A stretch of 38,560 nt of DNA from Ruminococcus sp. (GTDB lineage: Bacteria > Bacillota > Clostridia > Oscillospirales > Ruminococcaceae): assembly GCA_015066845.1 (NCBI GenBank), contig SVNO01000015.1, positions 1 through 38,560 of the forward strand, written 5' to 3'. The notes below the pieces were generated by a model, which did not search any database, was not told the origin of the DNA, and was given only the letters and a program-made list of their open reading frames with translations. Below are positions 1-38,560 of the stretch, one piece after another (positions within the stretch are counted from its first letter, which is position 1; each line of letters begins with the position of its first letter). Made by a program: the position numbers and the translations under genes.

Positions 1-1190
1 TGTGCGGTGTATTCCTGCAGATCCTCCAGCAGAAGCCGGATCTCACCGCCCCATGTGGCAGTCTGCTGCGCTTCGATGCTGATGATTTTCCGGAACGGCA
101 CACGCTCCGTGCCCTGTAGGAACTGGCTGAGATACACGCAGCTGCGTGATGCGAGAATTGCCTGAAAATCGGAAAATTCCAGTACGCCGCCGTCCAGTCC
201 CCTGCACAGCACGCCGTCCTCAAAGAGGATTTCCAAGTCCTCCCGACGCTGTGCGTCCAATGCCTGTGCATGTTTCGCGATGTCAGCATATTCGGACAAA
301 AGCACCGTACCCTGTACATAATCGGTAAGCGTGGTGCGCGGATAGAGCAGGGTATAATATTTGTCAGCATTGGCAAGGGAAAGCCCAGCCTCCAGACGCT
401 GGATGTCATGGGAAAGACCATCGCGGATCTGCTGGGTGCGTTTGCCGCGCACCTTGGCAGAAAATGCCTGTATTTCGGAAATCAGCTCCTCTGGCAGGTA
501 CAAAAGCTCCGATGCCGGCGAAATGGTGACTTCTGTAATTTCCTCCGTGCGCCGCTGGGTTTCCACGTCAAATTCCATGATAACATCAATATCATCCCCC
601 CAGAATTCCATACGCACAGGAGTGGTGCGCTGGACGGGGAAAATGTCCACGATCGAACCGCGGATGGCAAATTGTCCCTTGCCCTCGACATTTTCGCAGC
701 GGCTGTAGCCGGCGGCAATGAGGTGCGTGGTCAATTCCTGCAAATCCACAGAACCGCCCGATTGCAGCGTGATACACGCTTCCTGCAAAGCCTGCTGCGG
801 AATGGTCGGCTGCAGTGCAGCTTCAATGCCGGCAGCAACAATGCGCACATCTCCCTGACAGAGGGCGGAGAGGACGTGCAGACGTTCGTGTTCATATTCC
901 GTGGATTTGCTTTCCGCGGCAGTGAACAAAAGCTCCTTGGACGGGTAATGCAGTGCGAGCTGCTCCCCTGCCATGGCGTTGATGTCGGCGCAGAGCTTGA
1001 TGGCATCTGCCTCACTGCCGGTGAGCAGGAGCACGGGCTGTTCCTGCGACTGTGCGAGTGTATACGCAAGCTGCGCTTTGTGGACAGCAGAAATGCCCGT
1101 CACGCAGACGGGTACTTCATTATCAGACAAGGCATTGCAGAGCTGTTTCCAGTCCTGCAATTCTGCAAATGTATCAGCAAAGAAATTCAT
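1..1190 (-). CDS. mfd: Transcription-repair coupling factor Mfd, N-terminal part (cut by window edge)
   Basis: About 396 N-terminal residues are visible and the frame is open to the left edge. Mfd is the ATP-dependent translocase that removes RNA polymerase stalled at DNA lesions and recruits the UvrA excision machinery. The visible part is the UvrB-like damage-recognition region: a HYPSKELLF segment near residue 81 and the UvrB/Mfd-type signature AIRGSIVDIFP near residues 175-185, followed by P-V-R-M-E-F-W-G-D-D. The ATG at 1190 has AAAGGA 7 bp upstream. It lies 12 bp after the stop of pth, so the two are one transcription unit, a common pth-mfd order in Firmicutes. The RNAP-interaction, helicase and UvrA-masking domains lie outside the window. 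Confidence 0.95.
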   Translation of the reverse strand, partial: MNFFADTFAELQDWKQLCNALSDNEVPVCVTGISAVHKAQLAYTLAQSQEQPVLLLTGSEADAIKLCADINAMAGEQLALHYPSKELLFTAAESKSTEYEHERLHVLSALCQGDVRIVAAGIEAALQPTIPQQALQEACITLQSGGSVDLQELTTHLIAAGYSRCENVEGKGQFAIRGSIVDIFPVQRTTPVRMEFWGDDIDVIMEFDVETQRRTEEITEVTISPASELLYLPEELISEIQAFSAKVRGKRTQQIRDGLSHDIQRLEAGLSLANADKYYTLLYPRTTLTDYVQGTVLLSEYADIAKHAQALDAQRREDLEILFEDGVLCRGLDGGVLEFSDFQAILASRSCVYLSQFLQGTERVPFRKIISIEAQQTATWGGEIRLLLEDLQEYTA

Positions 1191-1202
1191 AGCTGTATCC
1201 TT

Positions 1203-1829
1203 TTATGCGTTGAATCGGTTCATTGCGGCATCCGTTTTGCCCTGCACCATCAGCTCCAGACACGCACAGGCATTGCGGCATGCCTCCTCCATCTGCGGCA
1301 GCTCCTCTTTCCGGAATTTGCTGAGCACCCAGTCGGCAAGGTTGTAGTCCTTGTGGGGCTTTTTGCCCACGCCGACCTTGATTCTTGCAAAATCCTGCGA
1401 ACCGGTCAGTGCAATGATGCTCTTAATGCCGTTATGTCCCCCGTCACTGCCTTTTCTGCGGATGCGCAGTTTGCCGGGTTCGAGGGAAATATCGTCATAT
1501 ACCACAATCAGATGGTCCATATCGAGCTTGTAGAACTGCATGGCTTCTGCAACGGCTTCGCCGCTGTTGTTCATGTAGGTGTTCGGCTTCATGAGCAGGC
1601 ATTTTTTTCCGGCAAGCACAGCATCACCGCAATACGCCTTGAATTTCATGCGCGTGACATCGGTGCTCTTTTCCTTTGCCAGTGCGTCAATGGTCATAAA
1701 ACCGGCGTTATGCCGTGTATTTTCATAGGTCATACCGGGATTGCCCAATCCCACAATCAGCCATTCCGGTTTGCCGCCGGATTGTGTGGAATTTGCAGAA
1801 AGCTGCGCAAAAATGTCCATGATTCCCAT
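1203..1829 (-). CDS. pth: Peptidyl-tRNA hydrolase
   Basis: This 208-aa protein hydrolyses peptidyl-tRNA released from stalled ribosomes and recycles tRNA in the cytoplasm. The family core is clear: LIVGLGNPG at residues 24-32, the catalytic His in NTRHNAGF (His40 here), VVYDD, and the SDGGHNG loop. The frame is open to an ATG at 1931, but only the ATG at 1829 has a strong ribosome-binding site (AAAGGAG, 9 bp upstream), so the shorter form is annotated. It still carries about 18 residues before the core that E. coli Pth lacks. It is first in an operon with mfd; a promoter lies at 1961-1989. Confidence 0.96.
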   Translation of the reverse strand: MGIMDIFAQLSANSTQSGGKPEWLIVGLGNPGMTYENTRHNAGFMTIDALAKEKSTDVTRMKFKAYCGDAVLAGKKCLLMKPNTYMNNSGEAVAEAMQFYKLDMDHLIVVYDDISLEPGKLRIRRKGSDGGHNGIKSIIALTGSQDFARIKVGVGKKPHKDYNLADWVLSKFRKEELPQMEEACRNACACLELMVQGKTDAAMNRFNA

Positions 1830-1960
1830 ATATTTGTACTCCTTTCTGCTGCGGTCATGGGGGCAGGGTATGGCGCAAAGCACACATAACAGCAGCAAAA
1901 CCAGACGATACACGGAAATCACGCCATGCATCGCCCATCTCTTTTTTCACTTTGGTTTCT

Positions 1961-1989
1961 ATTATAGCACAATTCTCTGCTTTTTGCAA
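1961..1989 (-). promoter_or_regulatory. Promoter of pth-mfd
   Basis: TTGCAA, 17-bp spacer and TATAAT on the minus strand, about 130 bp upstream of the pth start. Both hexamers and the spacing fit a vegetative sigma-A promoter. Confidence 0.8.
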
Positions 1990-2002
1990 GAATATTTTTT
2001 CG

Positions 2003-2033
2003 ACAAAAGCCCCCTCCGGATGCCCGAAGGGGG
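2003..2033 (-). terminator. Rho-independent terminator of the LRR-dockerin gene
   Basis: A 10-bp GC-rich stem (2010-2033, one G-T pair, loop GCAT) is followed on the minus strand by CTTTTGTCG. It begins about 20 bp after the stop codon at 2054. Confidence 0.85.
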
Positions 2034-2053
2034 ATATGTCATGTGCTTGTGAT

Positions 2054-4069
2054 TTAACAGTTCGTGGTTTCAATAGCTGGTGTGGTTTCAACAGGAGCTG
2101 TGGTTTCAGCCGGCTCAACCGGATCTGCTGCCTCGCCTCTTGCTGCAAGCATCTTTGCCTTGAAGATGGCAAGGTCGAAGCCGTTGATCACGCCGTCTGC
2201 ATTTGCGTCCATGACTTTGCGCTGTGCTTCGTTCATGGTTTCAGTACCCAGCAGGTATCTCTGGAGATAAATCAGGTCTGTTACGTTGATCTGACCATCC
2301 ATATCCACGTCACCGACTGCCGGATTTTCTGCTGTACCGATGGTCATATCCTCTGTCGGTGCAGCTGTTGTGGTTTCTGCCGGAGCTGTGGTTTCTGTCG
2401 GAGCTGTGGTTTCTTCAGGCGGTGTGGTCTGCTGGCTGTCATTGACGTGACGTACCTTAGTTTTTGCGCAGTAATCGAGAACTACCGCAGAATCACCGGA
2501 AAGAACGATATCCGGATCAACGACCGGCTCTGCGCCATCACCATAGCCAACGCTCAGCTCGCACAGCTCTGTTACGCTGTCAGGAATTGCAATCGTTGTT
2601 GCGCTGTCCAGTGCAGTCAGGGCATACTTGTCAATCTTGGTAACAGTATCCGGAATGGTGATGGACGGCAGGGATGTGCAGCGATAGAACAGGTGGTTGC
2701 TGAATTCTGTGATGCCAGCGGGGAGCTGGATGTCTGTCAGGCTTACGCAGCCTGCAAAGCCCCAGATACCGATGCTGTCGAGGGAATTCTTGAATGTCAC
2801 GGTCTTGAGCTTGTCGCACTCATAGAATGCATAGCTGTCCACTACCTGTACCTTCTCCGGAATCACGATGGATTCGATGGAATCGCATTCATAGAATGCA
2901 TAAGTGCCGATGGTTTCTACAGCTTCGGGGATGACAACATTGGTCAGATTCGTGCACTTTGCAAATGCATACTTGGAAATCTTGGTCAGACCTTCCGGCA
3001 GCGGCAGTTCTGTCAGACTTGCACAGCCATAGAATGCATTGGAACGAATCTCTGTCAGAGCTTCAGGAAGCTTGATGTCTGTCAGGCTTGCGCAGTTTAC
3101 GAATGCACTGTCACGGATTTCTGTTACAGTGTCCGGAATATCCACGCTCTTGAGATTGGTACAGCCGGTGAATACGTTCAGGTTAATACGGGTTGCGCCC
3201 TTCGGGAGCTTTACGCTTACCAGATCGGGGCAATAAGTGAAGCAGTCACTCTCTACACGGGTAACGGTATCCGGAATTTCAACATTCTCCAGACCGGAGT
3301 AAGCAAATGAACCAACGCGGAGTGTTTCCAGTGTGGTCGGGAAGTTGATGGTCTTGAGTGCAGTACACATATACATTGCATAGCCGCCCAGTGTTTTGAA
3401 GCCCTCAGCCATTGTCAGGGTTTCGAGGGATGCACAGCTGGAGAACATGTATTCACCCATTGTTTTGAGGCTGCCCGGCAGTGTGATCTCCTTCAGGGAT
3501 GTACAGCAAGCAAATGCCTGTGTGTCCATCTTGTACAGGGTTTCCGGCAGTGTGATATCGGTCAGGGATTCGCAGCTTACGAATGCACATTCACCGATGA
3601 TGCCGACATTCTCCATGCCCTTAACGGATTCGAGTGCAGTACAGTTACAGAATGCATACGGACCGACTTTGGTAACGGTATCCGGAATGGTAACGCTTGT
3701 AATGTTCTTACAATCCTGGAATGCCTCACCATAGATAACCTGTACCGGATAACCCATGATTTCTGCCGGAATCTCTACTGCGCCTGTAACCTCAGGATTG
3801 AAGTCCACGATCTGGATAAAGCCCATCTGCGCAAACTCAAACAGGAAATCTCCGTATGCGAACTTGATTCTGATATCCAGATCGTCTGCCTCGTAAGAAC
3901 CGTCCGGAATAATCTTGCCCTCAACACCGTACTTCTTATACCACGGTGTTTCCGCAGCGGACGCACTCATCGGCTCAGCAATGGAAAGCTGCTGACCAAT
4001 GGGTGCAGCAACAGCTGCGAACGCCATTGAGAATGCGAAAATTCCTGCAATGATCTTTTTCATGTTCAT
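2054..4069 (-). CDS. Secreted BspA-type leucine-rich-repeat protein with C-terminal dockerin
   Basis: This is a 671-aa secreted protein. In order it has a signal peptide (residues 1 to about 39, Lys-Lys then a hydrophobic stretch and Ala-rich end); about 450 residues of LRR_5/BspA-like repeats of the type xxIPxxVTxIGxxAFxxCxxL; a Thr/Glu/Pro linker (about 545-583); and a type I dockerin (about 584-643) with two Ca-binding loops, DVDMDGQINVTD and DANADGVINGFD. A second Thr/Pro/Glu tail follows and ends in Cys. BspA-like repeats usually mediate binding to surfaces or proteins, and the dockerin suggests anchoring to a cohesin-bearing scaffold; both roles are inferred. The ATG at 4069 follows GAGGAAGGG by 7 bp; an ATG two codons later is an alternative. 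It is monocistronic, with its own promoter and terminator. Confidence 0.93.
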   Translation of the reverse strand: MNMKKIIAGIFAFSMAFAAVAAPIGQQLSIAEPMSASAAETPWYKKYGVEGKIIPDGSYEADDLDIRIKFAYGDFLFEFAQMGFIQIVDFNPEVTGAVEIPAEIMGYPVQVIYGEAFQDCKNITSVTIPDTVTKVGPYAFCNCTALESVKGMENVGIIGECAFVSCESLTDITLPETLYKMDTQAFACCTSLKEITLPGSLKTMGEYMFSSCASLETLTMAEGFKTLGGYAMYMCTALKTINFPTTLETLRVGSFAYSGLENVEIPDTVTRVESDCFTYCPDLVSVKLPKGATRINLNVFTGCTNLKSVDIPDTVTEIRDSAFVNCASLTDIKLPEALTEIRSNAFYGCASLTELPLPEGLTKISKYAFAKCTNLTNVVIPEAVETIGTYAFYECDSIESIVIPEKVQVVDSYAFYECDKLKTVTFKNSLDSIGIWGFAGCVSLTDIQLPAGITEFSNHLFYRCTSLPSITIPDTVTKIDKYALTALDSATTIAIPDSVTELCELSVGYGDGAEPVVDPDIVLSGDSAVVLDYCAKTKVRHVNDSQQTTPPEETTAPTETTAPAETTTAAPTEDMTIGTAENPAVGDVDMDGQINVTDLIYLQRYLLGTETMNEAQRKVMDANADGVINGFDLAIFKAKMLAARGEAADPVEPAETTAPVETTPAIETTNC

Positions 4070-4094
4070 AGTAAAACCCTTCCTCTCTCAGTTT

Positions 4095-4131
4095 CATTCT
4101 ACCCTCTCAGCTGCAATGCAGCAATAGAATG
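4095..4131 (-). promoter_or_regulatory. Hairpin in the 5' leader of the LRR-dockerin mRNA
   Basis: Nested inverted repeats: outer arms CATTCTA/TAGAATG (4095-4101, 4125-4131) and inner arms GCTGC/GCAGC around a 3-nt loop. It lies between the promoter and the start codon. No known riboswitch pattern was recognised; it may stabilise the message. Confidence 0.4.
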
Positions 4132-4187
4132 ATTTGTGGTATTTCACGATATTCTTCCGCGCCCTCGCGAAAGTTATATGCAACTTC

Positions 4188-4217
4188 ATTATACCTTACT
4201 TTCCATAGGTTTGTCAA
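4188..4217 (-). promoter_or_regulatory. Promoter of the LRR-dockerin gene
   Basis: Consensus TTGACA and TATAAT with an 18-bp spacer on the minus strand. It leaves a leader of about 110 nt. Confidence 0.8.
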
Positions 4218-4236
4218 GTACTTCTATGAAAAAACT

Positions 4237-4270
4237 ACAAAAAAATATCCGCCGGAGCACCGGCGGATAT
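4237..4270 (-). terminator. Terminator of the membrane-protein operon
   Basis: A perfect 11-bp stem (4245-4255 with 4260-4270, loop AGCA on the plus strand) is followed on the minus strand by a run of T residues. It lies 50 bp after the stop at 4320. Confidence 0.85.
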
Positions 4271-4319
4271 ACAATTTTACAGAAAGTTTCTATTTTTGTC
4301 ACAAATTTTTCTACTTCCC

Positions 4320-6575
4320 TCAACGCCAGAACACGAGCAATTCCTGCAATTCAAAAAACAGATCGGGGAATCCATACCAGACTGCGGAGTCGGAATGGTA
4401 GGCAAGCAGAATCACTGCCATCAGAACGGGGGCTTGCAGGAACAGAAGATGGCAGGCACGGCGGAGCGTCGGGATCCTGCGAAACCGCCGCTGGACATCG
4501 AGGATGACCAGAACGCTGAACACGGCAAGGACGGGGAGAATGTCACAGAGGTAGCGGATGTGATAGCCGCCCATGCAGAAATCCAGAAATGCAATGACAG
4601 CTGTCAGGGCAAATGCCATGATGCAGAGCGTCCGTTTTTCACGTCCTGCGGAAAGCTTCGGCAGGAAACACATTGCAGCAGGAATGAGCAGGAACATCCA
4701 TGCACCACAGCCTGCGTCAAGGTAGAAATATCTCGCATTCTGGGAGAAAACAGGGAGTGACAGATGGATAAAGGGGAATACCTCGCCCATGCGCATGGGA
4801 TTGAGGAAATAATAGGTGATCGCCATCGGCAGATAGCGCAGCGACACCTGATTTGCCGAAATATCACTGACAGTGAGCTGGTAGACTGCACCGAATTCCA
4901 GCGGTGAGCCGAATCTTGCGGCATTGTATGCCATTGTCACTGCCGCGCCGATGCACAGCGGTACGGCAAAGCTTGCAATCACGGCAATGCGCTGCCGTTT
5001 GTGCAGGTCATCGCGGCGGATGAAATTCCAGAACACGGGCACAAGGAACAGGGCGTAGAGGGATATGAGGGGGCGGCTGAGAACAGCTGCAGCAATGGCA
5101 AGGGCACAGCCGGCAAACAGACAGCATCGCGCTGCCTGCCCACGCGCCATAACAGCCTCCAGTCCGAGCCATAAAAAGAGGTAGAGGAAGCAAATGGCTG
5201 CAATTATGGTGGTATAATAGCGGTCAGCAAAATTCGCGCACAGGAAGATACCGGACGCACAGACAGCGGCAGCCAGACCGGAGAGCAGGAGCAGGAAATT
5301 CACGCGTTTGCAATACCTGCGCACGAGTGTAAGCACCAGCAAGAACAGGAATGCCACGCTCAGTATGGTAAATATCAGCGCGGTCAGCTCCAGTGTGGGA
5401 ATGCCGCCGGTACACAGCCAGATGGGATAGTAGACGAAAATAACGGGGGCAATGCCGAAATAGCTGTAATATTTTCCGTCATACAGTGCCAGATCCCATT
5501 CGTAAGCAATGCCGGAGGATTCACGCATTCCCATATCATAGGGATTTTCCAGTTCAAGGAGTGCAGGCTCTACGGGAATTTCCACATGCACCTGTCCACG
5601 CTGCCACGCGTCAAAGGTCAGTGCATTCACATCATAGACATGGGGCACATTTTCGGTACTGTAGGGTTCGATCCGGACGGACCACAGGGGCATGGCATTG
5701 CATATGATCAGTTCACAGAGGATGAAGAAAAACGCAAGAATTTCCTTATGTATCAGGTTGTGCCGGTCATAGTAGATGCGGTGCCAGCGGAAACAGCGGA
5801 TGGCAGTGAACAGGACGAGGATGCCGGACAGCAGGAGAATGCGCGGGAGGGAGAAGCCAAAGGGCTTGACATTCTGTATGGACAGACCGGTGACATTCAC
5901 GGGCGTTTCCGGCTGCACATCCTCAAATTGCAGATCAAGTTTGTAAACGGTTCCATGGGGAACAATGGAAAAACGGGTGGAGGTCTGGGCATGGTTCATG
6001 AGATTTCTGCCAATGTCCTGCAATTGCATGGAATGGTTCTCATCATTCATCTGACAGCGGATGCCGTAGATCGCATCCTCACTTTCCACATTCACAGTAA
6101 GATACCGGACATCCTTCCGTTCCAGAGAGAGGATAAGATTTGCATTTCCCTGCACAACAATACAGTCATCCTTTTTCTCATACAAGCCCATGACGTTCCA
6201 TTCGGAAAGCGGAATTTCCTCGCTTCTGGGGTGGGTGCTGTAGCAATTGCCGCAGAACAGGACAAATTCGAGCAGGATGGAAATGCAGACGCAGCCGATA
6301 CTGCCGAGTGCGAACCGACGCAGGCGGCTGGGCTGCGGACTGCGGAAACAGTACAATGCGGACGTACCGAGCAAGCCGGCAGTGATGACAGCAAGGGGCA
6401 GCGTATCCGATGCGCCGAGGGTAAAACGGCATAATGCAAGGGAGGCTGCATATAATAGAAGCAATTGTGCAGCGGCAAGGAAAATTCCCTTGCGCAGGCG
6501 GTTTTTGGGGCATTGAAACAGCAGGAGGATATTCCCTGCAAGCAGAATTGGCAATAGTACAAAAATGGAATTCAT
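4320..6575 (-). CDS. Polytopic membrane protein, probable GT-C type glycosyltransferase
   Basis: A 751-aa integral membrane protein. It has three predicted N-terminal helices, an extracytoplasmic region of about 130 residues (roughly 110-245), and then about nine or ten further helices with an outer loop containing ENPYDMGMR and then YEWDLALYDGKYYSYFG. This ENPYD...WD-x-A-x-Y-x-GKYY pattern is one I associate with clostridial GT-C fold transferases, which use polyprenyl-phosphate sugars at the outer membrane face. The assignment rests on topology and that loop; no acceptor or sugar can be named. The ATG at 6575 has AGGAG 8 bp upstream. It lies 37 bp after the gene at 6613-7101, so the two are probably cotranscribed. 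Confidence 0.75.
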   Translation of the reverse strand: MNSIFVLLPILLAGNILLLFQCPKNRLRKGIFLAAAQLLLLYAASLALCRFTLGASDTLPLAVITAGLLGTSALYCFRSPQPSRLRRFALGSIGCVCISILLEFVLFCGNCYSTHPRSEEIPLSEWNVMGLYEKKDDCIVVQGNANLILSLERKDVRYLTVNVESEDAIYGIRCQMNDENHSMQLQDIGRNLMNHAQTSTRFSIVPHGTVYKLDLQFEDVQPETPVNVTGLSIQNVKPFGFSLPRILLLSGILVLFTAIRCFRWHRIYYDRHNLIHKEILAFFFILCELIICNAMPLWSVRIEPYSTENVPHVYDVNALTFDAWQRGQVHVEIPVEPALLELENPYDMGMRESSGIAYEWDLALYDGKYYSYFGIAPVIFVYYPIWLCTGGIPTLELTALIFTILSVAFLFLLVLTLVRRYCKRVNFLLLLSGLAAAVCASGIFLCANFADRYYTTIIAAICFLYLFLWLGLEAVMARGQAARCCLFAGCALAIAAAVLSRPLISLYALFLVPVFWNFIRRDDLHKRQRIAVIASFAVPLCIGAAVTMAYNAARFGSPLEFGAVYQLTVSDISANQVSLRYLPMAITYYFLNPMRMGEVFPFIHLSLPVFSQNARYFYLDAGCGAWMFLLIPAAMCFLPKLSAGREKRTLCIMAFALTAVIAFLDFCMGGYHIRYLCDILPVLAVFSVLVILDVQRRFRRIPTLRRACHLLFLQAPVLMAVILLAYHSDSAVWYGFPDLFFELQELLVFWR

Positions 6576-6612
6576 TGTGATATCTCCTATCCATCAGTGA
6601 TGGCATATGTAT

Positions 6613-7101
6613 TCATTTCGATGCTTCTTCGGACTGCTTCGCACGGCTGCGGCAGACGCGTGTTTCATAGGCACACAGCTGCCAGATGGACAGGATGCAG
6701 CAGAGAGAGAACGGCAGGATGGTCGGGGCGATGCGGTCGCGGAAAAGGTCACTGACCGGCTGCATGGTTTCACCGATTGCCGGAAAATTCTGGTCGGCAT
6801 AGGCACAGAAGCGCGAGAGCGTGAACAGGCAGGCACAGATACCGCAGACAGCGCAGACGAGCGCGGCGGCATTGCATTGCCATCGCTGGGGCTTTGCACC
6901 GCAAAGGCAGAGAATGGCAGCGGCGGTCAGGAGGACGGAGCCTGTGCGCATCCAGAATGCAAACGTGGAAAAAACTGCCGGATAGTTTCCGGCATCGACT
7001 TGATATTGCCAGCCTGCCGCGGTCAGCAGGCACATTAACAACGGATAGAGGAGCGTTGTGACAACGAGCGTCACGCGCAGGAAAATCTTCAAAATTTTCA
7101 T
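6613..7101 (-). CDS. Small four-helix membrane protein of unknown function
   Basis: A 162-aa protein with four hydrophobic segments (about residues 5-30, 46-66, 78-98 and 126-144), a charged C-terminal tail (CRSRAKQSEEASK), and many Cys in the membrane part. No family was recognised. It is the first gene of a pair with the large GT-C-like membrane protein 37 bp downstream, so a role beside that enzyme is possible but unproven. The region upstream holds two 39-bp direct repeats and no clear sigma-A promoter. Confidence 0.75.
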   Translation of the reverse strand: MKILKIFLRVTLVVTTLLYPLLMCLLTAAGWQYQVDAGNYPAVFSTFAFWMRTGSVLLTAAAILCLCGAKPQRWQCNAAALVCAVCGICACLFTLSRFCAYADQNFPAIGETMQPVSDLFRDRIAPTILPFSLCCILSIWQLCAYETRVCRSRAKQSEEASK

Positions 7102-7150
7102 TCAGGTATTCTCCAGTGATAAAGTCATCAGTTCTGTCCATGATAAAGGC

Positions 7151-7236
7151 AATGCCGCACAAAGCGATACAGGCTTTTTGCGGTATTGCCTAAATACAAT
7201 ACCGCACGAAGCGATACAGGCTTTTTGCGGTATTGC
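7151..7236. repeat. Two direct 39-bp repeats with internal inverted repeats
   Basis: Copies at 7151-7189 and 7198-7236 differ at only a few bases. Each starts with AATRCCGCA and ends with TGCGGTATTGC, so each copy can fold into a hairpin of 10-12 bp around a loop containing GCGATACAGGC. They fill the divergent region between the membrane-protein operon and spoIVB. A partial third copy occurs near 19512-19534. Confidence 0.85.
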
Positions 7237-7280
7237 ACAAACCGATGTGCATCAATTCGTGCAAAGAAAGCAGGTGAGGA

Positions 7281-8486
7281 ATGGAACAGAAACGAAAAAA
7301 ATGGATTGCAGGTCTGTGCGGTCTTTTGCTGGTACAGCCGGTAGTGATGCTGTTATTCTACGCCGGCAGACTGCCCGACCGCTACTATCTCCGAAGCGGC
7401 GAAACGCTGGAGCTTGCGACAGTTCTGCCGATTACGGCAAAGCCGGTTGCACCTGCGGCATCCGCCTGTGCGGTACAGAATACGCCATCGGCGGTTTCGC
7501 TGCGGTTGTTTGGTATGCTTCCCATAAAAACGGCAGAAATTCAGCAAACAGAAGAAATTATGCTCATTCCCTGCGGACAGGCGTTCGGCATTCGTATGCT
7601 CATGGACGGCATGATGGCAGTCGGCTTCGGGGAAGTCCGGACTGCGCAGGGGGCATGTTGTCCGGCAGCAGAAGCAGGCATACAGGAGGGTGACATCATT
7701 CAGGCAGTCAACCGCAGTCCCATTGGCTCAGCCGAGGCATTCCGTGCGGCGGCAGCGGAGGGAAAGCCGATGCTGCTGACGGTACTGCGCGGCGGCAAAA
7801 CGCTGGACATCACGCTCACACCGGCATACAGTGAGGAGGAGCATTGCTGGCTGACGGGGTTATGGGTACGCGACAGCACAGCGGGCATAGGAACACTGAC
7901 GTATTATGAACCGGAAACGGGGCAATTCGGCGGACTTGGGCATCCCATCTGCGACCCTGACACGGGGGAGCTGATTCCGCTTGCAAGCGGCGAAGCGGAT
8001 GCTGTGACGATACAGGGGGCGATCCGCGGACAGGCAGGCTGTCCGGGGCAGTTACAGGGTTATTTTTCCGCGTCACGTCCGATTGGTACGCTGCAATGCA
8101 ACGACCGCTGTGGATTATTCGGGGAGCTGTACGAAGCTCCGGCAGAGATTCCGGCGATTCCGATGGCACTCAAGCAGGAGATTGTGCTTGGGGAGGCAGT
8201 GATACTCAGCACGGTGCGCGGTGACAGTCCGGAGATGTTCACGGTAGAGATCACGGACATTGACTATCGTTCCGACACACAGAACATGGTCATTGAGGTA
8301 ACGGATGAGGCATTGCTTGCAGCGACAGGGGGGATCGTACAGGGCATGAGTGGCAGTCCGATTTTGCAGAATGGCAGGCTGATCGGAGCAGTCACGCATG
8401 TTTTTGTAAGCGACCCATCGCAGGGCTACGGCATATTTGCAGAAAGCATGTATGAAGTGAGTGAAAGCATTGCCGCACAGGGATGA
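7281..8486 (+). CDS. spoIVB: SpoIVB-type serine peptidase (sporulation)
   Basis: A 401-aa protein with one N-terminal membrane anchor (about residues 8-28), a PDZ domain (about 95-180, with AAEAGIQEGDIIQAVN) and a C-terminal S55 peptidase domain. That domain carries GGLGHPI (His221, probable catalytic His) and GIVQGMSGSPI with the nucleophilic Ser near 357-359, then GAVTHVFV. In Bacillus, SpoIVB is made in the forespore under sigma-G, crosses into the intermembrane space and triggers pro-sigma-K processing by cleaving SpoIVFA. Length matches the family (about 425 aa in B. subtilis). The start at 7281 has AGGTGA just upstream. It is not next to spo0A or recN, its usual neighbours. Its presence implies the organism is, or descends from, a spore former. 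Confidence 0.93.
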   Translation: MEQKRKKWIAGLCGLLLVQPVVMLLFYAGRLPDRYYLRSGETLELATVLPITAKPVAPAASACAVQNTPSAVSLRLFGMLPIKTAEIQQTEEIMLIPCGQAFGIRMLMDGMMAVGFGEVRTAQGACCPAAEAGIQEGDIIQAVNRSPIGSAEAFRAAAAEGKPMLLTVLRGGKTLDITLTPAYSEEEHCWLTGLWVRDSTAGIGTLTYYEPETGQFGGLGHPICDPDTGELIPLASGEADAVTIQGAIRGQAGCPGQLQGYFSASRPIGTLQCNDRCGLFGELYEAPAEIPAIPMALKQEIVLGEAVILSTVRGDSPEMFTVEITDIDYRSDTQNMVIEVTDEALLAATGGIVQGMSGSPILQNGRLIGAVTHVFVSDPSQGYGIFAESMYEVSESIAAQG

Positions 8487-8512
8487 AAAATGGGGCTGCA
8501 TCGCGCAGCCCC
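8487..8512 (-). terminator. Terminator of the HPr gene
   Basis: An 8-bp perfect stem, GGGGCTGC/GCAGCCCC (8492-8499, 8505-8512), is followed on the minus strand by ATTTTTCATC. It lies 17 bp after the HPr stop codon and directly abuts the 3' end of spoIVB, which it may also terminate. Confidence 0.8.
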
Positions 8513-8528
8513 GAAAAGTGCAAATCTG

Positions 8529-8801
8529 TTATCTGTTGTCGTCGCTGAAGCCGCTTTCAACCAGCTCAACCAGAGCATCTACAGCTGCCTGCTCGTCAGA
8601 GCCGTCAGCGATGATGCGGATATCAGTGCCGCCTACGATACCGAGGGACAGGATACCCAGCAGGCTCTTAGCGTTTACTCGACGCTCCTTCTTTTCGATC
8701 CAGATAGAGGACTTGTACTCATTTGCCTTCTGGATAAAGAAGGTTGCCGGTCTTGCGTGAAGGCCAACCTGATTCTGAACTGTAACATCTTTCACAAACA
8801 T
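8529..8801 (-). CDS. ptsH: Phosphocarrier protein HPr
   Basis: A 90-aa HPr-family protein. HPr carries phosphate from enzyme I to sugar-specific EIIA proteins and, when phosphorylated on Ser46 in Gram-positives, acts as a CcpA corepressor. The active-site motif GLHARPA places His at residue 15 and the regulatory motif NAKSLLGI places Ser at 46, exactly the canonical numbering when translation starts at 8801. An ATG two codons earlier (8807) lies only 3 nt from the Shine-Dalgarno GGGAG, so 8801 is preferred. No enzyme I gene is adjacent. It is monocistronic with its own promoter (8862-8890) and terminator. Confidence 0.95.
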   Translation of the reverse strand: MFVKDVTVQNQVGLHARPATFFIQKANEYKSSIWIEKKERRVNAKSLLGILSLGIVGGTDIRIIADGSDEQAAVDALVELVESGFSDDNR

Positions 8802-8861
8802 AATCATACTCTCCCATCTTTGCGTTTAAGGTTTTGTTTTTGCTTACCAGTGCATAATGTT

Positions 8862-8890
8862 ATTATACACGGTAAATCGGACTACGTCAA
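8862..8890 (-). promoter_or_regulatory. Promoter of the HPr gene
   Basis: TTGACG, 17-bp spacer and TATAAT on the minus strand, about 60 bp before the start codon. Confidence 0.82.
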
Positions 8891-9162
8891 CGGGTTTTCG
8901 CAACATCTCCCCTGTTTTTTCAAAATTTCTACGGTTTGACAAATGTCGGGGTAATCGCAAACGGCTTGTTTGTGAATAATCACAAGAAGTTTTTGGGGAT
9001 TATTCATCACGCATCTTACAAAATTAAACGGCTTTTTCTGTGCAGAATGTTGAAATGCGGTGTGGAGTTTTGGGTGATGCGGTAGTTTTGCACTTGATTT
9101 GTTGGGGGCTTCGCCTTCTTAGCTTGTCGAAAAGGTTTTTTCAGGAGTTAATACCCCTGTAA
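8891..9162. other. Gene-free AT-rich spacer
   Basis: No credible coding frame, RNA or strong promoter was seen between the HPr promoter and the GC-rich array. Confidence 0.6.
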
Positions 9163-9553
9163 CTGCCCCCACCCCAACCCCTCCCCCAACGGGGGAGGGG
9201 CTTTATAGGAGGCGGCTGCGCCGCCTCCACCGCCCAAGGGGCTGCGCCCCTTGGAACCCCGCTTGGGGGCTATCGCCCCCTTAGCCCCTGATTGAAGATT
9301 GAGGGGGCACTTCACCCCTCCCCCCTGCCCCCCTCCCGATGGGAGGGGGGGATAGCAGCCGGTGCTGCGCACCGGCACCGCGGTTTGTTGGGGGCTTCGC
9401 CCCCTTACCCCCTGATTGAAGATTGAGGGGGCACTTCGCCCCTCCCCCTGCCCCCTCCCGATGGGAGGGGGGATAGCAGCCGGTGCTGCGCACCGGCACC
9501 GCGGTTTGTTGGGGGCATCGCCCCCTTACCCCCTGATTGTGAGAGGGAGTGCA
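9163..9553. repeat. GC-rich intergenic hairpin array with tandem ~122-bp units
   Basis: This is a chain of perfect or near-perfect GC hairpins, many of the form xxGGGGC-TGC-GCCCCxx or GGGGGC-TTC-GCCCCC. From 9285 it becomes tandem: unit 1 is 9285-9408 (124 bp), unit 2 is 9409-9529 (121 bp), and a third is truncated after 9530. Each unit contains arms CCCTCCC/GGGAGGG, GCCGGTGC/GCACCGGC and GGGGGC/GCCCCC. The reading frames across it are low-complexity and not protein-like. A relative lies at 27550-27760. Both arrays sit between the 3' end of one minus-strand gene and the promoter of the next. Confidence 0.88.
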
Positions 9554-9554
9554 C

Positions 9555-9580
9555 TTGCCCCTCCCAAAAGGGAGGGGCAA
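9555..9580 (-). terminator. Hairpin after cotH-like gene (possible terminator)
   Basis: An 11-bp perfect stem TTGCCCCTCCC/GGGAGGGGCAA with a 4-nt loop begins 13 bp beyond the stop codon at 9594. There is no following T run on the minus strand, so it may be a T-less terminator or a 3'-end stabiliser. Confidence 0.5.
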
Positions 9581-9593
9581 ATCGTAATTGCTA

Positions 9594-11195
9594 TTATGTA
9601 CGCCAGCTTTCATCCATGAAGGCAATACGCGTTTGCAGCCACTCTGCCAGCCAGTCGGCAGCTTCTTTTTGTGTCCGACATGCCGCGGAACGGGGGTTGA
9701 GTTCATCTGCGGCAGCATTATTGCGGATATTGTCCCAGCGCAGATAATTGCGCTCAAACGCTGCCTGATGCTGCGCGGTATCTTCTGCAAGCATTGACAA
9801 TGCGCGGTCAAATATGCCGGCTTCGCGGGCATCCGTCCATGCATTTCTGATTACTTCCTGAAACCAGTCCTCATACATCAGTACAGCAAGCCACGGGTTG
9901 ATGGTTTCATAGATATCATCCACATTATACACAATATTTGCCGCATAATAGCCCTTTGCATCGGCACAGCGGTCTTTGTTGCCAAGCGCGGAATCAAAAT
10001 CCCACGGCGCATGGAACGTCAGCCTGCCATCTCCGGTTTCTCCGAAATCTGCCGACATGTAAAAACTTGACCAGTAAATGTCTGCATCACAGGCAAGCTC
10101 ATTGAGAAGATAGGCATCCGCCAGAGATTCCACATTCACCACAGCTTCCACCGCTTCCTGCGGTGTCAGATTCTCCGCCGGTGCAATCGTGAGCGTTTCT
10201 GCATTGAATGCATACGCCCTGTCCTCATAGGCTGCGGCATACAGAATATCATACACCGCATCCACATACGCGGCAATGAAATCATGCTGCTCCTGTGAAT
10301 AAATATCGCTCTTGATGGTGTACCCTACTTCCTTTTTCCAGTCATACGCATTTTCCGGCAAAACCTGTACCGTCCTGCCGCTGCCGCCCTCCCCGTCATA
10401 GGGTGTCAGAGGAGCATTGCCGGCATAGTCAATGGTGAATTGCTGCAATGCAGGTTCATTGCCATAATACCCGTCAAATTCCAGAAAATAGCCGATGTCC
10501 GTACCCTTGTAATCCGGCTGGGCTTCTGTGATATTCACCCTGTCCACATTGATTTGCTGCTGCTCGGCAAGCAGGTACACACCCCAGTATTCCCCATTGA
10601 TTTCCACCTCCACTAAGGCAGCATCCGATGCGTACAAGCCATCCTCCGCAAGCAGCTCACGAGCAATGGCGAGGGTGGTTTTGTCGCGCAGCATGGAAAT
10701 ATCCTTGTAGGACGCAAGCAATACCCAGTTTTTCATGTCCGCGCCGTCATTGAGTCCGCAAAGATTCTGCGGCTGTGCAAATTTCAGGCGCAGGGGTTTC
10801 TTGTCATAATTGGTCGTCCAGTTGCCGCGCACTTTGACCTGCGCTTCTGCTGCGTCCAGCAGCACGGTATTGTCCGTATCCGTGAGCGTGATCTTACAGT
10901 TTTCATAATACGGTTCAGGCGGCATGGTGTACCCCGGTGTCCATGAGGCGATCGAGGACGATACAAAGGCATTGACGGGCTTTGTCACAAAATCCATCAC
11001 TGTATCGGACTGTTCCACCGTTTCGATGGACAGTACGGGCATGGTATCGCCTGTTTCATAGACATTTTCCACAGCCGGTTCTGTGGGCTGTTCCGTTGTC
11101 TGTGCCGGCTGTTCGGGCTGTTCGGGCTGTGCATTGGTACAGCCGCATAATCCAAACACTCCTGCGAGCAGGAGTGCGTAGAGTCTGTGTTTCAT
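9594..11195 (-). CDS. CotH-family lipoprotein (atypical kinase fold)
   Basis: A 533-aa secreted lipoprotein. A signal peptide ends in a lipobox L-C-G-C (Cys19), followed by a Gln/Pro/Glu/Thr linker. The CotH domain has VKVRGNWT and KPLRLKF, then NWVLLASYKD with MLRDKT, VEVEINGEYWGVYLLAEQ, and APWDFDSALGNK, matching the metal/ATP-binding DFD region of CotH kinases. In Bacillus CotH phosphorylates spore coat proteins; in clostridia and rumen bacteria CotH domains also occur on surface and cellulosomal proteins. Here a membrane-anchored surface role is inferred. The ATG at 11195 shares an ATGA overlap with the trmD stop and has GGAGGA 6 bp upstream, so the gene is translationally coupled to the trmD operon. 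Confidence 0.88.
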   Translation of the reverse strand: MKHRLYALLLAGVFGLCGCTNAQPEQPEQPAQTTEQPTEPAVENVYETGDTMPVLSIETVEQSDTVMDFVTKPVNAFVSSSIASWTPGYTMPPEPYYENCKITLTDTDNTVLLDAAEAQVKVRGNWTTNYDKKPLRLKFAQPQNLCGLNDGADMKNWVLLASYKDISMLRDKTTLAIARELLAEDGLYASDAALVEVEINGEYWGVYLLAEQQQINVDRVNITEAQPDYKGTDIGYFLEFDGYYGNEPALQQFTIDYAGNAPLTPYDGEGGSGRTVQVLPENAYDWKKEVGYTIKSDIYSQEQHDFIAAYVDAVYDILYAAAYEDRAYAFNAETLTIAPAENLTPQEAVEAVVNVESLADAYLLNELACDADIYWSSFYMSADFGETGDGRLTFHAPWDFDSALGNKDRCADAKGYYAANIVYNVDDIYETINPWLAVLMYEDWFQEVIRNAWTDAREAGIFDRALSMLAEDTAQHQAAFERNYLRWDNIRNNAAADELNPRSAACRTQKEAADWLAEWLQTRIAFMDESWRT

Positions 11196-11890
11196 TCTTG
11201 TTCCTCCAGATATTTCTGGTAAAGGTCGGGACGTTTTTCCTGTGTCACGCGCAGACTTTCTGCCTGCCGCCAACGGGAAATATGCAAATGATGACCGGAA
11301 AGCAGAATTTCCGGCACTCTCTCCCCTTCCCAGATTTCGGGACGGGAATACTGCGGATACTCCAGCAGTCCGTTGAAATGGCTTACGTCCTCAAAACAGA
11401 GCGCGGACGGCAGCACACCGCTGCACATTCTTGCCACGGCATCGGTCAGCACCAGTGCCGGCAATTCACCGCCTGTGAGGACATAATCACCGATGGACAC
11501 TTCTTCATCCACGATTTTATCCAGCACACGCTGGTCAACACCCTCGTAATGTCCACAGAGGAGAAACAGACTGGACATCTGGGAAAATTCCCGTGCCCTG
11601 TTCTGCGTGAGCGTTTTGCCCTGCGGTGACAGGTAAATGGTATGGGGACGCTCTCCGAGCTGTTCGCAGACTGCCTGCCAGCAGCGGTAAATCGGCTCTG
11701 CCTGCATGACCATGCCCATGCCGCCGCCATAGGGAGTATCGTCCACACGGCGGTGCTTGTCAAGAGTATAGTCACGGATATTGTGGCAGTGCACTTCAAT
11801 TGCACCGGCTTTTCTGGCTCTGCCGATGATGCTTTCCGAAAGCACGGCTTCGCACATATCCGGAAACAGCGTTGCAATCTCAATCCGCAT
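11192..11890 (-). CDS. trmD: tRNA (guanine-N1-)-methyltransferase TrmD
   Basis: A 232-aa enzyme that methylates G37 next to the anticodon using S-adenosylmethionine and prevents frameshifting. The SPOUT trefoil-knot motifs are present: DDTPYGGGMGMVM, LLCGHYEGVDQRV, and SIGDYVLTGGELPALVL. The ATG at 11890 is preferred over a TTG at 11896, which would sit too close to AAAGGA. It overlaps the end of rimM by 11 bp and its stop overlaps the cotH-like start. In most Firmicutes rplS follows; it is absent here. Confidence 0.97.
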   Translation of the reverse strand: MRIEIATLFPDMCEAVLSESIIGRARKAGAIEVHCHNIRDYTLDKHRRVDDTPYGGGMGMVMQAEPIYRCWQAVCEQLGERPHTIYLSPQGKTLTQNRAREFSQMSSLFLLCGHYEGVDQRVLDKIVDEEVSIGDYVLTGGELPALVLTDAVARMCSGVLPSALCFEDVSHFNGLLEYPQYSRPEIWEGERVPEILLSGHHLHISRWRQAESLRVTQEKRPDLYQKYLEEQE

Positions 11891-12404
11891 CGTCAAACAG
11901 TCCTTTCAGCGGTCGGATGGTCATATAACCGTCCTCCAGATTGGTTTCGATAATCACATCGGGAATGGCAGGAACAAGCTTTTCCTTTACACCCTCGCCG
12001 CAGCTGATGACATAGACATCATTCGCGCCGGTTTCCAGTACATCGGCAATCTCGCCGTATACTTCGCCCGTATCCGCATCGCGCACCTCAAGTCCGAGCA
12101 GATCCTGAATGAAGTAGCAGCCCTCATCCAGTTCCACATCCTCCCTGTCCATAAACAGCTGTTGACGGCGCAGGGTTTCTGCCTGTTCGCGGGTGGTAAT
12201 GCCCTCCAGCTGGAGGATCGCCATATTTTTATGCACTCTTGCATGAAGAATGCGCACGGGCTTTCTGCCCTGATTATCAAAATACAGGGTGTCAAAAGAA
12301 CACAAAAACGCCGCAGAATCGCACCACGGGTAAACTGTTACCTCGCCGCGCAATCCATGGACGTTTGTGATTTCGCCTATTGTCAGAAAACGATCCTGTC
12401 CCAT
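11880..12404 (-). CDS. rimM: 16S rRNA processing/30S maturation factor RimM
   Basis: A 174-aa protein that binds ribosomal protein S19 and assists maturation of the 30S head. It has the N-terminal beta-barrel (TIGEITNVHGLRGEVTVYP) and the C-terminal PRC-barrel (CYFIQDLLGLEV...GEIADVLETGANDVYVI). The start at 12404 shares one base with the khpA stop (TGATG), and its end overlaps trmD by 11 bp, so translation is coupled on both sides. Confidence 0.97.
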   Translation of the reverse strand: MGQDRFLTIGEITNVHGLRGEVTVYPWCDSAAFLCSFDTLYFDNQGRKPVRILHARVHKNMAILQLEGITTREQAETLRRQQLFMDREDVELDEGCYFIQDLLGLEVRDADTGEVYGEIADVLETGANDVYVISCGEGVKEKLVPAIPDVIIETNLEDGYMTIRPLKGLFDDAD

Positions 12405-12640
12405 CAGCCAATCTCCACAGCGATGGCATCCATGCCATTCTTTGCAGCGGCAGCGCGCATAATTGTGCGGACAGCCTTGGCAATTCTGCCCTGCTTGCCG
12501 ATGACTCTGCCCATGTCCTCCTCTGCAACACGCAGATGGAATACAATGACACCTTCCTCATTCGGCTCATCCTGTGTAATTTCAATGGCAGCCTTATCGT
12601 CTACAAGGTCAGCCACAATGCTGTATAACAATTCTTTCAT
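12404..12640 (-). CDS. khpA: KH-domain RNA-binding protein KhpA
   Basis: A 78-aa single KH-domain protein with the RNA-binding loop GRVIGKQGR near residues 45-53. KhpA (YlqC) pairs with KhpB/Jag in Gram-positives and influences cell division and elongation through RNA binding. The frame extends to 12661, but the ATG at 12640 has AAGGAG 7 bp upstream and gives the usual family length. It lies between rpsP and rimM, the conserved position. Confidence 0.95.
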   Translation of the reverse strand: MKELLYSIVADLVDDKAAIEITQDEPNEEGVIVFHLRVAEEDMGRVIGKQGRIAKAVRTIMRAAAAKNGMDAIAVEIG

Positions 12641-12672
12641 GATGATTCTCCTTGTTTGCATTTACAGAGAAT

Positions 12673-12703
12673 AGAAGCCCGAAAGCATGATGCTCCAGCT
12701 TCT
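12673..12703 (-). promoter_or_regulatory. Hairpin between rpsP and khpA
   Basis: Outer arms AGAAGC/GCTTCT and inner arms AGCAT/ATGCT form a stem in the 83-bp gap. No T run follows. It could tune transcript levels between the ribosomal-protein gene and downstream genes. Confidence 0.4.
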
Positions 12704-12723
12704 ACCTCCGCTTTGCACATTGC

Positions 12724-12966
12724 TTACAGAACGCCCTCGTTCTTCAGGATGGTCTTTACGGTATCAGTCGGCTGTGCGCCCTTAGCGATCCAGTCCTTAG
12801 CCTTATCAGAATCAACCTTTACTACGCTCGGTTCCTTGGTCGGATCATAGTAACCGATTTCCTCGATGAATCTGCCATCTCTGGGGTATCTGGAATCAGC
12901 AACAACGATACGATAGAAAGGAGCCTTCTTCGCACCCATTCTTCTCAGTCTGATTTTAACTGCCAT
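12724..12966 (-). CDS. rpsP: 30S ribosomal protein S16
   Basis: An 80-aa protein opening with [19 protein letters not shown] and containing [22 protein letters not shown], which are diagnostic of S16. It binds 16S rRNA early in 30S assembly. GGAGGTGA lies 6 bp before the start. It sits between ffh and khpA in the conserved operon order. Confidence 0.98.
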
Positions 12967-13031
12967 TTTGTTTCACCTCCACATAAAAATTCATATATAT
13001 TCAAGCGGGGAACCGCGTTGAATCGGGATAA

Positions 13032-14420
13032 TTACGCCATCGGGGGCATTCCGCCGCCCTTGCCGCCTACCTTGTCGAAATTCATGCCGGCAAGGTTCTT
13101 GCGCATCCGGCGCGTCATCATCTTGGTTTTCTTGCCGCCGGTAAACTGCTTCATCATCTTCTGCATCTGGTCATACTGCTTGAGCAGACGATTGACATCC
13201 TCCACCTTTGTACCGGAACCAGCCGCAATTCTGCGCTTTCTGGACGGATTGATAATGGAGGGCTTGGCACGTTCTGCCTTGGTCATGGAAGTGATCATTG
13301 CCTCCAGACGGTAGAACTGCTTGTCGTCAATGTCCTCATCCTTGATTTTATCGCCCACGCCCGGAAGCATGGACACGATGGATTTGAGAGAACCCATCTT
13401 GCGAATCTGGCGCAGCTGGTCGAGCAGGTCGTTCATATCAAACTTCTGCTCCTGCACCTTCTTTGCCAGCTTTTCGGCATCTTTCTGGTCAATGACGGTT
13501 TCCGCACGTTCGATCAGCGTGAGGACATCGCCCATACCGAGAATACGGGATGCCATACGGCTGGGGTGGAATTTTTCAAATTCATCCAGTTTTTCGCCCA
13601 TACCAACAAATTTGATGGGCTTACCGGTAACAGCAAGTACGGACAATGCCGCACCGCCTCTGGTATCGGAGTCGAGCTTGGACATGAGCACACTGTCAAT
13701 GCCCAGTGCATCGTCAAAGGATTTTGCCACATTCACGGCATCCTGACCGGTCATTGCGTCAACGACCAGCATGATTTCGTGGGGCTGTGTTTCTTCCTTG
13801 ATGTTCTGCAGCTCCTCCATCAGCTCTGTATCAATATGCAGTCTGCCGGCGGTATCGAGGATCACAATGTCATGGCCGTAGTCCTTGGCATAGCGAAGTG
13901 CCTGTTTTGCGATGACAACGGGATCAATCTGTCCCATTTCAAACACCTTCACACCGGCGCGTTCACCGACCACCTGCAGCTGATTGATCGCCGCCGGACG
14001 GTAGATATCACAGGCTGCAAGCATCGGGCGGTGTCCCTCATTTTTGAGGTATTTCGCAAGCTTTGCAGCGTGTGTGGTCTTACCGGAACCTTGCAGACCG
14101 CACATCATGATAATGCACGGCGGCTTGGACGGCATATTCAGGCGAGCATTCGCGTCACCCATAAGGGCGCAAAGCTCCTCATTTACAATTTTGATCACCT
14201 GCTGGGCAGGTGTCAGGCTGGAGAGTACTTCTTCGCCGACTGCACGTTCAGAAACCTTGCCCACAAAGTCCTTGACGACCTTGTAGCTGACATCGGCTTC
14301 AAGCAGTGCAAGACGGACTTCGCGCATAGCTTCCTTGACATCGGATTCCGTCAGTTTGCCGTGGGATTTTAATTTTTTAAAGACGTTATTGAGCTTTTCC
14401 GAAAGTCCTTCAAATGCCAT
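13032..14420 (-). CDS. ffh: Signal recognition particle protein Ffh (SRP54)
   Basis: A 462-aa SRP GTPase that, with SRP RNA, targets nascent membrane proteins to FtsY and SecYEG. It has an N-terminal four-helix domain (1-85); the G domain with GLQGSGKTT (about 107-115), DIYRPAA, VILDTAGR and LDSDTRGGAA (the family usually has LDGD here); and a Met-rich M domain (about 300-440) with the RNA-binding helix RRIAAGSG. Its C-terminus is rich in Gly and Met. It starts 19 bp after ylxM. Confidence 0.98.
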   Translation of the reverse strand: MAFEGLSEKLNNVFKKLKSHGKLTESDVKEAMREVRLALLEADVSYKVVKDFVGKVSERAVGEEVLSSLTPAQQVIKIVNEELCALMGDANARLNMPSKPPCIIMMCGLQGSGKTTHAAKLAKYLKNEGHRPMLAACDIYRPAAINQLQVVGERAGVKVFEMGQIDPVVIAKQALRYAKDYGHDIVILDTAGRLHIDTELMEELQNIKEETQPHEIMLVVDAMTGQDAVNVAKSFDDALGIDSVLMSKLDSDTRGGAALSVLAVTGKPIKFVGMGEKLDEFEKFHPSRMASRILGMGDVLTLIERAETVIDQKDAEKLAKKVQEQKFDMNDLLDQLRQIRKMGSLKSIVSMLPGVGDKIKDEDIDDKQFYRLEAMITSMTKAERAKPSIINPSRKRRIAAGSGTKVEDVNRLLKQYDQMQKMMKQFTGGKKTKMMTRRMRKNLAGMNFDKVGGKGGGMPPMA

Positions 14421-14439
14421 GTTTCGTCCTCTCTTTCAA

Positions 14440-14760
14440 CTATAGTAACAGCAAGCCATCTCTGGCAAGCTGTGCAATTTCCGTGTCCGTACCGCCGCAG
14501 TGGTGCAGAATGGTTTCCAGACATTCGCGCATTCCAACAATGCGCTTTGCCATGCCGAGTTTTGCTTCAGTTTCGAGCAATGTCTGTTCCGTATGGCGGA
14601 TGCTGTCCCGCACTGCCTGTCGGGTGATGCCGCGTGTTTCGGCGATTTCCGTCAGGGACAAGTCCTCATTGAAATACAGCTCTGCAATATCGCGCTGTCT
14701 TGCGGTCAGAAGCTCTCCATAACAGTCGAGGAGAAGCACGAGGGATAAATTCTTTGCCAT
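14440..14760 (-). CDS. ylxM: YlxM family helix-turn-helix protein
   Basis: A 106-aa sigma-70 region 4-like HTH protein. LLDCYGELLTARQRDI, then LSLTEIAETRGITRQAVRDSI, are the family signature. YlxM is nearly always encoded directly before ffh in Gram-positives and is thought to modulate SRP; in Streptococcus it binds SRP RNA/Ffh. GGAGG lies 8 bp upstream of the ATG at 14760. It is the first gene of the operon. Confidence 0.95.
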   Translation of the reverse strand: MAKNLSLVLLLDCYGELLTARQRDIAELYFNEDLSLTEIAETRGITRQAVRDSIRHTEQTLLETEAKLGMAKRIVGMRECLETILHHCGGTDTEIAQLARDGLLLL

Positions 14761-14798
14761 CCTGCTTTCCTCCCTTGTAAAGCTTTTTCACTTTCTAT

Positions 14799-14827
14799 AG
14801 TATACCACAACTGAGGGGGAAAGTCAA
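14799..14827 (-). promoter_or_regulatory. Promoter of the ylxM-ffh-rpsP-khpA-rimM-trmD operon
   Basis: TTGACT, 17-bp spacer and TATACT on the minus strand, about 38 bp before the ylxM start. Confidence 0.82.
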
Positions 14828-14863
14828 GGGACTTTACAAGGTTTTTGATTTTTGTAGGAATGC

Positions 14864-14894
14864 ACAAAAACGTGCGTCATTACGGCGCACGTTT
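14864..14894 (-). terminator. Terminator of the 478-aa dockerin protein gene
   Basis: An 8-bp stem AACGTGCG/CGCACGTT with a short loop, followed on the minus strand by TTTTGTGC. It lies about 65 bp after the stop at 14957. Confidence 0.8.
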
Positions 14895-14956
14895 CAGCTT
14901 ATGGAAGAATTTTGAGGATTCTTGTTTCAAAACAGGCTGTTATTCGGGGATTTGCA

Positions 14957-16393
14957 TCAGAATTCCGTAATCAATGCAACAGTCCGTTTCAGGATAAGCA
15001 ACACATCGCTAAAATCCGGTGTTCCGCTGCGGTCAACGTCAGCACTCTTGACTGCCCGTGCATCCAGTGCCGAACCAGTCAGAAGATGCTTGGAAAGTAT
15101 CAGCACATCCAGAATACTGATTTCACCATCGGCATTGACATCTCCTGCGCTGATCGTTCCGGTAGTACCGTCAGGCTTTGTTGTTTCCGGTGCGATCTCC
15201 GTGTGTGCGGCAGTGGTGGTAGTGGAGGGCGCATTGGTGATGGTCGTGACAACGGTCGTGCCGTCATAGAGCGTGGTTGCGGTGGTGACGGTCGGCTCCG
15301 GTCTGGAATCCGAACCGAATCCACCAACGTCCGTGTAGGCAGTTGTCGTCGTGACAGTGGTATGCCGTGTTTTCACGGTCGTGGTGTTCGTCTGCTCCGG
15401 TTCATCGGAATCTGCGGTCGTTGCATTCGGATCAGGAAGGATGGTCACATCCATACGGGCAACCTGTTCAAAGAATGTTTCCGATGTACAGAAGATGACG
15501 TAGAATTCACCTGCACTTTTCGCGGTGATGATTCCGTTTTCATAGCTTGCATGTTCCTCGTAAACAATGCACGGCAGTCCGATATAAGCTTCATCCACGG
15601 GAATGGTATCGCCGATATTGGCATAATACTCATAGCAGACAACGCCGTCCTCATTGGTGTACAGATTGGTCGTGAACACTGCGGTAGTTTCCTGCGGTCT
15701 GGCAGTCGTTCCTGTACTAACTACTGTACCGACAGGACCAAACTGCGTACCAGTGGTGGTTTCCGTGGTCGGGAGCGTGGTTCTGTAGGTATGCTTTGTT
15801 GTGTCCATGGTCATACCGGTCATCACATCATCAGGAGCGTCAGTCACGGCAGTAGTTTCCCAAGTAATTTCCGTATCCGGTGTGGGATCAATCGTGGTTT
15901 GCACTGTACCGCCCGTCCAGACCGGACTGCTTGTAGTGGTCACCAGCACTGTACCCACAGGGTTAAAACCGGTCGTTTCCGCAGATGGAGTTTCTGCATA
16001 GAGATTCACATGAAGAATCGTGTAAAGGTCAACGGATTGATCATTGTAGGCTACATAGACGTTGTATGTTCCCGGTCGGTCTGCGTTGTCAACCTCAAAC
16101 GTATCAAACTTGAAGTACTTCTCATTGGTAATTGGCTCATTTTCCAGAATATAGCCGTTTTTCTGAGAAAACACACAAGCTGTGATGCCATCCAGATACA
16201 GCGGTGTGCCAAGCATCCAATCAATGGTGTTGAAATTCAGCGACATTTGCAAAGCCTCCGAGGGTGCATCTGCCACAGTTGTTGCAGTGGTTTCTGCAGT
16301 GCCGACAGTTCCGGCAGCATCTGCCGCCTGTACGGGCAGGCTTGCTGCACACATTGCCCCCGCCAGCATCAGGGAAATCAACATTTTTTTCAT
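14957..16393 (-). CDS. Secreted Thr-rich dockerin protein with Ig-like module
   Basis: A 478-aa protein with a signal peptide (about residues 1-23, MKKMLISLMLAG...VQA). It then has an N-terminal domain of about 110 residues of unknown type, two long Thr/Pro-rich stretches containing repeated FNPVGTV / FGPVGTV blocks, a beta-rich Ig-like module around YANIGDTIPV...AGEFYVIF, a third Thr-rich linker, and a C-terminal dockerin with DVNADGEISILD and DVDRSGTPDFSD. There is no catalytic signature, so a structural or binding role at the cell surface or cellulosome is inferred. The frame extends to 16477, but the ATG at 16393 has AAAGGA 8 bp upstream and starts directly at the signal peptide. Confidence 0.88.
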   Translation of the reverse strand: MKKMLISLMLAGAMCAASLPVQAADAAGTVGTAETTATTVADAPSEALQMSLNFNTIDWMLGTPLYLDGITACVFSQKNGYILENEPITNEKYFKFDTFEVDNADRPGTYNVYVAYNDQSVDLYTILHVNLYAETPSAETTGFNPVGTVLVTTTSSPVWTGGTVQTTIDPTPDTEITWETTAVTDAPDDVMTGMTMDTTKHTYRTTLPTTETTTGTQFGPVGTVVSTGTTARPQETTAVFTTNLYTNEDGVVCYEYYANIGDTIPVDEAYIGLPCIVYEEHASYENGIITAKSAGEFYVIFCTSETFFEQVARMDVTILPDPNATTADSDEPEQTNTTTVKTRHTTVTTTTAYTDVGGFGSDSRPEPTVTTATTLYDGTTVVTTITNAPSTTTTAAHTEIAPETTKPDGTTGTISAGDVNADGEISILDVLILSKHLLTGSALDARAVKSADVDRSGTPDFSDVLLILKRTVALITEF

Positions 16394-16465
16394 ACAGATC
16401 ATCCTTTCTTTCATGGTTTGCGATTCCTGTTGTGAAGAAATCCAAGCATTTCTTTGTGCAATTTC

Positions 16466-16494
16466 ATTATACCACAAATCCCCACATATTGCAA
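16466..16494 (-). promoter_or_regulatory. Promoter of the 478-aa dockerin protein gene
   Basis: TTGCAA, 17-bp spacer and TATAAT on the minus strand, about 75 bp before the start codon. Confidence 0.8.
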
Positions 16495-16564
16495 TACTTC
16501 ATCCCTCATTTCTGGTTTTTTTATATACCCGACTAATTACCTCCCTGATTTTGAGCAATGTGCA

Positions 16565-16600
16565 CAAAAAAGGAGCATCCCATACAAACGGGATGCCCCT
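16565..16600 (-). terminator. Terminator of the MscS-TM-repeat gene
   Basis: Stem GGCATCCC/GGGATGCT, extended by GAGG/CCTT-type pairing, is followed on the minus strand by TTTTTTGTG. It lies about 30 bp beyond the stop at 16631. Confidence 0.85.
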
Positions 16601-16630
16601 CACAATGAAAATCAAACAGAAAAATGCGGA

Positions 16631-17836
16631 TTATTCAGCCTTCTTGGACTCTTCAGATTCCAGCTTCTTTTCAAGCTTGTCAAGCTGATTTGCAGCAAAG
16701 CCTCTGCCGCCAACACCGAAGGAGATCGCAAATGCGATGCACAGTGCAGCGATGATGAGGATGAATGTGCTCTCTACAATTGCATTCGCAATACCGAGCT
16801 GGCTCATGCAGAGGAAGCCCAGTACAACGTAAATTGCAGCCTTTGCAGCAATTGCAGTTGCCTTTGCCTTGGGGAACTTGGAAATGATTGCATTTTCTGC
16901 GGTATTTGCAGCGAAAATGCCGAAGCCCAGAATCAGTACAATGCTGATTGCGGTCGGAACATAGCCGAGGATGATCTCACCAACATCAGTCAGTACCGGC
17001 AGACGCAGAACATTGATGCCCTGTACCAGGAAAATTACCACGAGCAGGTACTTTACTACTGCGCTGATAATCTTGGAAAGCTGTACCTTCTTTGCAGGTG
17101 TACCGGTAATCTTCTCAATGAGAGAATCTGTACCAATGCCAGCCAGCAGGTTTTCCAGCAGACCGGAAACCAGATTGGAAATGAATACGCCGATTGCAAT
17201 GATTACAATTGCACCGAAAATGTTCGGAATTGCTGCGAAAACAGAAGATACGATTGCATTGGTCGGTGCAGAAATTGCAGCGATACCGAGCTGGTCCAGT
17301 GCGGATGTGATGACAATGAGCAGAATGAAGCCATAAACAACGTTTGTCAGGATATTGGAGAAGGATGCCTTTTCGCTTGCCTCAACGCCGCTTTTCTTCT
17401 GCAGCTCGTCAATCTTGGTTGCCTTCAGAACGGGCAGGAGCAGGTCCTTGACGATGTTTGCAACGAAAATACCGATTGCAAGAATCAGACCAGCTGCAAC
17501 GAGCTTAGGCAGGAAGGACAGGAAGGAATTTGCAAGACCGGAAATGGGTGTGGAAACACTGTGCATTCCGAGCTTGTCCAGTACGCCGGGGAGGAACAGG
17601 AGGAAGGTTACGAAGTACACGAGCTTGACAATGAATGCCTTTGCGTTCTTTGCAGCGTCATCCTTGATGCCTACCTTGGCGAGGAGTTCGTCTGCCTTAA
17701 TCTTGTCGAGGAGCTTAATCAGCAGCGACTTGACGATACCGGCAGCGACGAATGCGATCACCAGCAGAATCAGGGCAAACAAAATGTCCGGAATCATGCC
17801 GAAAACCGAATTCAGGAAGTTCAACAGTACGTTCAT
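16631..17836 (-). CDS. Membrane protein of MscS-type conserved TM-helix repeats (CmpX-like)
   Basis: A 401-aa protein with about ten hydrophobic helices in repeated blocks. Each block has a helix followed by an amphipathic stretch of the form F-x-x-x-L-P-x-L-x-A-x-x-I-L-x-I-G-I-F-x-A-N-x-V (compare residues near 105-135, 205-240 and 305-330). This is the pattern of the 'mechanosensitive ion channel, conserved TM helix' repeats seen in CmpX-type proteins. The soluble MscS beta-domain is absent. The C-terminus is a charged coiled-coil (LDKLEKKLESEESKKAE). A channel or membrane-tension role is inferred. It is monocistronic with a consensus promoter and a leader of about 165 nt. Confidence 0.8.
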   Translation of the reverse strand: MNVLLNFLNSVFGMIPDILFALILLVIAFVAAGIVKSLLIKLLDKIKADELLAKVGIKDDAAKNAKAFIVKLVYFVTFLLFLPGVLDKLGMHSVSTPISGLANSFLSFLPKLVAAGLILAIGIFVANIVKDLLLPVLKATKIDELQKKSGVEASEKASFSNILTNVVYGFILLIVITSALDQLGIAAISAPTNAIVSSVFAAIPNIFGAIVIIAIGVFISNLVSGLLENLLAGIGTDSLIEKITGTPAKKVQLSKIISAVVKYLLVVIFLVQGINVLRLPVLTDVGEIILGYVPTAISIVLILGFGIFAANTAENAIISKFPKAKATAIAAKAAIYVVLGFLCMSQLGIANAIVESTFILIIAALCIAFAISFGVGGRGFAANQLDKLEKKLESEESKKAE

Positions 17837-17890
17837 AAGTAAACGACTCTCCTTTTATGTATTTGCCATCTGTATCCGGCAGGGATTCCA

Positions 17891-17913
17891 CAGCCAGACG
17901 GCAGCTGTGGGGA
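17891..17913 (-). promoter_or_regulatory. Leader hairpin of the MscS-TM-repeat gene
   Basis: Arms CCACAGC/GCTGTGG face each other in the long 5' leader, about 55 bp before the start codon. Function unknown. Confidence 0.35.
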
Positions 17914-18009
17914 CAGTGTTTGATTTTCATTTGTTAGATCTACCGGATGCTCCCAGTACATCCACATGCAAAAAAAGTCAAGAATCCTGCCACATTCTAT
18001 GATAATTTA

Positions 18010-18038
18010 ATTATAACACCTTTTTTGCGCATTGTCAA
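18010..18038 (-). promoter_or_regulatory. Promoter of the MscS-TM-repeat gene
   Basis: Perfect TTGACA and TATAAT hexamers with a 17-bp spacer on the minus strand. Confidence 0.88.
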
Positions 18039-18114
18039 GGCAGGTATGCACTGCAATCTGCACAAAAAAGAGGCATCAGATTTGGAGAGCATGTAGGAAG
18101 AAAACCGCAGGCTC

Positions 18115-18143
18115 TTGACAAAAACGCACAAATATTGTATAAT
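18115..18143 (+). promoter_or_regulatory. Promoter of the 149-aa membrane protein gene
   Basis: Perfect TTGACA and TATAAT hexamers with a 17-bp spacer. It is divergent from the promoter at 18010-18038 and about 32 bp before the start codon. Confidence 0.88.
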
Positions 18144-18174
18144 GAAGTCAATTACAGGATTGGAGGCTGGTACA

Positions 18175-18624
18175 ATGGCAAAAGACAAAAAGAAACCCAT
18201 GGACGAGCTGGAGCGCGCCTACGCGCTTCTGGAGGAAAAGGAGGTACGGGAAAAGAAGAATAAAAACGACCTTCTGATGTTTTTCGCAGGGCTGCTGATG
18301 TTTGCAGGCGGAGTATTCATGATTCTGCAAAACGTCATTGTCCGCAGCAGTTGGGGTACTTCTTTCTACCACATTGGTACATGGAATGTTCCGAACGGTC
18401 TGATCATGCTTCCGGTGCTGATCGGCATTGTGATGCTGTTTGTGATGGAAAGGAAGATTTTCGGCTGGATCGTATTCGGTCTGGGCATATTGTTCATATT
18501 GCTGACAGTGATCATGAGTGTGAGTATTACTTGGAAAACCTCGAATGCGTACATGTTCCTGCTCATGTTCGGACTTGCGGCTGCCGGCGGCGGTATGCTG
18601 ATGAAGGTATTGTTCGGGAAATGA
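18175..18624 (+). CDS. Small membrane protein with N-terminal coiled coil, function unknown
   Basis: A 149-aa protein. A charged, Lys/Glu-rich N-terminal segment (about residues 1-37, likely a short coiled coil) precedes about four membrane helices (about 38-60, 78-94, 97-118 and 124-146), the last rich in Gly and Ala. No family was recognised. GGAGG lies 8 bp before the ATG at 18175. An upstream in-frame ATG at 18115 lies within the promoter and is rejected. It is monocistronic, expressed from a consensus promoter and ended by a strong terminator. Confidence 0.82.
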   Translation: MAKDKKKPMDELERAYALLEEKEVREKKNKNDLLMFFAGLLMFAGGVFMILQNVIVRSSWGTSFYHIGTWNVPNGLIMLPVLIGIVMLFVMERKIFGWIVFGLGILFILLTVIMSVSITWKTSNAYMFLLMFGLAAAGGGMLMKVLFGK

Positions 18625-18635
18625 CCTGACAACAG

Positions 18636-18671
18636 AATCCCCCTGATTTCTTCAATCAGGGGGATTTTTTT
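18636..18671 (+). terminator. Bidirectional terminator
   Basis: A 13-bp perfect stem AATCCCCCTGATT/AATCAGGGGGATT is followed by seven T residues on the plus strand. It ends the plus-strand membrane gene and may also stop the minus-strand dockerin gene that ends at 18676. Confidence 0.9.
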
Positions 18672-18675
18672 ACGC

Positions 18676-19437
18676 TTACAGTGCAGCTACCAGTCCGATA
18701 GTATACTTCAGAATCAGCAGTGCGTCAGATGCGGTGGGCTTGCCGTCGCCGTCCACATCCGCATTTTCTGTGCCGCCCTCACGCAGCGGTACACCCTCCA
18801 GCAGGTTGCGGTTGAGTACGAGAACATCTACAATGCTCACTTCACCGTCACAGTTGGCATCACCCATCATTTCACCCTTGGTTTCGGCTACGATGGCAAT
18901 ACCGCCGTCCTTCCATGCTACTTCGCCCAGTTCTGCGTAATAGCTTGCCGTTGTTGTGTCGTTCCAGATATGGGGTACATACTCGGATTCACAGTAATCA
19001 ACCTTGTAAAAATCGCCGACTGCTGCCGTTTCCGGTACTGTCACATAATAACACGCCATAATACCGCAGCCCTTTGTCGGTTTTGCTGATGCCCATGTCA
19101 TCCAGCTTACCTCCGGACTGGTACTGGTGGTCATGGTGAATAATACCGTCTCACCATCCGGTGTTTCATGCCCGATTTCGGACACGATCTCATAGGTACA
19201 GCGTTCATCAACCTGCACACCGAATTCAATGGCATTCACGCCCGGATTGGAGTTCACAGCAACCGTCACCGGTACACGGTACTCCATTTCCTTGAGCTGT
19301 GCCAGTGTCAGCTTGACCTGCTCGACCTCTACATTGATTTTCTTCTCTGCCGCCTGCGCGGAAATACCCATGGATGCTGTCAGCATCGCAGCTGCCGACA
19401 GTACTGTGGCTGCCTTTGCCATGAATTTTTTCATCAT
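18676..19437 (-). CDS. Secreted cohesin-like/dockerin protein
   Basis: A 253-aa protein with a signal peptide (about residues 1-29, ending AQA). It has a beta-sandwich domain of about 150 residues with cohesin-like features (VPVTVAVNSNPGVNAIEFGV near the start; YYVTVPETAAVGDFYKVDY later). A C-terminal dockerin carries DANCDGEVSIVD and DVDGDGKPTASD. This one-cohesin-like, one-dockerin plan resembles small adaptor scaffoldins such as R. flavefaciens ScaC, but the domain could equally be a non-binding relative. AAGGAG lies 5 bp before the ATG at 19437, with a second ATG one codon later. Own promoter at 19557-19585. Confidence 0.85.
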   Translation of the reverse strand: MMKKFMAKAATVLSAAAMLTASMGISAQAAEKKINVEVEQVKLTLAQLKEMEYRVPVTVAVNSNPGVNAIEFGVQVDERCTYEIVSEIGHETPDGETVLFTMTTSTSPEVSWMTWASAKPTKGCGIMACYYVTVPETAAVGDFYKVDYCESEYVPHIWNDTTTASYYAELGEVAWKDGGIAIVAETKGEMMGDANCDGEVSIVDVLVLNRNLLEGVPLREGGTENADVDGDGKPTASDALLILKYTIGLVAAL

Positions 19438-19511
19438 TTTTACTCCTTCCATCTTCGTGCATACCGTGCATTCCCTCCAATGCACGGACAGTTTCGTATG
19501 CATAACGTACA

Positions 19512-19545
19512 ATATCGCCTTTGTGCGGTATTGCCTTAACGTTAA
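19512..19545 (-). repeat. Partial copy of the AATACCGCA repeat plus a TTAACGTTAA palindrome
   Basis: In the leader of the cohesin-like/dockerin gene, the minus strand reads GGCAATACCGCACAAAGGCG, close to the first half of the 39-bp repeats at 7151-7236. Next to it (19536-19545) is a perfect 10-bp palindrome, TTAACGTTAA, just downstream of the -10 element, where an operator could act. Confidence 0.6.
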
Positions 19546-19556
19546 CTGTCACTTAT

Positions 19557-19585
19557 ATTATACAACATGGAAAGCAATAGTGCAA
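19557..19585 (-). promoter_or_regulatory. Promoter of the cohesin-like/dockerin gene
   Basis: TTGCAC, 17-bp spacer and TATAAT on the minus strand, about 120 bp before the start codon. Confidence 0.8.
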
Positions 19586-19634
19586 GAGGAAAATGAAATT
19601 TTATGAAAAAATTCTACATTCTGCGCTGAAAATG

Positions 19635-21509
19635 CTATTTCACCGCGCGGCAGACAACGACGGCATAGTCATATGCCCCGATGGTCAGCGTGGAATCAGA
19701 AAGTGTACCGTGCTCCATGCATTCGTAGGCATAGCCCTCCTGCCATGGTGTAAATGCCACGGTCTGCTCATGCTCCGTGCGGTTGACATAGACCTGCACG
19801 GCAACGCCTGCGGTGGTCTGCACACGGACAAATGCCATGACATCCTCCTGTGCCGGCAGGAATTGCAGTCTGCCATTGGCAAAGACCTTGTGCGCCCTGC
19901 GGATTCTGCCCAGCTCCTTGAAATACGCAATCAGCGCAGTATCCTCCTTGCCCCACGGATAGCAGCGGCGGTTGAACGGGTCCTTGTAGCCCTGCAAGCC
20001 GGCTTCATCGCCGTAGTAAATACACGGCACACCGGGGAGGAAATACAGAATCGCCATTGCCGACTGGAGCATTGCCTTGCCCTTTGCGTATTCATAGGGA
20101 TTGAGGTATTTTTCTGCCATCCAGTCCTTGGATTTATCATCGCAGTTTTCGCCGCCGAAGCGGTTGATGGCACGTTCAATGTCGTGGGTGGATACGAAAT
20201 TCATCAGCACATCCACCGAGGGCTTGGGGTAGTTTTCCAGAATCCCCATCACACGCAGGTGGAATTCATGCGCGGACATACCCTTGACATAGCCGATAAT
20301 CGCGTCACGGAACGGATAATTCATCACGGAATCGAGCTGATTTCCCAGAAGATAGCGGCGTTTGACACCATAGCTTTCCTTGTTGGAGGCATCCTCCCAG
20401 ACTTCGCCAATGACGATTTTTTCAGAGCCGTGCTTCTTGACTGCACTGTTGAGATTGTCGAGAAACTCGTCCGGCAGTTCATCTGCCACGTCCAGACGGT
20501 AGCCTGCCGCGCCCAGAGAGATCCAGTAATCGAGCACACCGCCCTCACCGCAGATATAATTGGTATAATCCCTGTGATTTTCGCGGACATTCGGGAGGGT
20601 ATCGATCCCCCACCATGCCTCGTATTCATTGGGGAAATTCCAGAACGTGTACCACTTGAAATAGGGGCTTTCCTGTGACTGGAACGCACCGACAGTATCA
20701 TATCTGCCGAACTTATTGAAATACACGCTGTCCGCGCCGGTGTGAGAGAATACACCATCCAGAATCACGCTGATTCCGTATTGCTTCGCCTCCTCGCAGA
20801 GAATGCGGAATTCCTCGTTCGTACCAAGGAGGGGGTCAACATTGCGGTAATTGGCGGTATTGTAGCGATGGTTTTCGTGGGATTCAAAAATCGGGTTGAG
20901 GTAAATGCAGGTCACGCCCAGATCGGAAAGATAGGGGAGCTTCATGCGGATGCCCTCCAGATCGCCGCCGAAATAGTCGTTGTTCCACACATGCCCGTTC
21001 TCATCGGGCTTATAATACGGTGTACCGCCCCAATCCTCGCGCAGGACTCTGCCATAGGGGATATTGTCGTGGGGCTTGCCGCTTTTGCAGAAACGGTCGG
21101 GGAAAATCTGATACAGGATACCGCCTTTGAGGAATTCGGGGGTTTTGTAGTCCTCGCTGTAGATGGTCAGCTGAAAGAGGTCGCCCTCGTCCAGATTGCC
21201 CAGATGTCCGTCCCTGCGCTTGATATAATGCCGCTGTCCGTTCTGGGTATAAGCGAAGTAATAATAATGCACACCGACATATTTCGGGAGAAACTCCGCA
21301 GACCAGACGCGGCAGTCCTCCTCCTCGGCAGTCATGCGCAGATTGAGAAAGCGTTCTTTGAAGCCCGTACGGAAAATGACCAGAACGGGCGGATAATCGG
21401 GATGGACATCCTTGGGCAGACGGAGATTGAAGTGGCAGAGCTTGCCTTTCCGCACTGCGCCGAAGGGCGTTTTGTACGCCGCATCCCAGCTATCGTAGAT
21501 ATGGTTCAT
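19635..21509 (-). CDS. GH13 alpha-amylase / neopullulanase-type enzyme
   Basis: A 624-aa glycoside hydrolase family 13 enzyme without a signal peptide, hence cytoplasmic. It has an N-terminal beta-sandwich (about 1-125, CBM34-like) as in neopullulanase/maltogenic amylases. The (beta/alpha)8 domain opens with YQIFPDRFC. The conserved regions are DGVFSHTG, GYRLDVADE (nucleophile Asp340), IVIGEVWED (acid/base Glu369) and FVSTHDIERA (transition-state Asp443). It is expected to cut alpha-1,4 (and perhaps alpha-1,6) bonds in maltodextrins or cyclodextrins. The ATG at 21509 has AGGAG 9 bp upstream; the open frame further upstream is not protein-like. It follows glycogen phosphorylase, forming an intracellular maltodextrin/glycogen-use pair. 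Confidence 0.93.
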   Translation of the reverse strand: MNHIYDSWDAAYKTPFGAVRKGKLCHFNLRLPKDVHPDYPPVLVIFRTGFKERFLNLRMTAEEEDCRVWSAEFLPKYVGVHYYYFAYTQNGQRHYIKRRDGHLGNLDEGDLFQLTIYSEDYKTPEFLKGGILYQIFPDRFCKSGKPHDNIPYGRVLREDWGGTPYYKPDENGHVWNNDYFGGDLEGIRMKLPYLSDLGVTCIYLNPIFESHENHRYNTANYRNVDPLLGTNEEFRILCEEAKQYGISVILDGVFSHTGADSVYFNKFGRYDTVGAFQSQESPYFKWYTFWNFPNEYEAWWGIDTLPNVRENHRDYTNYICGEGGVLDYWISLGAAGYRLDVADELPDEFLDNLNSAVKKHGSEKIVIGEVWEDASNKESYGVKRRYLLGNQLDSVMNYPFRDAIIGYVKGMSAHEFHLRVMGILENYPKPSVDVLMNFVSTHDIERAINRFGGENCDDKSKDWMAEKYLNPYEYAKGKAMLQSAMAILYFLPGVPCIYYGDEAGLQGYKDPFNRRCYPWGKEDTALIAYFKELGRIRRAHKVFANGRLQFLPAQEDVMAFVRVQTTAGVAVQVYVNRTEHEQTVAFTPWQEGYAYECMEHGTLSDSTLTIGAYDYAVVVCRAVK

Positions 21510-21538
21510 AGTATTCACTCCTGTTGGAAATGTATGGC

Positions 21539-21570
21539 AGAACCGCCGGCTGTTTCGCAGCGGCGGTTCT
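21539..21570 (-). promoter_or_regulatory. Hairpin before the GH13 start
   Basis: Arms AGAACCGCCG/CGGCGGTTCT (10 bp) around a loop that itself holds CTG/CAG. It lies about 30 nt upstream of the GH13 start codon in the glgP-GH13 gap. It may stabilise the 5' end of a processed message. Confidence 0.4.
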
Positions 21571-21607
21571 GTTTTTTTGGGGGGCTTTGCCCCTAAAACC
21601 CCTATAC

Positions 21608-21641
21608 TTAGTCCCGACCTGCGGATACAGGCCGGGACTAA
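21608..21641 (-). terminator. Hairpin in glgP-GH13 gap (partial terminator or attenuator)
   Basis: A 14-bp stem TTAGTCCCGRCCTG-type arms (21608-21621 with 21628-21641, one G-T pair) with a 6-nt loop, 27 bp after the glgP stop. The minus strand lacks an immediate T run, so partial readthrough into the GH13 gene is likely. Confidence 0.55.
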
Positions 21642-21667
21642 CTCATTTTCATTCAAAAGCTCCGCGC

Positions 21668-24070
21668 TTACACCAGTCCCCAGATATCTCTTGCGTAGTC
21701 GCTGACGCTTCTGTCGGCGGAGAAGATGCCTGCGCCGGCGGTGTTCATCAGGGACATGCTTGCCCAGCGTTCCTTGTCTGCGTAAAGCTCAGAGCTGTAT
21801 GCCTGTGCTCTTGCATAATCATCGAAATCAGCCAGAACCATATAGGGATCAGAATTTCTCAGGGAATTTGCTACCTCATTGAACGTGCAGCCATTGATAC
21901 CATGGTACATACGATCAATGCAAGCACGGACGATCGGATTATTGTTATAAATATCCTGCGGATTGTAATGCGGCTTGCGCGCATTGACTTCCTCAGTTTT
22001 CATACCAAAGATGATAATATTCTCATCGCCTACCGCGTCACGGATCTCTACATTTGCACCGTCCAGTGTACCCAGTGTTACCGCACCATTGAGCATCAGC
22101 TTCATATTGCCGGTACCGGATGCCTCTGTACCTGCCAGAGAGATCTGCTCCGAAATATCACTTGCCGGCATGAGCAGCTCGGACATGCTTACACTGTAGT
22201 TTTCTACGAAATTCACGGACAGCTTATCCTTGATGTTCGGGTTCTTGCGGATCTCTTCGGAAATTGCCCAAATCATCTTGATGATCTGCTTTGCCAGATA
22301 ATAACCCGGTGCAGCCTTTGCTGCAAAAATATAGGTCTTGGGTGTGAAATCTGCATCCGGATGCTCCAGCAGATAATTGTACTGCGCCAGAATGTTCATC
22401 ACATTCAGATGCTGACGCTTGTATTCATGCAGCCGCTTTACCTGTACGTCAAAAATGCTGTCCGGATTGAGTACTGCCTTGGATGTGCTCTTGACATACT
22501 TTGCAAAGCGTTCCTTGTTTGCTCGCTTGATCTTCATCAGTTCTTCCAGAACTGCCTTATCGTGTGCAAATGCTGCAAACTTAGACAGCTCAGCAGCATC
22601 TCTGAGGAAGCCGTCACCGATGTTTTCACGCAGCAGCTCCGTCAGTCCCGGATTGGACTGGTACAGCCAGCGGCGGTATGCAATACCATTGGTCACATTC
22701 TTGAACTTTGCCGGTGTGTCCTGCGCTTCTTCACGGAATACGTCCGTCTTGATGATTTCAGAATGCAGCTTGGATACGCCGTTGACGCTGTGGGATGCAG
22801 CCACGCAAAGCGTTGCCATGTGAATCATATTGTCCTTGATGATGGACATTCTTGTGGTCTTTGCGCTGTCGTAGCCGTTGCGCTCCATCAGGCTCTGGCA
22901 GTAACGGTTGTTGATTTCCACAATAATGGAGAAGATTCTCGGAATGACATGCTTGACAAGGTTCACATCCCACTTTTCCAGAGCTTCTGCCATGACGGTG
23001 TGGTTGGTATAGGCAAAGGTCTTTGTTACAATATCCCATGCCTGATCCCAGCCGTAGCCGCAGTCATCGAGCAGGATACGCATCAGCTCCGGAATTGCCA
23101 GTGTCGGGTGGGTGTCGTTGATATGGATGGCAACCTTTTCATGCAGATTGTCCAGTGTACCATATACATTCATGTGGGTGTCAACAATATCGCCCACGGA
23201 TGCTGCACACAGGAAGTACTGCTGACGCAGACGCAGGGACTTGCCCTCCAGATGATTGTCATTGGGATAGAGGATCTTGGAAATTGCATTGGCAATGGAA
23301 TTCTGTCCCAGTGCTCTTGCATAATCACCCTGATTGAACATTTCCATGTTGAAATTGGGGGCTTTTGCCGTCCACAGACGCAGTACGGAAACGCCCTCGC
23401 TGCCGTAACCGGATACATACATATCCACCGGTGTTGCCAGTACGGAATTGTAGTTGACATGGGAAATGTGGTGGTACTGGTTATCCCAGTATTCGTTCAG
23501 CTCGCCCTCGAAATGAATCTCAATGGCTCTTTCCGGCTTCGGGTCAAGCCATACACTGCCGCCCGGCAGCCAGTTGTCGGGAAGCTCTGTCTGCCAGCCC
23601 TCCTCGATTTTCTGGCGGAAAATACCGTACTCATAGCAGATGGAATGTCCCATTGCCGGCATTCCCTGTGTTGCCATGCCGTCAAGATAACACGCAGCCA
23701 GTCTGCCCAGACCGCCGTTGCCCAGACCTGCGTCCGGTTCACAGTTGTAAATCTTGTCGAGCTTGATGCCGAATTCACCGAGCACCTGCGCAACGCCGTC
23801 CACCATTTCCAGATTGTACAGGCTTGTCTTGAGGGAACGGCCCATCAGGAATTCCATGGACAGGTAGTATACCTGCTTCTTGCCTGCGGAATGTACCTGA
23901 TTGATAAAATGATGACGCATCTTCTTGAGCTTTTCCACTACCATTGCAGACAAGATCTGATATACCTGCTGGTCGGATGCCTCATCGGGGGATACGCTGA
24001 ATTTTGTCTGAAGGTTGTCGATAAACGCCTTCTTGAAATTCTCGATTTCTGTCGCTTTCATTACTGCCAT
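21668..24070 (-). CDS. glgP: Glycogen/maltodextrin phosphorylase
   Basis: An 800-aa GT35 enzyme that releases glucose-1-phosphate from alpha-1,4-glucans using phosphate and pyridoxal phosphate. The signature EASGTGNMKLMLNGAVTLG contains the PLP-binding Lys (about residue 657). Other family segments are YYLSMEFLMGRSL, NGGLGRLAACYLDGMA, NDTHPTLAIPELMR and VKRLHEYKRQHLN. Length is typical. The ATG at 24070 was chosen because it lies just after the purine-rich AGGAAAGAG; a second ATG at 24061 is also possible. The frame upstream to 24142 has no homology. With the GH13 enzyme it would degrade storage glycogen or imported starch fragments. Confidence 0.95.
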   Translation of the reverse strand: MAVMKATEIENFKKAFIDNLQTKFSVSPDEASDQQVYQILSAMVVEKLKKMRHHFINQVHSAGKKQVYYLSMEFLMGRSLKTSLYNLEMVDGVAQVLGEFGIKLDKIYNCEPDAGLGNGGLGRLAACYLDGMATQGMPAMGHSICYEYGIFRQKIEEGWQTELPDNWLPGGSVWLDPKPERAIEIHFEGELNEYWDNQYHHISHVNYNSVLATPVDMYVSGYGSEGVSVLRLWTAKAPNFNMEMFNQGDYARALGQNSIANAISKILYPNDNHLEGKSLRLRQQYFLCAASVGDIVDTHMNVYGTLDNLHEKVAIHINDTHPTLAIPELMRILLDDCGYGWDQAWDIVTKTFAYTNHTVMAEALEKWDVNLVKHVIPRIFSIIVEINNRYCQSLMERNGYDSAKTTRMSIIKDNMIHMATLCVAASHSVNGVSKLHSEIIKTDVFREEAQDTPAKFKNVTNGIAYRRWLYQSNPGLTELLRENIGDGFLRDAAELSKFAAFAHDKAVLEELMKIKRANKERFAKYVKSTSKAVLNPDSIFDVQVKRLHEYKRQHLNVMNILAQYNYLLEHPDADFTPKTYIFAAKAAPGYYLAKQIIKMIWAISEEIRKNPNIKDKLSVNFVENYSVSMSELLMPASDISEQISLAGTEASGTGNMKLMLNGAVTLGTLDGANVEIRDAVGDENIIIFGMKTEEVNARKPHYNPQDIYNNNPIVRACIDRMYHGINGCTFNEVANSLRNSDPYMVLADFDDYARAQAYSSELYADKERWASMSLMNTAGAGIFSADRSVSDYARDIWGLV

Positions 24071-24218
24071 AATACTCTTTCCTGCTCCTCCTACTGGAGC
24101 AGCTCTCCTTTCCGGTCTGAAAAATAACACCAATCCTACCATCTATGCCCATTCCGGACGCTGTGCACCGGAATACGGCTCTATACGATCCTCGTGTGGA
24201 TCATTCACAGACAATACG

Positions 24219-24246
24219 ATACAAAGCCGTCAGGCGGTCTTTGTAT
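24219..24246 (-). promoter_or_regulatory. 5'-end hairpin of the glgP leader
   Basis: Arms ATACAAAG/CTTTGTAT with inner CCG/CGG pairing, about 10 nt after the predicted transcription start. Such hairpins at an mRNA 5' end often protect against decay. A control role is not shown. Confidence 0.5.
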
Positions 24247-24263
24247 GCTACTGCCTATTATAT

Positions 24264-24292
24264 AGTATACCCGATTTCCCCACTGCTTGCAA
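24264..24292 (-). promoter_or_regulatory. Promoter of glgP
   Basis: TTGCAA, 17-bp spacer and TATACT on the minus strand, giving a leader of about 190 nt. Confidence 0.75.
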
Positions 24293-24348
24293 TTGACGTT
24301 TTCGCCAAATATTCCTCCCCAATTCTTTACAACATGTATATACTGAAG

Positions 24349-24375
24349 AAAATCACGGAAAAAATCCGTGATTTT
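24349..24375 (-). terminator. Terminator of the GtrA-like/thioesterase genes
   Basis: An 11-bp perfect stem AAAATCACGGA/TCCGTGATTTT with a short A/T loop, about 15 bp after the stop at 24390. The second arm ends in TTTT on the minus strand. Confidence 0.75.
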
Positions 24376-24389
24376 CCAATTGGTTTATA

Positions 24390-24815
24390 CTACTTGTTAT
24401 CATCCTTTGCCAGACATTCTGTCAGGATCTCGTGCATTTCAGGGTATTGCCGCTTTACGCGGAGAATTCTGCCGTCCGCATCCAGAAAGCAATGGGTGCT
24501 TGTACCTGTACAGCAGATCTCCCCCGTGGCAGTATTGCGCACTTCATAGGAAAAGCCGTAGCGCAGACCGTCATAATGATTGACGCGCGTAAGAATTTCC
24601 ACGCTGTCACCGAACCGCACCATTTTCTTGTAGCTTGCCTCCACCGTCAGAACGGGGCATACAATGCCCTTGTTTTCCTGCGCAGCAAAGCTCATGCCGA
24701 TGGCATCGAGGTAGAAAATACGCGCTTCCTCAAACCAGCGGATATAGTTGGAGTGGTGGACGATGCGCATCTGGTCGGTTTCGTAATAATGCGGTGTTCT
24801 GGGGTATTTTACCAT
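24390..24815 (-). CDS. Hotdog-fold acyl-CoA thioesterase (YbgC/4HBT family)
   Basis: A 141-aa protein of the 4-hydroxybenzoyl-CoA thioesterase family. The family motif YETDQMRIVHHSNYIRWFEEAR near residues 11-32 contains the catalytic Asp (D14) and the HHSNY segment; GTSTHCFLD lies later. It is expected to hydrolyse acyl-CoA or acyl-ACP, but the substrate is unknown. It starts 3 bp after the GtrA-like gene, so the two are cotranscribed and probably coupled. Confidence 0.92.
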   Translation of the reverse strand: MVKYPRTPHYYETDQMRIVHHSNYIRWFEEARIFYLDAIGMSFAAQENKGIVCPVLTVEASYKKMVRFGDSVEILTRVNHYDGLRYGFSYEVRNTATGEICCTGTSTHCFLDADGRILRVKRQYPEMHEILTECLAKDDNK

Positions 24816-24818
24816 GGC

Positions 24819-25343
24819 TTATTCCTCCGCCTCTGCCGGAGCATCCTTCTTCTTGCGGAATACGATCAGCTTGCTGATGAAGTAATTCGACAGCGTGATG
24901 ATCACCTGCTGAAGGAAGTAGAACAGGGCATAGATGATGATATTCTTCGAGCCGTCCTCGCGCACATAGAACAGCGTTGCTACCTGCATGATGAGCACGG
25001 TCATCCCCCATGTGACAAGTCTGCCGGAAATAAACGTCCAGAATTCCCACATGAGCTGCCGGAATTCCTTTGCTTCACTCTTAAAGACATAGACCTTATT
25101 CACATAGAACGCGAAAATCACGGCAACTGTCCATGCAGTCGTGGTGGAAATGAAATTCTCCACGTTCGGCGACCAGTCCACCAGTGCGAGCAGTCCGAAT
25201 TCCACACCGAACTGCACAATGGTGTTGACGATGGTCGTCAGTACACCATAGTATATGTACACGATCAACTCCTCAAAGCGGTCATAGAGCTTCTTCAGGG
25301 GCTTGGGGAGGAGCTTGACACAGAAATGCAGAAATGCTTCCAT
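24819..25343 (-). CDS. GtrA-like four-helix membrane protein
   Basis: A 174-aa protein with four predicted membrane helices and the GtrA family pattern: YYGVLTTIVNTIVQF in helix 1, AWTVAVIFAFYVNKVYVF around helix 2, ISGRLVTWGMTVLIMQV in helix 3, and a terminal NYFISKLIVFRKKK. GtrA proteins are linked to moving undecaprenyl-phosphate-linked sugars across the membrane for cell-wall polysaccharide. No glycosyltransferase is adjacent. GAAAGGA lies upstream of the ATG at 25343. It lies 70 bp after htpG, from which there may be readthrough. Confidence 0.88.
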   Translation of the reverse strand: MEAFLHFCVKLLPKPLKKLYDRFEELIVYIYYGVLTTIVNTIVQFGVEFGLLALVDWSPNVENFISTTTAWTVAVIFAFYVNKVYVFKSEAKEFRQLMWEFWTFISGRLVTWGMTVLIMQVATLFYVREDGSKNIIIYALFYFLQQVIITLSNYFISKLIVFRKKKDAPAEAEE

Positions 25344-25413
25344 AGTGTTGTCCTTTCAAAAAAATGGCATTTGCCTCCCTCCAGATTGCGCCGGAAAGAG
25401 GCGATGCGTTGGT

Positions 25414-27291
25414 TTACATTAACTCACAAATCAGATTAGAGAATGCTACCGGATCATCCACCGGCATACCCTCAATCAGAAGTGCCTGATTGTAGAGCAG
25501 CTGGCTGTACTTCTTCAGCTTCTCATCATCCGTACCATGCAGTGCGGTCAGGCGTTCAAATACCGGATGCTTGGGGTTGATTTCCATTACCAGCTTTGCC
25601 TGTACCTTATTCTCTGTCGGCATTGCATTGAGTACCTTTTCCATCTCCAGTGTCAGGTCGCCCTCACTGGTCAGGCAGACAGGATGGCTCTTCAGGCGGC
25701 TGGAGAGTGTAACTCTCTGTACTCTGCCGTCAAGTGCACTGCACATCACGTCAAACATTGCCTTGCCGGCTTCCTTCTTCTCGTCAAGCTCTTTCTTTTC
25801 TTCCTCGGTGTCAAGGTCAATATCATTTGCAGATACGGACTTGAACTGTTTGTCCTGATAGGACATCATTGTCTTGACTGCGAATTCATCCACATTGTCA
25901 AGGAAGAACAGGATCTCGTAGCCCTTTTCCAGTACGGCTTCCGTCTGGGGCAGGGATTTGATGCGCTCGATGGAAGAACCGGTTGCGTAGTAGATTTCTT
26001 TCTGGGATTCGGGCATGTTCTCCACATATTCTGCAAGTGTAACGGGCTTGTCCCCTCTGGAAGAATGGAACAGCAGCAGATCCTGCAATGCCTCCTTGTG
26101 CATACCATAATCACTGTATACACCGTATTTCAGCTGCAAGCCGAATGCTTCGAAGAACTGCTCGTACTTCTCACGGTCGCTCTTGAGCATGGAGGTCAGC
26201 TGGCTGTGAATGGTCTTTTCAATGCTCTTGGCAATGAGCTTGAGCTGGCGGTCGTGCTGGAGCATTTCACGGGAAATGTTCAGGGACAAATCCTCGGAAT
26301 CCACCAGACCGCGTACAAAGCTGTAATAATCCGGCAGCAGGTCGCCGCACTTGTCCATAATCAGTACACCGTTGGTGTAGAGCTGCAAGCCCTTTTCGTA
26401 ATCTCTGGAATAGAAATCGTAGGGGGCTTTGGACGGGATATACAGCAGTGCGTCATAGGAAATCATTCCCTCATTGTGCACATGCTTGTATGCCATGGGC
26501 GGCATATAATCAACAAATTTCTCCTGATAGAAATTGTTGTAATCATCATCCGTCAGCTCTGTACGGTTCTTTCTCCACAGCGGTACCATGCTGTTGAGCG
26601 TGTCGAGAGTGTACTGGGTTTCGTACTCATCCTCCGTACCATCTGCAAGCACCTGATGACCGATCTCCATCTGAATGGGGAAACGGATGTAGTCGGAATA
26701 CTTCTTGACCAATGCCTGAATGCGGTACTGTTCGAGGAACTCGCTGTAGTTTTCCTCCTCGGAATCCTCCATCAGCTCCAGAACGATCTGTGTGCCGTGG
26801 GTTGCCTTGTCGCATTTGTGGATGGTGTAGCCCTCCACGCCCTCGGAAGTCCACTGGTACGCTTCATCCTGTCCGAACGCCTTGGAATATACCGTCACAC
26901 GCTTTGCCACCATGAATGCGGAATAGAAGCCGACACCGAACTGACCGATGATCTGCTGATCCTCACCGAGCTTGTTGTCGGTCTTGAATTGCAGAGAACC
27001 GCTGCTTGCGATCGTACCGAGGTTGTGTTCCAGCTCCTCGGCAGTCATACCAATGCCGTTATCGGTAATGGAAATGGTTCTCGCGTCCTTGTCCACATCA
27101 ATGCGGATGCAGAAATCATCCTTATTCATGCCCACGCTGTCATCCGTCAGGGACTGGAAATACAGCTTGTCGATGGCATCACTTGCATTGGAAATCAGTT
27201 CACGCAGGAAAATCTCCTTATGTGTATAAATCGAATGAATCATCATGTCCAGCAGTTTTTTGGATTCTGCCTGAAATGCCTTTTTCTCCAT
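25414..27291 (-). CDS. htpG: Chaperone protein HtpG (bacterial Hsp90)
   Basis: A 625-aa ATP-dependent Hsp90 chaperone. The GHKL ATPase domain has LRELISNASDAIDKL (about 29-43), SITDNGIGMTAEEL and GQFGVGFYSAFMVA. The middle domain (about 230-500) and C-terminal dimerisation domain are present. Length is normal for the family. The ATG at 27291 has AGAGGA 8 bp upstream. The gene lies under a perfect CIRCE operator, so it should be repressed by HrcA and induced by heat or protein damage. In B. subtilis htpG is not CIRCE-controlled. Confidence 0.97.
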   Translation of the reverse strand: MEKKAFQAESKKLLDMMIHSIYTHKEIFLRELISNASDAIDKLYFQSLTDDSVGMNKDDFCIRIDVDKDARTISITDNGIGMTAEELEHNLGTIASSGSLQFKTDNKLGEDQQIIGQFGVGFYSAFMVAKRVTVYSKAFGQDEAYQWTSEGVEGYTIHKCDKATHGTQIVLELMEDSEEENYSEFLEQYRIQALVKKYSDYIRFPIQMEIGHQVLADGTEDEYETQYTLDTLNSMVPLWRKNRTELTDDDYNNFYQEKFVDYMPPMAYKHVHNEGMISYDALLYIPSKAPYDFYSRDYEKGLQLYTNGVLIMDKCGDLLPDYYSFVRGLVDSEDLSLNISREMLQHDRQLKLIAKSIEKTIHSQLTSMLKSDREKYEQFFEAFGLQLKYGVYSDYGMHKEALQDLLLFHSSRGDKPVTLAEYVENMPESQKEIYYATGSSIERIKSLPQTEAVLEKGYEILFFLDNVDEFAVKTMMSYQDKQFKSVSANDIDLDTEEEKKELDEKKEAGKAMFDVMCSALDGRVQRVTLSSRLKSHPVCLTSEGDLTLEMEKVLNAMPTENKVQAKLVMEINPKHPVFERLTALHGTDDEKLKKYSQLLYNQALLIEGMPVDDPVAFSNLICELM

Positions 27292-27316
27292 TGTTTTTTC
27301 CTCTCTCTTTCTGATT

Positions 27317-27343
27317 TTAGCACTCCCACATTTCGAGTGCTAA
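27317..27343 (-). promoter_or_regulatory. CIRCE operator (HrcA site) upstream of htpG
   Basis: The exact CIRCE consensus TTAGCACTC-N9-GAGTGCTAA lies between the promoter and the htpG start. The inverted repeat continues outward to perfect 15-bp arms (27311-27325 and 27335-27349), so the -10 hexamer overlaps its end. Confidence 0.97.
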
Positions 27344-27347
27344 AATC

Positions 27348-27376
27348 AGTATAGCACTTTTCGTTTGAAAATGCAA
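27348..27376 (-). promoter_or_regulatory. Promoter of htpG
   Basis: TTGCAT, 17-bp spacer and TATACT on the minus strand. The -10 touches the outer end of the extended CIRCE palindrome, a position suited to repression by HrcA. Confidence 0.8.
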
Positions 27377-27379
27377 TAG

Positions 27380-27774
27380 GGGGTATGAAAGTTTCACAAA
27401 GTTTTCACAGAGGAGGAACTTTCCTCCTTCAGAAATATCGCCTTCAGGGGAGGGGCTATATTTCGGGGACTTCGCTGTACAGCCCGTCCCCTCTGCTTCA
27501 CTTCGTTCAGCATCTCCCCACCCCGTCAATGTCGTCAACTTTAGGAAAGTTGTGCAAAAATCGCCCACCCCCCTGCCCCCCTCCCAGAGGGAGGGGGGAT
27601 TAAATCGGGGGCTGCGCCCCCGATCCCCGCTTCCGCCTGCGGCGGTTTTTTGGGGCTGCCGCCCCTTACCCCCGCTTAAGTTGATGACATTGCCCACCCC
27701 GTGGGGAGTCACCCGTACCCCTTTTGTGGGGCTATCGCCCCACACCCCATTTTTAGGTTTTTCGACAGACTGAA
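27380..27774. repeat. Second GC-rich intergenic hairpin array
   Basis: No protein-like frame. From about 27550 there is a run of GC hairpins of the same kind as at 9163-9553: CCTCCC/GGGAGG, CGGGGGC-TGC-GCCCCCG, GGGGC-TGCC-GCCCC and GTGGGGC-TATC-GCCCCAC. The left part (27380-27550) is a less structured mix of short GC tracts. It separates the 3' end of glmU from the htpG promoter. Confidence 0.8.
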
Positions 27775-29163
27775 CTATTTCTTGTCCTTATACTCCAGCT
27801 TGCTGCTGAATTTCCGCAGACTATAGCCCTCCTTGACCGTCATTGCACCGCGGTCGATCGCAAGAGAATAATCCGGAACATCCTTTGTCACAGTCGTACC
27901 AGCTGCGGTATATACATACTTGCCAAGCTTGACAGGGGCAATCAGATTGGTGTTGCAGCCGATGAAGCAATTATCACCGATCACACAGCGGCTCTTGACA
28001 ATACCGTCATAGTTGACAGTCACCGTGCCGCAGCCAAAGTTGACTTTCTTTCCGACATCACTGTCGCCAACATAGGTCAGATGCGCCACTGCTGTACCCT
28101 CGCCGATGGTAGAATTCTTGATTTCTACAAAGTCACCGATTTTTACACCCTGCTTGATGTGGCTGTTCGGACGGATATGGACAAACGGGCCGATTTTTAC
28201 ATTCGCCTCAATGATGGACTTGTATGCCTGTACATAATTGAGCTGTACGCCATCCTCTACGGTGCAGTTTTCAATGACGCAGTTCGGGCCGATGGTGCAG
28301 TTTTCACCGATGGTGGTCTTGCCGCGGAGAATTGTACCTGCAAGAATCTGCGTACCTGCGCCAATTTCCACATCCGGCTCAATGGTGATGCCGTCCGTGC
28401 AGGTGAATACAACGCCGTTATCCAGATGCTTGTCGATCATGCGCATTCTGGCAATGGTGTTCAGCTCCAGCAAATCGCGCTGGCTGTTTGCGCCGAGGAT
28501 CACATCGGTGTTCTCTGTGCAGAATGCACCTGCCTTTTCGCCCATTTCGAGCAGAATTGCCACGGTATCAGTCAGATAGTACTCCCCTGCGGCATTTTCA
28601 CAGCCGAGGGACTGCAATGCTTTCAGCAGTGCACCGGTCTTGAACCAGTACGCGCCGGAATTGATCTCGCAGATGGCTTTCTGCTCTGCATTGGCATCCT
28701 TTTCCTCGACAATGCCGGCAATGCCGGTTTCTGTACGCAGGATTCTGCCGTAGCCGGTGGGATTCTGGATGGACGCGGTAATCACAGTTACTGCATTGCC
28801 CTGTGCGTCATGCGCAGCCTTTGCCTGTGCGATGGTTTCCGCATCCAGAAACGGTGCATCACCGCAGAGCACGAGCGTGCTGCCGGTGGTATCCTTTTCC
28901 AGAAAAGCGGCTGCCTGCTGTACTGCATGGCCGGTGCCTTTCTGTTCTGCCTGCAAAACGGTGGTATATCTGCCGTTCAGGTATTCGTCGATCTGTTCAC
29001 CGCAGAAGCCCTTGACAATGCACAGGTCACGCACATCAGCGGCTTCACATGCACCGATCACCCATTCAAGCATCGGTCTGCCGAGCACCTCACAGAGGGG
29101 CTTGGGGCGGTTTGCTTTCATTCTCTTTCCCTTGCCGCCGGCAAGGATCACGCCAAAATTCAT
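27775..29163 (-). CDS. glmU: Bifunctional UDP-GlcNAc pyrophosphorylase / GlcN-1-P acetyltransferase
   Basis: A 462-aa enzyme that makes UDP-N-acetylglucosamine for peptidoglycan. The N-terminal uridylyltransferase has LAGGKGKRM (7-15), KPLCEVLGRPML, and LCGDAPFL. The C-terminal left-handed beta-helix (about 255-450) has hexapeptide repeats and the acetyltransferase segments VHIRPNS and FGCGTVTVNYDG. Length is typical. The ATG at 29163 has GGAGG 9 bp upstream and begins exactly at the conserved FGVILAGG start, so the longer open frame to 29466 is not used. Confidence 0.97.
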   Translation of the reverse strand: MNFGVILAGGKGKRMKANRPKPLCEVLGRPMLEWVIGACEAADVRDLCIVKGFCGEQIDEYLNGRYTTVLQAEQKGTGHAVQQAAAFLEKDTTGSTLVLCGDAPFLDAETIAQAKAAHDAQGNAVTVITASIQNPTGYGRILRTETGIAGIVEEKDANAEQKAICEINSGAYWFKTGALLKALQSLGCENAAGEYYLTDTVAILLEMGEKAGAFCTENTDVILGANSQRDLLELNTIARMRMIDKHLDNGVVFTCTDGITIEPDVEIGAGTQILAGTILRGKTTIGENCTIGPNCVIENCTVEDGVQLNYVQAYKSIIEANVKIGPFVHIRPNSHIKQGVKIGDFVEIKNSTIGEGTAVAHLTYVGDSDVGKKVNFGCGTVTVNYDGIVKSRCVIGDNCFIGCNTNLIAPVKLGKYVYTAAGTTVTKDVPDYSLAIDRGAMTVKEGYSLRKFSSKLEYKDKK

Positions 29164-29218
29164 AATGGTTTTCCTCCAATTCAAACAAATTCTCATGCAA
29201 CAGCAATGCATGTTATGG

Positions 29219-29248
29219 AATATACCCTGAGAGGGGCAATTTCCGCAA
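29219..29248 (-). promoter_or_regulatory. Possible promoter of glmU
   Basis: TTGCGG, 18-bp spacer and TATATT on the minus strand, about 55 bp before the start codon. Both hexamers deviate from consensus. Confidence 0.45.
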
Positions 29249-29518
29249 AACAGGGGGATATGGAGCAGCAGCCCCAAACACCGCCGCAGCGCGGCAGAAC
29301 TGGGGGGAGTTATGGGGTGCCTGCCCGGAAAAATCCTTTCCGATACCCAGTCACTAAACGCTGCTCCATCTCCGTACATACTTCTTATTATCGCAGATAT
29401 TCCTGTTTTTTTCAAGAGTTTTTCGGGAGTTTTCATTTTTTTCATAATTTTTGTGAAAAATGACATAAAAATATGGAAGATTTTTTTCTCAAAACCTATA
29501 GCTTTTTTTGAAAAGATG
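29249..29518. other. Divergent spacer between glmU and ppdK
   Basis: Mostly AT-rich to the right. I see no coding frame or RNA beyond the flanking promoters. Confidence 0.5.
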
Positions 29519-29527
29519 TGTTATAAT
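29519..29527 (+). promoter_or_regulatory. Extended -10 promoter element of ppdK
   Basis: TGTTATAAT is a full extended -10. No good -35 hexamer lies 16-18 bp upstream. It gives a leader of about 65 nt carrying a 7-bp hairpin ACAGGGC/GCCCTGT at 29543-29564. Confidence 0.65.
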
Positions 29528-29597
29528 AGAGATAAGTCTGAAACAGGGCACAACTGCGCCCTGTGAAAGATCAAAATTGAATTGGAGGTAAAAACCA

Positions 29598-32225
29598 ATG
29601 AGCACAAAATACGTTTATCAGTTCAATGAGGGCGACGCTTCTATGCGCAACACCCTCGGTGGTAAGGGTGCAAACCTGGCTGAGATGACCAACATGGGTC
29701 TTCCGGTACCGCAGGGCTTCACCATTTCTACTGAGGCTTGCACAAAGTACTATGAAGACGGTCGTCAGATCAACGATGAAATCATGGCTGAAATCATGAA
29801 GAACATCGAAATCATGGAAGAAAGAGTCGGCAAGAAGTTCGGCGATAAGGAGAATCCGCTTCTCGTTTCCGTTCGTTCCGGCGCAAGAGCTTCCATGCCC
29901 GGTATGATGGATACCATCCTCAACCTCGGTCTGAACGAGGAAGTTGTTGAGTTCATGTCCGCTAAGTCCGGTAATCCCAGATGGGCTTGGGACTGCTACA
30001 GAAGATTCATCCAGATGTATTCTGACGTAGTTATGGAAGTTGGTAAGAAGTACTTCGAAGAACTCATCGACCAGATGAAGGAAAAGAAGGGCGTTACACA
30101 GGACGTTGAGCTGACTGCTGATGACCTCAAGGAACTGGCTGGCCAGTTCAAGGCTGAGTACAAGTCCAAGATCGGCGAGGACTTCCCGACCGATCCCAAG
30201 GAGCAGCTGATCGGTGCTGTTAAGGCTGTATTCCGCAGCTGGGACAACCCCCGTGCAAACGTATATCGTCGTGACAACGACATTCCGTACAGCTGGGGTA
30301 CTGCTGTAAACGTACAGATGATGGCATTCGGCAACATGGGCGATGACTGCGGTACTGGTGTTGCGTTCACTCGTGATCCTGCTACAGGCGAAAAGAAGCT
30401 CATGGGCGAGTTCCTGACAAATGCACAGGGCGAGGACGTAGTTGCTGGTGTTCGTACACCCATGCCGATCGCTCAGATGGCTGAAAAGTTCCCGGCTGCA
30501 TTCGAGCAGTTCAAGGAAGTTTGCCAGATTCTGGAAAACCACTACAGAGATATGCAGGATATGGAGTTCACTGTTGAGAACGAGAAGCTCTACATGCTGC
30601 AGACAAGAAATGGTAAGAGAACTGCACAGGCTGCACTGAAGATTGCTTGCGACCTCGTTGACGAAGGCATGAGAACAGAGCAGGAAGCTGTTGCAATGAT
30701 CGATCCGAGAAACCTCGACACTCTGCTGCACCCGCAGTTCGATGCAAAGGCTCTGAAGGCAGCTACTCCCATGGGCAAGGGTCTGGGCGCATCCCCTGGC
30801 GCAGCTTGCGGTAAGATTGTATTCACAGCTGATGACGCTGTTGAGTGGGCTGAGAGAGGCGAAAAGGTTGTTCTGGTTCGTCTGGAAACATCCCCTGAGG
30901 ATATCACAGGTATGAAGTCTGCACAGGGCATCCTGACCGTTCGCGGTGGTATGACTTCTCACGCTGCTGTAGTTGCTCGTGGTATGGGTACATGCTGCGT
31001 ATCTGGCTGCGGCGACATCAAGATGGACGAAGAGAACAAGAAGTTCGAGCTGGCTGGCAAGACATTCGTTGAGGGTGACTTCATCTCCATCGACGGTTCT
31101 ACCGGTAACATCTATGACGGCATCATCCCGACTGTTGACGCTCAGATCGCTGGCGAATTCGGCAGAATCATGGCTTGGGCTGACAAGTACAGAGTTCTGA
31201 AGGTTCGTACAAATGCTGATACACCGGCTGACGCTAAGAAGGCTCGCGAGCTGGGTGCAGAAGGTATTGGTCTGTGCCGTACAGAGCACATGTTCTTCGA
31301 GGCTGACAGAATCGCTGCATTCCGTGAGATGATCTGCTCTGACACTGTTGAAGAGAGAGAAGCTGCTCTGGCTAAGATCGAACCGATGCAGCAGGCTGAC
31401 TTTGAGGCTCTGTACGAGGCTCTGGAAGGCTGCCCGGTTACTATCCGTTTCCTGGATCCGCCTCTGCATGAATTCGTTCCCACTGAGGAAGCTGACATTG
31501 CTGCACTGGCTGCTGCACAGGGCAAGAGCGTTGAGACTATCAAGGCTATCATTTCCGGTCTGCACGAGTTCAACCCGATGATGGGTCACCGTGGCTGCCG
31601 TCTGGCTGTAACATATCCGGAAATCGCTGCAATGCAGACAAAGGCAGTTATCAAGGCTGCTATCAACGTACAGAAGGCTCATCCGGATTGGACAATCGTT
31701 CCGGAAATCATGATTCCGCTGGTAGGCGAAATCAAGGAGCTGAAGTATGTAAAGAAGGTTGTTGTAGAAACTGCTGACGCTGTTATCGCTGAAGCTGGCG
31801 TAGAGCTGAAGTATGAAGTTGGTACAATGATCGAGATTCCGAGAGCATGTCTGACAGCTGACGAAATCGCTAAGGAAGCTGAGTTCTTCTGCTTCGGTAC
31901 AAACGACCTGACACAGATGACATACGGTTTCTCCAGAGATGACGCTGGTAAGTTCCTGAACGCTTACTATGATGCTAAGATCTTCGAGAACGATCCGTTT
32001 GCAAAGCTCGACCAGACTGGCGTTGGCAAGCTGATGGAAATGGCTATTACCAATGGTAAGGCTGTACGTCCTGAGATGCACGTTGGTATCTGCGGCGAGC
32101 ACGGCGGCGACCCGACATCTGTTGAGTTCTGCCACAAGCTGGGTCTGACCTATGTATCCTGCTCTCCGTTCCGTGTTCCGATCGCAAGACTGGCTGCTGC
32201 ACAGGCTGCTATCGCAAGTAACTAG
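29598..32225 (+). CDS. ppdK: Pyruvate, phosphate dikinase
   Basis: An 875-aa enzyme interconverting pyruvate, ATP and phosphate with phosphoenolpyruvate, AMP and pyrophosphate. In anaerobic clostridia it often runs as a glycolytic pyruvate-forming enzyme. The N-terminal ATP-grasp domain has GGKGANLAEM and SVRSGARASMPGMMDT. The central swivelling domain has the catalytic phospho-His in GGMTSHAAVVARGMG (His455). The C-terminal PEP/pyruvate TIM barrel has GLCRTEHMF, MGHRGCRL, and GICGEHGGDP. Length matches clostridial PPDK (about 874 aa). GGAGG lies 9 bp upstream. Codon use is strongly biased (GCT, GTT, AAG, CGT), unlike neighbours, which fits very high expression. Confidence 0.98.
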   Translation: MSTKYVYQFNEGDASMRNTLGGKGANLAEMTNMGLPVPQGFTISTEACTKYYEDGRQINDEIMAEIMKNIEIMEERVGKKFGDKENPLLVSVRSGARASMPGMMDTILNLGLNEEVVEFMSAKSGNPRWAWDCYRRFIQMYSDVVMEVGKKYFEELIDQMKEKKGVTQDVELTADDLKELAGQFKAEYKSKIGEDFPTDPKEQLIGAVKAVFRSWDNPRANVYRRDNDIPYSWGTAVNVQMMAFGNMGDDCGTGVAFTRDPATGEKKLMGEFLTNAQGEDVVAGVRTPMPIAQMAEKFPAAFEQFKEVCQILENHYRDMQDMEFTVENEKLYMLQTRNGKRTAQAALKIACDLVDEGMRTEQEAVAMIDPRNLDTLLHPQFDAKALKAATPMGKGLGASPGAACGKIVFTADDAVEWAERGEKVVLVRLETSPEDITGMKSAQGILTVRGGMTSHAAVVARGMGTCCVSGCGDIKMDEENKKFELAGKTFVEGDFISIDGSTGNIYDGIIPTVDAQIAGEFGRIMAWADKYRVLKVRTNADTPADAKKARELGAEGIGLCRTEHMFFEADRIAAFREMICSDTVEEREAALAKIEPMQQADFEALYEALEGCPVTIRFLDPPLHEFVPTEEADIAALAAAQGKSVETIKAIISGLHEFNPMMGHRGCRLAVTYPEIAAMQTKAVIKAAINVQKAHPDWTIVPEIMIPLVGEIKELKYVKKVVVETADAVIAEAGVELKYEVGTMIEIPRACLTADEIAKEAEFFCFGTNDLTQMTYGFSRDDAGKFLNAYYDAKIFENDPFAKLDQTGVGKLMEMAITNGKAVRPEMHVGICGEHGGDPTSVEFCHKLGLTYVSCSPFRVPIARLAAAQAAIASN

Positions 32226-32229
32226 GAGT

Positions 32230-32375
32230 CATGACAGGCTCGTCCTGTCGTGGAATTTAAAGATCACATATGACGCAGCTAAGGCATTTCGGACGCTGAG
32301 TGGTAACCGCCTGCGGTATGACCAGTGGGAGGATATCCAAGTGGAAGTAAGACTCTGCGGCTAATATGGAAAGCG
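32230..32375 (+). ncRNA. Possible structured RNA between ppdK and its terminator
   Basis: About 150 nt lie between the ppdK stop and a strong terminator, with no protein-like frame. Hairpins can be drawn: GACAGG/CCTGTC (32233-32249); TGGT-a-ACCG...CGGT-atg-ACCA (32301-32324); and a long-range pairing CGCAG/CTGCG (32274-32278 with 32355-32359) enclosing the second. It does not match a riboswitch, tmRNA, SRP RNA or T-box that I can recognise. It may be a 3'-UTR-derived small RNA or only a long 3' UTR. Confidence 0.35.
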
Positions 32376-32410
32376 AACCCCCGCACTTTTTGGAGTGCGG
32401 GGGTTTTTGT
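32376..32410 (+). terminator. Terminator downstream of ppdK
   Basis: A 12-bp perfect stem AACCCCCGCACT/AGTGCGGGGGTT followed by TTTTGTG on the plus strand. It may also act on the minus-strand gene that ends at 32426. Confidence 0.9.
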
Positions 32411-32425
32411 GTATGAAATTTTTGA

Positions 32426-33898
32426 CTACTGTGAAAGATATTCTTCAAACGTCAGTTCTCCGCCGCTGCCGGCATACGCTGCATATTCCAGTATCTTTGC
32501 GGCATCGGTTGCATCGAATACACCATCATTGTTTACGTCAGCTGCGGATTTATATCCGTTATTCAGCCCCGTATCAGTTCCAGAACCGGAAGCGGCGGCG
32601 GCTGTCAGAATGGAAGCGGCATCAGCGGCATCTATGGTGCTGTCCGTGTTGAGGTCGCCCGAAGCATAGGTGGATTGGTAAGCAGTGCGGTTGCCGATAC
32701 CGTAGGGAACTTTTGTAATATCCTTGAATAGATCAACAAAACTTGCAGATGATTCCCAATATGGAACATACATTTTCTCAAAACCGTCTGTAAAATAGAT
32801 ACATGCTTTATCTGTGTAATCCGTAAAATTGTTGTCATAAATGATTAGTTTTCCGGTATAGACAGTGTCCTGATACTGCCACTCTCCATACTCAACACCA
32901 TAAGCAACAACACTGTGCATTCCCAAGTCCACACTATAGGAAAGCATCACAGGTACACTCTGTTCCATATCAGAAAGAAATGCACCGCTTTCAATATATT
33001 CATGATCAGAATCCGTGTGCATTTGATACTGGAATGAATTCGTATAAATTGTTTGCATGAAATAATATGTCACTGCTTCAATTGCTTCTTGGCAGAATGG
33101 AACATCATGCAGTGTTTCCGCACCCTCATAAATTGAAGAAGGGTCAAGCGCACCTACACTTGCCATATAGGAAGCAAGAGCCAACCCTCCACATGCACCC
33201 TGATAATCCAGTTTCAGCAAGTTATCTTTGCGTGCCTTATACCACATAAAGCTATCCGGATGGGATACTTCAAGATAATGCAAAAGCGTTTCATCACTGA
33301 GAATATATTCGGTCAACTGTTGATTCGTAAAACTCCAGTTATCTTCACCGTTCACAAATTTATTTTTCTCACTGCTTACTTGATTATGATTCGTCTGTAT
33401 ACAGGCATTTTCCAAAGTTTTATTTGATGTACCAATGGTCACAGCATCCCATTGTGCGTCCGTTCCCTGAAACATCACATCGCACAGATTGTCACAGCCT
33501 TCAAATGCACCTTCACCAATGGAGGTAATCGTTTCCGGCAAAATGATCGTTGTCAGCTTGGAACATCCTGCAAACCAGCCATCGGGAACTGCTGTAAGAT
33601 TGTCGGGAAGTTTAATTATGCATATTTTATCGTTATTCAACCCAGTAGAAGGTCTTTCCTTATCCGGTGTAATACCTCCTTCGGCAAGCACTGTGACAGG
33701 AATTCCTTCAATTTCATCCGGAAAATATACTTCACTGCCTCCGGAACATCCAGTTATCTCAATATGATCTCCATGATTGATATAGCTGTAACTCCCACCG
33801 ATGTCATTATCAATGTACTTGTTATCTTCGGCAGAAGCAGTCAAACAATTGAATGGCATCACACTCAAACATAACCAAAACGCTATCATTTTTCTCAT
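32426..33898 (-). CDS. Secreted LRR / papain-like cysteine protease / dockerin protein
   Basis: A 490-aa secreted protein with a signal peptide (about 1-23) and a short BspA-type LRR block (about 35-155, with ILPETITSIGEGAFEGCDNL). It then has a domain of about 200 residues with a papain-like triad in order: Cys236 in YQGACGGLALAS, His328 in GMHSVVAYGVE, and Asp355 in LIIYDNN. A C-terminal dockerin has DLNTDSTIDAAD and DVNNDGVFDATD. Peptidase activity is inferred from the triad layout; the exact clan member is not certain. TGGAG lies 8 bp before the ATG at 33898; an ATG two codons earlier is too close. It follows the cohesin-like gene after 96 bp and is probably part of the agrB transcript or has its own promoter. 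Confidence 0.85.
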   Translation of the reverse strand: MRKMIAFWLCLSVMPFNCLTASAEDNKYIDNDIGGSYSYINHGDHIEITGCSGGSEVYFPDEIEGIPVTVLAEGGITPDKERPSTGLNNDKICIIKLPDNLTAVPDGWFAGCSKLTTIILPETITSIGEGAFEGCDNLCDVMFQGTDAQWDAVTIGTSNKTLENACIQTNHNQVSSEKNKFVNGEDNWSFTNQQLTEYILSDETLLHYLEVSHPDSFMWYKARKDNLLKLDYQGACGGLALASYMASVGALDPSSIYEGAETLHDVPFCQEAIEAVTYYFMQTIYTNSFQYQMHTDSDHEYIESGAFLSDMEQSVPVMLSYSVDLGMHSVVAYGVEYGEWQYQDTVYTGKLIIYDNNFTDYTDKACIYFTDGFEKMYVPYWESSASFVDLFKDITKVPYGIGNRTAYQSTYASGDLNTDSTIDAADAASILTAAAASGSGTDTGLNNGYKSAADVNNDGVFDATDAAKILEYAAYAGSGGELTFEEYLSQ

Positions 33899-33922
33899 GT
33901 TCATCACTCCAACCATATACTA

Positions 33923-33972
33923 TGTAGTGATGCACTGATATTACTGCTTCCATAACTCAATGCAACACTACA
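33923..33972 (-). promoter_or_regulatory. Inverted repeat flanking a possible promoter of the protease gene
   Basis: Arms TGTAGTGATGCA (33923-33934) and TGCAACACTACA (33961-33972) pair at 11 of 12 positions across a 26-bp spacer. The spacer holds TAATAT, 16 bp from TTGCAT that overlaps the right arm, a weak promoter reading toward the protease gene. The arrangement resembles an operator pair. Confidence 0.45.
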
Positions 33973-33994
33973 TATTTTATAAAAGCACTTCACA

Positions 33995-34906
33995 TCATTC
34001 AGAAGGATACAGGTGCAAACGTTCAGCAGGAACAATAAAGGTGATTTCTCTTCCAATAGAGCCAGTATAGTTAGCGACGCTTCCCGCCCCTACCATAGAA
34101 GAATAATCAAGAATATCTGCTGCATCTACGTTATCAATATACTTGCTCTGATCTGCATCAGGTGCAGAATAATGAGATGCCTCCTCAAAGTAGCCATCAA
34201 CAATGTCCCAGTTCATACCGACAACATCAAAATCTGTTCCATATTCCGCCAAAAGCATAAGAATATTTGCAGCGTCAACAGAATCAACCGGTGCATACAT
34301 TACTTCATTGTCCTCATTTCTGACAAGCTCTTCATTGTTTGTATCTCCAATAATATAAGTATCAAATACGGTAGTTGCTGCCGAAGTAGGAACTACTGTA
34401 GTAGAGGAAACCATACTGATTTCACCAGTAGCAATTTCCGCATCTGTATCATCAATAGAAACGAAAGCAGTTGTTGCTGTTGCAGTATCCGTAGTAAAAT
34501 ACACGGTAAACAGTGCACCATCAGCATTGCTTGTCATAGCAGATGCACTTACCACACACAGAGTTGCTTCATCATCCGAAACAGCGGCGGATGTCATCGC
34601 ATTTGCCAGTACCGCACCCTTGTCCACAATCGGCTTGCCATCGTTGTTTGTAAGTACGCTGTAACCCTCATCGATGTCGAGTGTCAGTGTATTGGCATTG
34701 AAGCCAGTGTTGTTGTCAATGGACATAGTCACTGCCACTGCACCAACAGGTACTGTGCTGCCATCATCAGTTGTGATTGCAGATGTCAGCGTTTCATAGG
34801 AAACAGAATACGCATTGATACCTGCTGCGGATACCGGCATTGCAGCGATGGAAGCCAGAATGGCTGCTGCGGATACGATGGACATTGTTTTTCTGATCTT
34901 TTTCAT
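33995..34906 (-). CDS. Secreted cohesin-like/dockerin-like protein directly after agrB
   Basis: A 303-aa protein with a signal peptide (about 1-27, ending VSA). A beta-sandwich domain of about 150 residues has cohesin-like strands (AVTMSIDNNTGFNANTLTLD; ADGALFTVYF). A divergent C-terminal dockerin has a first calcium loop interrupted by about 15 residues (GDTNNE...VDSVDAANIL) and a normal second loop (DADQSKYIDNVDAADIL). The GTG at 34915 is possible, but the ATG at 34906 has GGAGG 8 bp upstream. This ribosome-binding site and start lie inside the agrB frame, where agrD normally begins; there is no Cys-containing autoinducer motif. It is therefore probably translated from the agrB transcript. 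Confidence 0.82.
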   Translation of the reverse strand: MKKIRKTMSIVSAAAILASIAAMPVSAAGINAYSVSYETLTSAITTDDGSTVPVGAVAVTMSIDNNTGFNANTLTLDIDEGYSVLTNNDGKPIVDKGAVLANAMTSAAVSDDEATLCVVSASAMTSNADGALFTVYFTTDTATATTAFVSIDDTDAEIATGEISMVSSTTVVPTSAATTVFDTYIIGDTNNEELVRNEDNEVMYAPVDSVDAANILMLLAEYGTDFDVVGMNWDIVDGYFEEASHYSAPDADQSKYIDNVDAADILDYSSMVGAGSVANYTGSIGREITFIVPAERLHLYPSE

Positions 34907-35489
34907 TACATTCACCTCCGTTTCTAAAAATTTCTACAGCCATCGCCACTGCCACAGAAAGCATTGTGGCGGTAATCAGTACCGCATACTTCACTTGATG
35001 CACCCCATACCATAGAACAAATGATACAATGGAAAGGATTACCCCGTAGAGAATGCAAAGCTGCTTATGTTTCTTCTTTTGTGATTCTTCCAACGGTTTG
35101 TTCGGATTTTCGACAGGAGCAAACTGTGCTGCTGTCAGAAAATAAATCAGAAGAAACATAATATGACCACTCAGACTGTAATAGGACGCTGCAAATTTCA
35201 CCCAGAACAAAACGATGACCAGATTGATTGTGTAGATCGTGTTGCATTTCAGATATGTTTCCGCATGATAACCGCCGCTGCTGCTGCGAATCCATGCAAA
35301 CATGATGAAGAACAGCACCGCAGAAATCAGCTCCCCGAATACCAGTCCGCAGCACAGAACAATGAGGATATTGACAGCCGTGGATAACACCATCTCTAAT
35401 CCGTATTGATAGATCTCTGCTTCGGCTTCTTCAATGATGCGATTTCTGATGAACACATTCACAATTCTGGAGGATAGTCTTGGGATCAC
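34794..35489 (-). CDS. agrB: AgrB-like peptide-processing membrane endopeptidase
   Basis: A 231-aa polytopic membrane protein of the AgrB/AccessoryGeneRegulatorB family, which cleaves the AgrD propeptide and forms its thiolactone. The catalytic pair is in GGYHAETYLKC (His75 and Cys82, the same spacing as His77/Cys84 of S. aureus). About five to six membrane helices follow the usual pattern. It starts at GTG 35489 with AGGAGG 8 bp upstream. Family members end near residue 195, about where this one reads VEIFRNGGECNE; the last 37 residues are hydrophilic and encoded in another frame of the next gene, so the native stop seems to have been lost. No agrD was found. Confidence 0.9.
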   Translation of the reverse strand: MIPRLSSRIVNVFIRNRIIEEAEAEIYQYGLEMVLSTAVNILIVLCCGLVFGELISAVLFFIMFAWIRSSSGGYHAETYLKCNTIYTINLVIVLFWVKFAASYYSLSGHIMFLLIYFLTAAQFAPVENPNKPLEESQKKKHKQLCILYGVILSIVSFVLWYGVHQVKYAVLITATMLSVAVAMAVEIFRNGGECNEKDQKNNVHRIRSSHSGFHRCNAGIRSRYQCVFCFL

Positions 35490-35509
35490 TTACCTCACCT
35501 CCTGTTTTT

Positions 35510-35538
35510 AAGATACCATAAAAAAATTCACGTTGCAA
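35510..35538 (-). promoter_or_regulatory. Promoter of agrB
   Basis: TTGCAA, 17-bp spacer and TATCTT on the minus strand, only about 20 bp before the start codon, so the leader is very short. Confidence 0.7.
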
Positions 35539-35543
35539 GCTTT

Positions 35544-35572
35544 TGGGAAATCTGGTATCATTTCTGGGATAA
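35544..35572. promoter_or_regulatory. Candidate LytTR-regulator sites upstream of agrB
   Basis: TGGGAAAT (35544-35551) and TGGGATAA (35565-35572) are direct repeats with starts 21 bp apart, immediately upstream of the -35. The spacing of two helical turns suits a LytTR dimer such as AgrA. The same TGGGAAA core occurs three times near the agrA start on the opposite strand. Binding is not shown. Confidence 0.4.
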
Positions 35573-35596
35573 TTTGCAAAATTTTACTCTTGACGC

Positions 35597-35633
35597 ACAA
35601 AAAAGAGCCGATCCGATCCGGATCAGCTCTTTT
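35597..35633 (-). terminator. Terminator of the agrA-agrC operon
   Basis: A stem of about 14 bp, AAAAGAGCTGATCC/GGATCGGCTCTTTT, followed by TT on the minus strand, about 15 bp after the agrC stop. It separates agrAC from agrB. Confidence 0.85.
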
Positions 35634-35647
35634 ACAGATACTGTATT

Positions 35648-36958
35648 TTATTCTTCCTGCGGCAGCCATACACTGGCGATAAACCAACCGCCTTCCTCAT
35701 AGTATTCCATCATTCCGCCGCAGCGGCTGACGATTTCACGGATGCTCTGTACACCAATGCCGTGGCATTCGCTGTCCGCTTTGGTTGTTTTCAGCTCCGC
35801 ATTTTTCTTCAGAACAGACTTTTCAATTCTATTTTTCACAAGAACCGTGTAATAGCTTTTCTGCTTTGTCAGAATGACCTCGACTTTCGGTTCATGAATT
35901 TTCTCACTGGCTTCGATCGCATTGTCCAGCAGATTGGAAAGCAGAATGCACAGATCAACTGAATCACAGGAGGGCTTGGTATCGTCTGTTTTCAGAGAGA
36001 TGTCAATGTTCTTCTTCCTGCACAGTTCCATTTTCACTGTAAGTACGGCTCGGAGGAACTGATCGGGAATCAGAATATGGGCAGTGGATATTTCCGGATT
36101 TTTCTGAATCAGCTTTTGCAGATAATCACTCGCATCTGCCGCATTCTGATTTTCCTTCAGCATTTCCTGCAAGCAGAACAGATGGTTGAGATGGTCATGA
36201 TTGCTCTGCCGGATCTTGCTTTGCAGAATATCCATCTGTTCCAAAGCCTGCTTTTGCTGTGAAACCTGCAATTCCAGAAGTGACATTTGTCTTGATTTTT
36301 CATTCTGTGCAGAGATCTGCATGAGCATAATAAACATGAAAATATTGATGCATACAATTCCAAAAAAGCAAAGAAAATAAGGTGGTGTCAACGCCGCATT
36401 TTGTTCAAGTCCGATCTCAATGACCGCAATGCCCATACAAAGAGAAATGAAAAGAATCCCTGATATCAGCAACCATTCCCGCTGCTTTAAATGGATGCCC
36501 TTCTTGAACATTACTAAGATCATTCGGGTTGCCAAAAAGAACAGCAGTTTTGTTACAATAATACAAAAGAAACGATAGCCATCCTGTTCTGTAAACAGGC
36601 TCGATGTTGTAAGGCTGAAGATGGATGAACAAATTATGTTTACAAATATGTTAATAATAAATATCAGTCCAAAGGATACGATCGGCAGAAAAAACTTTGA
36701 AAACACCGCACCTTTTAAGAACAGAACACCGTACAAAATCGCAACACCCATGCAAACCAATGTCAGCATTCCGCTGAATGCGGTAAAAACACTGATCCCC
36801 ATACTGAGTATTGTGTCGAGCAGAATGAATGCTGCAAAGATCAGATTATCCTTGAGCGGTGGGTGTTTGGGCGAATGAAACCGTCTACAGAAATCGAAGA
36901 TCACCCAGTTTTCCACTAATGCTGCAAGCCACTCCGTCACCGTCCAGAATATCGTCAT
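35648..36958 (-). CDS. agrC: AgrC-like sensor histidine kinase (GHKL family)
   Basis: A 436-aa membrane kinase. Six or seven hydrophobic segments (residues 5-215) form the likely peptide-sensing domain. After a coiled coil (about 217-250) comes the phosphoacceptor segment IRQSNHDHLNHL (His254). The GHKL ATPase has an N box LLSNLLDNAIEA and a G box HGIGVQSIREIV. This is the HPK10 class found in AgrC, ComD and VirS-type systems. The ATG at 36958 has AGGGGG 8 bp upstream; GTG 36967 overlaps the agrA stop. It lies 5 bp after agrA. It should autophosphorylate in response to a peptide and pass phosphate to the response regulator. Confidence 0.92.
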   Translation of the reverse strand: MTIFWTVTEWLAALVENWVIFDFCRRFHSPKHPPLKDNLIFAAFILLDTILSMGISVFTAFSGMLTLVCMGVAILYGVLFLKGAVFSKFFLPIVSFGLIFIINIFVNIICSSIFSLTTSSLFTEQDGYRFFCIIVTKLLFFLATRMILVMFKKGIHLKQREWLLISGILFISLCMGIAVIEIGLEQNAALTPPYFLCFFGIVCINIFMFIMLMQISAQNEKSRQMSLLELQVSQQKQALEQMDILQSKIRQSNHDHLNHLFCLQEMLKENQNAADASDYLQKLIQKNPEISTAHILIPDQFLRAVLTVKMELCRKKNIDISLKTDDTKPSCDSVDLCILLSNLLDNAIEASEKIHEPKVEVILTKQKSYYTVLVKNRIEKSVLKKNAELKTTKADSECHGIGVQSIREIVSRCGGMMEYYEEGGWFIASVWLPQEE

Positions 36959-36963
36959 CACGA

Positions 36964-37710
36964 TCACCCCCTTGAAAAATACAAAAACTTCTGGCTGACT
37001 GTCGCTTCATGACTGCGGCTGACCGCAAGCTCCAGACCGTTATCCAGCCGAACAGTATTTTTCTGGATGGCATAGATATAGCGGTAATTGACAAGGATAC
37101 TGGAGTGAATACGGATAAAACCATTGTTTTCAATCTCCGCCTGTACCTCGTCCAGTTTTTTGCGAACCTTGATAATCTCCTCCGGCTGTTCCCGTTTTGC
37201 CCCTGTTTTCTGCGGTTTTTTCACCATATGGAAATAAACATAATTTTTCTCACTGTCGATGTAAACCACATCCTTCAGCGGAATCTGCAATACCTGCTTG
37301 CCGCTTTGCACAGTATAAAGCTTCCGCATGGCGGTAATTTTTGCTTGCAGTACGGAAAGCATATTGTCAATCTCCTGCTCAAATAACGGCTTACGCAAAA
37401 AACCGATGGGCATGTATTTGAGCATGGTGTAGACTTCATCGTTACAGCAGTTTGTTACATAAACAAGCAGGAGTGCCGGATCAATTTTCGTCAGCTCTGC
37501 AGACAGGGCATCGCCGTTCAGCTCCGGCATTTCAATGTCCAGAAATGCCGCATCAAAGCTGCCCGCACGATAGTCCTCCAGAAATTTCCGGCTGCTTTGA
37601 AAAATGGATAATGTCACTGCAACGCCCAATTGTTCAGCGTGATGCTGTGTGGACTTTGCAACGGATTTTGCAATGTGCAGTTCATCATCCACAATTGCAA
37701 TGCGAATCAT
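36964..37710 (-). CDS. agrA: AgrA-like LytTR-family response regulator
   Basis: A 248-aa regulator. The receiver domain (1-120) has the acidic pair IVDDE, the phosphoacceptor Asp58 in FLDIEMP and the Lys near FLRKPL. The C-terminal LytTR DNA-binding domain (about 140-245) has YIDSEKNYVYF and GFIRIHSSILVNYRYI. It contains an insertion rich in Lys/Gln (KKPQKTGAKREQPEE) in the LytTR domain. GGAGG lies 8 bp before the ATG at 37710. It is the first gene of the agrA-agrC operon, placed before the kinase, which is the reverse of S. aureus order. Confidence 0.95.
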   Translation of the reverse strand: MIRIAIVDDELHIAKSVAKSTQHHAEQLGVAVTLSIFQSSRKFLEDYRAGSFDAAFLDIEMPELNGDALSAELTKIDPALLLVYVTNCCNDEVYTMLKYMPIGFLRKPLFEQEIDNMLSVLQAKITAMRKLYTVQSGKQVLQIPLKDVVYIDSEKNYVYFHMVKKPQKTGAKREQPEEIIKVRKKLDEVQAEIENNGFIRIHSSILVNYRYIYAIQKNTVRLDNGLELAVSRSHEATVSQKFLYFSRG

Positions 37711-37735
37711 ACTATGTGCCTCCCCGATTGATCAA

Positions 37736-37791
37736 TTTCCCAGTATAAATGGTTTCCCATAGTATTTCATTTATTATAACATATTTCCCAT
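37736..37791 (-). repeat. Three TGGGAAA motifs in the agrA control region
   Basis: On the minus strand TGGGAAA occurs at 37736-37742, 37753-37759 and 37784-37790, starts 17 and 31 bp apart. The rightmost lies between the -35 and -10 elements and the others in the leader. They match the core of the paired sites upstream of agrB and are candidates for autoregulation. Confidence 0.45.
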
Positions 37792-37802
37792 TGCTTTGTG
37801 AA
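37773..37802 (-). promoter_or_regulatory. Promoter of agrA-agrC
   Basis: TTCACA, 18-bp spacer and TATAAT on the minus strand, about 60 bp before the agrA start. Confidence 0.6.
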
Positions 37803-37853
37803 CACTTCTCCTGAATTTCGTCACCCTGCACAAACTATACATCATGTATTTGT

Positions 37854-38560
37854 TCACTTTTCTTCCCATTTTCTCCGCACACGCTCAAGCCCAGCCCAGA
37901 TGTTTCTCCATGCCTGAAGTTCACTGTCCGGATACAGCTTTATGAGCTTCTCAATTGCCGCACGTTTCGCCTTGTTTACGCCGTTTTCCGTCATTAGTTC
38001 AAGTACAGCAATCTCACTGGCTGTCAGCATTTCGTAGCCGAACACCCCGAATGTGTGTCCGAGAATGCACCGTTCTTTGCCGGAGAGCTGATCGAATAGC
38101 AGCTGTAATCGTTCGGTGCAGCCATTACGGAATGTAATTTTTTCAGGCGATTCCTGCAGCTTGTCAGCAAATACCTCCTGTTCGTAGGGATCGAAATCTT
38201 CCTCATCGGACAAATCATGGGCAGAGAAGAAATGCAGATCATAGCCGATGTATCCATCCAGAACCAGCCGTTCTATGCCGAGCTGTTCGCAGATATCCTC
38301 CGCTGTGCGACCATCCGCCCAGAGCCGCTTGGCTTTGATAATCTGCTGCATTTCCTCTCTGGAAACCGCAAGATTTCCGAGATTTTGTTCAAGATAACGG
38401 TGCATTGCCCCCAGTATGAACGGTGCTGCGTAGGTTGGAAAGCTTCCCTGCTCCGGAACATAGCTGTTCCGCTTGATGAGCAGCAGAACTGCAAGCCTTC
38501 CCTCCTGTTCAAGGTCAGGGAGAGCGTCCGGAGAGCAGCCGTATTTTCGCAGTAACCGCT
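37854..38560 (-). CDS. Sigma-70-like protein, C-terminal part (cut by window edge)
   Basis: About 235 residues are visible and the frame is open to the right edge; the ATG at 38405 is internal. The upstream part reads DLEQEGRLAVLLLIKR, then GSFPTYAAPFILGAMHRYLE, which is a sigma-70 region 2 pattern (the family usually has DLxQEGxxAL and FSTYAxPxIxGxIxRYL). A middle helical region (SREEMQQIIKAKRLW...EDICEQLGI) looks like region 3. The C-terminal part (LSGKERCILGHTFGVFGYEMLTASEIA) resembles region 4 but is divergent. It may be a specialised or degenerate sigma factor. It lies 144 bp upstream of agrA, same strand. Confidence 0.72.
   Translation of the reverse strand, partial: RLLRKYGCSPDALPDLEQEGRLAVLLLIKRNSYVPEQGSFPTYAAPFILGAMHRYLEQNLGNLAVSREEMQQIIKAKRLWADGRTAEDICEQLGIERLVLDGYIGYDLHFFSAHDLSDEEDFDPYEQEVFADKLQESPEKITFRNGCTERLQLLFDQLSGKERCILGHTFGVFGYEMLTASEIAVLELMTENGVNKAKRAAIEKLIKLYPDSELQAWRNIWAGLERVRRKWEEK

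Follow-up and report, generated by a model that had tools for sequence, protein, structure and literature searches.

What becomes of an agr locus when agrD, the gene of its signal precursor, is missing beside agrB and the gene of an exported protein starts in its place? This question is raised by a 38,560-nt stretch of DNA, here called the window, from contig SVNO01000015.1 of a Ruminococcus sp. MAG (GCA_015066845.1; genome G000, a single MAG of 106 contigs that is 93% complete). On the minus strand, read from 37710 to 32426, agrA, agrC and agrB are followed by an exported open reading frame of 303 aa and by the gene of an LRR-dockerin protein, these last two forming what we call the cassette:

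36964..37710, minus strand: agrA, LytTR response regulator (PF04397 52.4 bits, PF00072 38.9 bits)
35648..36967, minus strand: agrC, GHKL sensor kinase (PF14501 81.7 bits)
35544..35573, minus strand: putative AgrA/LytTR-type direct repeat upstream of agrB, ATTATCCCA-N12-GATTTCCCA, found by pattern search
34794..35489, minus strand: agrB, membrane peptidase of 231 aa with a GTG start (PF04647 144.2 bits)
34904..34906, minus strand: start codon of the exported gene, at the same position as the agrD start codon in the relatives L015 and L016
33995..34906, minus strand: exported protein of 303 aa with a cohesin-like N-terminal and a dockerin-like C-terminal part (Foldseek, homology, by eye)
32426..33916, minus strand: LRR and dockerin protein, next gene downstream (LRR_5 44.3 bits, Dockerin_1 32.1 bits)

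The frames of AgrA, AgrC and AgrB are uninterrupted and close to full length. PF14501, PF04397 and PF00072 all score above their cut-offs, which places an AgrC-type kinase and a LytTR regulator at the locus; the best NCBIfam match of AgrC is the staphylococcal AgrC model, at 58.3 bits, short of its cut-off of 500. AgrB covers positions 1-183 of the 185 of the PF04647 profile and keeps its catalytic pair, His75 and Cys82. The original prediction, that AgrB is intact at its His/Cys pair and that agrA and agrC adjoin it, therefore holds, with profile matches for agrC (36967-35648) and agrA (37710-36964). We compared 84 AgrB loci, 65 of them distinct, drawn from the genus (38 genomes, G000 included), from the order and from the relatives of L016, taking the best-scoring places only. 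The closest agr loci found were L015 and L016, the only two relatives confirmed in one scan of genome contigs. Identity of the window's proteins to theirs is 59-60% for AgrA, 60% (L015) and 57% (L016) for AgrC, and 54-55% for AgrB, in which His75 and Cys82 have identical numbering; in trees the window proteins cluster with those of L015 and L016 (100/100 for AgrC and AgrA, 99/99 for AgrB).

We searched for agrD over the 38 genomes of the genus with a profile of 22 chosen AgrD-like peptides (A1) and with NCBIfam TIGR04223. On the window's contig, A1 gave no match at E <= 5, and TIGR04223 gave a single one of 13.3 bits (cut-off 19) at 19363-19440, within a 290-aa frame. A relaxed scan of the 1598 stop-to-stop frames of the window returned as its best match (E 0.081) 11 residues of a 21-residue frame, and nothing AgrD-like in the frame of the exported protein. 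Beside the window's agrB, agrD is thus found neither by A1, nor by TIGR04223 at its cut-off, nor by the relaxed scan, in agreement with the first reading of the letters: three of the defining agr parts are present and agrD beside agrB is absent. A search for an agrD remnant between the cassette and gene 29598-32225 gave nothing above noise. Weak A1 matches on two other contigs of G000, C37 (E 0.25) and C18 (E 1.1), were discarded since neither is built like AgrD, these being a 33-residue frame without a start Met and a C-terminal piece fronting a 63-residue frame.

A missing agrD at an agr locus is uncommon, not unique. The best A1 match lies just downstream of agrB at 42 of the 65 distinct AgrB loci, just upstream at 10 and more than 1 kb away at three, with none in the flanks of the remaining 10; A1 having been built from some of these loci, the matches arise partly by construction, and some are fragments below 20 bits. 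Among the 10 loci without a match, agrD lies upstream in G020:C1 (by TIGR04223) and beyond the flank in C81 of G000, and L015 is cut by the contig end; agrD is unmatched at 7 of the 65, the window, G023:C84 and G011:C54 included. At G011:C54 (L076 6908-8012, plus strand), agrA-agrC-agrB stand without an agrD match at the locus and a 183-aa frame directly follows agrB; the G011 genome (78% complete) gave no agrD by A1 or at the TIGR04223 cut-off.

The comparison with L015 and L016 bears directly on how the window lost its agrD. The ATG of the exported frame, at 34906, lies inside agrB, whose last 113 nt overlap it in a different frame. Counted from the start of agrB, this ATG and the agrD ATG of both relatives stand at the same distance, 583 nt (the agrD of L016 has a further in-frame ATG earlier, at 574, and the L015 contig stops within agrD), and the agrB DNA of the window aligns with theirs free of gaps as far as this start codon. 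Judged from the aligned sequences, the shared offset and the gap-free alignment are together more than chance. In L015 and L016 agrD overlaps the end of agrB, and AgrB ends at 200 aa, against 231 aa in the window; a run-on tail of 37 residues as a normal feature of AgrB is thereby ruled out. Since agrD sits at exactly this place in the relatives and their AgrB is without the tail, the agrB stop and agrD were lost together, and AgrB reaches 231 aa because of that loss. From its first residues on, the exported protein aligns with a cohesin protein of G020:C1; hence the start codon, around ATGAAAAAG, is where one homology, to agrB, gives way to another, to the cohesin protein. Neither of the two genomes of L015 and L016 (0 of 2) holds a relative of the exported protein. 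What had been proposed of this junction, namely that the ATG at 34906 stands where agrD normally starts, that agrB reads 113 nt out of frame into the 303-aa frame, and that the original agrB stop and agrD were lost, is borne out by the related genomes. The same offset, the ungapped agrB alignment and the absence of agrD from the contig argue that a cohesin/dockerin export cassette took the place of agrD, with the exchange at the agrD start codon, leaving a receiver-type agr; we adopt this reading tentatively, as one that falls somewhat short of an even chance.

The signal peptide of the exported protein was read by eye. A search with a five-sequence profile brought up cohesin chains of R. flavefaciens, at E-values (0.025 and 0.028) that exceed the usual limit. 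The AlphaFold2 model has a mean pLDDT of 54.6 and is fair only at residues ~31-140, for which the nearest solved fold given by Foldseek is the type III cohesin of ScaE from Ruminococcus flavefaciens (2zf9; E 1.3e-4, TM 0.27 of the query and 0.44 of the target). Six PDB matches reach E <= 0.001 and all are cohesins (TM 0.25-0.28 of the query), the TM-scores being low because over half of the model is poor. A cohesin fold is thus predicted for the N-terminal part. Unlike the ScaE cohesin, to which it is 15-16% identical, the exported protein is short, has a dockerin-like end and sits in an agr locus. This end was recognized as dockerin-like by eye and has no Pfam match; Dockerin_1 matches one of five relatives, at E 0.0043. 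The downstream gene, 32426-33916, shows by eye a resemblance to cysteine proteases between its LRR and dockerin parts. A homolog occupies the same place in G020:C1 (49%); the closest ones, in G020:C41 (50%) and G022:C37 (49%), lie in stretches in which no agr gene was seen, which counts against a link of the cassette to agr.

Relatives of the exported protein at E <= 0.001 were found in 9 of the 38 genomes of the genus, G000 included, seven of them matching over the cohesin part, and G023 and G031 over the C-terminal part only. In G020:C1, the gene of a 62% homolog (25141-25959) begins 15 nt past the end of agrB, and an agrD survives between agrC and agrB. The AgrB of G023:C84 follows its profile to position 153 of 185 and then continues, in the same frame, as a dockerin-like end (L056 2992-3915, minus strand; PF04647 111.6 bits, Dockerin_1 21.4 bits, just missing the cut-off of 22.9), and an agrD above the TIGR04223 cut-off sits on another contig of G023, C29. 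With these genes as tblastn queries, relatives lie within ~1.5 kb at 3 of the 12 AgrB places found in the genus, and no relative was found at the other AgrB loci examined (L001-L055). In G030:C144 a different dockerin gene comes after agrD. Because dockerin genes are so common in this genus, having one as a neighbour is by itself weak evidence; more weight falls on the shared cohesin family, which has one place in G000 and one in G020, both behind agrB. Given cohesin/dockerin genes behind agrB in two congeners, with agrD kept in one of them, the exported gene seems to be a repeated companion of agr loci rather than a stand-in for the signal precursor. The window's agr proteins are only distantly similar to those of G020:C1 (AgrA 26%, AgrC 24%, AgrB 28% identity) and of G023:C84 (AgrA 23%, AgrC 28%, AgrB 35%). 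That the agr trio groups with L015 and L016 while the exported protein is 62% identical to one encoded behind a different agrB counts for replacement. Sequence comparison shows the position of the exported gene, the absence of agrD, the loss of the agrB stop and, in two congeners whose agr proteins are unrelated, kindred genes after agrB.

No agrB was seen in the stretches examined around five cohesin relatives (L070-L074), which likewise counts against a link of the cassette to agr. Cohesin relatives were found after or inside pairs that appear, by eye, to encode an ECF sigma factor and its anti-sigma factor:

L070 3167-6867: apparent ECF sigma/anti-sigma context (by eye)
L072 4003-6826: apparent ECF sigma/anti-sigma context (by eye)
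L073 792-3300: apparent ECF sigma/anti-sigma context (by eye)
L074 4932-6841: apparent ECF sigma/anti-sigma context (by eye)

In three species (L069, L056 and L078) the integrase of a related MobL-relaxase/integrase element is directly followed by agrA-agrC-agrB; their agr proteins are very different and so is their exported cargo. G020:C1, G023:C84 and G061:C97 have in common a MobL relaxase, at 50-65% identity to the G020 one, and an integrase, at 72-74%, both just upstream of agrA; the G061 integrase is split over two frames. The elements of G020:C1 and G023:C84 resemble the window in that agrA-agrC-agrB are followed by cohesin/dockerin genes. The window differs in its agr proteins, 23-35% identical to theirs, and in having no relaxase or integrase relative: tblastn (E 1e-4) gave no match in it to the relaxases of the three elements or to the integrases of G020 and G023. 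The contig ends 850 nt upstream of agrA. There, at 37854-38558 on the minus strand, lies a sigma-70 family gene truncated by the contig end (TIGR02937 35.5 bits, below the cut-off), which has no relative among the loci compared. A plasmid collection gave no match to 34500-35489, and the viral contigs covered, in 2 of 8 scans, yielded no confirmed relative of either AgrB or the cohesin family.

Of the measures of base composition, GC3 differs between the two parts of the locus. Among seven window genes measured, GC3 is 0.52 for agrB, 0.51 for agrC, 0.53 for agrA and 0.57 for gene 29598-32225, against 0.345 and 0.382 for the two cassette genes, which suggests that the cassette is the newcomer and counts for replacement; total GC is alike (agr 0.43-0.46, cassette 0.42-0.44). 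Five agr genes measured in L015 and L016 have a GC3 of 0.22-0.28. By dinucleotide signature, the agr part comes closest to the G020:C1 stretch (38; the values are 55 for the rest of the window and 69 for C81), and a mobile element may therefore have brought in agr as well; the value of 55 falls within the 26-103 spread of same-size window pieces, and the signature therefore does not decide.

We analysed the region upstream of agrB with a repeat pattern drawn from the window site and from L015 and L016. In G000 the pattern occurs without mismatch at one site only and with two mismatches at two, the reversed control giving 0; its ten matches in 176 loci reduce to three places, namely the window, L015 and L016, and the chance expectation in the window is 0.06. 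The promoter scan listed no minus-strand site for agrB, its 14 sites in total being no more than in shuffles, and the hexamers TTGCAA and TATCTT, read by eye before agrB, fall below its limit. A terminator read by eye between agrC and agrB was not retained, since the scan lists it on the plus strand only. The open frames of AgrA, AgrC and AgrB and the AgrA-type repeat shared with L015 and L016 count for a receiver. The anatomy and the history of the locus come from comparison; for sensing, binding and expression, we infer that AgrC would sense a cyclic peptide, produced either by other cells or from the agrD of C81, and that phosphorylated AgrA would bind the repeat at 35544-35573 and drive agrB and the exported proteins, a surface protein of cohesin type and the neighbour that bears a dockerin. 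On this view the locus would work as a receiver with an output switch and no self-amplification, and its AgrB would have no local substrate. Weighing against replacement are the single MAG, the total GC that does not separate the two parts, the possibly foreign agr, the absence of an agrB site from the promoter scan and the abundance of dockerin genes in the genus.

The strongest competing account sees the locus as a remnant broken not long ago: agrD would have been destroyed when the cassette recombined in, the frames would be open only for lack of time, and no signalling would take place. An agrB that runs into the new gene without a tidy stop fits this account, as does G023:C84, where in the same neighbourhood AgrB breaks off at profile position 153 of 185 and is joined to a dockerin-like end. 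However, the three agr genes and the AgrA-type repeat are all intact, and two other species likewise have a cohesin/dockerin gene after agrB; we regard the remnant as rather unlikely.

A further explanation is that the signal is supplied from elsewhere in the same genome. One agrD of G000, on contig C81 (13542-13664), exceeds the TIGR04223 cut-off; it encodes a complete AgrD with a Ser ring and QPKEP, and lies ~0.46 kb upstream of agrA in the order agrD-agrA-agrC-agrB:

L057 5543-5665 (agrD) and 6127-8792, plus strand: second agr locus of G000

Either AgrB could process its peptide, which the window's AgrC would then detect, and the cell would thereby make up for the loss by itself. The original prediction had allowed for a substrate encoded elsewhere, and such a gene does exist, but it adjoins its own agrA, agrC and agrB, whose AgrB and AgrC are 35% and 24% identical to those of the window. 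In addition, the window's AgrC is of the L015/L016 type, whose AgrD ring differs, and we hold supply from C81 to be improbable. Since the assembly is 93% complete and split into 106 contigs, a further agrD could be missing from it. The precursor anticipated was a Cys-containing peptide, and the one that the genome yielded carries Ser instead. Among the AgrD-like peptides of A1 (loci L004-L054), 18 of the 22 chosen rows have Ser at the ring position (GAAS....QPKEP) and 4 have Cys; the Ser-bearing peptides would form lactones, not thiolactones. As Ser mostly replaces Cys, a Cys-only search would miss them.

An assembly or binning artefact could have joined the agr locus of one organism to the cohesin gene of another. 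This is a single MAG of 106 contigs, the join falls at a start codon, a short common word, and the best relatives of agr and of the cassette belong to different groups. Yet the same cohesin gene family stands behind agrB in G020:C1, and the GC3 of the window's agr genes is unlike that of L015 and L016 and near that of gene 29598-32225. Searching G000 with 181 bases across the junction gave no other exact match longer than 15 nt (best partial match 80% over 41 nt), and the longest exact word across the junction in the other loci compared is 15 nt, which makes a misjoin through a long repeat unlikely. The longest repeat flanking the cassette is 9 nt, inverted. We consider an artefact quite improbable. 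That AgrB processes the exported protein or its signal peptide in place of AgrD, as the idea of a different substrate would have it, is very improbable indeed, since beyond gene overlap and position no positive support was found, the relatives are homologous from the N-terminus where no agrB was seen (L070, L071, L072) and the frame gives no AgrD-like match.

Replacement of agrD by the cassette remains the reading that we prefer. The window shares with agrBDCA systems the AgrB peptidase, the AgrC kinase, the LytTR-type AgrA and, putatively, the promoter-side direct repeat; it differs from them in having no agrD at the locus and a cohesin/dockerin gene that starts at the agrD position of its nearest relatives. 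In Clostridioides difficile, agrB1D1 is an incomplete agr locus without agrC1 and agrA1 (PMC10602386); like the window, it would depend on parts encoded elsewhere, but it misses the sensor and the regulator, whereas the window misses the signal precursor. In the open-licence literature we found no report of an agr locus with agrD replaced by a cohesin/dockerin gene, nor one linking agr peptide signalling to cohesin/dockerin surface assembly. More speculatively, and as an unlikely generalization, agr could act in this genus as a regulatory front end that is mobile, with recombination pairing unrelated agrA-agrC-agrB sets with exported cohesin/dockerin cassettes so that surface scaffolding answers cyclic peptides; in the lineage of the window the cassette would have taken the agrD start codon, leaving a listen-only receiver of the neighbours' peptides. 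Searches for agrD must allow Ser in the ring and must also look for the gene ahead of agrB or agrA. The locus brings peptide signalling and cohesin/dockerin surface assembly together, and an agr system able to hear but not to speak would amount to naturally occurring eavesdropping on signals in the gut.
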